Origin: Mycoplasmopsis equigenitalium
GTDB lineage: Bacteria; Bacillota_I; Bacilli_A; Mycoplasmatales; Metamycoplasmataceae
Direction: 5' to 3'
NCBI RefSeq assembly: GCF_024498255.1
Contig: NZ_CP101808.1
Coordinates: forward strand, 695,345 to 759,344
Length of the DNA: 64,000 nucleotides
A model generated the notes under the pieces. That model worked only from the letters and a program-made list of their open reading frames with translations. It was not told where the DNA came from and did no database searches. Made by a program: the position numbers and the translations under genes. Positions 1 to 64,000 of this stretch are shown here, piece after piece. The number at the start of each line of letters is the position of its first letter. Within the stretch, counting starts at the first letter, position 1.

Positions 1-259
1 AAACCGAATTAATTGAAAGGGGTGAGTGAAATTGTAAATTAAGTTTATCAAGCGAAATGATCTCATTCATTTCGGCATCAATCATACTTTTTTGCTCATT
101 TGTAAATTCAACAATTCCTTCGCTTTCATTTTCTACATCATACTTTGGTGTAAATGCGCCTAAAAATTCACTGTTGCTTGAAGTATTTGATGTAGCACAA
201 CTAACAACTGCAGCAACTGTAAATGGTAATGGAGTTAATAATCATATTTTTCTTTTCAT
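1..259 (-). CDS. Lipoprotein, N-terminal part (runs off window)
   Basis: N-terminal 86 residues of a surface lipoprotein; the rest lies beyond the window edge. The start is ATG at 259-257, preceded by AAAGGAAT as ribosome binding site. The protein begins with basic residues (MKRK), a hydrophobic stretch and a lipobox ending AAVVSC, with the lipidated Cys at residue 21. After that comes a Ser/Asn-rich spacer and charged sequence. Residue 6 is Trp encoded by TGA. It follows the P68-type lipoprotein gene on the same strand but a terminator lies between, so it is probably transcribed separately. No family can be assigned from this fragment. Confidence 0.8.
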
Positions 260-280
260 GTTATTCCTTTAGTGATGTAT

Positions 281-314
281 AAAAATATGAAATGGTTTGG
301 CATTTCATATTTTT
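281..314 (-). terminator. Intrinsic terminator after the P68-type lipoprotein gene
   Basis: Fourteen-base perfect stem (281-294 with 301-314), loop GTTTGG, with a T-run on the minus strand. It lies 11 nt after the stop codon of the minus-strand lipoprotein gene. Confidence 0.8.
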
Positions 315-324
315 TGGTTTTGAA

Positions 325-2460
325 TTAGCTAAATAATGTACCGTTAGATTCTTTAACTTTTTTAACAATCATTTCTTCGTATGTTGTTACTTTTGCTGCT
401 TCACCGTTTGCATAGTGGGTTGAAACGGTTGCGTAGGCAGCGTTGAAACTATCACGGAACTTGCTTCCTTGTGCGTCACCTAATTCTTCAAAAAGAACAT
501 ATTTTTCTGGTTCTTTTGAAACTTTAGTATAAACATCATAAGCATGTTTTAGGAAGATGTTCGCTTTTGATAGGTCGTTGTTTTCAAAACCTTTTTTAGC
601 GAAGATATAAGATGCTTCTTCTGAAATGTATTGAGTAGGAACTACTTGAGTTTTGCTTCCGATGTCGTATTTCTTATCGGTTACTAATCATTTCATAAAC
701 ATTTTGGTTGCATAGTCTTCAGCATCGTTGGCGTGAATACCCATAATCGAAGGACCTTGACCATAGAAAACATCTTTTTCGTCTTGTGAAGTTAATTTTG
801 AAGTTGTAGGTAAAATGAATAATTCATTATCGTTTACCCGTTTTGTACTTTGTGATTTTGCAAGTTTTTTAATTTTGCTGTCAGTAATATCTTTAATTAA
901 GTAAGCGATTTTTGAATCGCCTTCTTTTTTACCATCACCTATAGCAGCAATAATTTCTCCTAACTTAACGATGTTAGCATCGCCGTTAATTTCAGCATCT
1001 AAACCTGCTGCTTGACCAGCGTCAACAAGAGAAATTTTAGAATTACTGGTAATAGCTGCTTTATTGCTTTCAAAATTATTTCATGTGGTTTCGTCTTTTG
1101 TTATATAGTCGTATTTCTTAATTGAACTATTATCAATATCGAATTTCTTAACTGGGTTTGAATATTTCCCAATTCCAATTAAGTTATCTTTTTTTCTAAC
1201 GCTAACTTTTTCAATTCTTTCTAATTCGTATTCGTTTGTTCCATATTTATATACATCAGATGCATCAACACGGTTGTATTTGTAACCAGCAGTTGAGCCA
1301 ACTCAAAGTGCAAATTTGTGTTCGATAAATGTATTTGATGTATAAACACCTTTACCGTTAATAACAACGGCACCGTTACCCATAATTGGTTTTAATTTAT
1401 CAAACATACTTGCAAAGTTTTTATAAACTGTTGCTTCGGTTGATGCGAATGGTGAAAAGTCAACTTGTCTGTTACTATCTTTAGTAATCATTCTGGTAAA
1501 GCTTTCATCTGGATTTGCATTAACTGATGCAAAAGCAATGGTTTCAAGGAAACCGATTGCATCATCAAGTCCTAAAAAGTGAACTTGTGAGTTAACACCT
1601 TTTGATGATTCTTCAAATGTGTCTTGCGCAACTTTAGCAAATTCAACTAATTGGTTATAAATTCTGAATGTGTCAAAACCAATTATTAAATCTTTGTAAG
1701 CATCAGCAACAATTGATGATTTTACAGCACCTCATAATTTAGCAACTTCAGCACGGTCAGCTGCACCTTGTGTTTTAAGGTTGTTGTAGTATTCTGTAAA
1801 TGCAGGATCAATTTTTGCCCCTTTTGATACAAGACCTTCAATAATGTAACTCATTACTGGCGCGTTAACTGACATAACAGTTGTTGATTTGAAGGCGGGA
1901 ACCATTCACATACCATCATTTACAATGTTAGTTGTGTTACTATTTAAAACCATTACTGAATCAGAAAATACATCTTTTTTAACAGCAACTGTTTCATCAT
2001 CATCGTCAAAGTTTAATAACATCCCTTCACCAGCTAACATTGAAAGAACTGGTGCGTAGTTAGCAGTAAGGTTGTAAAACGCTTTAGCATCTTTACCTGA
2101 TAATTTACTTTGAACGTCGGTTGTTCCCCCTGAGTATCCACCAGCGATTGATTTAAGTTCAACTGGCATGAACCCTTTTTCATTTTTCATTTGTTCGTTG
2201 TATACCTTAATTACGGCTTCAAATGCTTTTCATTGCACATCACGACTTGATCAAGTCGAACCAAAAACAATTTTTCCATCATTTTCTTGATCAAAACGTT
2301 TACTAGCAAACTTGTCATTTGCAAGTTTTGCTACACCTTTAGGAACGTTTGGATCTGGTTTTGGTTTTGGTTCTTCGCTCGAACCACAACTAATCGCTGC
2401 AAGTGAAAATGCAGCAGATGCTAGGCCTAAAAAGCCAAGCATTACTCTAGATTTTTTCAT
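325..2460 (-). CDS. P68/P80-family surface lipoprotein, solute-binding-like
   Basis: Surface lipoprotein of 711 aa. The signal peptide ends in the lipobox LAAISC (Cys25), followed by a Ser/Glu/Pro/Lys linker (GSSEEPKPKPDP). The mature part (KIVFGSTWSSRDVQWKAFEAV, VYNEQM) resembles the mycoplasma P68/P80 lipoproteins, which look like extracellular solute-binding proteins of ABC importers; the ligand is unknown and no permease gene is adjacent. Start is ATG 2460, with AAAGGGG just upstream; a TTG 15 nt upstream is in frame but lacks a better site. Several Trp are TGA. A strong hairpin lies in its leader. Family assignment is from sequence memory, so moderate. Confidence 0.75.
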
Positions 2461-2474
2461 TTTTTCCCCTTTCA

Positions 2475-2508
2475 ATTAGCTTTCTAACGCCGTTGTAGGA
2501 AAGCTAAT
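2475..2508 (-). promoter_or_regulatory. 5' leader hairpin of the P68-type lipoprotein gene
   Basis: Perfect 10-bp inverted repeat (ATTAGCTTTC 2475-2484 with GAAAGCTAAT 2499-2508), 14-nt loop. On the minus-strand mRNA it ends about 5 nt before the AAAGGGG ribosome binding site. There is no T-run, so it is not a terminator. It could stabilise the mRNA or affect translation; its function is unknown. Confidence 0.5.
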
Positions 2509-2636
2509 CTACACTATTTATATATGAAAAATTATTTTTTATTAGAAAAAGGTAAATATTATCTAATTTTTGCCATAAAAATAATATATATAAAATATAT
2601 ATTTTTAAAATTAACACTGCATTAGCAAATTATCAA

Positions 2637-2642
2637 TATAAT
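2637..2642 (+). promoter_or_regulatory. Candidate -10 box for the tandem DHH genes
   Basis: TATAAT, 29 nt before ATG 2672. TTAACA at 2611-2616 is the nearest -35-like hexamer, but its spacing (20) is long. A plausible promoter for the two-gene DHH operon. Confidence 0.45.
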
Positions 2643-2671
2643 AATGGTGATGAAATTAGCAAAGGAGATAT

Positions 2672-3646
2672 ATGAAAAAAGGAAACTGAAAACAGGCTCT
2701 AGAAGCAATTGAAAAATACGATAACATCATTATTTTTCATCACACTAGACCAGACGGCGACTGTTTAGGTTCGCAACACGGATTAGCGGAACTAATCCGT
2801 CTTAATTACAAACATAAAAAAGTGTTTGTAGTCGGCGACAGTGATGGAATTTTTGATTTTATGAATTACAAATTCAATCCAGCAAACAAAATTGATTTTA
2901 AAAACTCGTTAGGAGTTGTGGTTGATGTGGCTAACAAGGATCGAATTCAAAATGTTGAAGTCTTGCTTGATGAACGTGTTAGTGCTCGTTTAATTATTGA
3001 TCACCACCCTAATGAAAGTGATATTAATTTTGATTACACATTTGTTGATTCTAGTTTTGCGGCTGCTGCCGAAATGGTAGCAGAGCTTGCCAAACGCGCA
3101 AAATGACAAATTAATAAAGAAGCAGCAAGTCATATTTATTTAGGAATTAATACTGACTCGGGACGTTTTTTATTCCCAAATACCAAACCTCGTACCTTCA
3201 AGCATGCTGCTTATTTATTAGAAAAAGGTAAATTCGATCTTAAATCATTACACGAAAACCTTTACAAGAAAACACTAGTTGATTTAAAAATGCAAGGACA
3301 CATTCTTACTTATTTTCAAACCAAGGATGATGTAATTTACTATATTGCTAGCAAAAATATTCAACAAGAATTTAATTTAAGCGCAAACGAAGTTGCGCGT
3401 TATAATAATCTGTTAGCTGGTGTCGAAAACTACTTAATTTGACTTTTCTTTGTCGAGTTAGAAGATGGATCTTACCGCGTAAGATTAAGATCAATGGGGC
3501 CAAAAGTTAACAAAATCGCAACAAAGTTTAATGGCGGGGGTCACGATTTAGCATCTGGTGCTAGCGTTAAAAACTACGCTGAAATTAACAAAGTAATCGA
3601 TGCAGCAAATGCTGCAATTAAAAAATGGAGAGCAAAATGCAAGTAG
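2672..3646 (+). CDS. DHH/DHHA1-family phosphoesterase (NrnA-like), copy 1
   Basis: Predicted cytoplasmic Mn-dependent phosphoesterase of 324 aa. Relatives (NrnA) degrade nanoRNA, pAp or cyclic-di-AMP products. Motifs in order: HHTRPDGDCLGS (about 22-33), VVDVA (about 92), IDHHP (about 109-113), INTDSG (about 158-163), and the C-terminal DHHA1 glycine motif GGGHDLASG (about 288). Start is ATG 2672 with AAAGGAG at an ideal distance. The next paralogue starts inside its last codons (10-nt overlap), so the two are coupled. Family secure; exact substrate unknown. Confidence 0.88.
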
Positions 3647-4590
3647 GTAATTATCAAATCGCACTGGAAAAAATTGAAAAATATGACAAAATTGTCATTT
3701 TCCACCACCAACGACCAGATGGCGACTGTCTTGGAAGTCAGTATGGATTAAGAGAAGCAATTCGTATCAACTATCCTAATAAAAAAGTCTGTGCTGTTGG
3801 CGATGACAAAGGACTATTTAAGTTTTTAGGCGGCAAACATGATGAAGTCCCAAGTATGGAGTTTATTAAGGAAGCATTAGCAATTATTGTCGATGCCAAC
3901 TATAAGGGGTGAATTGAATTCGCTCACTTACTTAAACCTGATACCTTTAAAGAAACCTTAAGAATTGACCATCACCCAAATGAAGATGACTTAGATAATG
4001 TTACTAGATGAGTTGATTCAAGTTATATTGCTGGCGCCGAAATGGTTGCCGAACTTGCTCTTAGAGCTAAATGAAAACTTACACCAAAAGCACTAAACTT
4101 TATTTATTTAGGAATTCACACCGACTCGGGTGCACTGCAATTTCAAAATACATCATCACGAACAATGCGAATTGTAGCCGAGCTAATGGACAAAGGTTGT
4201 GAACGTAATATGATCATTAAAAATTTAATGATTACTCCCAAAAAAGATTTAAGATACAACAGTTTTCTCCAAAGTTCATTCAAAACATATGGTAAAGTTG
4301 CTTATATCGTTATTACTAAAAAAGATCTTAAGAAATATGATATGGACACGCTTTCAGGAATGCGAGCAAATATCATTGGTAATATTGAAGGTCACCCAAT
4401 TTGAGTTACATTCCTTGAAGAAGAAAAAGATCAAATTCGTGTTGAATTTCGCTCAAATGGACCAATCGTTCGCAACGTCGCAGTTAAATGAGGCGGCGGG
4501 GGTCACGAACACGCTTGCGGTTGCATGATCAAAGATTTCAAATTTGTCGAAGACATTATTAAGGATTGTGATTTAGAAGCAAATAAATAA
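3637..4590 (+). CDS. DHH/DHHA1-family phosphoesterase (NrnA-like), copy 2
   Basis: Paralogue of the preceding gene, 317 aa. Motifs: HHQRPDGDCLGS (about 20-31), IVDAN (about 87), IDHHP (about 109), IHTDSG (about 160) and GGGGHEHACG (about 285). An ATG at 3625 is in frame, but GGAGAG ideally precedes ATG 3637, so that start is chosen. All catalytic motifs are kept in both copies. The beginnings of the two proteins are nearly identical in plan (NYQIALEKIEKYD versus NWKQALEAIEKYD), pointing to a gene duplication. The pair could form a heterodimer, since this family works as dimers; that is inference. Confidence 0.88.
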
Positions 4591-4614
4591 AACAAGCAAA
4601 GATAAATGCTTGTT
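4591..4614 (+). terminator. Terminator of the DHH operon
   Basis: Stem AACAAGCA (4591-4598) with TGCTTGTT (4607-4614), followed by T's. It starts immediately after the stop codon of copy 2. Confidence 0.85.
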
Positions 4615-4619
4615 TTTTC

Positions 4620-4648
4620 TTACTAATTTTAAATATTTATATTATAAT
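4620..4648 (+). promoter_or_regulatory. Candidate promoter of the tRNA pair
   Basis: TATAAT at 4643-4648 with a weak -35 (TTACTA 4620-4625, 17-bp spacer). It lies about 22 nt before tRNA-Tyr. Confidence 0.5.
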
Positions 4649-4670
4649 AATATGGCTTTACACATAATGT

Positions 4671-4754
4671 GGGGGGGTAGCAAAGCGGCCAAATGCGGGT
4701 GGCTGTAACCCACTTTCTTCGGATTCGGGGGTTCGAATCCCTCCCCCCCCACCA
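4671..4754 (+). tRNA. tRNA-Tyr (anticodon GTA)
   Basis: 84-nt class II tRNA with a long variable arm. The acceptor stem is seven G's (4671-4677) paired with seven C's (4744-4750). The anticodon stem is GGTGG/CCACT with GTA at 4705-4707. The T loop is TTCGAAT (4732-4738), the discriminator is A, and CCA is encoded. A homopolymeric G:C acceptor is striking in this genome. It is probably co-transcribed with tRNA-Gln 4 nt downstream. Confidence 0.95.
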
Positions 4755-4758
4755 TTTT

Positions 4759-4833
4759 TGCCCCATAGCCAAGCGGTAAGGCATCGGTTTTTGGTACCGA
4801 CACGCGTTAGTTCGAATCTAACTGGGGCAGCCA
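4759..4833 (+). tRNA. tRNA-Gln (anticodon TTG)
   Basis: 75-nt tRNA. Acceptor TGCCCCA (4759-4765) pairs with TGGGGCA (4823-4829), discriminator G, CCA encoded. Anticodon stem TCGGT/ACCGA encloses loop TTTTGGT, giving anticodon TTG. The T loop begins TTCGAAT. Confidence 0.95.
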
Positions 4834-4847
4834 AATGTCATTACACC

Positions 4848-4900
4848 AAGTTAGCGCACAGCTAACTTTAAAATAAAAGCAGGAATAATCGTCCTGCTTT
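4848..4900. terminator. Two hairpins between the tRNAs and the minus-strand surface operon
   Basis: First hairpin: AAGTTAGC (4848-4855), loop GCACA, GCTAACTT (4861-4868). Second: AAAGCAGGA (4876-4884) with TCCTGCTTT (4892-4900), flanked by A's on one side and T's on the other. The second can terminate both the tRNA transcript and the convergent minus-strand operon ending at 4908. Confidence 0.8.
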
Positions 4901-4907
4901 TTATTTT

Positions 4908-5132
4908 TTATTTGTATAGAGTAGCGGCTCCAGAAATTGTTAGTGCAAGACAAACAACAAGTAAAACAATTGCAATAATAAAGAAATAAAATCACTTGTT
5001 TTTTGGCGTTTTCTCACCTTTAACTTTAAAAGTTGAAGGGTCGGCACGACGAATTGGCCGGTGTGGAACTTCGTGATCCTGAGTAACTTCAAGAATCTCG
5101 CCAACAACTACTTCTTCATCATCATCGTACAT
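4908..5132 (-). CDS. Small single-pass membrane protein
   Basis: 74-aa protein with an acidic N-terminus (MYDDDEEVVVGEI), a basic middle (HRPIRRADP) and one C-terminal membrane segment (about 48-70, FYFFIIAIVLLVVCLAL). No family recognised. The start codon lies one base after the stop of the 1856-aa surface protein, and the ribosome binding site (AAAGGGAG) is inside that gene's last codons, so the two are translationally coupled. It may be an accessory or membrane partner of the giant protein; that is inference from position only. One Trp is TGA. Confidence 0.75.
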
Positions 5133-5133
5133 C

Positions 5134-8100
5134 TTACACTCCCTTTCTAGTTTTCTTTAAGTTTTTAACGGCAAAGAATAATCACACTCCACTACCAATA
5201 ATACCTGCTAATCCAATCGCTAATAAAGCAGCGGAAGCAAAATTAATTTCTTTCTTTCTGTGATGGATAATTGGTCCGCCTTGCAATTCTGAGATTTTGT
5301 TCTCATAATCTTCAGTTAATTTTTTAAGTTCTAATTCATTGTCTGCGATATTTTTATCAAGTTTAAGTTTTCCAATTGTGGTTTTTGCATCTTGATTCAA
5401 TGTGCCAAATTCTTTTTCTAATACTTTGGCGTCAGTTGCATTATCAATAGCAACTTCCATCTTTTCAAAAACAATATCAATTTCTTTTTGTACTGATTCA
5501 TCTCTTTTACCATATCACATCGTACTTGTTTTATCGTACTCTTTCTTTACTTTTTGATAGAAGTAAGTATAACTAGGTTTATTTTTAAGTGGTGTGATAT
5601 ATGATTTTCAAATATCAAGTGCTTTGTCTACTTTTTCCGAGTCTGATGAGAAAATGAATGATTTTGTTTTATTTTTGATTGTTTCAATTTCATTATTTAA
5701 TGATCAGAAGCTTAAGTCTGTTTTTAGTTCCGCTCTTGCGTGAGAAATGTCGTCTTGAGTAATAATGATAGTAACACTAACCTTACCGTACTGAATATCT
5801 TCAGGGTTAGTAAATTTAATACTTAATTGAAGATCTAATCAAACTGGTCTGTTTTCTGTAACTGGCGTATTATCTGTTTTGTCAATTCTTAATGTTATTT
5901 CATTATGTTTGGCGTTGTTAATTTCACTAATATTATTAAAAGATGATTTTAAACCTTGAATATGGAAAGTTAAATAATTATTGTTGTTATTATCTTCTAA
6001 GGTAGAAGGGTAAACACCTGGTTTTAGAATATCAATACCATTAGCTTTGTAGGTTGGTTTAATAAGATCTTTTTTAACAGTAACCCCAAGTTTACCACGT
6101 ATGTTGTTAAAAATATATTCATTAAATTCATTGCGTAAATATTGTTTTCATGTCAACATATCTTTTTCGACAGTCATGGTATGCGAAATGCCGTGCTTTT
6201 TGATTGATACATTGTATCTGATTTTCCCTTCTTCATCATTTACATAAATGATGTTTGTTTTCTCAACCTCAACCTTCTTTACTCAATCAACTGTTGTATA
6301 GAACTTTTTAAAATCTTCTTTAACAATAGATGATGGCATTTTCTCTTTAATCGTATCGTTTGAGAAGTTATTAGTGCTAATACTTTTTAATTGGTTATTA
6401 ACTTGGTCGGTTGTAATAAAGTTAGATAAAATAACTTTTTTCGTTTCTGTTAATGTGCCAATCGCATTTTTATGTTTAAATGTAAGTTTGACGTCAATCG
6501 TTCCGTTTTCATCATCTTGTTTAGTTACTTCGTATTCATGTACTATGTAATCAGGCGCATTTGAAATCGTGTTACCATTATTTGTAAAGACTAATTCGTG
6601 GTTAGTATTTACTTCCACCAAACTTGGTAAAGTGTCTATAACATCTATATTTCCTACTGAAATTGTGCCGAATTTGTCATGATCAACGAACTTTAAATTC
6701 ATATCAAAACGTTCAAATTGTTTCGTGTATGAATCAAAGCCATCTATTTTAATTGTTTGTGTTAAATCAGCCCTTGCACCGCCTACAACAATTTTTAAAT
6801 CTGTAAATTCAACATAACCATCTAAATTGTTATATGTTGGATTGAGACCGCCACTTAATTTAATCATTCTATTAACTAAGCTGTGATGATCGTGATCTTT
6901 AATTTCTAATTTTAATTCGTTCGCCAAGAATCCTTCTGGCAATCTTTCACCTAATGTTGTTTCATTGGCTACAGCAATACTTAAATCCTTGCCTTGGTTT
7001 GTCACAAGCGTGTCCAAGTAAGTTTGATAGGTCAAGAAACCTGTAATTTTTCCTGTACAAGTGCGTTCAATAAATTCCTTGTTCTTTTTATCATAAGTAT
7101 ATTTAATGTTAGCGCTGACTTCAATCGTTCCAGTTTCATTATTACGTGTTGTAATTTTTAAACTACTTGAGATTAAACTTGGATCTAACTGGGGAATGTT
7201 ATTTACAATAACTGTAATATGTTTTGTTTCCGCTTCGCTAGCAAAAACATCAGTAGCAGCATTCGCCATTGGTTCAAATGTTGCTTTCTCTAGTTCTTTA
7301 TGTAAGGTTGTAAAGCCAGTAAACTTAACAGACGCTAACTGGCTGAACACACTTCCTGAAATATAAGTTAATTTTAATTTTAATTTTAAAACTTCAATTG
7401 TTCCCTCTACATCATTATTTACAACCTCAAATGTATCAAATACAATACTAAAGTTTTCGTTTGGAACAACGCTTGATTTAGGGTTATTAGAAATAGTTAG
7501 TGTTAATTCATTAGGATTGTTTTTAATGCCATTTATACTTGGAAGTTTAGCTTTATCTCCAAGTAAATTAATAACATAATTGTTGTCTTTAACCATTGTG
7601 TCGATATATGTTTGATAAGTTAAGAAGCCACTAATTTTTTCTAAAATTGTACTTTCGATGTAAACAGATGATTGATCAATTCCATTGTAATAATATCTGA
7701 CTTTTATCTGTATGTCCACTTCGGCTTTTTCGTTATTTTTATTAGAAAGAGTAATGTCATTTGATACAGTTTCTATTAATCCTTTATCTAACTGAGGATC
7801 ATTACTTTCTTCCATTTCCATTTTCAAATTATTAAACATATCGCTAGTTGCTTCAGCAGCAAATATGTTTGATACATCTGTATTTGTTTTCATAATGAAT
7901 TTTTGATTATCTAATACTTTTTGTAAAAATGTAAAGCCGGTAAATTCAAGCGGTTGTAACTCATTAGCACTAACAACACTAACAGCTCCCGATAGGGTTT
8001 CGTATTTTAGATTTAACTTTAACCCTTTAACGCTAATCACACCTTGCAAATCATCAGGTTCGGCAGTAAGTCCATCTAAATTTAAGCTAAATTTATCATC

Positions 8101-10704
8101 GGAAACAACGTTAGATTTTGTATTATTTTTAATTTGTAGTGTTCATTTATCCGCACTAATTCCTTTAACATTATTCTTGCTTGGTAGTTTATCTTTATTT
8201 AATTCAGTATCTTCATTCAATAAACTTAATTTATAATTATTGTTTTTCACCATCTCATCAACATACTTTTTATATGTCATAAATCCCTGAAGCACAAAAT
8301 CTTTTTCTAAGGTATAAACATCATTGTCAAGTCATGTAATTTTTAATTTTACACTTATTGTTCCTAATACATTGTCTGGAGTAAAATCAGTAAATTCATA
8401 TTTGTATGAATCTGAATCTTTTAAATCTCAATTCAAAAGTTTAATGTTCTTATCAGAATACTCAACTGGAAAGTTATTTTTTTCGAGCTCTTTTAATGTT
8501 AAGTTGTCGCACAAGTTTTGAATTTTCGTGATAATTTTAGATTGGTTATCGACATTGTAAATCTTGTAATATGTTTTGCCATCAGAGTGTTTATAGTTAA
8601 TAGCAACATAAAGTTTTTCTTGAACTTTATCCACAATTAATTTATCCAGAATTAAATTTATTTCCTTATTTTCTTCTTTAGTTACTACAAATTCAATTTG
8701 ATCATTAAAATCAACAATCTTACTGTATTTTAAATTGCTAAGAACAGCTTCCTTAATAGTATCATCGCTTTTTGTAAAATCTATCGCTTCTATATAAGTA
8801 AACTGCAAATTATCTAAAACACTATTAACATCAGTTTTGTCATAACTATAGACTCTTCTTGGGAAAAAAAACTCTTCAGTGTTAAATATAGATTTTTGTA
8901 CTTGATAGTTTAGAAAAAAATCAGCCACACCATCAGTGTGATTAACAATTCCAGATGGATTGTTCGCTCCTTCTTCACTCGTAATTATTTTTTTGTTCTC
9001 ATCTAATAAAAGTGTATGAGATCCTTTGCCTTCAATTTTTTCAGGTTTGCCTCTGAATTTTATGTGTCATCCACGTTGAGTAATTGTTTCACGTTCCTTA
9101 AATATTTTCAAGTAAGGCATTGTATAGTTTTTATTAAAATTTGAAAATGTATCTAGAACACTGTTTTTTACTTCAATGATATCTTCTTTTATTTGAGTGT
9201 TGTTATAAAATAAATGAAAAGTAAAAATGCAATTTTTAGGATTCTTATTATATGTTATGCTATTGATTTTCACTTTTAACTTATTCTGGTCGAAATACTT
9301 ATCAAAAGGAGTGTTTCCAAAATATAATTTTCAGTTTTTGGTGTCTTTATATTCTACAGGATTATATACAGTATTAAGGTAAACAAGACTTCACCCTGAT
9401 GAAGTAATATGATCTTTAGTACTTCAAATTGGTAAAGTATCGAATTTTGATAAATTACCATTTGTATTAGCAAAAAGTCGATGAAGGTTTAGACTTTTAT
9501 TTTGTTCTGGGACAATAGTATTATTTAAATAAATGTTATCGTAAATAAATTTAAATGCTTTGTCAGTATATTTTCTAGGTTTTGTTTTTCAAGGATACGC
9601 AACCTTGCTTGGGTTTTTATCATCATAACTTAATGTAAAACTCAATGAAGTATCAATATTGTCAGCACTAATCGTTTCGAGTGAAACATGAGGGGTATAT
9701 TCTTTAGTATCTACTAAACTAGATGTTTTAAAAATAAACGCAGTTTGTCTGCTATCAATATCTTCAGAAATTAATTTATTGAGATTATCCTGATTTTTAA
9801 ATCAATCTTTACCACTAAAATCATAATTAAAGACATCAAGCTGTGTCTCAAAATTTGGTTTAATGTGATAAATAAAACTATTATTGTTATCTTGTTCAAT
9901 AAAATTTTTAATCTCGATAATTTTATCGATATGTGTTTTTAAGTATGTTGATTCGCTATCAATATTATAATTATTTTCATATTCCTTATCCGCGTCAACA
10001 TATTCAAAACAATATTTTTTTGCTTCCTCTTCATCAGAATAATAGCGAATTTTAATAATAGGAACATAAATTTCTTTGATAATTCCAATTAAAACGTTAC
10101 CATTAAAAATTTCGACATTACTTTTGATAAAGCTTGTTTTATTATCATATTTTTTGTTCTTATTAATATCTTTAAAAGGAAGATTGTCTACTCTGTCGAT
10201 ATTCTTAAATTTAAAAGTACAATTTAAATTTAATTTACTAATCTCACTATTAGTTGATATATATTTTTGCACGGCGGGGTTGTCAAGAGTAATATTATTA
10301 AAAATTTCCGTCGCGGCGGGTAATGTATAAAGATCTGTTAAACTCTTTGTTAGATTAGTTAAAAATGTTCCATCATTTTCATGAACCGGATCGTAAATAA
10401 AATGTTTAACTTCATTAGTCTGAGCAGAAACGTAATTACCAGATCCTTTCCCACTGATTTTATAAACTTCAGCTATAAATAAATTCATCTTGTCACGTAA
10501 CACTTTATCAATTGTTTCAAGGTCGCCTTTGTGTTCTGACGCTAAAATTTCTATATTCGGCGTTTCCGCTTTCTTCATTTCGTATTTACTGTGTGTAACA
10601 ACAGTTTCTTTTATATTTGTTATTTTTTGAAAAGTAAAAACCGCTAATAAAATTAGTGGAATAAAAAAAATAAAAAGTAACTTCTTTATTTTGTTTTTAA
10701 TCAT
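5134..10704 (-). CDS. Giant lipoprotein-17-related repeat surface protein
   Basis: 1856-aa membrane-anchored protein. An N-terminal signal/anchor (about 8-25, LLFIFFIPLILLAVF) follows MIKNKIKK; there is no lipobox. A C-terminal membrane segment (about 1825-1847, FASAALLAIGLAGIIGSGVW) ends in a basic tail. Between them are repeated beta-rich modules of about 100 aa, each ending in a GF motif (LQGF near 806, TGF 925, SGF 1025, TGF 1130, TGF 1221, DGF 1321), like the mycoplasma lipoprotein-17-associated domain. A helical, charged region (about 1640-1800) precedes the C-terminal anchor. Start ATG 10704 has GAGGAC upstream. It is open only with TGA as Trp. Likely a surface-exposed, host-facing protein; no ligand is evident. 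Confidence 0.85.
7042..8286 (-). repeat. Two-module tandem repeat inside the giant surface protein
   Basis: Two successive units of about 219 and 196 aa. Each begins with a GF[LM]TY module (GFMTYKKYVDEMV, GFLTYQTYIDTMV; a third start, GFLTYQTYLDTLV, follows at 7041) and contains a second, different GF module (GFTFLQK, GFTTLHK). The higher-order unit is therefore a pair of modules rather than a single domain. Confidence 0.7.
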
Positions 10705-10731
10705 ATTGTCCTCGTATATGTCTATATTAAT

Positions 10732-10737
10732 ATTATA
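10732..10737 (-). promoter_or_regulatory. Candidate -10 box of the giant surface-protein gene
   Basis: TATAAT on the minus strand, 27 nt before ATG 10704, in the short gap after the upstream operon's terminator. No clear -35 was found. Confidence 0.45.
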
Positions 10738-10770
10738 TATTAATAAAGAAATATGCTATTTTTGAAAAGA

Positions 10771-10790
10771 AAAAGGCCAAGCGGCCTTTT
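10771..10790 (-). terminator. Terminator between the two minus-strand surface operons
   Basis: Stem AAAAGGCC (10771-10778), loop AAGC, GGCCTTTT (10783-10790). It lies 4 nt beyond the stop of the tail-anchored coiled-coil gene on the minus strand. Confidence 0.85.
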
Positions 10791-10794
10791 TTTA

Positions 10795-11637
10795 TTAGAA
10801 TCAAGGGATTAGTCCGAAAAATGCTAGTAACGCAATTACGGCAATGCAAATAAATAATGATGTGAAGAACATTAGGGCAATAACTTTACCTGTAATTCGA
10901 TCAGATCATCTTGATTGTGGTGCACCGTAGAAATATTGTGTTGAATTTGTAGGATAAGGCATTGGCACAATCGCTGTTGCTGGGTTTGGATAGGGAACAG
11001 GAATTTGTTGTTGAGGTTGTGCCGGGATTTCGTTGTAAATTGATAACTGTGTTACTCCAGCATCAGCTTGTTGTTTTGATTGTGATTGTTGAGGTTGTGA
11101 AGCGCTTGCTTGTTCATCGAAACGTGCGGCATTTTCATTTAATGACTCATTAAGTTCATTCATTTCTTGTAATTTTCAGTCCATAACTTCTGATTTGAGT
11201 TCAAGATCTTTCTTAGCTTCTTCAACCTTAGAAAGTTTTTGATCGAGCTCTTTTTGTTTTTCCTCTCATTGTTTTTGTAAAATTTCTTGATTTCTTTTGA
11301 AAGCTTCTTCAAGACGTCTTTCTTGTTCTTTTTGTTTCTCTTCTGAATCAAACGAGTCAAATACAATCGTTTCTTTAGTTTCTAAAGAACGGATTGTTTT
11401 AATGTTTCTGACATATTTACCATTGGCGTGGAATCACAAGTATCCATCTACTTCTAATGACATATAGTAAGCAATCGCGTCTTCTTGATTTTTAAAGTAC
11501 TTAGCATCATTAGATTTTTTCTTTTTAAGTCTTCAAGCTTCTTGGTCACCTTTATTTGTTCAAGAACAGTATCAAAATTCACGTTCTGGTTTTTTGAATT
11601 CTGTTTGTTTTTCTGCTGTTGTATCGTTTTTAGCCAT
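10795..11637 (-). CDS. Coiled-coil, tail-anchored membrane protein
   Basis: 280-aa protein of unknown function. The N-terminal part (about 1-90, Trp/Tyr-rich; FWYCSWTNKGDQEAW, YFKNQEDAIAYYMS) looks like a small globular domain. It is followed by a charged coiled coil (about 100-165), a Gln/Pro-rich linker (about 175-235) and one C-terminal membrane segment (about 248-276). The topology suggests a cytoplasmic body anchored by its tail. Start ATG 11637 has a very strong AGGAGGAGGT lying inside the last Gly codons of the upstream gene. It is co-transcribed with the neighbouring repeat protein, so a role in surface-protein organisation is possible but unproven. Confidence 0.8.
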
Positions 11638-11639
11638 AA

Positions 11640-12707
11640 TTAGTAACCTCCTCCTCATACTTGTTGGTCATTTCTTTTCTTAGTAAGAGCCAAGATTAAT
11701 CATACTAAGAAGATGGTTGCTAAAACAACACTCAAACCAAATACGATTCACACTCAGTACGAACCTTTATTGTTGTATTTTGGAAGTTGAAGAGGCGCAA
11801 CAATATCTTGAAGTGCGTTAATTTTTTTATCAGCAGCTGCTTTTGCTGTAGGTGAGGTCAAGTTGTTTTTAAGACTTTTTAGTTTTTTAACTTGTTTGTC
11901 AACATAAGTTTGACTTAATTTAGAAGAACCACCATCATAAGCAGTTATTTCATTGTTCAATTCGTTAACAATTGCATTGAATTCACTTCAATTGTTACTA
12001 TCAAGTTCGTTTCCAACTAAGTCTTCGGTAACAAGTTTATCAAGCTCATTTAATTCACTAATTGAGATTTTGTGTTGTGCAAGAAGTTTTGCTTTAAGGG
12101 TACATATTTTAAGATAAATAACTTGTCTTTCTTCTGGGTTGCCTGCTTGTTTTCCGAATTCAACAGTAAGGTCAGCAATTCTTTTGGTAATTCATTCTTT
12201 TCCAAAGTCTTTACTCATTTTTTTAAAACCTGTAATGTCTTTAGAAATTTCGGTAGAATATGAGTCGTTTTTCTTAAATCTGTATGTAACTGTAATTTTT
12301 CCTTCTTCACCATTTGGCACAATTTTAACAATTGAGAAAATAACACCTTGTACGCTTGCTGGATTTGAACCTTCGTAAACAAAAACAAGTTCTTCAGGAA
12401 CAATTTCTTCAGCGTAATAATTTGATGGGTCTTTTTTATCAATTACTCCGTTATTATCTGTACCTAAATACACTTTGTATCCCGATACTGCGCTTGCAAT
12501 ACTTGCTTCGTCCTCAGCAACACCTAAAACTCAATTGTTTTGTGACGAACCACTAGCAAAGTTTGAATCAACACTAATAGTTTTACGTGCGCTTAATAAA
12601 CTTTCGCTATTGTTGTTTTGGTTAGAAATAGCAATAGTAGAAAGCGATACAACTGATGCAGTAGTAGCCAATGATAATCCTAAAATAAGTAGTTTATTTT
12701 TTTTCAT
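11640..12707 (-). CDS. Membrane-anchored lipoprotein-17-type protein
   Basis: 355 aa. N-terminal signal/anchor (about 5-27, LLILGLSLATTASVVSLSTIA) without a lipobox Cys; a Ser/Asn-rich stretch; one lipoprotein-17-like module ending DITGFKKM (about 155-162); a helical region (about 165-310); and a C-terminal membrane segment (about 318-342) with a short basic tail ending in Gly-Gly-Gly-Tyr. It shares its layout with the giant protein but carries a single module. Start ATG 12707 has AAAGGATTAGAG upstream. Stop is 2 nt before the next gene's ATG, and its Gly codons serve as that gene's ribosome binding site. Confidence 0.8.
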
Positions 12708-12992
12708 ATCTCTAATCCTTTACTTTTTTATAAAATAACAAACTTGCCTAATCCCTTTGCTTTTACGCATATCATTACAGCAGTTTGTTTCTATTTTGTT
12801 GAGAAAATACTTATTTTGTATTGAAAAGTAATAAGCATCTCAATCAACATTAGTTATTATAATATAAAAAACCCTTTTATATATAAAATGGCATTGTTTT
12901 ACATAATTTAAGTATGCAATCATAGTAAAATCACTGTTTTCTTGAAGTATTTTTTTGTTGCAGAAATATTCGTTTTTCAACAAAATTTCAAC

Positions 12993-13090
12993 GATTTTAT
13001 TGAAAATGCACGATTTTTTGTCTTTAATTTTTAAAAACACTAATAATTAAAATAAAAAACAACAAAAAAATTGCATTTTCAAAAAAAATC
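12993..13090. repeat. 28-bp imperfect inverted repeat in the surface control region
   Basis: Arms 12993-13020 and 13063-13090, both built on GATTTT...TTGAAAATGCA...TTTTTTG, with only a few mismatches and a 42-bp spacer. It lies upstream of both divergent genes. Confidence 0.6.
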
Positions 13091-13163
13091 AATGTTTTTG
13101 AATAACCCGCCTTCTAAAAACTACATAAATAAACCACAAGCGACAATATATTATATAATTTTA

Positions 13164-13192
13164 TTGTTTACGTATGTAAGTGTAAATATACT
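13164..13192 (+). promoter_or_regulatory. Candidate promoter of the 1436-aa surface protein
   Basis: TTGTTT (13164-13169), 17-bp spacer, TATACT (13187-13192), about 70 nt before ATG 13263. Confidence 0.55.
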
Positions 13193-13262
13193 ATGTTTAG
13201 GGCGATTAAGCCAAACTAAAATAACAAGGCAATCTTTATACTTCAAAAAAATAGGAGAAAAA

Positions 13263-16200
13263 ATGTCTAAACAAAATAAAAATAATACAAATTACAACCA
13301 AAATTCATCACCAAATGTTGCACCAAATTCTCAACAAAATGTTCCTGTTGCAAACCCAAATTATCCACAACAACCAACACAAAACCAGCATGTTGCCCCA
13401 AAGAAAAGCAACTCAAAAATGGTTGGCATTTTAATTGCTGCTGGAGTAACACCAATTGTTGCTAGTGCCGCTGCTGTGGCTGTCCTATTTGGACAAAAAT
13501 TAGCAGATGAAAATACATGAAAAGCTCGTGTTGAAGAAATAAATAAAATGAAGGAGCTTTTGAAAAACTCGCAGCTTGATGTTGTAAACAAACAAAACTT
13601 GTATGCTGCCGACGTTAACGAAAGAACTGACATTAAATTTGCGAAACCTTTGGATGGTTACAAGCCATTTTTTACAATTACAAAAATTGATTCAGAAAAT
13701 GGATTAATTAAAATTTTGGTATCAATAACACCAATTGAAGACAAGGGGTTCCACGCTGTTGCAGAACAAACTTATACAATTGGTGGTTTTAAAATTTTAG
13801 AAAAGGCTGATGCTAATTATCCATTCTACAGCGCTTTACAAACATTAAAAAATGAAATTAATTCAAACAAAAATAGTAATGGTGAAATAATAACTAAAAA
13901 TTACACCAACATCACAATTGATAAAAACTTTAAATACGAATCATTAACCGTTCTTTGCGACGACCTTGCTATTGATTTGGGTGATTATAAAAAATCTTTA
14001 ATTTCAATTAAAAACCAAGAGGTATATCTTAATAACAAAAATAACGAAATAGCAGGTCTTGAAGTTACTTTACTAATTAGCAATGGTAACTTAAAACAAG
14101 AACAAAATCTTAGAGTTGCTGGTTTTACCACCATTAAAGCTCGTGAAGAGCAAATTTTAAATGATGCCGTAAAAGATTTAGTTGGCAAAACTTTTAAAAC
14201 AACTAAATTTGTTGGAACAAAAACTTACGAAGAAGTGAAAAATGACGAATATGTTAATGGCAATAGTATTGCAAATGATATTCTTGAATTAAAAACAGCA
14301 ATTATTAACTGCCCGGGATTGTCGTTTTCGACTCCTAAATTTAAGTCAGCTGAAAACGATGGCCTTAATATTACTTTATTTGCTCACTTAGGACAAAGTG
14401 TAAAAGAAATCAACTTTAATGTCGATGGTTTCAAAACCCTAAGCACTTATTACACTGATTATCTACAAAAATTTGCTGATGCAATTCCTAACGAAGTAAA
14501 GATTCCGCTCTATAAATCAATTCAGCCAAGTCCAAAACTTGTCAAAGATGTAGTAATTCCTACTGATATTCCTAACTTTTTTAACGATTATATTGATAAT
14601 GACATCCACGAATACGCAAAAATCTTTGGTATCAACCTTAAAATTGAAAGTAATAGCGAATACAATCTTGCCGCTGGCACAAGAACTGTAAAATTAGTAC
14701 TTTCAAAAGGTGGTAATTCAATTACAAAAAATATCCTTTTAACAGGCTTTCTCAATCCAGAAAATTATGCTAAAGAAATTATTAAAAAAATGATTACTGA
14801 AGAAAGATTTCCGAAACATCACAGTACAAAAAACTTTACAAAAAAACTTCCTAACCAAGTAACTTATGCTCCTTTAAACTTAGAGGAATTAGGTAATGAT
14901 ATCGGTTTTGATCTTAAAGCAATTGAAAAAAGATGAGGTGTTAAATTTAATTTTGCATTCGAGAAAGATGATCTTGATAAGGGAACAAAAACATTTAATT
15001 TCAAAATCTTACACGGCAGTTATGGCGAACCTTATAAAATGACAATTTATGGTTTTAAAACTCAAAAAGAAGCTGATTATGAAAAACTTAATGAGTTTTT
15101 AAAACTTGTTAACGATAACCAAGTTACCAAAAATAACGCAAGTTCATTATCAAACAATGTATCATATACAAACTTTAGTGAATTTGATGCGGACCTTAAT
15201 GATGCGATTACACCAATCGCTAAAAGATATCGCGAACTATCGATTGAACAAAATATCGAAGTTGTTGATTTTGATAGTAAGAAATGTGTTAAATTCTTTG
15301 TAAATTACAAAGGACTAAGAGCAGAAAAAATTGTTTATGTAAGTGGTTTTACAAGCGCTAGCTCTGCTACTAACAAAGAAATTTCAGACGTTATTGAAAA
15401 TCTCAATAATGAATACTTTCAATCAAACCTTAATGCTTCACAAACACTTCCTTCAGAATACGCTAAAAACTGAAGCACTAATTTTGCTAATGCAAAAGCA
15501 ATTGATGATGCAGCTGGAACAAATCTAGTTGATGGTATTGAAACTCAAGGAATTAAAGTAACTACTAAAGGCGCAACCTATGACAACGTCAATGGAAAAC
15601 TAACTTTAGTTCTAGGTTTTACCAAAAATGCTGTGACAGTACACCGTAACTTAACAATTATTAACTACGGTACCTATCAAAAACAAATTGATGCCGCTAC
15701 AACCGGTTGAAGCGCCGAGCTAAGAGCAGATGGGCTTACAATGGCCTCAGAAAATACATACAACGACCTTGGTGATATTTATGCAATCGATCCTACTTTC
15801 AAATCGACTTGAAAAATTGAAAACGAAAGCCTTGCTACTTTTATGGAAGTAGATAATCGTGATTGAGAAGGCGATAAATATGTTCACGTTGTACTTCAAT
15901 CAGGCCACTTACAAAAAATTGTACTTGTACGAATTTCTAGATACAGTTTCCAAACATCTAGATATTCTGAGCCAATTAAAACTATACTTAAAAATATAAA
16001 TACTATCTTTACAACCGTTAATAACGCTGATAAATACATCACTGAAGTTTTCTACCATTCAACCGATGAACTTATTAATGATGTTGATCCTCAATTTAAA
16101 AATGATTTAGATGCTAACGGTCTAGCTATTAAAGATATGTCATTTAAATATTCTTTCTTAAACAATAACGAATTAAGATACGATGTTACTTTCTATCTAA

Positions 16201-17573
16201 AATCAGACCCTAATTACTATTACCGTCAAGAAATAGTAGTAAAAGGCTTTAACCAAGATAACACAAAACGTGAAATGCAAATTCTTAACGAATTTAAAAC
16301 ACTAGCAACAGCACCAATTAAAACTATTTTCCACAATTACCAAAAACCAACAGAAGTAGAATATAAAAATATTAATGAAATGATTGCCGATGGCGGTAAT
16401 TTATTAAAACACTTAGCAAACAAAGCGGTAGGAAAGTTCAATGCCGGTGATTTAATTAATATTAACCTTGATGAATCACAACCAATAACCAAAAATGATG
16501 CTGATGGAACTATTACTTTCTACATTAAAGCACACTACAGATCACAAACAATTTCACTTCCTATTGTTTACAATGGGTTCGTTGATCAAAACAGCGTTGT
16601 TCCTATTGAAAGAAATTTACTGGCATACGCACAAAAAATTCAAATCAAAGTACAAAATGCGGGTGAAATTGTTGAAGGATTTTACACCGAAAAACTTCCT
16701 GACCAAATTCTAGAAACCGATATTTTATTCAGAGATGAAAACGGTAATCAAATTGATAATGCTAAGTACCAAGTACAATTAGTTAAAATCACTCCCGATA
16801 ATGATAATTTATCGTTAAATGTTACCTTCGTAACTTCAACAGTTTATCAAGGAAAAACATTGAAAACTCCTGAAATTACCAAACAAATTCGAACAACAAA
16901 TGCTGCGCCAGCAGCTGCCGAAATTGAAAAGGTATGAAAGGCAACTAAATGGGGAGTGCTTAAAGATAATGTACCAATTATTTACTTAGGTGAATTAAAT
17001 CCAAATAATCCTAATGTTAAAAATAATGCACTACACATTTCATTTACCGAACAAGGTAAAACACCTAAGTTTTTAGGAACAGAAGCAGACTTTGTTGATT
17101 TTGTTGGTATCAAACCAGGAATGGAAATTACTTTCAGCAACTGAGAATACCTTACAGGAGATAAAGAAATTGTACGCCAAGTAATTAGCGAAAAGAAAAC
17201 ACTTTCTGCTAAAGAAGAAGGCAATGCGCTTGTATATTACGACTACATAACCGTTAACAAAAAGCTGCAAGCAGACACAAAATTTGGTCAACGTAACTCG
17301 ACACTAATTCACAACCGTAAAGCACCTGCAGACGTTCAGTTTAACTGAGCAAACAACACCAAACAACGTATAAAAGTTAATGTTAGATTTTCTTATAAAG
17401 GTGTTGTTGTTTGAAAAACACTTATCTCAGGTATCGGCTTAATTGATGGTGGATTACACTCTCAATATGCCGGCGCAAAAGATTCGCACACCACAAATCC
17501 AGCCATTATTTACTATCCATTTTATGAAATGACTAATAATTCAGTTGGTTCTGAATATATAGATGGAAAATAA
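13263..17573 (+). CDS. Large lipoprotein-17-related repeat surface protein
   Basis: 1436 aa. The N-terminus is an Asn/Gln/Pro-rich tract (about 1-55) that precedes a single membrane segment (about 58-80, VGILIAAGVTPIVASAAAVAV), so it should be a type II, N-anchored surface protein. The rest is about ten modules of roughly 100 aa, each with a strand-rich part ending in GF or a variant (near residues 173, 285, 387, 494, 595, 694, 993, 1104; degenerate near 800 and 890). Start ATG 13263 has AGGAGAA upstream; an upstream in-frame TTG extension lacks one. It contains many TGA Trp codons. Function unknown, probably host interaction or shielding. Confidence 0.85.
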
Positions 17574-17574
17574 T

Positions 17575-17601
17575 TTGCTATAAATATATTTTATTTATAA
17601 T
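17575..17601 (+). promoter_or_regulatory. Candidate promoter of the 671-aa surface protein
   Basis: TATAAT at 17596-17601 with TTGCTA at 17575-17580 (15-bp spacer), starting right after the previous stop codon and 27 nt before ATG 17628. Confidence 0.45.
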
Positions 17602-17627
17602 ATTACAGACTAAATACTAGGAGAACT

Positions 17628-19643
17628 ATGAAGACAAAAAAGCAACCAGATTCAGTTCAAAAAGCGAACACAAAAGAAATAACAACTAAAAACGAAGCTA
17701 CCCAAGAATCATCAACAAAACAAATCAAAAAACCTAGCGTTACACATACCACAAGACTTGGTAAAATCACAAAGATTACAACAATTAACCGCTTCAAAGA
17801 AGCGCCAGCAAATAACAATTTGCCTGTTAATGGCGAAAATAATCTAGCATCAACCCAAGCTTCACAACAAGTAGCAATAGCAACACCAAACCCTACAATG
17901 AGTGTTGAATTTTACCCAAATAAAAGAAATAGTATTGGACGGATTTTAGGACTTTATGCGGCGGCAATTGTCCCTGTAATTGGTGTGGCTGCAGTTGCAT
18001 CAGCATACTTAACAACAAAACAAAACAACATACAATCAGCATCGCCAACATACTTTAAAATGCAAGATGTTCTACACTCACTTAATGGTGAAGTTGATAG
18101 CAAATTAGCAGTTAATTTCAACGAAATTACTGACAAGGACATTAAACTTGTAGGTGATGCAACGAGTGGATTTAAATATTATTTTGTTATTTACAACAAA
18201 AACTATCAAAAACGAACAATTCAAGCAACTTTATATTTAAATTCGAATGATGAAGAAGACCTTACTCTGGAAAAACCAATTGAAATTGGTGGTTTTCCAG
18301 AAAACATTATTAGCCAAGCTTCTTTAGATATCGAAAGTGCTATCCAATCAATTAAAGGGCAAGTTAAAGCGCTTGAGCCTACTTCGCTTGCACAACGTCT
18401 TTTAACCAAAAATAACACGGATAAAACAGCTCATAATTTTCGTTATAAAGATATTTACGAACTAGATATCGACACCGGTTTAACCCTAAGCGAAATTAAA
18501 AAACAAGGTGTTGATATTAAAATTGTTCCTAACAAACAAATTCCAGTATTTAATCCTTCTACTAAGAAAAATGACTCGTTAGAAATTGAATTGAGTGTTG
18601 AAAAAGATGGTATTATCAAAAATACAAAAGTAACTGTTGCTGGTTTTATTTCACTTGAAGAATATGACGGAAAAAGATTAGATGAAGCCTTAGTTGGTCT
18701 TCACGGTGTGCGTTTTCAAACACTTAAATACAAAGATAAGTCTAACAAACATACAATTAGAAAAAAATACAAAGAAATAACAGATGTATTTAACGATATA
18801 AATTACAACATTGTCGATTTGTACAATAATTACCCTGACTTAAAATTCGATAGCTTGAAGTTAGATGCTGTTGGCGAAAATGTTGTCACCGTAGAAGCAA
18901 CTGCGCGGCTTAATGAAACATCAAAATTGGTACAATTTAGCATTTCTGGTTACACACCACTTACGGATTTCTTAGCCGATTATTTATATGATGAAATTAA
19001 TAGTATGATTCACGCCTCAGGATCGTTATTTACGACTACATTTAATACCAAGAAACTTCCTAGTGAGGCAATTAAATCGTATGTCAATATGGACGATTTC
19101 TTAACGGATGTTAACCTACTCTCACTAAAAACACGTTGTGCTGAAGAAGAAATAACATTAAAACTAGCGGATGGATCCAGAACATACTACAGCGATGATG
19201 AATATGGCAGATTAAGCGTAACATTAGAATTTTACCTACCAGACGATGCTGATATGATTGAGGTACCAATAATTGTTGAAGGTTATAAATTTCTTGAGGA
19301 TTATTGGAAAGAAAAATTCGCTGAACTTGATACAATTTTTGCTGCAAATCCAAAAACAAAAATTCATGGTGATAATGATCAACCTAAAATTAAATATACA
19401 ATGCAAGAATTTGCTAATGAATTTGACTTTGATTTTGAAGCATTTGGTATTATTGACCCAAACCATTATGAATGAGAACACAAGTTCAGCTTCCCTGATG
19501 TTATTACTTCAGCTCCTGCAACCGAAGCAGATTTAAAGGCCGGAATTAGAAGATTTTACTTCTATGTCGAACCCAAAATTACTAATCGTATTGAATCTCA
19601 TTTAATAGAGGCAGTTATTACTGGTTTTAAACCTAAAATTTAG
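17628..19643 (+). CDS. Lipoprotein-17-related repeat surface protein
   Basis: 671 aa and a paralogue in design of the preceding gene. It has a Lys/Thr/Gln-rich, presumably cytoplasmic N-terminus of about 105 aa; one membrane segment (about 107-125, LGLYAAAIVPVIGVAAVASAY); and five modules ending GGF (221), AGF (339), SGY (441), EGY (551) and TGF (666). The protein ends directly after the last GF. Start ATG 17628 has AGGAGAAC upstream. One TGG Trp and one late TGA Trp occur; standard-code translation would lose the last 56 residues. Ligand unknown. Confidence 0.85.
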
Positions 19644-19644
19644 T

Positions 19645-19670
19645 AAAAGCCAACAATTTCGTTGGCTTTT
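19645..19670 (+). terminator. Terminator after the surface island
   Basis: Perfect 10-bp stem AAAAGCCAAC (19645-19654) with GTTGGCTTTT (19661-19670), then a T-rich tract; it starts 1 nt after the stop codon. Confidence 0.9.
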
Positions 19671-19743
19671 ATTTTTGCATTTTATCCAATATAAACTTTG
19701 CTATATATAATATATAATAACTAACTAGTATGATAAGGAGAAA

Positions 19744-20055
19744 ATGGTGAACCAAAAATTAAAAGATATCATCATCCAAGCCATAGAAACAACACCTGGT
19801 GTTAGTGGTTTAACTAAACTCGATTATACCAACCAAGAATTTGAAATCGTTGATCGCAAAGGTTGAAAAGACCATATTTATTTAACAGAAAATAACAAAA
19901 TGTTTAATATCAAACTTTCAATCGTGATTCAAGATAGCGTTACTTCGAAAAATGTTGCTTTAGCAATGACTAATACAATAATCTTTTTGGCTAAACAACA
20001 AAATATCCGTATTAATGAAGTTTCGATTTTTATTAGAGGAGTAGTGTATGAGTAA
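19744..20055 (+). CDS. Asp23/Gls24-family protein (YloU-like)
   Basis: 103-aa small cytoplasmic protein of the Asp23/Gls24 envelope-stress family. Recognised by size, the alternating beta/alpha pattern (TPGVSGLTKL, IKLSIVIQDSVTSKNVALAMTNTI) and its position directly before fakA, as in the yloU-yloV pair of Firmicutes. Start ATG 19744 has AAGGAG upstream. Its last codons overlap the fakA start by 8 nt. Biochemical role in mycoplasmas is not established. One Trp is TGA. Confidence 0.75.
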
Positions 20056-21664
20056 AAATACAACGATCGGTGCCAAAGAATGAAAAAAAGCCATAATTTC
20101 AGCGGCCAATAATTTAACCAATAGCAAATCAAGAATTGACAGTTTAAATGTGTTCCCTGTTCCTGATGGTGACACTGGTTCAAACATGTCAAGCACAATT
20201 AATCAAGCAAAAACTGATTTACAAAAACAAGAATTTGAAAAAATTAGTGACGTTGCCAACACTACTGCCAAAAGTATGTTGATGGGCGCTAGAGGAAACT
20301 CGGGGGTAATTCTTTCGCAAATTTTCAAAGGATTTTCAATCGCTTTTGAAGGTAAGAAAAACATTGATACTTTTGGTCTTTTAGTTGGTTTTCGAGAAGC
20401 AACTAAAAAAGCTTATGCTTCAGTTCTAAAACCAGTTGAAGGAACAATTCTTAGTGTTATCCGCGAAACAACCGAAGCGCTTGAAAAATTCAAAAACTCA
20501 GATGTTTCAATTGTTGAGTTTATGAAAAATGCTGTTGATTATGCTCGTGTCGCTTGTGAAAATACACCTAAAAAACTTGCCGTTTTACGGGAAGTTGGTG
20601 TTAACGACTCGGGTGGTGAAGGTTTATTCCTTATCATTGAAGGGATGTATCTTTCATTCAAAGGTAAAGATGTTGCAATTAGAGATACAGAAGAAAAACA
20701 TAGCTTTATTTCAGACACCGAAATTTATGATGGCGAATTTGGGTACTGTACCGAATTTATTGTTGATTTAAAGGATGTTGATGGTTTTAGTAAAAACGAT
20801 TTTGTAGAAATTATCGAAAAAGAAGCGAATTCGCTTGTTGTTATCAATGATGTCAACATTTTAAAAGTTCACGGCCACACTATCAAACCAGGAAACTTAC
20901 TTAACATTGCCCAAAAATATGGTGAATTTATCAAAATTAAAGTTGACAATATGTCATTGCAAGCAAACGAATCAAAAAACAACAGTATTAACGGCAACAA
21001 AGATAAAAAAGAATGTGGCATTGTCTCATGTAATTTGGGGCAAGGAATTATTCGTAAAGTTAAAGAGCTTGGCTGTGACTATGTTGTAGAGTCGGGTCAA
21101 ACCCAAAACCCTTCAACAACGCAAATTATTGAAGCTATTCATAACACTAATGCTAAAACAGTTTTTGTTTTACCAAACAACTCAAACATCATTTTGACCG
21201 CGCAACAAGCTGCGCAAACTATTACTGACAAAAAAGTTATTATCATCCCTACCAAAACTCAAGTCCAAGGTCTAACAGCCTTAATGTATTTTAATAACGA
21301 AACAAGCGCTGAAGAAAATAAAGAATTAATGCTTGATTCAATTAAATCGGTAAGAACTGGACAAGTTACTAAAGCCGTTCGTGATACTAAATTAAATGGA
21401 TTAAAAATTACTCAAGGCGATTACTTATCAATCATCGATAATAAAATTGTTAATACTTCAAACACCTACATTGATGCAGCTAAACACATTTTAGATAAAA
21501 CGGTTGATAAACAAAGCGAAATTGTCACAATCTATTATGGTGACGAAGTAAGTAAAATCGATGCTAAAAAAGTAGCTGACTACATCTTACTTAAATTTGA
21601 TGTTGAAGTTGAAATTATCAACGGCGGACAACCTAATTATCAATTTGTAATGGGGGTTGAGTAA
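20048..21664 (+). CDS. fakA: Fatty acid kinase ATP-binding subunit FakA (DAK2/YloV family)
   Basis: 538 aa. Phosphorylates fatty acids held by a FakB protein to give acyl phosphate, the substrate of PlsX. The N-terminal DhaL-like domain carries the nucleotide/metal motif NVFPVPDGDTGSNM (about 32-45) and MGARGNSGVILSQ (about 78-90). The C-terminal part (about 300-538) is the YloV-type binding region. Start ATG 20048 has GAGGAG upstream and overlaps the preceding gene. It is followed by plsX with a TAATG stop/start overlap, which fits direct metabolic coupling. No fakB is visible in the window. Confidence 0.88.
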
Positions 21665-22644
21665 TGTACAAAATCGCTTTTGATATTATGGGCAACGATA
21701 AAGGCTTAGAACCCGCAATCGCCGCCAGCATTGAGTTTGCTACTCAAAATGAAAACTACACAATTTGACTTGTTGGCGATGGTGATGAAATTGCCAAATA
21801 CTATAATGGCAACCTAAAAAATATTAAGATTATCGATTCAAAAAACACTATTAAATTTTCGAAAAACATTCGCGAGGAAATGGCAAAACCAAGCTCAATG
21901 ATGGACGCAATTCAATTAACAGCATCAGGCAAAGTTGATGCTGTTGTTTCATGCGGTGATAGCGGAATGTTTTTAGTGGCTTGCTCATTAATTTTAAAAA
22001 GACTAAAAGGCGTGTCGCGCGCAGCCTTTATGCCAATTATGCCTACAGTTATCAAAAACAAAAAGTTTTTATTGCTCGATACCGGAGCAAACGTTGAAAC
22101 GAAACCAAATTTTTTGGTTGAATGAGCTAAGATAGCAAGAATTTTCTATAAATATATGTTCAATATCTCCAACCCTATTATTAAACAAATTAATATCGGA
22201 ACCGAAGAGTATAAGGGTGGAGAATTACAACACGAAGCAAACGACTTATTATTTAAAGAAAATATTAACTATCAAGGCTACATTGAACCAAGAGATTTGT
22301 TACTAGGAAACTGTGATATTGTTGTTACCGATGGTTTTTCGGGTAACCTTGTCTTAAAATCAATGGAAGGCACGGTTCTTAATTTTAAAAAGATTATTAA
22401 GGATGCAATTACTAAAACATTTTTAAGAAAATTAGCCGCCGTTACCCTTAAAAAAGCTTTTAGTGAGGTAGCTGAAGATCTTGACTATCGTAATGTTGGT
22501 GCAGCCTGAGTAATGGGTGTTAACCATATGGCAATTAAAACACATGGCTCAAGCGATCGAAAAGCTTTTTTAGGAGCACTCAACCAAGTAAAACTTGGCC
22601 TTGATAATAACATTTTTAATAAGATAAAGGAAGAGTTTAAATAA
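21664..22644 (+). CDS. plsX: Phosphate acyltransferase PlsX
   Basis: 326 aa. Interconverts acyl-ACP or acyl phosphate for phospholipid synthesis. Family motifs: N-terminal AFDIMGNDKG (usually DxMGGDxxP), SCGDSGMFL (about 99), LDTGANVETKP (about 139) and VVTDGFSGNLVLKSMEG (about 220). It starts within the stop codon of fakA (TAATG) and ends the same way on rnc. Without fatty-acid synthesis genes nearby, it most likely handles imported fatty acids together with FakA. Confidence 0.88.
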
Positions 22645-23387
22645 TGAATTTAACAAACAAAAAAGAGCATCAAGCCTACTTAAGTAAGCTCAAGGCCCTC
22701 CTTGAAACTTATCAAGTACCATACAATAATCTTGAACTTTATATTACAGCCTTTACACATGGTTCGTATAACAACCAACAACACAAACAAAAAACTTACG
22801 AACTGCTTGAATTTCTTGGCGACTCATTAATTGGTAGTTACGCCGCAAAACACATTTATTATGAACTTAATGAGAAAGATATCAACGATCCTGGTATTGC
22901 CACCAAGATTAAATCAGAAGTTGTTAAAAACGCTGCACTAGGTAAAATTACTGTTGAAACCGGGTTAGTAGATTTAATTATTCACTCCCTTAAAAATCTT
23001 GATGATAAAGAACAAAATAAGATTAAAGGTGATATCTTTGAATCGCTTTGTGGATGCATTTATGTTGACACAAGTTTAAACGACTTAAATAATTTTTTAA
23101 ATATAATATTAAAGCCAAAACTTGTGGCACAATTAAAGAAAATAGACAAGATGGCAGAGCACCCAAAATCAATTTTTCAAGAGTTAATTCAAAAACACAA
23201 ACTCGGCGAAATTGTTTACGAAACCAAGGAATTTGTTGAAGATAATCATTTAATGTTCATCAGTAAATTAATGGTTAATGGCATGGTTTTTGGGGAAGGT
23301 GTAGGCACAAGTAAACAAAATGCTGAAACCGACGCTGCTGAAAAAGGGTTGAAAAAATACCAGGAGGTTCGTAATGAAACTAATTAA
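22644..23387 (+). CDS. rnc: Ribonuclease III
   Basis: 247 aa. Cleaves double-stranded RNA, including rRNA precursors. The catalytic domain has the signature [12 protein letters not shown] (about 52-63) and the second acidic site [10 protein letters not shown] (about 127-136). A double-stranded-RNA-binding domain occupies about 168-243 ([29 protein letters not shown]). Start overlaps the plsX stop. The smc start lies 14 nt inside its end, as in the conserved rnc-smc pair of Firmicutes. Confidence 0.92.
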
Positions 23388-26307
23388 AATTTTCGCTCAC
23401 GGATTTAAATCGTTCGCCGACCCTATTACACTAACATTCGATGGTGGTGTAACGGGGATTGTTGGACCAAATGGAAGTGGTAAATCAAACATTAATGATG
23501 CTGTGCGTTGAGTTTTAGGTGAATCATCATCAAAACAGCTTCGGGGAGATAACATGAACGATGTTATCTTCGCCGGAAGTAAAACAGCACCAGAAATGGA
23601 TCGTGCCGAAGTTACTCTTACTTTTGATAATAAAGATCGAACAATTCAAAACCAAGGTGATACCTTTACTATTTCACGGGTAATTAAACGTAATGTAGGT
23701 GGTAACCTTTACTTCATAAACGGTGAAGAAGCTCGGTTGAGAGATATTAAAGAAATCGCAATGCAAACAGGGATTTCGAAATCATCTTTAGCTATTATTT
23801 CGCAAGGAACGGTTAGTGATATTGCTGAAGCAAGTCCAATTCAAAGACGTGGAATCTTTGAAGAAGCGGCGGGTGTAAGTATTTATAAATCAAGAAAAGA
23901 TGAAGCACTACGTAAACTTGAAAGAACAATGATCGAACTTGAAAAAGTTGAAGATCGGGTAAAGACACAAGAAAAGCTTCTTAACAAACTGCAAAAACAA
24001 GCGGAAAAAGCTAAAATCTGAATGGATAAAACTAACCAACTTAAAGATGTTGAAATTGGTTTACTCGTTAACAACATTAGTCATTACAGCGAGTTACTTG
24101 AAAAACTTGATACCGAACTTAAAGGGGTAGATGAAACTAAAGCTAACCTTAACAAACTTCTTGATGAAGCAGAAGATGTTATTAGACATAAATCAACCTT
24201 TAAATACGACCTCGAAAAAGAATTACAAGAACTTAAAAATGAAAATGATGCAATCAATGTTAAATTACGTAACATTGAAATTGCAAAAGTTCGTCAAGCC
24301 GAACAAAGAAAAGTTATTTATGGTGGTTTAGTTGATGCAACACCAGAACAAATCATCGAATCATTAAAAGAAGAAATTAAAGAAAAAAATGATGACTTTT
24401 TAGCTTTTAAAAACCAATTAGAAAACATTCGAACCAAAGCTGAAACATTTAAAAAAGAAGCTGAAGAACTTGAAAAAATTCGTCAAGAACTAAATGCAAA
24501 ATTTGTAACTAATGAACGAAACAGACAAGTTATTAATGCAACTTTAATTTCATTAAGAGAACAATATAAATCACAAAACCATTTATCACAAGGAACAAAA
24601 ACAATTCTTGATAACAAGTTTTTATTCAAAGGACTTGAAGGTACCGTTGCTGATTTAATTAAATTCGATTCAAAATACCACAACGCGATGTCGATTATTC
24701 TTGGCCAAAGCGTTCAAAACCTTGTAGTTGATACACCCGAAACCGCCATTAAAGCCATTAATTTCTTAAAAAATAATAAAAATGGTCGGGCAACATTCAT
24801 CCCTCTTTCGTCTGTTTCGCCTAAATTTGTGCGTCAAGAACACCTTTACATTCTTGAAGGAATGAAAGGTTACATCGGAATTGCTAGCGACTTAGCACAA
24901 GCCGATGCTAAATTTGGAATTCTTGTTAAATTCTTACTTGGTAATATTTTGGTAGCCGAAACTATCGAACACGCTAACCAAATTGCCGAATTACTAGATA
25001 AAAGATACACAGTTGTTTCACTTGATGGTGATATCGTTCGTCCTGGCGGGGTTATGCAAGGTGGTGAAAAAGTTAAAAACACCATCTTTGGTATTGAAGA
25101 AAAAATCAAAGAACTTGAAGCCGCTATTCCAAAACACGACGAATACGAAAAGAATGTTCGTAGCGAAATGAACAAAGTTCAAATTCAATACGAAAACAAA
25201 ATGAAGATTATTACCGGTTTTACCGAGGAAGCATTCAAAATTAGACAAAATATTGAACGCACCGAAGTTGAACTTACTGAACTTAATATTAAATTTAGAA
25301 ACCTTTCAAATGAAGAACTTAAACTTTCAAATGTTCTAAATATTGAAACAAACGTTGAAGCACTTAAAACTAAGCAAATTGAAAATACAGCACATATCAA
25401 TGCAAAACAAGAACAAATTGCTGATTTTGCAAAGGAAATTACTAAATTAACAATTGAAAAAATGGACTTCGAAAAACAATTAAGAAATTTTGAAACCAAA
25501 TTTAATGACAAAATTCGTGAAAAAGATCGTTCACAACTATACCTTAAACAAGCATCAGAACGTCTTAGCGAACACTACAAAATGACTTTTGAAGTCGCAA
25601 GTGAACAATACAAGCTTGAACTCGAAGTCGATGAAGCAACCAAGATTGTTAAAACACTTCGCCGTGAAATCGATGAGCTTGGAGCAGTTAACCTAGAAGC
25701 TCTTCGTGAATACGAAGAAGTTAAAAAAGAATATGACATTCTTACCGAAAGCTATGACGAAATTTCAGAAGCAAAAAACAAAATTGATGAGGCTATTGCT
25801 CAATTAGATAAGATTATTATTTCAAGATTAACAAATGTTGTCGATGAAGTTAATAAAGAAATTAACGAAGTCTTTAGTGCAATGTTTGGTGGTGGTAGCG
25901 CTAATGTTAAATTTAGCGACCCAAACAATGTGCTTGAATCAGGAATCGAAATTGAAGCACAACCTCCTGGCAAGATGATTAAAAACCTTAAATTATTCTC
26001 AGGTGGAGAAAAATCATTGATTGCCATCTCGTTATTATTTGCAATTATTAAATCAAGACCGCTTCCACTTTGTATCCTTGATGAGGTAGAGGCCGCACTT
26101 GATGAATCGAACGTTGTTCGTTATGCTGAATTCTTACAAAAACTAAAAGATACAACCCAATTCCTTGTTGTTACACACCGTCATGGAACAATGGCAAACG
26201 TTGATCGTTTAGTTGGTGCCTCGATGCAAAAAAGAGGTATTACTTCGTTCTTTACTGTAAGTATCGAAGATGCCAAAAAAATGCTTGAAGAAGCAGAAGA
26301 AAAATAA
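23374..26307 (+). CDS. smc: Chromosome segregation ATPase SMC
   Basis: 977 aa, shorter than typical bacterial SMC (about 1180) mainly through shorter coiled coils. Walker A is [20 protein letters not shown] (about 30-50). Coiled-coil arms flank a hinge (about 420-570, EGTVADLI through [10 protein letters not shown]). The C-terminal head has [16 protein letters not shown] (about 874) and Walker [16 protein letters not shown] (about 898). Start ATG 23374 has an AGGAGG site inside the end of rnc. One internal Trp (residue 216) is TGA, so standard-code translation splits the gene. Confidence 0.95.
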
Positions 26308-26308
26308 T

Positions 26309-26339
26309 AAAAAACATACCACTTTGCGGTATGTTTTTT
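26309..26339. terminator. Bidirectional terminator between smc and tpiA
   Basis: Stem AAAAAACATACC (26309-26320) with GGTATGTTTTTT (26328-26339). A/T flanks allow termination of smc (plus) and tpiA (minus), whose stop codon starts at 26340. Confidence 0.88.
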
Positions 26340-27056
<717 letters not shown>

Positions 27057-27156
27057 TTAATTCTCCTTAATGTAAAAATTATAAAGTAAATTTATTTTTA
27101 TTTATTCTAAAAATTAAAGACATTTGGCGGCATATTTTTGGCAACATAAATTATTG

Positions 27157-27181
27157 TTTTTCAACGAAAAATGTTGAAAAA
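27157..27181. promoter_or_regulatory. Palindrome in the tpiA/ftsY intergenic region
   Basis: TTTTTCAAC (27157-27165) and GTTGAAAAA (27173-27181), 7-bp centre. It lies in the 206-bp divergent gap. No T-run in the right place for either gene, so an operator-like site is possible; no regulator is known. Confidence 0.4.
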
Positions 27182-27225
27182 ACCTTGAATTATACTAAAA
27201 ATTTGTTTACTATAAAATAATAATT

Positions 27226-27255
27226 ATGTCAGTAAAAAGTATTAATTTAATATAA
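27226..27255 (+). promoter_or_regulatory. Promoter giving a leaderless ftsY mRNA
   Basis: ATGTCA (27226-27231), 18-bp spacer, TATAAT (27250-27255). ATG follows 7 nt after the -10, so the expected start of transcription is at or next to the start codon. No ribosome binding site is present. Confidence 0.65.
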
Positions 27256-27262
27256 TAAATAC

Positions 27263-28372
27263 ATGGGATTTTTTAAAAGATTAAAAGAACGAATTTTTCG
27301 TTTAAAAGTTAATGACGAGACTAAAGAAGAAATATTAGCAAAAGAAGAAAAAGCACGTCAAGAGCGCGTAGCCCAAAAGGAAGAAGTAACACAGGCTAAA
27401 GGTATTCAAAAGCTAGAAGATGAATATTACAAAAAACATGACGCTAATAAATATGTTGCTGGGCTAGCAAAAATCAATAATTCTTTCTCTCGTAAAATTA
27501 TGGAATTACAAACCTCACATCATCAGATTGATGAAGATTTTTTTGATGACTTGGAAGAGATTTTGATTATGTCTGATATTTCAGCAAAACTTGTAATGAT
27601 TATTGTTAATGAAATTAAGAAAGAAGTTAAGATCAACAACATCACAGATATCAAATTAATTAACGAAATTGTTGTTGATAAAATGTTCATGGTTTACGCT
27701 AACAAAACTGTGGTTGATACCACACTCAATTTTGAAGATAATCGCTTAAATGTGTTTATCGTGATTGGTGTCAATGGTAGTGGCAAGACAACTTCAATTG
27801 CCAAACTAGCACATAATTACCAAAAACAAGGCAAAAAGGTTCTTGTTGCCGCAGCTGATACATTCCGTGCTGGAGCAGTTGATCAACTTGAAAAATGAAC
27901 GCAACGTATTGGTTGTGAAATTGTTAAATCAGAAAAAGTTAACGGCGATCCTGCAAGCGTTGTTTACAAGGGACTTGAAAAAGCAAAAGCAGAAAATTAT
28001 GATTTATTAATCATAGATACTGCCGGGCGTTTACAAAACAAAGTTAACTTAATGAATGAGCTAGAAAAAATGTATAAAATTCTTCGCAATACAGATGCAA
28101 CTATGCCTCATGAATGCTTACTTGTACTTGATGCAACCACTGGTCAAAACGCCATTTCTCAGGTCCGTGAATTCAATAGTATTACGAATTTATCAGGTTT
28201 AATTTTAACCAAAATGGATGGAACAAGCAAAGGTGGAATTGTTGTTTCTATTAAAGATGAGTTTGACTTAGATGTTAAACTTTTAGGCTTAGGCGAAGGT
28301 TTAGATGATCTCAAAGAATTTGACCTTGATAACTTTATTTACGGAATGACAAACAGCTTAATGGAGCAATAA
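27263..28372 (+). CDS. ftsY: Signal recognition particle receptor FtsY
   Basis: 369 aa. GTPase that docks ribosome-SRP complexes at the membrane. A short N-terminal amphipathic basic stretch ([12 protein letters not shown]) and charged linker replace the long acidic A domain of E. coli. The N domain spans about 70-155. The G domain has [10 protein letters not shown] (about 169-178), [14 protein letters not shown] (about 198-211), DTAGRLQNK (about 252), [10 protein letters not shown] (about 316) and GLGEGLDDL near the end. The Trp at 212 is TGA. Start ATG 27263 is leaderless. A TAATG overlap joins it to the ylxM-like gene. Confidence 0.95.
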
Positions 28373-28593
28373 TGAATATTGATGATCGAACAAAATTACT
28401 AGAGCTTTGAGATAAATATAAAAACTTTTTAACTGACAAACAACAAGAAATTTTCGAAATGTATTTAATCGATGATCTAACTTATGGTGAAATTGGCAAG
28501 GTATTAGGAACAACTCGCGCCAATGCGTATGATGCCATCAAAAAAGCTAAACAAAAACTAATTGAAATTGAAAACAAACTAGGTAAGGAGTAA
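28372..28593 (+). CDS. YlxM/p13-like helix-turn-helix protein (UPF0122)
   Basis: 73 aa. Sigma-70 region 4-like helix-turn-helix (LTDKQQEIFEMYLIDDLTYG, then EIGKVLGTTRANAYDAIKKA). Relatives are encoded next to ffh or ftsY and are thought to regulate or assist the SRP system. The start overlaps the ftsY stop (TAATG) and the end is one base from the rbfA start. About two-thirds the length of typical YlxM, but both helices of the HTH are present. One Trp is TGA. Confidence 0.8.
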
Positions 28594-28594
28594 A

Positions 28595-28930
28595 ATGAGA
28601 AGTATTTCTATTTCTAAAAAAGAAGGTCAACTTAAAAATATTCTTAGCATTATTATCGAAGAATTAGATGATAAGGACATTGTTTTACCCACAATTGTTG
28701 ATGTTCGCTTATCAAACGACACATCACACGCTCGAATCTTTGTAAGTTTTTACAAACAAAAAAATCGTGGATTATCAAAATTAATCGGGGCAACCAACTA
28801 TATTAAAAAACAACTTGCAGCATACTTGGACTGACGAAAAATTCCTAACCTTGTTTTTGAATTAGATCATCTTACTGATGATGGAATGAGAATTGATAAA
28901 ATCTTGGAAGATTTAAAAAAAGAGGCTTAG
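28595..28930 (+). CDS. rbfA: Ribosome-binding factor A
   Basis: 111 aa. Helps 30S subunit maturation (16S rRNA 5' end). Recognised by length, the N-terminal basic helix (ILSIIIEEL), the KH-like core (PTIVDVRLSNDTSHARIFVSF) and the end IPNLVFELDHLTDDGMRIDKIL, which matches the family's IPxLxFxxD...G pattern. Ribosome binding site TAAGGAG lies in the last codons of the preceding gene. Its stop TAG overlaps, base for base, the stop of the convergent kinase gene. Confidence 0.88.
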
Positions 28931-28940
28931 TCCTCTTTTT
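28917..28940. terminator. Bidirectional terminator spanning two convergent gene ends
   Basis: Stem AAAAAGAGG (28917-28925) with CCTCTTTTT (28932-28940). It includes the last codons and stop codons of both rbfA and the minus-strand kinase gene. Confidence 0.8.
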
Positions 28941-29661
28941 TCTTTCTTCTTAATAAAATTTCTTGATGATACTTGTCTAGATTTTTAATATATGGCGCAT
29001 CGTCAAAATATTTTTTTGGTTGCGCATTAACCCAAAGAACAACGAGATAATTAACTAAAATTTTTTGTTGCAATATATATTCATAAATATAATCATCATA
29101 ACGATCTAATAAAATCGTTTCTTGCTCGTCAGTTAGGTGGCTCGATTCGATAAAATATGCCAAATCAAAATGCTTATCACCCATTGTCGCGTATTCTCAA
29201 TCCACAATATAAAGTTTGTCATTTTTTAAGACCATATTTTGAGTTCATAAGTCATTATGACACGGAGTGTCTTTTTTCATATTAGTTAAAATTTTATTAA
29301 TCCGTTTATAGTAAGCATCAATTTTAGGAATCTTAATGCCTTTTTGAGCCAAAATTTTAAGATATTCGCGAATTCGATCTTTAATATTAAATTTAGGAAA
29401 AGCGAGATTAGAATTGTGCAATGTTTTTAAACAGTCAGAAATTTTTTCAATGTTATCTTTTGTTAACTTTGGCTCTTCGCCTTCAATTAATTCTCATTTT
29501 GTTTTTTCTGGTGTGTTAAGTATTAATTTTGGCACAAAATTAAGAACACTTAAAATAGCATAATCAATATTATGATTAAATTGATTTTTATGTTTCTCTT
29601 GAACAAAAGTGTTATTTTCTACATATGAATAATTGGTGAGCCCTTGCGTAATTTTTTGCAT
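28927..29661 (-). CDS. Choline/ethanolamine kinase-like phosphotransferase (LicA/APH fold)
   Basis: 244 aa. The catalytic HNDLWTQNM (about 146-154, HxDxxxxN loop) and metal-binding IVDWEYA (about 164-170) are intact, as in choline kinases and aminoglycoside phosphotransferases. The N-lobe is short (QKITQGLTNYSYVENN). The likely role is phosphorylation of choline or a similar amine for lipid or glycan decoration; the substrate cannot be told from sequence. Start ATG 29661 has no ribosome binding site but a TATAAT 6 nt upstream. Three Trp in the catalytic region are TGA. Confidence 0.8.
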
Positions 29662-29667
29662 ATTTTT

Positions 29668-29673
29668 ATTATA
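29668..29673 (-). promoter_or_regulatory. -10 box giving a leaderless kinase mRNA
   Basis: TATAAT on the minus strand, 6 nt before ATG 29661. No Shine-Dalgarno lies between them. Confidence 0.6.
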
Positions 29674-29731
29674 TATAAATTAAGTAATAAGTTTTGCAGA
29701 TTTATTCTTATATTCAGAAAACAAAATATAG

Positions 29732-29760
29732 AAAATTTCAATAAAAAATACTGAAATTTT
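29732..29760 (-). terminator. Possible weak terminator after the PHP-ATPase operon
   Basis: AAAATTTCA (29732-29740) pairs with TGAAATTTT (29752-29760), in the 129-bp gap after the small gene's stop at 29791. The stem is all A/T except one G:C pair and the downstream T-tract is interrupted, so the assignment is tentative. Confidence 0.4.
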
Positions 29761-29790
29761 GTTGATAAACTGCTTTTTTTAGCATATAAA

Positions 29791-30081
29791 TTATTGGGTT
29801 TTTTCTGTTGTAATTTTTGCAGCAAAATCATGAAACAAGTCACCTAGATATTTTGCTGAAATATTTGTCTTTTTAAGTTCTTGAAAATTTTGGGTTTCTT
29901 GAACCTCAATATTGTCCGAATTTAATAAGTGTTTTAGTAAAAATTCTAAAATTTTATCTGTTTGTCAATTTTCTTTTGGTCTTTCTAAATCAATTGAAAT
30001 AAAATTTTTGCTATTATTAGAATCTGAAATTTTTATTAATTTAACACCGTTTTTTTCTTCTTTGTAATCGATATTTATCAT
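29791..30081 (-). CDS. Small protein of the PHP-ATPase operon, unknown function
   Basis: 96 aa, acidic to neutral, no membrane segment or known motif seen. The N-terminal half looks strand-rich (INIDYKEEKNGVKLIKISD), the C-terminal half helical (ILEFLLKHLL, YLGDLFHDFAAKI). Start ATG 30081 has AAAGGA and lies one base beyond the ATPase gene's stop codon, so it is almost certainly the third gene of that operon. One Trp is TGA. It could be a regulator, immunity or adaptor subunit; this rests on position only. Confidence 0.75.
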
Positions 30082-30082
30082 T

Positions 30083-31786
30083 TTAGTTTTCCTTTCTAGA
30101 TTTTATATTTTTCATTTTTTCATCATATACTTCTTTTCGAAGTTCAAAGGCTTCGGCGCCTCCTTCTAAATAATGAAAATCTGCTGTTTCTTTTTTATTA
30201 TTGTCTTTAATAATTACTTCGTCAATTTTAAATTTATCACGTAAATTTTCGGCAAATAAATTTGTTGAAATTGTTTTTCCGTCGAGTAATAATCCGATAT
30301 TTGAATTATGAGTAACAATGAACATTTGTTTGCCTTTATTCTTTTGTTCTTTTAAAAGTGGAAGAATTTCTGAAAATATTGTTCTGTTATCTAAGTTGTC
30401 CTCAATTTGATCAAGTAATAAATATTTTGACTCTTTTTTGTGAGAAGATACATTCTTTATTGTGTAGGTTACACCAAATAAAGTTTTTTGTCCTTGAGAT
30501 AAATTCTCGTATGGAACATCACCAGCGTAGACTTTCAAGTGTCTAAAAACAAGAAAATTAATAATATCTTCCTTATCTTTTTTCGAAATTGTAGATGTAA
30601 TTTCTTTGTTCGCTGTTTTATTACAAATTAGGCCGTAAATGTTCATATTGTCTTTACTCATACCAAAAAGTCTTTTAAAAATTTCTTGCTTTTCTTCCAT
30701 ATCTAAAGAAAAGGGTGTAATTTTATAAATAAAATTATCACTACCATCCCCTTTAATTGAATAATCCCAATTAATTGTTATTTCGGTATTAATAACATCT
30801 TTTAATTTTTTATTAATATTAAAAATCAATTTTAAGGCATCGGCAAAAAAGGTTTTTAATTTGTCATAACTTTGATATTCTTTTTGTTCTTTTTGAATTT
30901 CATCTTTATATTTTCTTGATAACTCTTGAAAACAAGCAGCAAAAGAATTTATACCATTTTGACATTTCTTAATTCTTTTTTCGATTTCTAAAACGAAACT
31001 CAACATTTGTTTTTCAAATAAATCGTAAATTTCTTTTCGGATTTTTAACTTTTGGTCTTTTTCATGAACATTGCACAATCTTGATTCATAAGCTAAATTT
31101 ACGAACTTCTCATAATCAGTGAATGCCTTACCAAATTCTTTTTGCATATCCTCTTTATATTGATTAATTAGTTGATCGAAATTATTGTTTACAACCTTAT
31201 TGTTAAAATTAATATCAAACCAGTATTCACTTTGCTTTTTATTTGTATCAAAAGGTTTAGTTACTTCGAAAATAACTGGAGCGTGTGGTTTTTGCTCAGT
31301 TTTTAATTGATAATTTGAGAATTCATCTTTTAAACTCTCAAACATTGAAAATAAACATTTTTCTTGGGCAGCATTACCATTAATTTGTCGAACGAAAATT
31401 TCACGTTTTTTCTTCTTATTGTTTTCAACATTTTCTGTTGTATCAAGCGAAGTTTTACGATCATCGTCTTGTGTAATGTAACCTTCTATTTTCTCTTGAA
31501 CAATTTCTTCAGCATCCCTAAGATCACTCTTAGTTCCTTTAGCAATTGAAAACGATTTTTGTTCCGAATCCAAATTGTATTCAATATTTTCTTCACAATT
31601 TAATTGACCTGCCAAAAACGGTTTTGTTTCGATAAATTTTTCTTCTGCTATAGCAAAAGCAATTAATTTTAATAAAGTACTTTTGCCAGAACCTTTAGGC
31701 CCAACAATAATATTGACTTTTTCGTCAAACTCAAGAACATTTTTATCTGTACCATTTTTTTCTTTAAAAATTAGTTTTTTTAACAT
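30083..31786 (-). CDS. SMC/ABC-like ATPase, TrlF-type ATPase half
   Basis: 567 aa. Walker A is GPKGSGKST (29-37). A long, helical, Lys/Glu-rich middle (about 130-400) resembles the insertion of Rad50/SMC-like ATPases. The C-terminal half has the signature LSQGQKTLFG (about 428), Walker B YLLLDQIEDNLDN (about 452) and a THNSN switch (about 487). The DQxEDNLDN form is what I associate with ATPases fused to PHP domains (TrlF-type). Here the PHP domain is encoded separately, immediately upstream, with a TAATG overlap. Both Trp codons are TGG and there is no internal TGA, unlike neighbouring long genes. Confidence 0.8.
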   Translation of the reverse strand: MLKKLIFKEKNGTDKNVLEFDEKVNIIVGPKGSGKSTLLKLIAFAIAEEKFIETKPFLAGQLNCEENIEYNLDSEQKSFSIAKGTKSDLRDAEEIVQEKIEGYITQDDDRKTSLDTTENVENNKKKKREIFVRQINGNAAQEKCLFSMFESLKDEFSNYQLKTEQKPHAPVIFEVTKPFDTNKKQSEYWFDINFNNKVVNNNFDQLINQYKEDMQKEFGKAFTDYEKFVNLAYESRLCNVHEKDQKLKIRKEIYDLFEKQMLSFVLEIEKRIKKCQNGINSFAACFQELSRKYKDEIQKEQKEYQSYDKLKTFFADALKLIFNINKKLKDVINTEITINWDYSIKGDGSDNFIYKITPFSLDMEEKQEIFKRLFGMSKDNMNIYGLICNKTANKEITSTISKKDKEDIINFLVFRHLKVYAGDVPYENLSQGQKTLFGVTYTIKNVSSHKKESKYLLLDQIEDNLDNRTIFSEILPLLKEQKNKGKQMFIVTHNSNIGLLLDGKTISTNLFAENLRDKFKIDEVIIKDNNKKETADFHYLEGGAEAFELRKEVYDEKMKNIKSRKEN

Positions 31787-32505
31787 TACTTCCTTTCTTC
31801 AATATATATTTTTTTATTTTTAATTGCCATCTTAACACTTTCATAAGTTGCATCGGCTTCAACATAAGTATTATGTTTACTGTGTTCTGGGTATTTTCTT
31901 CAAGTATGGGTATCACTAAAAACAACGACCGGAACTTCTTCTCTTGCTAGTTCTTTTTCCTTTTTTCTTATTGATTTAAGATTTGAACTTTTAAGATCTG
32001 TTGTATCATACGCATCAACACGAGCGTCCTCAAAATCCTCTCAGTGCATGTTATCTTGGCCTTTGCCAGTATGGGGAAAAACCATAAAATCAAATTCTTT
32101 CAGAATTTCAAGTGCTTCTTTATACGTATGAACAATCATTGGTGTTCGATATTTACTAAAATTATTTTTAATCACTTGTTCAAGTTTGTCTAAGTCAGAA
32201 TCAGGATTAAAAATAAAAACCGCTTGGCCTTTTTCATTTTGCGTTTTCGCTTTTGGATTATGTGTTTTCAAATCAACTTCAACACCTGGGAAAAGTACTA
32301 AATTTCATTTTTTATTAGCTAATAATTCTCTCCTTTTAATAAAACTATCTTTATAAAAGTAATCATGATCAGCAATACTTGCAACAGCAACATGGTTTTT
32401 GATTAAAACATCAAAGATCTCTAAATCTGTGTATTTTTGCGCATTGCTTCCTGTAATATTCGAATCAGCAGAATGTGTGTGTAAATCAATTTTTATTCAA
32501 GCCAT
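31786..32505 (-). CDS. PHP-domain metal-dependent phosphoesterase
   Basis: 239 aa. The PHP metal-ligand set is complete: DLHTHSADSN (about 6-15), IADHDY (about 47), FPGVEVDL (about 76), a His in FPHTGKG (about 150) and the final FSDTHTW (about 201). Such proteins hydrolyse phosphodiester or phosphomonoester bonds; the PHP halves of TrlF-type proteins are thought to act on nucleic acids, but the substrate here is unknown. Start ATG 32505 is preceded by AGGAGG at a long spacing (about 12 nt). It is the first gene downstream of the riboswitch. Trp codons are TGA. Confidence 0.82.
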
Positions 32506-32703
32506 AGCTAATCGTAACCTCCTATACATTTTGCCGTGATAATTAAATAATCAATAAAGTTTGATTGTTTTAAAATGTATAGAAAATAAAGCGTAATGTT
32601 GATAAATAAGATAATTAATTAATCAAAACACCAACACATTATTATTAGCTAATTATCCATTTCATTATACAATGAAAAGCAACCGAAAAAATAAATAAAA
32701 AAA
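32506..32703. other. Leader region before the PHP gene, no gene seen
   Basis: About 200 nt of AT-rich sequence. It contains a minus-strand TATAAT-like box near 32670 without a good -35, and a small hairpin (AATCAA/TTGATT near 32555) about 40 nt before the PHP ribosome binding site. Only very short peptides are open. Confidence 0.5.
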
Positions 32704-32735
32704 ATAAGAATGCAATTTTATGGTTGCATTCTTAT
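32704..32735 (-). terminator. Intrinsic terminator downstream of the riboswitch
   Basis: Perfect 12-bp stem (32704-32715 with 32724-32735), loop of 8, followed on the minus strand by eight T's. It lies 24 nt after the aptamer. It may be the riboswitch's expression platform, the 3' end of the ABC transporter transcript, or both. Confidence 0.85.
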
Positions 32736-32758
32736 ATGAAATAGAAAAAAAGGGGGGT

Positions 32759-32824
32759 TAGTGTAGTCACCAGTTAGGTTGGTGGTAGAAACGTAGTTAC
32801 CATTATCAAACTATATATACACTA
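32759..32824 (-). promoter_or_regulatory. Purine riboswitch, guanine-type aptamer
   Basis: On the minus strand, P1 is TAGTGTA (32824-32818) with TACACTA (32765-32759). P2 is TAGTT/AACTA around a loop with ATAATGG. The invariant GTTTCTACC lies at 32792-32784. P3 is CACCA/TGGTG around ACCTAAC, and J3/1 is GACTAC. The loops carry the GG and CC needed for the L2-L3 contact. The specificity base of J3/1 (plus coordinate 32766) is C, as in guanine rather than adenine aptamers. The J2/3 sequence is canonical, which argues against the 2'-deoxyguanosine variant. The only gene set downstream on this strand is the PHP-ATPase operon. Confidence 0.88.
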
Positions 32825-32845
32825 TCCGAGTAAGTGCTATATATC

Positions 32846-32873
32846 ATTATATCAAATTTTTAAATTAAATCAA
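32846..32873 (-). promoter_or_regulatory. Candidate promoter of the riboswitch-led transcript
   Basis: TTGATT (32873-32868), 16-bp spacer, TATAAT (32851-32846) on the minus strand. It overlaps the last codons of the ABC ATPase gene. Transcription would start about 15 nt before the aptamer's P1. Confidence 0.6.
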
Positions 32874-33758
32874 AATTTCTTTAGGATCTTTTCTGGTCTT
32901 GTTAACACGTATCTTTTCAATGTATCCGTTTTTAAGATAAATAACCTTATCAGCTAACTCTTCAACCTTCTTGTCATGCGAAACCATCACAATGGTGGTT
33001 CCGTATTTTTTATTAATCCCATCTAAACTTTCAAGAACAATTTTGGCAGTACCAGGGTCGAGAGCTCCGGTTGGTTCGTCGGCAAAAATGATTGGTGCAT
33101 TTTTAATAAGTGCTCTTAAAATAGAAATCCGTTGTTGTTGTCCACCAGACATCGTGCTTGGAAATTTGTATTTTACATCCTCAACATCATACTCTTTAAA
33201 AAGTTCGTCGATATTAAGTAATTTGGTTTTATCTTTTTGAAGATAAGCGCCCGACATAACATTATCGTAACTTGTTAAATTTTGAAGTAAATTGTATGAT
33301 TGGAAAATAAAACTAACGTTGTTTCGTCTAAATTTAGTGAGTTTATTGTCACTTAAATATGGCAAATTCAAATTATTAACAATTACATTTCCATTACTTG
33401 CTCGATCAAGTCCTGACATCAAATTAAGTAAAGTTGATTTACCACTTCCTGATTTACCTAAAATGGCAACGTATTCACCTCTTTTAATTGTAAAAGAAAT
33501 ATTTTTAAGCACGTTTGTCAAAACGTTACCGCTTAAATAATATTTAGTAACATTTTGAATATCAAATATATTATCGTCAGTGTTTTTTAAATCTTTATTT
33601 TCATCTTTTGCACGTGGTTTTTTATTCGCCTTACTTATCATTCGCACAATCTTAAGTGGTACATTTAAAATGTTTTGATTTTGCTCATTGATAATTGAAA
33701 ACACATTTTTTCTTGTGATTTTTTGACTTAATAATGGATCATTTTCATTTTTTTTCAT
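32865..33758 (-). CDS. ABC transporter ATP-binding protein (LolD/MacB type)
   Basis: 297 aa. An N-terminal extension of about 60 charged residues precedes a standard ATPase: LGKSGSGKSTLLN (about 99-111), Q-loop IFQSYN (about 151), signature MSGGQQQR (about 202), Walker B IIFADEPTGALDPG (about 222) and SHD (about 258). This subtype pairs with FtsX-like permeases and usually drives mechanotransmission or lipoprotein/peptide export rather than small-solute import. It overlaps the giant permease gene (TAATG), which should be its partner. Ribosome binding site AAAGGAAAA lies in the permease's last codons. Confidence 0.92.
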   Translation of the reverse strand: MKKNENDPLLSQKITRKNVFSIINEQNQNILNVPLKIVRMISKANKKPRAKDENKDLKNTDDNIFDIQNVTKYYLSGNVLTNVLKNISFTIKRGEYVAILGKSGSGKSTLLNLMSGLDRASNGNVIVNNLNLPYLSDNKLTKFRRNNVSFIFQSYNLLQNLTSYDNVMSGAYLQKDKTKLLNIDELFKEYDVEDVKYKFPSTMSGGQQQRISILRALIKNAPIIFADEPTGALDPGTAKIVLESLDGINKKYGTTIVMVSHDKKVEELADKVIYLKNGYIEKIRVNKTRKDPKEILI

Positions 33759-36700
33759 TATTTTCCTTTCAATAAATCAATAGCCTTCATTTTGTTAATT
33801 GCGTATCACGCAATTGATGTTGTAATCAAGAAAACACTAAAGATTATGATTGTTGTTACAAAGACAGGTCAAACTGTTAAATGTAACGGCAAGAAGATGG
33901 AACTTGAATTTAGGATAACGCCTGTAAATAGTTTAATTGTTAAAATCGTGATCGGTATACTTAATATTAAAGCAAAAACAATAAATGGTACAAAGATAAA
34001 GAAAATTGTTTTAATTCTTTCTTGTTGTGAATAGCCCAAAATTGATAAAATCGCAATATTACGTTGATTTTCATTAATTAAAATCGTTGAAATTATAATA
34101 AGAATAGTAATTGAGATAACAAACGAAACAACAATAATCGAAACTAGTAAACTTTCTACAGTATTAGCGATATTAAGAGTAAATCCAGCTTCAATATCCT
34201 TCGAGTCAATTGATGTTGCTAGAGCAATATAAAGTGATTTGTTAAAAATGCTTGAGTATTTATTATTTGATTGCTCTAAAGCGCTTTTTTTGGCGTTGGC
34301 AATTTCAATTTCTTGGCCATTTTCGCCAAGGAATTTCTTTGTATCTTCCTTGGTTAATCCCATATCTTCAAACACGCTGCTTTCACCAGGTTTGTTTGAG
34401 GCCCAAGTTTCATCAGTACCAAATAAATTATCAAAGATTAACTCTTTATCCTGTTGCGAAAGTGTGTCAATATCATAATTATTTAAGGCTGCTCAATAAC
34501 CGCTTGGCGAGTAAAGGGTAGAAGAACCAATAACTTGTTCCGGCACTTTGGCATCTGTCATAATTCCATTAAATGGTTCTTCAATTAACCCGCTGGATAC
34601 TTTGTTAGTAAACATTTCATCAAGCCCTAGCAACTGATCTGCACAATCTTTTCTTGTAATTAATTCATTGTTAATATATGTTTGGTTAATACCAATAACT
34701 TCAAATTTTTGCGTTGTTTCTTCATCAATTGGTTTACCAATTATTTTATTAATTTTGTTTGTATAACGTGTCGTTTTATTCAAAATTGGTAATTCAATAA
34801 TACTTCCGGGTTGTAAATCAAATTCATGGCTTACCACCTCGTTAATTACAAGTGGTATGTGTTCGCCTTTGTAATTATATAAATCTTCGAATAGCGAACC
34901 GCTTAATTTAATAAGACGCGAATCCTTTTTATAGCCATAAATTTTAACATTTGAATCATTGATTTTTGAATTGATGTAAGTGTATTTTTCGTCGTGCTTA
35001 TCGTCGAAAAATACACCACCAAATGAAATATAGTAATCTTTAAAACGATTATCAATTGTGAAAATCTGATTATTAAATTTGTTAAGATAAATATTTTTAT
35101 AACCGTCAATTAAGAAGCTACGGTACACTTCACGATGTGAATTATTAGAAATATCATCTTGCTTGTAGGTTCCACCTGGAATTAATTTATTGTATTTAAA
35201 TTGCCCTTCTGCTCATGTTTGTGTATAAAGGAAGAAATCAGTATACGCTTTTGTTGTTTTATCTAAAGCATAAACACCAAACATATTAACGTATTTAAAA
35301 ATTGTATTGTTGGCAATAAGTGAATGATAGTATTCATCGAGTTTACTTGGCGAGTACGAGTTAGCATCAACTTCAAACTGAAGGATTTTAGCAATAATTT
35401 GACGTTTAATTTCTTCGTCGTAAATTGCTTTATGTTCCTTATTATTAACTAAGTCAACATCAGGCCCGTTTAAATTTAAATCGTTACATACCTTGTTAAC
35501 GGCCATATCGTGCAAATTGTAATGAATTTCATATTCTTTATTAACAACATTTTGTAAGGCATAACCGACCGAATCACGAATTGCGTTAACCTTAGCTTTT
35601 TGTGTGTCAGGCATAGAGTTATAAGTTATTTGTCATGGATCGACACTGACCCCACCTTCAATCGCAATGTTAACACTAAATTGCGTAATGATATGTGGCT
35701 CAAATTGTTTAGAGTCTTGAGCAATGTTACCGTTTTTACCGCCTAAATTAATTGCTTTTGAATAGCCGGGGCGGAAGTAATTATAAAGCGTTGTTTCAAT
35801 TTCATTTGATGTTCCGGTTGGAGTATAAATTAAATTTTCCAACTCGTGCGAACCATAGGTTCGATAAATACCACCCTCAATTGTTGGTGTTTCCATATCA
35901 ATCTTATAATTGTAATAACGATTACGATATGTTTCTTTCGTAATCGACTCAAATTTACCAATCGAAACAATACTAAAGGCACTAACAATTGTTGTAAGTA
36001 AAATTGAAAACATAAAGGCGAATAGTTTTCCAAGCGAATTAAGAATTAAACTAATTGAAAATTTTTGCTTAATGTTAAATTTGCTTGCTTTTGAAATTTT
36101 GGTTTGTGTTTTAACAAATGCTAAATCATTGGTTCCGCGCATTAACTCAATCGATTTTGTCTGAAGCATTAAGATCGTAACCACAAAAATCAATGCCGAG
36201 GTTCCAAGGAAAGGAATAAAGACGGTAAAGATCATTGAGAACCAGTTAAATGGTATTTTTTGTTTAGGTAATGTTCAGTAGTTGCTAAAAATATCCATTA
36301 AGAAAATCTGCAATTGCGAGCCTATGGTATAACCTAGAACACCACCTATAATCGAAGTCACCGCCGAAAACACAAGTAGTGAAGTTGCAATTTCTCATTT
36401 GTTGTACCCCTGCGAAATCAAGATTCCTAAAACTTTCGACTTAGATGCAATATAACGACGAATAATAAAGATTACCGACAGCGCTACTAATGTTACAAGT
36501 GTAACAATAATTAATGTTGTTGACTGGTCTACCATGTTAATAACTGATACTGGCATAATTAGTCGAATTGCCCGTTCAGGGTTAATTGGATCAACTTCTG
36601 ATTGTAAATATGCCCGTTTAATTACATCGCTTGGACCAGTAATTCTACTGATGGCTGCTTGAATATCATCTCTTAACTGTTCATCTGTTTTTTCTGTCTT

Positions 36701-39700
36701 ATTACTTATTAATAAATATTTTTTAATAACGTTACCTTGATAAGCGTTTTTGATCCGGTCAAACCCTTTATTATTAACATAAACAATCGCTTGGTTCTTA
36801 GTATTAACTTGAAGATTGTTTTCGTCAATAACTGGATATAAATAATCAACTGTGGTTTCTTCGCCAATAATAATGAATTTGCTACCATTAACATTTAAAA
36901 TGTATTTGTCATCAAGTTGAGCGATTAACTTTTGGATTTCAACTGGGTCGTTAGGTAATTTAAAGTCTTTAGTTGGTTGGTAAATTTCTTTATTATTAAG
37001 AATTAAGTATAAATAGTTTACTTTTGCGACATAACCACCAACATCGTTAAAGTTAATAATATCATCACGTGGATTTTGATAAGTAATTGAACCGATTGAT
37101 TCATTAATTAAGTTAATTAAATTCATTCCAAAAGTAGTAAGGGCGTTCTCTTTATTAAGTTTGTCTAAATAATCAAAGTAAGCGTTATCAATAATTAAGT
37201 TTGTATCTTGATCTTGACTTAATAAATGATAGAAATTTTCTTGCTCTGGCAACATATCTAAAAGAATTGTGCTGGTAAAGTTTTTTAATCAAACTTTGTC
37301 ATTTGTTAATGCTTCAAAATCAACAAGTTTGTTGAGTAAAATATGCTGTAAATTTCCAGTTGTTTGACTTTCGCCTGTAGTGTTGGTATTAGTAATAAAC
37401 CATAAAAGAATCCCGGTATTAATTGGGGTTAAATATGGATTAATCATAATTGGCGGCAAGTTTAAATTAAGTAAAAGTTGTGACGTTTTTGAATTTTTAA
37501 AAATAAACTTAGTTAAAAAGTCTTTTACTTGATAATTTTCTGGTCTTGTTACCAAATCTATAAATTGTTTTTGATTGTAGAAATATGAACCATTTTCTAA
37601 ATCCAAGAATCCGGTATTTTTAGTAAACTTTTTGCTTGAAGCAAGCATTGCAAAATAGTAGAAAGTGTCGTATTTTAAGGTTTCGTATACAGTGTTGCCA
37701 TCTTTTGTTTTAGCAAATAAATATTTACTTAAAATTGGATCGTTAGCAATAAAATTTTTAAGATAAGGTTGATTTGTAAAATCACTTCATTTGTTGGCAA
37801 TGTTACGGAAATTGATTAAACCACTAACTGTTTTAAGAGCATTAAAATTGCTTATATTTGGTTCTTGTGGTTCAAGTTTTTCACTTGATAACTCATCTAA
37901 AATTGGTTTCGAACCTGGTAAGAAAATTAATTCTAGCAACTTGGTTGCTACATATCTAGCATCATCCACATTATCAATGTAAGTAAACAATTTAGTCAAG
38001 TAAAAATAAAGTGGCGACATTGTAATAGCTTGTCCCTGTTTAGTATCAGGGACTTTTAAAAGCTTATTGAATGTATCCGTAATTAACCCAATTGTTCCGT
38101 TAGTTTGACCAATTTCTAAAAACGTATTAGCGTATTTTACTAATGAATCATCGCCAATTAAAAGATTACTTAATCTTTCAAATTTAGATAACTTGTTTCT
38201 TAGTTCATCCGTTGAAAGATAATTAATTAATGAGGTGTCAATTCCTAAATAATAATTAATAAATTTAATTTCCGAACTTCTTAAAGTGTTCTTATCAATT
38301 AATTTTTCAGTAACATTTTCAACTTTAATTTTTAAATTATAGTATGTGTCAAACTCGCTGGTTTTCTCACCCGAATCAAACAAACTTGTTAGTGATAAAA
38401 GATCAAATATTCCAATTTTATCTGGGTCGTTGGCAGGAATATTTATACCTGGTGCACCTGCTGCTTGTGATGTTTTTGAAGACAAGTTAAACATTTCAAT
38501 AATTGTCTTTTTAATAACAACATTGTTTTGTTTACCTTCGAACAACGATTCTAAAAAGGCAGAAATAATATCTGAAAGTTTAAACATACCCACTCTTACT
38601 TTGTGAATAATCGATGGGTCTTCAATGCCGTTGATAATGCTTGGTGAATAAAAGATTTCTACTCGTTCACCCTCAAAGCTATCAAGATTTAATTTTGCAA
38701 AAAATGATTTTAAATCAATAATTTCAATTAATTTAATAAGACCTTGTTTAAATTCTTTGAAATTATTTTCGGGATGGTTTTTGTCTTTGTTTTGATTTAT
38801 TTTTGGTAAAAGTTTTCAAATCTGATTATCTTTAGAAATAAATGAACTTAGAATACTATTTTCGGGTCCTAATAAACGGTTAAAATCAATGGATTCAACT
38901 AACTTAATTAGCGATTTTGATAACTGGTTAGTATCAATTGAATAAAGGAGCGGCTTAATTAAATCAATACTTGAAATTCCGCGTTCATAATTATCTTTGT
39001 CAAATGAACCATAGTACAATTTATTTCCATCAGCATCTTTTGCGTGAAGAAATTCATGTAAAATATCTAACCATTTTTTAAAATCAATTGAATTAACAAT
39101 TTCTGAAAGCGCATCGACCATCGTGCTTGAATTGTTTGAAATCTGAATCAAGACGTCTGCCGGAATTGCATCAATAAAGTTAACGTTAAAAACGTGTTTA
39201 AACAAGAATTTTAATTTGTTATATTGTTCAGTAAAGTATGAAACAAAATCGGGGCGTTCAATAATCTGAATCTTAATTTGTTGGAAAAAGTTTGTAAATA
39301 ACTTGTTTAAAATACCCGGGTTTGATTTTGTTACTTCATAAAATACATCAAGCATTAACGGAGTAACAATTTTAAGATTTAAGATTCCGCTCGCAAACAC
39401 TTGTCCAAAGTTTGCTTTTTGAAGCACATCTTTGGCAACTGGTATAAATTTCGAAATAAACTCAACATCTATAAAGTTGTTTTTCACTAAATCTAAATTT
39501 AGAAGCACTTTTTCAACACTAGCCATCATAAAATCAACAGTACCGGTCTTAAATGCTTCGGTAAGTAGTTCATTGTGTGGAGCACGGAAAATCATCGGAA
39601 TATAAATAAAGTTTTTAAATAATGGATCTTCTTTAGCTCATCCGCGCTTTTCAATTGGTGTGTTGTAATGCAATGTAAAAAAGTTGTTATTAATGAACAA

Positions 39701-42148
39701 TCTTTCCATCTCAACAACACTCATACGGTTATTTGTCTGTCTTATTTTTTCATCAGTAAACGCTTCAGGATTGACGCTAGTTCAGGTAAAGTCACCAACT
39801 TTTCTTTTTAATAAAATAAATTTATTTTGCAACATCGTAATCGCATATTCAAAATCAGTTCCTGCTTCGTTAAAAACTGTTTGATTTACATTAGATTGGT
39901 CAACAGAATATTTTGCTAAAACAACAACTTTTTGTGAGTTGTAATATTTTGTTTCATTTGTAAAATTACTTACAATTCCCACTCGATCGAAGCGAATATC
40001 GGTATCGAAGTATTTAGGATCTGGGTTAATGTTTTTAAAAATTTGGTTAACAACTTTAGCTGCAACATAAGTAGGTAATTGATTTGTTTTGTAAAAAGTA
40101 CTTTTTGAAGAGCTAATCTCATTTAAAATAGTAGGTTCATAATACTCATTATAAAGTTTTCCGACATTTAATTTCACACCATCAATTTCAAAATTTTCAT
40201 TACCAGCATTAATAAAATGAAAGACATTTTTTTCGTTTGTGTCTTCATTAAACCCATCTACTGTAAGTGTTTGTCTATAACCAACATTTTCAGCCCCTAC
40301 CATCCGAATAACTTCTTTGGTTGATTCTTGAATGTTGAAAAACTCGGCACCTTTGGCTATTCTGGCAAAATATTTATTTTTGATATTTGGGTTGTAAATT
40401 TGCGAAATAATTTCTTCGTCACTTAATTTATCTCATCCTTCGTGATAAGCTTTTTCAATTTTTAAAATACTTTCTTCTTTTAATTTTCCCGCGTCTAAAA
40501 ATAGACCTGTTTCGTTATCATTGAAACGGTAAAGCTCACGATCTAAGTCTTCGATAACAACAGTGTTATAGCTATTCTTTTCAGCGCCTTTAATAATTAA
40601 ATTTGGATTATTAATTTCTTCAAAATTAAACAAGTTTGTTTGTAAATTAAATAAATTTGTGTCCGCTCTTCACGCAAAAACAATTGCTTTTTTACTTCAG
40701 TAACTTAATTTTTCATACTCTTTAAAGCTGCCATATGTTCGAATATAATCTTCGTTTTCAGGATTAAGATAATCTGAAATTTTACTCATAAAACTACCGA
40801 ACGATCCGGTTCATAAGTCTTTATATTTAACATCTGTTTTTGTATTTCTTACTTTAAGATCAGAATAAGTAGATGCATAGTGTTTTAAAAAATATTTATT
40901 AATTTGCAACTCTTTAAAAACAAAATTTTTGTCAATTTTATAATCGTGTTCGGGAACAAACAAATTATCACGAATATCAAAAACATCGATTTCGACCTTG
41001 TTAGTTAAAAGTTTAAAACGACTAAAAAATTGTTCCTTAATTTCTTCAAGGGCAAATGCTTGAAGTTCAGTAAATGTAATTGTATCTTTTACAATGTTTC
41101 AAGTTAATGTTTTATTACCTTTACCATCGACAGTAATTTTATGGTCAAAAAAGTTTGCGCTAACACTATCATCGCGAACAAAAAGCTTTGGATAGGTTGT
41201 ATCTGATTTTAATTTAAAAAGCTTTGCAACATTTTGTTCCGAAATTTTAAAACCAATTCCTAAATCAAGTCAACTTTTGGCTTCAAAATAATCAAAAGTG
41301 ATTTTTTTAGTAACAAAGTTAAAGTAGGCTGGACTAATATTTTTAAAATATATTTTTGTGCCGTCTTCTGAATCTTGAAAATTAATTAATTTACTTACTG
41401 TAGTAGGGTTTGTATAAGTTGTCTCTAAAGTAAAAACATCAGTAAAAAGAATTTCTTTTTTCTCTAAATTTGGTTCATAGTTATTACCGTTTTTACGGTA
41501 AACAAAAATCGTTGGTTGTTTTCTTGAAGCAACTAAATTATCATAAACTGTCTTATTTAAACGAAAGGTTGAGTCATAATCCTTCAAAGAAAATTGATAA
41601 TGCTTTGGTTTGCTAGCAGATTCTTTAGAAATTAAATAATTAGTATAAATTGAATTAAAATCAATTTTACGAATATATAAATCAGCAGGAAATGAAACAT
41701 CAAAGCGTTTAAGTGCAATATACCCTTGATCTTTTTCGCTTGCTTCAGCATATAAATCTACTTTATAACTTGGTGCTTTATTTCAATCGTCTTTTGGTAT
41801 AAAAGCGATTGGATCATCTCATTCACGTTTTCCATACTTATCTTTTCACTCTTTTGATGTTACATAATTACCCGCATTATCTTTACCATATTGATCTTCT
41901 TTTAAAAAATCATTAACAAAATAGCCACCACCATAGGCGCTACCACTACTTGGAAGGTTAAGGTCAGCAGTAACATCGTGAACTTTGGATATTTTTTTAT
42001 AATCACCAAACTGACTATTAAACGAACTACGCAAGTTGAATAAAAGTGTAAAAATAGCAGAAGTTAGAAACACTAAAAATGTAAGGCCGATAATGACAAC
42101 CTTATTTTTTGAAAGCGATTTAAATACTTCCTTGAATAATTTAATCAT
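33758..42148 (-). CDS. Giant FtsX-family ABC transporter permease
   Basis: 2796 aa, open throughout only with TGA as Trp. An N-terminal membrane segment (about 16-38, VVIIGLTFLVFLTSAIFTLLF) is followed by an enormous, probably extracellular region of about 1800 aa. Then come a first FtsX-like block (about 1865-2075; LIIVTLVTLVALSVIFIIRR, KSKVLGILISQGYNKWE), a second large soluble domain (about 2080-2640) and a C-terminal FtsX block (about 2650-2796; IAILSILGYSQQERIK and three more helices). The GI/GY motifs after the first helix of each block are typical of FtsX/MacB permeases. The partner ATPase is the next gene. Substrate unknown; release of lipoproteins or handling of surface polymers are options. 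Confidence 0.85.
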
Positions 42149-42237
42149 TCCTTGCTTCCTATCTGTATATATCTATAATATAAATATATAAAGTGAAAAT
42201 ATAATAATACTATTTTATAAAAAAATAATAAAAATAC

Positions 42238-42269
42238 AAAAAAGAGACTTTTTATGAAGTCTCTTTTTT
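42238..42269 (-). terminator. Terminator after ftsH
   Basis: Perfect 13-bp stem (42238-42250 with 42257-42269), loop TTTATG, T's on the minus strand. It lies 8 nt past the ftsH stop and insulates it from the permease operon. Confidence 0.88.
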
Positions 42270-42276
42270 AAGTTGC

Positions 42277-44484
42277 CTATTTTTTGCTTGTTTTTAAAGT
42301 TTTTTTAGGTTTTTCTTCTTGTTTTGAGGGCTTTTCACCTAGAGTTTGGGTCTTATCTAACGCCTCAATTTCTTTATTAATTTTTGCTTGTTCTTCATTG
42401 ATTTCGTAAAGAATTTCATCAATTGAGTATTCTTTAACAGTAACTTTTCTTTCTTCTTTTTTAGGTGGAAGTTTTAAATGTTTTGCAATGTAGTCGATTT
42501 CTTCTTTAACAATTGTTTCATTTTCAAGTAAGGCATCAGCAATTAATTTGTGAAGTTCACGGTTTTCATTAATTGTTTTTTGCGCGATCTTTTCAGCTTC
42601 AGTAATGATTTCACGTACTGCTATATCAATTTCGTGTCCCACTTTCGAGCTAAAAGATGAATTTTTAGCATAATCACGACCTAAAAATGGGTTTTCAGTA
42701 TCTTCTTCATACTTAATTGGACCTAAATTTGACATCCCGTATTCAGTAACCATTTTTCTTGCAATCTTGGTTGCTCTGGCTATATCGTCACCAGCGCCTG
42801 TTGAAATATTATCTTTACCATAAATAATTTCTTCTGCTGCACGACCGCCCATGTATGATGCAATCATTGCAAGCATTTCTTTTTTGGTCATATTATATTT
42901 CTCAACTTCAGGAAGCATTAAGTTATATCCGCCAGCATTACCACGAGGAATAATTGTAATTTTTTGAACTTTATTACCACCTGGGACTTTAAGTCCTACG
43001 ACAGCGTGCCCAGCTTCGTGGTATGCTACCATTTGTAATTCTTCAGGTGAAATTACACGACCTTTTTTAGCAGGACCAGACATTACCCGGTCAATTGCTT
43101 CATCAATTTGTGCCGAAGTAATAACTTTTGTATTTTCGCGAACTGATAAAATTGCTGCTTCGTTGATTACGTTTTCAAGTTGTGCACCTGAGTAACCTGG
43201 TGTTCTTTTTGCTAAATTTTCAAATTTAACATCAGGGCTTAAACGTTTACCAGTGGCATGAAGTTTAAGAATTTCTTCACGTTCCTTAACGTCTGGTAAA
43301 TTAACTGTAATGGTTCGATCGAAACGTCCTGGTCTTAAAAGAGCGGGGTCAAGAATATCGGTACGGTTGGTTGCGGCCATAATAAGAATTCCCGAGTTTT
43401 CGGTAATCCCGTCCATTTCAACAAGGATTTGGTTAAGGGTTTGTTCACGTTCATCGTTTCCGCCACCGACACCGCTACCACGACGACGACCAATCGCATC
43501 TAATTCATCGATAAAAATAATTGCAGGAGCTTCTGAACGTGCTTCTTTAAACATATCACGAACACGTTTAGCGCCAAGCCCAACGAACATTTCAACAAAG
43601 TTCGAAGCCGAAATAAAGTAAAATGGTACGCTTGCTTCACCTGCTGTTGCTTTGGCTAAAAGAGTCTTCCCTGTTCCTGGAGGACCTCCAAGTAAAATAC
43701 CTTTAGGAATTCTTGCGCCTGCTGCTGAATATTTAGCAGGGTTTTTAAGGTAGTCAACAAGTTCTTCAACTTCTTGTTTAACTTCGGCATTACCGGCAAT
43801 GTCTTTGAATTTCTTGTTGGTTTTAACACGAATTGCTTGGTTATTTGTGCCACCCAATCCGGTTCCTCCCATTGATTTAGCTTGCATTCTAAAGATTCAA
43901 ACCATTAGTCCAATTAATAATAATGTTGGGAACAATCTTAAGAATATATCTCAAAAACTAATACCTGTTTTAATCTCATCAACCATAATTCTTTGGTCGA
44001 TTTTTTTATTGTGATCGTCATTTGTGTTTCACATTGCTGTTTTAATAACTGTGTTTCACAAGGTATCTTTAGTAAAAATAACATCCCCTATTTTTGCATT
44101 ACCTGATGCATCTTCTGCTCCCGCTTTTATTAATTCTTTAATGAGCTCGTCACCAACTGGTTTTGATGTTGTTGATGACAAGAATGCGTTTCCTTCTTCT
44201 AAGCCTCGCAATTGAGTTTTAAATCAAATTTCTCTGGCTTTACCATCAATTTCTGTGTGGTATCTACCTTCAACACTTGCTGATTCAATGTTTGATTTAA
44301 GCTCAATAAAATATTCTTTATCATCTTTTTTTGCTGCGGCTTTCACAATCTGTGAACGAAATTCATTTGGTGAAATTATTTGTGGTTTTGGTTTAAATAA
44401 CGAGTACAAAATAAACCCACCAACTAATAATAAAATGGTGATAATAATGACACGTCATCATCTAATTGGTCTGCTTTTCTTCAT
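42277..44484 (-). CDS. ftsH: ATP-dependent zinc metalloprotease FtsH
   Basis: 735 aa. Membrane AAA+ protease for quality control of membrane and short-lived proteins. Two membrane segments (about 10-30 and about 185-205) flank a short extracytoplasmic domain. AAA domain: Walker [10 protein letters not shown] (about 266-274), Walker [12 protein letters not shown] (about 324), and the arginine-finger region LLRPGRFDR. The zinc site HEAGH (about 487) is intact. The C-terminus ends in a Lys/Glu-rich tail. Start ATG 44484 has AGGAGG. The N-terminal 200 residues contain many TGA Trp codons and would be lost under the standard code. Confidence 0.95.
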
Positions 44485-44529
44485 GGTGCCTCCTAGGAAA
44501 TATACAACAATAATATTATTATAAAATTG

Positions 44530-45390
44530 TTATATTATTATAAAATGTTTTTTCTTTTTAAGAAATATGTCATCTTTTAGCTTGTAAGATGACGTCGGAA
44601 CAGTCGATTCGATGAATTTAATAATCTCATCCAACTTTTTACTAGTAATATTAACTTCATTAAAATTCGCGTGAATAAAAGCGAATAAAACTTCTTTTTT
44701 ATAAACAAGTTTTTTAAAAGCATCGCTGCTTCATTTTTCTTTTTTCCATTCCTCTAATTCGGTGTTAATTTCTTTGTTTTTTTCAGAACATTTTTTGTTT
44801 ATTTTCAAGAATTTTTCAAGAATTTTGTTGAATTCATTGTCATTTATGTTTTTTAATTTATTGCGAATTTTATTACGTTCATAAATATCTAAAAAATTGG
44901 TTTCATCAATACCGTATGGAATTTTATTAAGGTCTAAAAAATCAATAATTTGTTTTTTTCTTATTTTGAAAAGTAAGGGTCTTTTTATATTCATCCCTTG
45001 TAATTTTGTTTCTTCTTTGATGCCAAAATACAAGGGATTGACTCCTTTGTCTTCTTGCATAAGACACGTTTCTACAAAATCATCAAGATGATGGGCTATT
45101 AATAAAACATCACATTTTTCTAAAGCATAAACTTCTTTGAAAAAATCATAACGAATACGACGAGCACAGTCCTGAAAATTATTCATAAAGTTAAAATCTT
45201 TTGGCAAAACTTTTTTGTATAGCTTGATATTATTTTGATTACAAAAATTAACTACAATTCCTTCGTCGCGCAGAGCGCTCTCGCGTTTATTGTAATTAAT
45301 GTGACAAGCAATAATATTTTCATTTTTATATAAATTTAAGAGATACATCGAGTCGGGTCCGCCCGAAACTGCGATTAAAATTTTACTCAT
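44530..45390 (-). CDS. tilS: tRNA(Ile)-lysidine synthase TilS
   Basis: 286 aa. Converts C34 of the CAU-anticodon tRNA-Ile to lysidine so that it reads AUA, which is essential in AT-rich genomes. The PP-loop SGGPDSM (about 9-15) binds ATP, and AHHLDDFVET (about 99-108) is the family's second signature. It is shorter than E. coli TilS, as usual in mollicutes (reduced C-terminal domains). It starts 8 nt inside the end of pth. One TGG and one TGA Trp lie close together near residue 217-221. Confidence 0.9.
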
Positions 45391-45949
45391 TATTACCTTT
45401 TAATTTTGCGTTATAGTTATTCATCGCTACATAAATATCATTGTAAATAAAACACGAAATTGCATCAACATATAAGTCAAGTTTTGAATTAATAATTTGA
45501 CGTTCCTCGGGAGTGAATTTTGATAAAACTCAATCTTTCATTTCATAATTCGGATCTTTACCGACCCCCAATTTCAAACGATTAAGCTCTTCTACTTTCA
45601 ACATTTTTAAAACATTCTTGACACCATTGTGGTTGCCGCCACCACCTTTTACTTTTAATGTCGCTGAACCAATCGGTAGTGACACATCATCATGTATTAC
45701 AAGCACATCATCAGAGCGAATATTGTAAAAATGGCAGATATCTCTAACAAATTCGCCAGACAAATTCATAAAGGTTTTAGGTTTTGCAATGATAAAATCA
45801 TTGAGTTTTGTAAAGACGCCATTAAACTTTTCTTTATTAAATTCTAAGCCGTATTTTTGTGCAAAAGCATCAAGCACAATAAAGCCATAATTGTGTCTTG
45901 TATTTGCATATTTTTCGGTTTCATTTCCTAGTCCAACAATTAATTTCAT
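45383..45949 (-). CDS. pth: Peptidyl-tRNA hydrolase
   Basis: 188 aa. Frees tRNA from prematurely released peptidyl-tRNA. Starts MKLIVGLGNETEKYANTRHNYG, with catalytic His in the RHN motif (about 20), PKTFMNLSG (about 57) and DDVSLP (about 91), GGGGNHNGVK (about 106). An ATG six bases upstream (45955) is in frame but abuts a TATAAT box at 45961-45956, so the first transcribed ATG is probably 45949, which also matches the family's usual N-terminus. Coupled to tilS by overlap. One Trp is TGA. Confidence 0.92.
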
Positions 45950-45955
45950 ATCCAT

Positions 45956-45961
45956 ATTATA
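45956..45961 (-). promoter_or_regulatory. -10 box for pth-tilS
   Basis: TATAAT on the minus strand. Seven bases downstream is ATG 45949, giving a leaderless or near-leaderless pth mRNA. No good -35 was found. Confidence 0.5.
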
Positions 45962-45971
45962 GTCACATTAT

Positions 45972-46000
45972 TTGTTATATTCGCTAAATTACAATATAAT
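45972..46000 (+). promoter_or_regulatory. Promoter giving a leaderless mRNA for the membrane protein at 46010
   Basis: TTGTTA (45972-45977), 17-bp spacer, TATAAT (45995-46000). ATG follows after 9 nt, with no ribosome binding site. Confidence 0.7.
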
Positions 46001-46009
46001 TAAGTCAAT

Positions 46010-46903
46010 ATGAATGAATACAAACCAAAGAATTTTAAAGAAGATACCGACGCCATAATTATTGTTAACAACGACAACAGAACCCGTAAAGAAGAGTTTG
46101 TTCCTGAAATTTCTGAAAAGGACGAAAAACGCGCCCAAGAAAATAAAATGCCTGTTCGACTTTACAAATTACACAAGTCAGAACTCACTATTAGCTACAT
46201 TAAAATGGGGTTCCATACAATAGTCATTGCCATCACAATTATTTTGTTGTCACTTCAAGCAACAGGAAATTTAGCACCACGAATTAAAAGCACATCGGTA
46301 GGCTGATATATTACCTTATCGCTCATGTTACTAGGTTGTGGTTTTTTCCTTATCAAACACGGTATCAATGTTTCATCAATCAAGACTCAAATCAATGATT
46401 ATCGACTTGAAAATGTTGATACAAGTGTTACACCTAGCTTTGTTGGTAATTCATACATCAGCGCTGCCAGATCAAATTTAGTTAATATTTGACTAACATC
46501 GTGAATTAATTTTTATACCCTAATTTTTATTGCCATTATCCTTTGACTCAATAAAGGTTCATGGACAATCGATAGTAAGGATGGCAAGTTTATGATGGAT
46601 ATAAACTGACCTGCAATTCTCGAATCAGGATTCGGTAATGTTACTTTCTTTGTTATTATGGTTGCGGTTTCACTTGGTGTTTTTGATATTTTATCGATTA
46701 CAAGATACATTTACAACTACAAAAAGATTAAAACTGTTGAAAACTATTCGCCATCAAACATTGCGCAATACCATGAAAAAGCAAACCTTCGTCAACTTAA
46801 TAAAGCTTGTTTAATTATTTCGCTTGTTGTTCTTGCTTTATTCCTTAGTCTTGTGGTAATTCCACTTTATGTATTATTTAGAAAAAGAAGAAAGAGAGCT
46901 TAG
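46010..46903 (+). CDS. Multi-pass membrane protein, unknown function
   Basis: 297 aa. A charged N-terminus of about 60 residues precedes five predicted membrane segments (about 66-86, 100-118, 163-180, 210-228 and 266-290) and a basic tail (FRKRRKRA). No family recognised and no catalytic motif seen. It is divergent from pth and is followed by a HAD phosphatase 5 nt after its stop, so the two are probably one operon. It carries four TGA and one TGG Trp codons. Confidence 0.8.
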
Positions 46904-46908
46904 AACAA

Positions 46909-47727
46909 ATGAATAAAATGTTTGAAAAAATTAAAATCGTTGCCTTCGATGTCGATGGCACGATTTTGCCGTACGGGCAGCACGAGATTCACAAAAAAAT
47001 AAAAAAAATGTTGGTTGATTTGCGTAAAAAAAATTATATCGTTGCAATTGCAACCGGACGTGAATACGTAACAATCTCTAATGTCTTAGATGATTTGAGT
47101 GCTGATTATTTCATTGGTGCTAATGGTGCTTTTATCTATGATCTAAATAAGAAAAAAGAAATTTATAATGATTTCATTCATATTAACGATGTAAAAGAGA
47201 TTATTGAACTAACAAAACCGCTAGTTAAATCAATTTATGTCACCGATTCACAAAACATTCATATTACTCATGGTGATTACGAAAACAACTGATTCCTTTC
47301 TAAATATATGGATAAAATTAAACTTTTAGACTACAATAATATAGATAAAAATCAAATCTCAAAAATCGCTCTTTCACATAGTGAAGAGGGAACATATGAA
47401 AAAATTAAAGCTGCCCTTGATGAAAGTGGACTACCACTTGCAATTACAGCAACTTGATCACGAGGAACATTCCTTGCTAAAGAAAATGTTGATAAATCAA
47501 CAGCACTTAGTGTGCTGGCAAAAAAATTGGATTATACAATGGAAAACGTAATGGCTTTTGGTGATGGAACTAACGATTATAAGATGATTCGCGATGCCGG
47601 AATAGGTGTTAGTGTCTTAGGAAAAAATTATCAAGATAATTTAAACAACAAAGTCGCAAAATTTATTGTTGCTGCACCCGAAGATTTTGGGCCACTTGAA
47701 TTTCTTCGAGAAAACAAAATGATATAA
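46909..47727 (+). CDS. HAD-superfamily Cof-type phosphatase
   Basis: 272 aa. Motif I FDVDGTILPY (about 13-22) carries the nucleophile and acid/base Asp pair. Motif II is ATGRE (about 47), then a C2 cap (about 85-190), motif III Lys near 191, and motif IV FGDGTNDYKM (about 218-227). The likely role is dephosphorylation of sugar or cofactor phosphates; paralogues of this family are common in mycoplasmas with varied substrates. The start could also be ATG 46918; neither has a strong ribosome binding site (GAGAG lies about 12 nt upstream). Confidence 0.88.
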
Positions 47728-47742
47728 ATAAGAAAGGAAAAT

Positions 47743-48318
47743 ATGGTTACACAAAACGCAACTAAACATCTAGCTGCCGGTGGTGTTGGAGGTACTACAG
47801 GTACAGTTGTCTTACTCTCAATCGCTGGTACTTTGCTTGTGCTTTTTATTCTTTATTCGGTAATAAAAAGTGTTTTGGGAAAACGTAAAATTAAAAAGCA
47901 AAAAGCTCTTATTGAGGGGCTGGCACAAAAAGGTTTTGAACAAGCAATTCTTGATATTAATGCTTTAATTCGTGAGAATGACAACAAATTAGAAAACTTT
48001 GAAGTTTCAATAGGCACTTACAAAATGGGTGAAATTACAGGCGCGGCTCGTAAATTCCTTAGCGAACTTATTGAAAGCGATACATATCAAACGATTTTCA
48101 AAAACAGTGGCGAATATGACGATCTTTATAACCAAACTTTACTTTTAAAAGATACAAAAAGCAATCTTTGACGCAAAAAACTAACTGATACACTTGATTT
48201 TTTTGCGGGGCTTGAAGAAAATTTAAAGAATTCTCTTGAAGATTTTGAAAACCGTCGTTTATGAGCAAAAAATAGAATTGAAAAGCTTTATCAAAAGGAA
48301 AAAAATGAAAAATTATAA
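47743..48318 (+). CDS. Single-pass membrane protein with coiled-coil cytoplasmic part
   Basis: 191 aa. A Gly/Thr-rich N-terminus and one membrane segment (about 20-45, VVLLSIAGTLLVLFILYSV) are followed by basic KRKIKKQK and a mainly helical domain. No known family. Start ATG 47743 has AAAGGAAA upstream. The pgsA gene begins inside its last codons (14-nt overlap), so it is coupled to phospholipid synthesis genetically, but no functional link is shown. Confidence 0.78.
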
Positions 48319-48949
48319 CCTACCCAATAAATTAACAATTAGTCGCTTAATTTTAGTAATTCCTTTTATTGTTTGTCTTACTATGTACAAAGTAAGTATT
48401 TCAATTAACAATATGGGTTATGAAATTTATGGTCGTATATTCCTAGGTGTTTCGCTTCTTATTTTTATGGTTGCAATGTTTACAGATTATCTTGATGGAC
48501 ACTATGCAAGAAAAAATAAAACGATCACTGAATTTGGTAAGTTGTGAGACCCTCTTGCTGACAAAATTATTACAACAACTGCATTATTATTTTTAGTTGG
48601 TTTTAGAATGGTGCCTGTTTGAATTTTATTAATTCACATTCTTCGCGATTTAATTGTTGATGGCGCAAGAGTTGTGATGGCAAAATATAATATTGAGCTT
48701 TCTGCATCAATTTGAGGAAAACTTAAAACATTATTTTTATCATTCGGAATTATTGTTGTGATGGGATTTTACACAGGTTTTAGCGTTGATGCTCATTTAA
48801 TCAAACACGAAAATCAAACCTTTCAATACTGACTTGATGTAATTGTAAATCACTCACTAAATATCTTTATTATTCTTTCTGTTTTCTTTAGTATTTATTC
48901 AGGAGTTTTATATTTAAAATCGATTTGACCATATTTAAGTCAAAGATAA
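48305..48949 (+). CDS. pgsA: Phosphatidylglycerophosphate synthase PgsA
   Basis: 214 aa membrane enzyme that makes phosphatidylglycerol phosphate from CDP-diacylglycerol and glycerol 3-phosphate. The CDP-alcohol phosphotransferase motif (D-G-x2-A-R-x8-G-x3-D-x3-D) is complete at about 63-86: YLDGHYARK, GKLWDPLADK. About five to six membrane segments. The N-terminus NLPNKLTISRLI is typical. AAAGGAAAA precedes ATG 48305. Belongs with fakA and plsX to membrane lipid synthesis in this window. Confidence 0.92.
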
Positions 48950-48975
48950 AAACCACACCAAAATGATGTGGTTTT
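48949..48975. terminator. Bidirectional terminator between pgsA and the DUF1934-like gene
   Basis: AAAACCACA (48949-48957) with TGTGGTTTT (48967-48975), T-rich flanks on both strands; convergent gene ends on either side. Confidence 0.85.
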
Positions 48976-49340
48976 TTATTCAAATATTTTAAGCGTAATA
49001 ACAAAATTTGCTACTTTATTTTCATTATGATCGAGCATTTCGTATTCAAAAGAAATGTCATTTTTATTATTTTTTATTTTGGTTGCATGAATAATTAAAT
49101 CGATCGCACCGTGTTCTGTTTGATATGTGTTTTCTATTTTCTTTCCCAATTCAAGTTCAAGAAAACTTGTACCCGCAATAATGTTAACAGCATCATCTTT
49201 AACTTCAATACGATTCATAACTTTATTACTTGGTTCTAGGAATTCAAAAACATCAAAATCCTCATGTTTATCAATTTCAACAAATGAAGTAAAATCAATT
49301 ACGTTTTTTTCACCGTTAATCTCACTAACACTATTAAAAT

Positions 49341-49350
<10 letters not shown>
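48976..49350 (-). CDS. DUF1934-like (YwiB-type) protein
   Basis: 124 aa, all-beta by appearance. The pattern [15 protein letters not shown]...[11 protein letters not shown]...ISFEYEML...[10 protein letters not shown] fits the calycin-like YwiB/DUF1934 family, which in Firmicutes often neighbours argS or other tRNA synthetases. No catalytic residues are known. The start codon overlaps the last codons of gltX, so it is translated in coupling with that synthetase. Assignment is by pattern memory, moderate. Confidence 0.7.
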
Positions 49351-50735
<1,385 letters not shown>

Positions 50736-50744
50736 ATCCTTATT

Positions 50745-50774
50745 TTAACACTTCACTATAAAAGAGTTTATAAT
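50745..50774 (+). promoter_or_regulatory. Promoter giving a leaderless mRNA for the dUTPase-like gene
   Basis: TTAACA (50745-50750), 18-bp spacer, TATAAT (50769-50774). ATG follows after 6 nt. It overlaps the minus-strand gltX leader, whose own -10 (TATAGT, 50760-50755) lies inside this promoter's spacer. Confidence 0.7.
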
Positions 50775-50780
50775 AAACAC

Positions 50781-51278
50781 ATGAACTTAGAAAAAATATT
50801 TATCAAACAACGTGAGCTTGATAACTCGATCATTCAAAAATCAAAAGCTGTGTACGCCTCGCTGACCACAGAACAAAGACATAAATTAAGTAAAATTTCA
50901 CTACTCATAGAAATTTGTGAATTTATGAACGAACTTGAAACTTTCAAATACTGAAAGCAACATAGAAAAAACAATATCAATAAAATCAAAGAAGAATTAG
51001 CGGATGTTTTACATTTTATTATTAGCTGAGCTGTATTAAAAAATGTAAATCCTACAATCGAGCCACAAATTATTAACGGCGATCCTAACGATCAATTTAT
51101 CGAAATTGTAAAAGCAGTTAATAAATTGTTTGATGATGATAGCACCCGAAACGTTACCTATGCTTTAGAATTAATTATTGGTCTGGCACAAATTATTGGT
51201 CTAAGCCAAAGCGATATTGAACAATCATATCTTGCTAAAAATAAAATTAATTGAGATCGAATTAATAATAACTATTAA
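50781..51278 (+). CDS. dUTPase-like all-alpha NTP pyrophosphohydrolase
   Basis: 165 aa, all-helical. Metal-binding pattern EICEFMNELETFKYWK (about 44-59) followed by EELADVLHFIIS (about 73-84) matches the E-x-x-E...E-x-x-D signature of dimeric dUTPase/MazG-type enzymes, as in the YncF/dUTPase-2 group. The probable job is removal of dUTP from the nucleotide pool. A leaderless transcript is expected. Trp codons are TGA. Confidence 0.8.
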
Positions 51279-51307
51279 AAAACAGCCCTTACAGTTGGCT
51301 GTTTTTT
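51277..51307. terminator. Bidirectional terminator between dUTPase-like gene and DHH gene
   Basis: AAAAAACAGCC (51277-51287) with GGCTGTTTTTT (51297-51307). It covers the stop codon of the plus gene and the last codons of the convergent minus gene. Confidence 0.88.
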
Positions 51308-52215
51308 TCTTTAATATAATCTAAAACTTGCTTTATATCGCTTCGGTTTTTAACAATAAAACCTGACGAATTAAGATGACCCCCGCCGCCAAAATGTGTT
51401 GCTATTTTAGAGACATCAAAATTTGTTTTTGATCTAATTTCTGCTCGATAATTTCCGTCGTCTTTTTTTAAAAAAGCGACACACACCTCAGTATCAGATA
51501 GCTCGGCAAGTTTAGCAACTAATGGACGAACAATGTCATTGTGTACTGGCTCGTCCGCCACCACATAAGTAATATTTTGTTCTCTTTTTACATCTTTTAA
51601 ATATTTAAATATTTGCTTATTCTCATTTGGTAGTAGGCTCATTTTCTTAACCAAATTTAAATAGTCAAGTCCGTTTTCTAATAAAAACGCCATTGCTTCA
51701 AATGTTTCACTAGTAATATTGCGCTCTTTAAAATTTTCGGTATCAGTAATAATTGCAACCGCAAGTCCTTCAAGAGCTAAGTAATTAACTTTTAATTTTA
51801 ATTCTTTTATCACCTGAGTAAGCAACTGTCCAGTCGCCGGCCATTTGTCTCCACCAATTTCAAATAATCAATTATTCTCGAGGGGATGATGATCTATTTT
51901 CAGTGATTGTTCCGGCACAACACGGTCATCATATATTCTTGAAACAGTTGAAGTATCAATAACAATTTTTAACGATTTTTCGAAAAAATCAGTAGAAACT
52001 GTTGAAATTTGTTGATTTATCAGAAAGTTAAGGTTTCTAGGAAAAACACCTCCTGAAATCTTAACTTGCTTAACATTCTTCGCATTTAACTTAATAACTT
52101 CCGCTAGAGCTACTGCCGAGCCTAGTGTATCTCCATCAGGTTCGATATGAGTACAAAGCGTAATATATTCGTTTTTTAAAATATAACTTCAAAATTTTTT
52201 AAATTGTTGTTTCAT
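51289..52215 (-). CDS. DHH/DHHA1-family phosphoesterase (NrnA-like), copy 3
   Basis: 308 aa. Motifs: THIEPDGDTLGS (about 20-31), VIDTS (about 86), IDHHP (about 107), ITDTENF (about 153) and FGGGGHLNSSG (about 276). It is more like typical NrnA than the two tandem copies near 3 kb (TDTENF rather than TDSG). It starts 17 nt inside the end of the P69-type permease gene and is therefore the fourth gene of the transporter operon. A role in nanoRNA or cyclic-dinucleotide turnover is likely; a link to transport is not established. Confidence 0.87.
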
Positions 52216-54328
52216 AATTTAATACCTTGTTATTATAACTATCAAAATATTCATCGACCTTATTAAATGAAACTTTTAATGCATTTTTTAATCTTGTGAA
52301 AAGTCTTCAACATTGCTTTTTACTTGTATATCTTAGACTATCTTTAAAGGCACCTCAGAATAATGATGTAAGTTTTTTATTAATTGAATTAAGTGAGTTT
52401 TTATAAATTTCTTTATTTGCAAATTTAATATCAATTTCATTTCATTTGGCAATTGCATATTCAACGTTTTTGTAACCGGTTTTATATCTAGCTTTATTCG
52501 TAATTGCAATTGCTAATGCGCGCGATTTTTTACGCATATTAGTAATCTGTTTAGCAAACGCGTCTTGTTTCAAGAAATATCCGGTCATTATTTTTTTACG
52601 TAAAATGTTTGATATCTGTTCAAGAACTAAAAGTAAAATCATTGTAAAGAATAAATATGAAGACAACTGTTCTCAATAATTAATGTCACTTGAATATGTT
52701 ACAACCTGAAAACCAAATGCCGAAGCTCCTACCACACCTATTGCTACAGTTGTTTTAAAGTTGATTTCTATCCTGTACAAGAAATTTGATAATGTCTGCG
52801 GCATAATTTGCTTGATAACACCATAGCGAATTTTGTCATATCAATTGCAGCCTACAGCATCAAGCGATTCAAAAACTTTATCATCTATTTTGTCAACTGA
52901 TTCGTTAACGAGCTTGCCAAGCATACCCACCGAGTGGAACACGAGAGCCAACATTCCGGCTCACTCGATTGAATTCAACTGAATATTTAAGAATAAAAGT
53001 GCAAAGGTAAATGGAGGGATTGCTCTTAAAACAATAATAATTAATTTGAAAACTTTAGAAATAAAGAACCCGGTAATTTTTTTAGATGCTAAAATTCCAA
53101 AAATAACAGCAATGATTGTTCCAAGAAAAGCTGATAACACCGAAATTGAAAGTGCCGTTAGACCTAAATTAATTGGATTTACACCATTATCTCACTCCGC
53201 ATACAAAGATCAATCAGGTTGAAATAAACGTTGTAAACCTTTTTTAAACATTTTTAATTTAATTGGATTAGCTATTGAATAATCAATTTGAAACAATGAA
53301 ACAATTATCAAAATAGCGACGCATACCCAAACAGTAATAATTAAATAAATTCTTTTTGGTTTTTGTTTCTTAAGTTGTTTGAGCTGTTCATTATATGTTT
53401 TTGACTTATCGATTTGCGAACTTTTTGGTTTTGGTTCTAAAACATATTTTTTAAGAAGGTAGTTCAAAAACTCGATAACAATCATAAATGTAATTAATAC
53501 TCAAAGCACAATCGAAAGATGCGAATAATTGTCAGGAGTCGCATAATTATCACTCAATAATTGTCCGATTGTGGTAATTCCTACAGCACTAAGGATTGCA
53601 GCAAAACGAACAACCATTTCAAATGAGTAAAACCCGTATGAACTAATTCGCTTTGAAAGGTAAGGTAAAATTGATTTTTTAAAAGCATTGAATTTTGTAT
53701 TACCAATTGCAAGCATTCCGTAATATGCGTTCATATCATACGTGTCCATATCTTCGTATAACCATTTTGCCATTAGTGAAGCAACAAAGAAGGCTACGGA
53801 GATGGTTGCTGCTAAATCACTGCTAAAAACAAAGAAAAAGATAAAAGCATAAACAAGAGGTGGTACCGTTCTTATGACCGACATAATCATTCGCATAGGT
53901 GTATAAATTCACGGACTACGAATAAAATTTTTTGAACTAAGTAATGCGATCGGAATTGAGGCTATAATGCCAAAAATAGTTCCTAAAATTGAATAAGTAA
54001 CAGTCTTTCAAAGTAAACTCAAAGACTTAATAAATGTTTCGTTTGGTGTAATTTTTGCAGAAGCAATGTTTGCATCTTTATTAGTCTCAAAAAACTTGCC
54101 AATGTATTCTCAGAAAATTTTAAAGTTACCAAAATCAGGTCTGACCTCATACATCATAACTGTAAAAATGATAATTCCAACAATCCATCCAACAAGTGTT
54201 CATCAAGGAAATTTTTTGACAACTTTCTGACCATCAATATCAGTAAATTTAACACGAAAATGATTTACAAAATTTTTAGAAAATTCTTTAAATTTGTTGA
54301 TTTTTTGTTGATTTTTATGATTTTTCAT
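52199..54328 (-). CDS. ABC transporter permease of the P37-P29-P69 type
   Basis: 709 aa. Two PhnE-like permease halves in tandem. Each half has the helix pair with R-x-x-PP (IRTVPPLVYAFIFFF near 148 and LRAIPPFTFALLFLN near 435) and an EAA-type loop (AIGNTKFNAFKKSILP and DAVGCNWYDKIRYGVIKQIMP). About 12 membrane segments in total, with a charged linker (about 290-315) between the halves. Partner of the P29-type ATPase and P37-type lipoprotein. It overlaps the ATPase stop by 14 nt. Many Trp are TGA. Confidence 0.88.
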
Positions 54329-55202
54329 TTTCTTTAAATCTTTCGATTTTTTCCAAAACTTCTGTTTGTACTAAATGTCTTTTTCTAAAAGTTTCTGTAA
54401 ATTGTTCTTTGTCAAATTCTTGTAATTCATCACCATATATCGTTTTTAAAACATCATAATTAACTTCTTGACTAGAGCCATCAAAAACAATACGACCTTC
54501 GCGAACGCCAATAATTCGGTCTGCATATTGTAATGCTAAATCGACATGGTGCAAATTAGCTAAAACAGTGATTTTATCTAATTTATTAACTAGTAAAAAA
54601 CCATCCATCACACTTTTAGCCATAATTGGATCGAGCGCCCCTACGGGCTCGTCAGCTAAAATAATATTTGGTCTTTGTGCTAGGGTTCTAGCTAGCGCTA
54701 CGCGCTGCATTTGTCCCCCGCTTAAATCGCGAGCTAAATCATATGCATTTTCTAAGATATTAACTCGGGCTAAACATTGATAAGCAAAATCAGTATCTTC
54801 TTTTGAATACAAACCAAAAAAGGCTCTAAATTTATTCATCTGCGGTAGCCTTGCGGTTAAAACATTTTGTAAAACCGAAATGTTTTCAATCAAGTTATAA
54901 CGTTGAAAAACAATCCCAACCTTACTCCGAAACTTACGCAAAAATTTTCCTTTCAGAGAATTAACATCATAAGGTCCAACAAATAGTTTTCCTTCCGTTA
55001 TGTCGTTAATCTTATTAACGGTTTTAATAAGCGTGGTTTTACCTGCTCCACTTAAACCGATAATTGCGACAAATTCTCCTTGTTTAATAGAAAGATTGAC
55101 ATTCACCAGCGCTTTCTTTCCATTAGGATAAGTTTTGCTAATATTTTGTCAATCTATCTGTCAATCTTGCTTAGTTTCGGTTTTTATATTTTTTTGTTCC
55201 AT
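54315..55202 (-). CDS. ABC transporter ATP-binding protein (P29 type)
   Basis: 295 aa. ATPase of the phosphonate/thiamine-type importer. Walker A IGLSGAGKTT (about 49-58), Q-loop VFQRYNLIENI, signature LSGGQMQRVALAR (about 158), Walker B IILADEPVGALDP (about 176) and LHHVD switch His (about 212). Resembles P29 of the M. hyorhinis p37 operon. Start ATG 55202 is followed by two TGA Trp codons near the N-terminus and has AAAGG upstream. It follows the P37-type gene by 23 nt. Confidence 0.9.
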
Positions 55203-55225
55203 AAAAACCTTTAACTTATTTTTCG

Positions 55226-56515
55226 CTATTTGATTAATGAAGCTAAATTTGCAAACCCTTCGAAGTGTCTTTGCATTCATTCTTCAACATAGTTATATGA
55301 TGCTGATGATGTAGTTGATGTATATCCATATTTAACCAAATGTTTTACATCTGCTCATGGTAATTTTCAGTTTGTACCTTGTTCTTTCAATGCTTTTAAA
55401 ACAAGTTTAGCGATTTCAGAATCTTTACGAGCAATAATATATGAGCGGTAAAATCCTGTAGTTGGCATACTTGCTTCGTTCGCTAATTTATCAACATGTT
55501 TTTTAAGATCTTCTGGGTAACCAGTTGCAACTGCTGCTGGGTTTTTACTTGGATCGTCGTTAATATACAACGCACCTTTACCTGCTGCTTTGTTAAACTC
55601 TAAATAGTTGTTGTGCGCATCAATTAAAATTTGCTCATCTTCGAATTGTGCTTCGGCAGTATTATCAACCGCCTTATATGGATCAATAATTTGAACACCT
55701 CGACCCGCTACAAGAATAAATGATGCATCTCCCGCTTCCTTTGCTCATGCATTAACTGGTAAGAAAGCAACATCAATTGATTTATTTTTTAAAGCGTTTG
55801 CCGCTGCATTGTAATCGGCAGAAACAGTTACTTTAATATTTGTAAAACCAATACCATTTAAATATTTTTGTAAATTAGCGGTTGCTTGTTGCACTAAAGC
55901 AGGATCATTCGAAGGAATAAATTGAATTTTAAATTCTGCTGCCCCTGCTTTCATTTGATATTTTGTTCCCGCTTTTTCAAAATATTCATTGCCTTCTTCA
56001 GGTTTAACACTAAAAGCTGGTTTGTTTTCGCCTTTTGAAGAATAGAAAATTTTTGAATTTTCCCCTACTTTTGAATATGCATCGTGTGAATAAATTTTAA
56101 AAATAGGTTGCGCTTTGCCATCTTTATCCGTATAAGTTAGGTCTGGATATTTGTATGCTCCATTAGCATCTTTTTCCTTAGAATTTTTAATTGCTTCAAT
56201 TAAAATTTCTTGAATTGCTTCCAAATCACCTTTTTTGAGATTACTACGTGCTTGCACACCATCGTTAGCAATGGTTCTGGTGGCACCAATTGCAATTAAA
56301 TCTTTGGCATTTTCACCCGCCATATATCTAGCATCGCCCCAAACACCGGCTAAGGTGATATCGCCTGCGGCTACTTTGTTCATTGCGTCTGAATAACCAT
56401 TCATTTTAAGTGCTACTGCATCACTACTATCTTGTGTTCCACAAGAAATAGCGGCTACTGGTAACGCCGCTGAAGAAACAAGGGCTGCCCCTGTTAAAAT
56501 AAGTTTTTTGTTCAT
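55226..56515 (-). CDS. P37/Cypl-type substrate-binding lipoprotein
   Basis: 429 aa. The signal peptide ends at the lipobox PVAAISC (Cys25). The mature part resembles PhnD-like binding proteins: GITLAGVWGDARYMA is close to the region here (ITLAGVWGDARYM, about 55), and AALKNKSIDVAFLPVNAWA (about 244) is the typical site loop. In M. hyorhinis, P37 (Cypl) binds thiamine pyrophosphate, so cofactor uptake is the likely role. AAAGGAAATTAAAATG marks the start; an upstream in-frame extension lacks a ribosome binding site. A TATAAT at 56585-56580 is the candidate -10. Confidence 0.9.
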
Positions 56516-56579
56516 TTTAATTTCCTTTTTTTCTTTTTCATATATAACGCATTTACCTTTGACAAATAAATACACCCAC

Positions 56580-56585
56580 ATTATA
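56580..56585 (-). promoter_or_regulatory. Candidate -10 box of the P37-type operon
   Basis: TATAAT on the minus strand, 64 nt before ATG 56515. No clear -35. The remaining intergenic DNA up to 56711 is AT-rich with nothing else recognisable. Confidence 0.4.
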
Positions 56586-56711
56586 ATAAAATCAAAAATT
56601 TATATTAAAAAAGACAATAAAAGGTGGTGAAAACAATTATTTTTTTAGTTTGTCAAGATATATAGAAATTAATAAATTAAACATATTTGTTTTATTTATT
56701 TTGAATAAAAA

Positions 56712-56729
56712 ACAACGCCAAAGCGTTGT
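56712..56729 (-). terminator. Terminator after mscL
   Basis: ACAACGC (56712-56718), loop CAAA, GCGTTGT (56723-56729), with a T-run on the minus strand. It is 9 nt past the mscL stop. Confidence 0.85.
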
Positions 56730-56738
56730 CTAAAAAAC

Positions 56739-57161
56739 TTATTTTTTACTATTCAATTTTTTAAGTTCTTCAAGAATAAGTTCTTCTGTTGTTGGTGCTG
56801 GCGCTGCTGGTTCTTCTTTTGGTTTTCTTTTTTCTCTTGCTGCAATAACCAAGTTTCTGATTAAGAAGTATGAGCCTAAGAAAATAAATAAGAACACAAA
56901 TACAATCACAAAGTAAAGTAATGCTGCTAAAAATTTGCCAACGTAAATTCCATTAACTTGTCATTCTGCAAGTTTTTCGTTAACTCCAACAAATTTAACG
57001 ATTGCTGCCATAATCACGTCATCTGCTAATGATTTAACTACTGCACCAAATGCGGCACCAATAATTAAACCAATAGCCAACATGATCATATTACCTTTAC
57101 TTAAGGCCTTTCTTGCGTCAGAAAATGATTTTCTAACAACACCTGGTTTTTTCTTTTCCAT
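56739..57161 (-). CDS. mscL: Large-conductance mechanosensitive channel MscL
   Basis: 140 aa. Opens under membrane tension to release solutes on osmotic downshift. N-terminal amphipathic helix, then TM1 with the family's Gly/Ala pattern (GNMIMLAIGLIIGAAFGAVVKSLADDVIM, broken here for length: GLIIGAAFGAVV, about 32-43). A short periplasmic loop with IVKFVGV precedes TM2 (about 78-103), and a charged C-terminal helix (ELILEELKKL) ends it. Start is one base past the aspS stop, so it is coupled to that synthetase. One TGA Trp. Confidence 0.88.
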
Positions 57162-57162
57162 C

Positions 57163-58877
<1,715 letters not shown>

Positions 58878-58878
<1 letters not shown>

Positions 58879-59564
58879 TAATCTTCCAATTTCTTTTCGT
58901 TTTCTAAATTAATTACAGCCATAAATTTTGTGGCATCGGCAATTGAACCAACAAATGTAATACTATCGTTTCTTAAAAGTTTGGTTGTACCAATTGGTAA
59001 AATACTTTTCCCATCACGTGAAACAAGCACAACATTAATTCCTTGTTGGTATAAATTTAAATCTTTCAATTCTTTATTTTCAAAGTCTTTGTTATAAACG
59101 TATGTTGTTCCCATCACAAAGTTGTTCCCAACTTCGTTTAAATTTTTTGAATAGTGAATAAAGTTAGGGTTGGTGGCAATTAATGCGGTACGAACTCCGG
59201 CTTCATATTCTGGATGCACAATCATATGTACACCAATTTGTTTAAGAACACGAGCATGTCTTCTTGAAGTGGCACGTACTATAATGTTTTTAACTTTTAA
59301 TTCTAATAGTGCCGCTACAATCTCAATGTTATCAGGCGAAGCAACAATAACGGTTGATACTTCTTTAATATCAATCGCATTTAGAGCCTTCATATCAGCA
59401 GCGTCAACAATATAAACATTGCTTGATAAATCACTAACAGCCTGTAATGCTTTTTCGTCTTTATCAAGTACAAAAACTGAGTGATTTAACTTGTTTAATT
59501 GTTCTATAATAGCTTGTCCATAACGACCCGCGCCTATGACACAAATATCTCTTTTCATCTTCAT
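58878..59564 (-). CDS. ktrA: Potassium uptake regulatory protein KtrA/TrkA
   Basis: 228 aa cytoplasmic gating ring subunit of a Ktr/Trk K+ channel. The RCK_N domain has CVIGAGRYGQAI (about 8-19) for nucleotide binding, with the acidic residue at VLDKDEKAL (about 32). The C-terminal RCK_C domain (about 140-225) resembles known c-di-AMP-binding RCK_C domains in layout, but ligand binding is not shown here. Divergent from ktrB across 76 bp. Start at ATG 59564 (AAAGGAG about 13 nt upstream); ATG 59558 is an alternative. Confidence 0.9.
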
Positions 59565-59586
59565 ATTTATCTTTTATCTCCTTTGC

Positions 59587-59599
59587 ATGCCCTGGGCAT
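59587..59599. promoter_or_regulatory. GC-rich palindrome between ktrA and ktrB
   Basis: ATGCCC-T-GGGCAT, a perfect palindrome around one central base, in the 76-bp gap between the divergent K+ transport genes. It is unusually GC-rich for this genome and sits near the ribosome binding site of ktrA. A possible operator shared by both genes. Confidence 0.45.
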
Positions 59600-59640
59600 A
59601 AAATAAGATATATACTAATAATAGTATAAAATATAGAATT

Positions 59641-61137
59641 ATGAAAAATAATAAATTCCAATTATTATCATCACGTTTTCAAAACAAGCGTTCAAACAAA
59701 AAAAAGATTAAATACATTTTCTTTGTGTATTTTTTAATTGTCTTGATTGCATCGTTAATTCTATTTTTTCCTTGGGCACACAGTGGGAACGAAACAATAA
59801 ACTATGGCGATGCGCTATTTACAAGTGCTAGTGCTTTTAGTGATACCGGATTAATTACGGTCACAACACGAAATGCTTGAAATATGTTTGGTCAAGCAAT
59901 TATCGCAACTTTAATCTTTATTGGTGGAATTGGATTCTTTGCTTTAAAAATCTTTATTATTAATTATCTTTTCAAAATCAAAACATATGATTTTTCACAA
60001 CGTGAATTATTAAACGCTGAACGGGGCGACACTACTCGTCAAACTAGTGATTTGGTTATTAGTAGTATTAACTTTATTATTGGAACATTAATTATTGGCG
60101 GAATTTCTTTAACTTTATATTTTTACTTTGTGCCAAACAAACCGCTTGCAAGCCTGGATACTAGCGCTTTACCAGAAAGCCCCTACCATAATGCTTCGCT
60201 CGCCTGTCGTTTTGGTTTTTTTCACGCCATTAGTGCCCTTAATAATGCTGGTTTTGATATTATGGGTAAACACTCGATAGCACCTTATTACTACAACTTT
60301 GGGCTTCATGTTATCTTTCTAGTTCTTTTTTTAATTGGTGGCATAGGTTACCCTGTAATCTACGATTTTATTATGTTTGTTAAATTCCGTTTTAACAAAA
60401 AAAATAAAGGAGTACATTACAAATGATCGCTAATTTCAAAAGTTAGTGTTACCACCTACTTTATTGTTTCATTAATTGGTTTTTTAATTGTGATTACTAT
60501 CGAAATGGGTGGTAACACTAAATATTGAAAAGATGAAGCTTTGGGTGATAAATGAAGTAAAACTTGGGTGATGTTTTTCTCAACATTTTCTACAAGAAGT
60601 GCCGGTTTTGCGGTTACAGATATGAATAACTTTTCGCCTGCTACACTAATTATTTTTAGTATCTTAATGTTTATCGGAGCTGCTCCCGCTTCGACGGGTG
60701 GTGGAATTAGAACTACTACCTTTGCTGTAGTTTTTATCTCATTATTTTCAAAAATGCTTGGTTACAAATCAACCAGAATGTTCAAACGGAAAATTGTTAA
60801 TGACCGGGTTCAAATGGCTTCAAACATTTTTATGATTAGTTTATTTTTAATTATTATTGGCACACTTGTTCTTCATTCGTCGCTTGATATTTACAATGGC
60901 AAATTACCTGATACATATAGTTCGGCACACCTTTTATTTGAAACAGCTTCCGCCTTTGGAACAACAGGTTTAAGTACCGGAATCACCGCAATGCTTAATC
61001 TGCCTTCGAAATTAATGTTAATCTTAATTATGTTTATTGGTCAGTTCGGAATTTCAAGTACAATCCTTGTTTGAAAAGATCGAAGTTCAAAAGAAAACTA
61101 TTACGAATATATTGAAGAAAATATTGCGCTTGGATAG
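59641..61137 (+). CDS. ktrB: Potassium channel subunit KtrB/TrkH
   Basis: 498 aa membrane protein forming the K+-conducting pore. Four pseudo-repeats with P-loop glycines: SASAFSDTGLIT (about 61-72), ISALNNAGFDI (about 197-207), STFSTRSAGFAV (about 312-323) and ETASAFGTTGLST (about 433-445). The gate-like loop between them (MFIGAAPASTGGGIRTTT, about 348) is present. About eight to ten membrane segments. No ribosome binding site; TATAAA at 59625-59630 ends 10 nt before ATG, so a leaderless or nearly leaderless mRNA is likely. TGA and TGG Trp codons both occur. Confidence 0.92.
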
Positions 61138-61230
61138 CAATATTTTTTATATAAATATATATAATATATAGTAATAATTTATTATTAATTATTTATATAA
61201 AAGAAAGTTATCAGTTAAATAGGAGTTAAT

Positions 61231-63915
61231 ATGTTATTTTTAGATGATGAAGAAGAAAAAAAAGTAAATGATAACGAAACTGAAGAATATGATGATGAGG
61301 AAATCAAAACAGTCTTTAGTGATGATAAACCAAAAGAAGAATTAGAAGATGAAGAGGAAGAAAATCTTCCCCAAAATGCTGCGGGATATCAGGTAGAATC
61401 AGCAATTATTGAAGAACCTACCCAAGGTCTTTACCCTCGCGAAATTCGTGAAGAAATGAAAAATTCGTTCCTTGATTATGCAATGAGCGTTATTGTTTCA
61501 CGGGCACTACCTGATGTTCGCGATGGTTTAAAACCTGTTCACCGAAGAATTTTACACGGGATGAATGAACTGGGAATTACTTACTCAAGTGCGCACAAAA
61601 AATCAGCGAGAATTGTTGGTGATGTTTTAGGGAAATACCACCCACACGGTGATAGCTCTGTGTATGAAGCAATGGTGCGTTTGGCTCAGGATTTTTCTCT
61701 TCGTTATCCATTAATTGATGGTCACGGAAACTTTGGTAGCATTGATGGCGACCCCGCTGCTGCGATGCGTTATACTGAAGCAAGAATGTCAAAAATTGCT
61801 GCTGAAATGCTTGATGGAATCAAGAAAAATACAGTTGATTTTGTTGATAACTATGATGCCAGCGAATTAGAACCTGTTGTTCTACCTTCGCGTTTCCCAA
61901 ATATTTTAGTTTCTGGCGCAACCGGAATTGCGGTTGGGATGGCAACCTCAATTCCTCCTCACAACCTTGGCGAAACAATTGATGCCACAATTGCGCTTGC
62001 CAGAAATCCAGAAATTACCATTGAAGAATTAATGCAATTTGTTAAAGGACCCGACTTCCCAACCGGAGCAGAAATTCTTGGTAAACGTGGTATTTTTGAG
62101 ACCTATATGACTGGTCGTGGCACAATTCCGGTGCGTAGCAAAGCTAAAATTGAAACACTAGCAAGTGGTAAGTCAAAAATTATTATTACCGAAATTCCTT
62201 ACGAAATTAAGAAAACAACAATCATTGAAAAGATTGCTGAATTAGTTAAAAATAAAGCAATCGAAGGTATTACCGATCTTCGTGATGAATCAAATAAAGA
62301 CGGAATTCGAATCGTAATTTTAATTAAGAAAAACACCGAACCTAACATTGTGCTTAACCAACTTTATCGTCAAACTCCGCTTCAAACTAATTACAACGCA
62401 AACATTGTTGCGCTAGTTAAAGGTGAGCCTAAATTACTTAATCTAAAAGAAACACTTGAGTATTATCTTGAACACCAATACGATGTTGTAACAAGACGTT
62501 TAAAATTTGACCTTGAAAAAAATGAAGCAAGATTATTAATCTTAGAAGGTTTAAAAATTGCCGTTGATAACATTGACGAAGTTGTTCAAATTATTAAAAG
62601 ATCGGCTAACGACCAAGACGCAATTGAGCGTTTAATGAAACGCTTTGAACTTGTTGAAATTCAAGCCAAATCAATTGTTGATATGCGTCTAGGTCGTTTG
62701 ACTGGACTTGCAATCGACCGTATGAATGAAGAAATTGCAATGCTTGAAGCTGAAATTAGTAAGATCAAAGCAATTCTTGCAAGTCGCGAATTACTTACCG
62801 ATTTAATTGTTGATGAATTAGCAGCAATTAAAGAAAAATACGCTGATAAACGTCGTACCATTGTCAACGAATCGGCATCAGTTCAAATCTCAGATGAAGA
62901 TTTAATTCCTGAACGCGAAATTGTTATTTCACTTAGCTCAAAAGGTTATGTAAAAAGAACAGATTTAATGCAATACCGCGCACAAAGACGTGGTGGTGTT
63001 GGTGCTAAAGGAATGCAAACTTATCAAGATGATGATGTTGAACAATTAATTATTACTACAACGCACATCGACTTATTAATTTTCACTTCGCTTGGTCGAA
63101 TTTATCGGATTCGTGCTCTTCAAATTCCGGAACAAGGTAAAAATTCAAAAGGTCTACCATTTGTTAACATTATTGATTTAATGGCTGAAGAACGAGTAAT
63201 CTCAATTATCGCTAATAATGACTATGATGATCACAATTATCTTGTAACTGTTACAAAACAAGGAATGATTAAAAAGACACCAATTTCTGAATATAGAAGA
63301 ATTAATGCTAACGGAAAAATTGCTTTAGGTCTTAAAGAAGAAGATGAAGTAATTCGGGCAATGATCGTTGATGAAAACAAAGATATTGTAATCGCATCAA
63401 ACGATGGTAGCCTAGCACGTTTTGCTTGTGGTGACATTCGTCAAAGCGGAAGAACCGCAATTGGTGTTATTGGTATGCGTCTTAGAGAGGATGCTTATGT
63501 TGTTTCTGCTAGCCATAGTGGTGAAGGTGACTTTATTCTTTCACTTGGTGATAAAGGATTTGGTAAAAAAACTATTGCAGACGAATATAGAAAAACCAAA
63601 CGTGGTGCACGTGGGGTACACACCCTTAACACTGACAAAGCCGGTGATTTAATTGGTTGTCGTTACATCAAAGGTGATGAAGACATTATTCTGCTTAACA
63701 ATAAAGGAATGACAATTCGAATCAGTGGTGATGAAATTCCAGTAATTGGTCGTTTTGCTAAAGGTGTAAAAGTTATTAGTCTCAAACGTAACGAAACCTT
63801 AAAGGCCTTTGAAATTGTTGATAGCAAAGGTATTGAGGAAGAAGCGGAAGCAGAATACCAAAGAACTCAGGAAGTATTACTCAGTCAACGTAGCGAAGAC
63901 AACGATGATGAGTAA
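61231..63915 (+). CDS. gyrA: DNA gyrase subunit A
   Basis: 894 aa type IIA topoisomerase subunit that introduces negative supercoils with GyrB. A roughly 65-residue acidic extension precedes the normal N-terminus ([20 protein letters not shown]). The catalytic Tyr is in [10 protein letters not shown] (about 180). The quinolone-pocket stretch reads HGDSSVYE, with Ser at the E. coli S83 position and Glu at the D87 position. The GyrA box [10 protein letters not shown] (about 585) marks it as gyrA rather than parC. Start has AGGAG 8 nt before ATG. No Trp is coded by TGA here, so the frame is uninterrupted. Confidence 0.95.
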
Positions 63916-63917
63916 TG

Positions 63918-63942
63918 AAAAAGAAGCAAGTCGCTTCTTTTT
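63918..63942. terminator. Terminator after gyrA, probably bidirectional
   Basis: AAAAAGAAGC (63918-63927) with GCTTCTTTTT (63933-63942), T-run following. A-run on the other side lets it serve the convergent minus-strand gene as well. Confidence 0.88.
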
Positions 63943-64000
63943 TTATTCGCTAAAAAGATATGGTAAGACAATATCTAAGTGTTTTTTTAAAATATCTTCA
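63943..64000 (-). CDS. C-terminal end of a minus-strand gene (runs off window)
   Basis: The last 18 codons and a TAA stop of a possible gene (…EDILKKHLDIVLPYLFSE). The stop is one base past the gyrA terminator, the usual arrangement for convergent genes in this window. Too short to identify. Confidence 0.4.
   Translation of the reverse strand, partial: EDILKKHLDIVLPYLFSE

Follow-up and report, generated by a model that had tools for sequence, protein, structure and literature searches.

A split TrlF/Ppl-like cassette, probably inserted between an older guanine riboswitch and a kinase gene in Mycoplasmopsis equigenitalium

The locus described here is best explained, with a probability that we put at roughly 0.7, as an older guanine riboswitch-kinase leader into which a mobile, split TrlF/Ppl-like cassette was inserted, the cassette probably serving in defense. 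The cassette consists of three minus-strand genes, encoding a PHP phosphoesterase, an SMC/ABC-like ATPase and a small third protein, and it now stands between the riboswitch and the kinase gene. The original prediction from this DNA had taken the genes for a nucleic-acid-directed effector controlled by guanine. Family resemblance to TrlF and Ppl supported the first part of that proposal, whereas the guanine-controlled part went unsupported. The new element is a conserved split form of the protein with a small third subunit.

Results

Organization of the locus

The source genome belongs to a mollicute that uses genetic code 4 and forms a single contig of 806,532 bases; the window is the whole stretch of 64,000 nucleotides that was analyzed. 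Read along the minus strand, the locus begins with a LolD/MacB-like ABC-transporter ATPase gene (33758-32865), followed by a promoter-like pair, the aptamer, an intrinsic terminator, the PHP gene, the SMC/ABC-like ATPase gene, a 96-aa gene, and an APH-family (thiamine/choline-kinase-like) kinase gene (28927-29661). A 2796-aa permease-like protein (33758-42148, minus strand) adjoins the LolD/MacB-like ATPase, and a homologous C-terminus precedes that ATPase in M. elephantis.

The three central genes formed the tight minus-strand operon that had been predicted. The PHP gene (239 aa) runs from an ATG at 32505 to a stop at 31786, with its Shine-Dalgarno sequence AGGAGG at 32523-32518; the ATPase gene (567 aa) occupies 31786-30083, and the small gene (96 aa) 30081-29791. 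A TATAAT box (29668-29673) stands 7 nt before the ATG of the kinase gene, and M. elephantis has an equivalent. Upstream of the PHP gene, an 11-bp inverted repeat, CTATACATTTT...AAAATGTATAG (32522-32582, minus strand), ends with its 3' arm in the PHP Shine-Dalgarno sequence. It folds weakly (z = −2.08) and may be an operator or a translational hairpin. A Yfr10 match at 32511-32583 was rejected, being on the opposite strand and below the gathering score.

The riboswitch leader

All three leader elements of the original prediction were recovered. In a motif scan the promoter-like pair, TTGATT and TATAAT separated by 16 nt (32873-32846), matched 10 of 12 consensus positions and was the best minus-strand site in the window; a TATAAT also precedes the M. 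elephantis aptamer. Promoter-like sites as such were as common in the window as in shuffled sequence (23 vs 24.6), and TATAAT was depleted there (68 found vs 103 expected). The RF00167 (Purine) match on the minus strand at 32842-32744, with the core from P1 to P1' at 32823-32760, reached 40.5 bits (E = 2.5e-5), above the gathering score of 37. We called it with cmscan on a short stretch of 441 bases, because scan filters caused the whole-window Rfam scan to miss it. The match has the P1-P2-P3 architecture and the conserved core, and all four guanine-contacting positions of the aptamer alignment (U22, U47, U51 and C74) are present, making it guanine-type by sequence. It was the one purine match above cut-off in the source genome. 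The leader fold gave z = −4.28, and the terminator (32735-32704), seen in both the terminator scan and the leader fold, has a 12-bp stem and a T run; terminator-like sites numbered 4 against 1.1 expected. The folds showed no antiterminator coupled to the aptamer. When the M. elephantis leader was folded, a CUUUUUU/AAAAAAG hairpin appeared that would compete with the terminator, and P1 was not involved.

As an RNA the element has the same aptamer core as other guanine-type RF00167 members. Its neighbor is atypical, since other riboswitches of the family stand before xpt, guaA, purA or permease genes, whereas this one precedes the operon here and the APH-family kinase in M. elephantis. In genus g8 mycoplasmas, for example, purine riboswitches (L010, L013, L015) precede purA, which encodes adenylosuccinate synthase. 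Another genome, G052, carries two purine-riboswitch matches, one on each strand with about 70 bases between them (C1:60250-60512), leading divergent membrane-protein genes; the second of these back-to-back matches scored 35.2 bits, below the cut-off.

Downstream of the terminator, at 32664-32669, lies a further TATAAT box. Among 25 operons, 14 had a TATAAT within 180 nt upstream, compared with 9.1 expected, a count reached by 5 of 300 shuffles; on the opposite strand of the same 180 nt there were 5. The box and this enrichment together make an operon promoter of its own likely, and the cassette probably uses the candidate promoter at 32664-32669.

The same site in M. elephantis

We compared the locus with that of M. 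elephantis (G049; contig NZ_JHXU01000005), the closest named relative and a member of the same genus. There the same two genes, for the ABC ATPase and the kinase, flank an orthologous aptamer (47.1 bits, L011:1501-1597); behind it come a terminator and, with no operon in between, the kinase gene itself (riboswitch plus kinase, L011:1501-2389). The two aptamers shared 90% column identity and differed by two compensated pairs, with 100% of cells paired. A shuffle control reached this in 132 of 500 cases and was uninformative, since only two sequences were available. A covariance model built from a MAFFT alignment of the family aptamers retained only 5 pairs and was left unused.

M. elephantis does possess the operon, elsewhere in its genome, and that copy nests among operons of genus g7 (support 100/100). 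Sister placement of the source and M. elephantis operons was rejected (p-AU = 3.65e-5), whereas the kinase tree joined the two species. Identities between the two species were 83% for the ABC ATPase and 71% for the kinase, compared with 48% for PHP and 33-36% for the operon ATPase. Because the aptamer occupies the same gap without the operon, and the M. elephantis operon sits elsewhere and on a different branch, we conclude that the operon was most likely inserted between an existing riboswitch and the kinase, the aptamer being the older of the two at this site, as judged from the sequence comparison. In principle the operon could instead have been lost in M. elephantis; the tree speaks against this.

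The insertion is marked by neither a target-site duplication nor inverted ends, and has no recombinase. The left and right flanks aligned no better than shuffles, so a flank duplication was rejected, as were mobile-element ends, the repeats near the junctions being of low complexity.

The original prediction turned on finding a purine aptamer together with the operon in other mollicutes, and no such pairing was found. None of 18 operon loci scanned in relatives had an aptamer, and every purine match in 30 genomes lay away from the operon, so that the aptamer is not conserved with the operon. Guanine control as a part of the system was thus not borne out, given the operon copies without an aptamer and the aptamer at the same site without an operon. 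Our verdict is that the riboswitch itself is ordinary and the operon its accidental neighbor.

Since the M. elephantis aptamer has the kinase gene directly behind it, the kinase is the likely original target of the riboswitch. The kinase was present in 133 of 135 family genomes. A riboswitch before it was rejected as a family-wide arrangement, because 18 other kinase loci that we scanned had no aptamer; the link between aptamer and kinase is therefore known in two species only.

A split TrlF-like protein with a small third subunit

The PHP protein and the ATPase matched the two halves of a single model, NF045780 (TrlF), in order: the PHP protein covered model positions 4-274 (57.2 bits) and the ATPase positions 448-943 (78.2 bits). 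We therefore regard the two as a split TrlF/Ppl-like protein. Profile-profile comparison with fused relatives gave probabilities of 98.5 and 99.8 for the two halves. The predicted kinship with TrlF-type PHP-ATPase proteins thus stood as that of a split relative, although not as a fused chain: both scores fall far short of the 350 bits set as cut-off for NF045780, and the protein is split in all mycoplasma copies, whereas relatives outside the mycoplasmas are nearly always fused into single chains of about 900-1000 aa (a TrlF chain being about 900 aa).

The metal sites and ATPase motifs that had been called intact proved to be so across homologues. In 25 sequences the PHP metal residues H9, H11, D46, H47, E76, H145, D198 and H200 were invariant, and the metal-binding His, Asp and Glu residues of the four motifs of the PHP superfamily were all present. 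The AlphaFold model of the PHP protein (pLDDT 93.3) was closest among PDB folds to TM0559, EndoQ, RNase AM and PolIII PHP domains; several of the PHP enzymes nearest in fold act on nucleic acid. The ATPase matched the SMC_N and AAA_21 domains, and its Walker A, LSxGQ, Walker B/D-loop and H-loop residues were invariant or nearly so in 25 homologues.

PADLOC models matched by the ATPase were mad3, AriA (6.6e-13), GajA, PtuA and, weakly, Ppl (2.6e-6, 23.9 bits). MADS mad3, PARIS AriA, Gabija GajA and Septu PtuA share the SMC/ABC-type ATPase domain and its motifs, but the partner enzyme here is a PHP protein, not the partner that defines those systems. Ppl, an anti-phage protein of E. coli, shares the combination of PHP nuclease and NTPase, and the likeness lies in the ATPase part. 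Of the mycoplasma proteins the ATPase alone matched Ppl, the PHP protein having no Ppl match among the PADLOC models, and the two fused relatives tested also had Ppl as their best match, through the C-terminal ATPase lobe (5e-28 and 2.5e-24). Moreover Ppl is a single gene, whereas the mycoplasma module is split and has a small third subunit.

TrlF itself has the same N-terminal PHP and C-terminal ABC/SMC-like ATPase domains. It is named for the temperature-restriction locus of Photorhabdus, which was studied with no phage test (PMC7554251). The mycoplasma module differs in being two proteins with an unrelated small third protein added, and we noticed no TrlG or TrlR partner here.

The small gene belongs to the cassette as a genuine third component. 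Of the 24 relatives whose ATPase is full-length, 23 had it directly behind the ATPase gene, and the remaining one lies at a contig end; it was always last in the cassette, and was a few nucleotides from, touching or overlapping the ATPase gene. We aligned 24 homologues of the protein, and the best family match was Imm53 (E = 0.02, in 2 of the 24), which is not convincing. Its AlphaFold model was good (pLDDT 88.5), yet no PDB fold matched at E < 0.001. A fragment of fused TrlF was rejected as its origin, because hhalign found no match.

Distribution of the cassette

About 26 of 135 family genomes carried the cassette, a patchy distribution (ATPase in 28, PHP in 27) that spanned 8 of 14 genera. 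The PHP and ATPase genes adjoined wherever both were complete. A PHP+ATPase tree of 24 genomes, each with an adjacent pair, was discordant with the genera; a g11 copy (G105), for instance, joined g7. The neighbors of the cassette varied between genomes. Relatives of the ATPase turned up in 217 plasmid records and 5 phage records, and TrlF genes were seen on plasmids. Taken together, the patchiness, the discordant tree, the changing neighbors and the plasmid and phage relatives point to a horizontally exchanged accessory module.

We inspected 15 regions by eye. In 14 the operon lay mostly amid housekeeping and lipoprotein genes, with no defense island. Only G055 had defense-like neighbors (L215, ~3200-16700), where the operon adjoins HEC-06/Orf5-like and SspE-type genes and an AbiLi-like ATPase. 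The ATPase gene was broken in G047 (C3) and G048 (C1), and the PHP gene also in G048, as internal stop codons or partial matches. In five genus-g11 genomes (L048, L056, L057, L059, L060) a tRNA with a UCA anticodon, which is tRNA-Trp in code 4, lies within ~0.8-1.1 kb upstream of the operon. These tRNA-adjacent operons include separate branches of the operon tree, and the site may be an insertion hotspot.

Discussion

We propose that, in the ancestor shared with M. elephantis, a promoter-aptamer-terminator leader would have stood before the APH-family kinase gene, and that a cassette of ~3 kb (roughly 32,700 to 29,690) would later have been inserted between terminator and kinase. By inference from the family, a dimer of the ATPase may sense invading or damaged nucleic acid and license the PHP subunit to degrade nucleic acid, which would defend the cell against phages or plasmids; the small protein may be a structural or regulatory subunit. 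A nucleic-acid-directed defense role is reasonable because the module is a split TrlF relative with a Ppl-like ATPase part, and by analogy the three genes likely have an anti-phage role.

The alternative that survives best, although we hold it to be considerably less probable, is a housekeeping or stress function such as DNA or RNA repair or RNA turnover. Likeness of the PHP fold to TM0559, EndoQ and RNase AM would suit such a role, as would the scarcity of defense islands in the inspected genomes, and in Photorhabdus the trl locus influences how the cells grow at high temperature (PMC7554251). Set against these are the presence of the cassette in about 26 of 135 genomes only, its discordance with the genera, the broken copies in two genomes, and the homologues carried by plasmids and by a few phages.

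It is improbable, in our judgment, that the riboswitch works as part of the system, with the operon switched by the guanine pool and, for example, induced when guanine falls. The operon does have an intact aptamer and terminator immediately 5' of it, in the same orientation and behind a promoter, and the related Ppl is activated by nucleotide depletion; this PHP-exonuclease/NTPase anti-phage protein is released by such depletion and acts on DNA 3' ends (reviewed in PMC12904381). But other operon copies have no aptamer, the aptamer is the older of the two here, the folds offer no antiterminator coupled to it, and a TATAAT separates terminator and start codon. If the riboswitch influences the operon at all, it would do so by read-through, as a chance result of where the cassette was inserted. 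A narrower version, that in this species alone the cassette captured the riboswitch by insertion and the defense operon now follows the guanine pool, seems to us just as doubtful; if true, such a capture would echo the nucleotide-depletion trigger reported for Ppl.

In PARIS, the SMC-like ATPase AriA holds a partner, AriB. A toxin-antitoxin-like cassette with the small protein as neutralizing or regulatory partner would agree with the AriA match and with the position of the small gene, but it is unlikely, as the protein had no convincing antitoxin, toxin or immunity match and the recognizable enzyme is the PHP protein.

Insertion of a mobile, probably defensive cassette beside an older riboswitch remains our preferred reading. 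The locus is a clean case in which a riboswitch-operon neighborhood that looks regulatory in a single genome is revealed by comparison as such an insertion. The mycoplasma module is a TrlF/Ppl-like protein divided into two chains, to which a small third subunit of unmatched fold has been added, and with the subunits encoded separately the role of each can readily be tested on its own.
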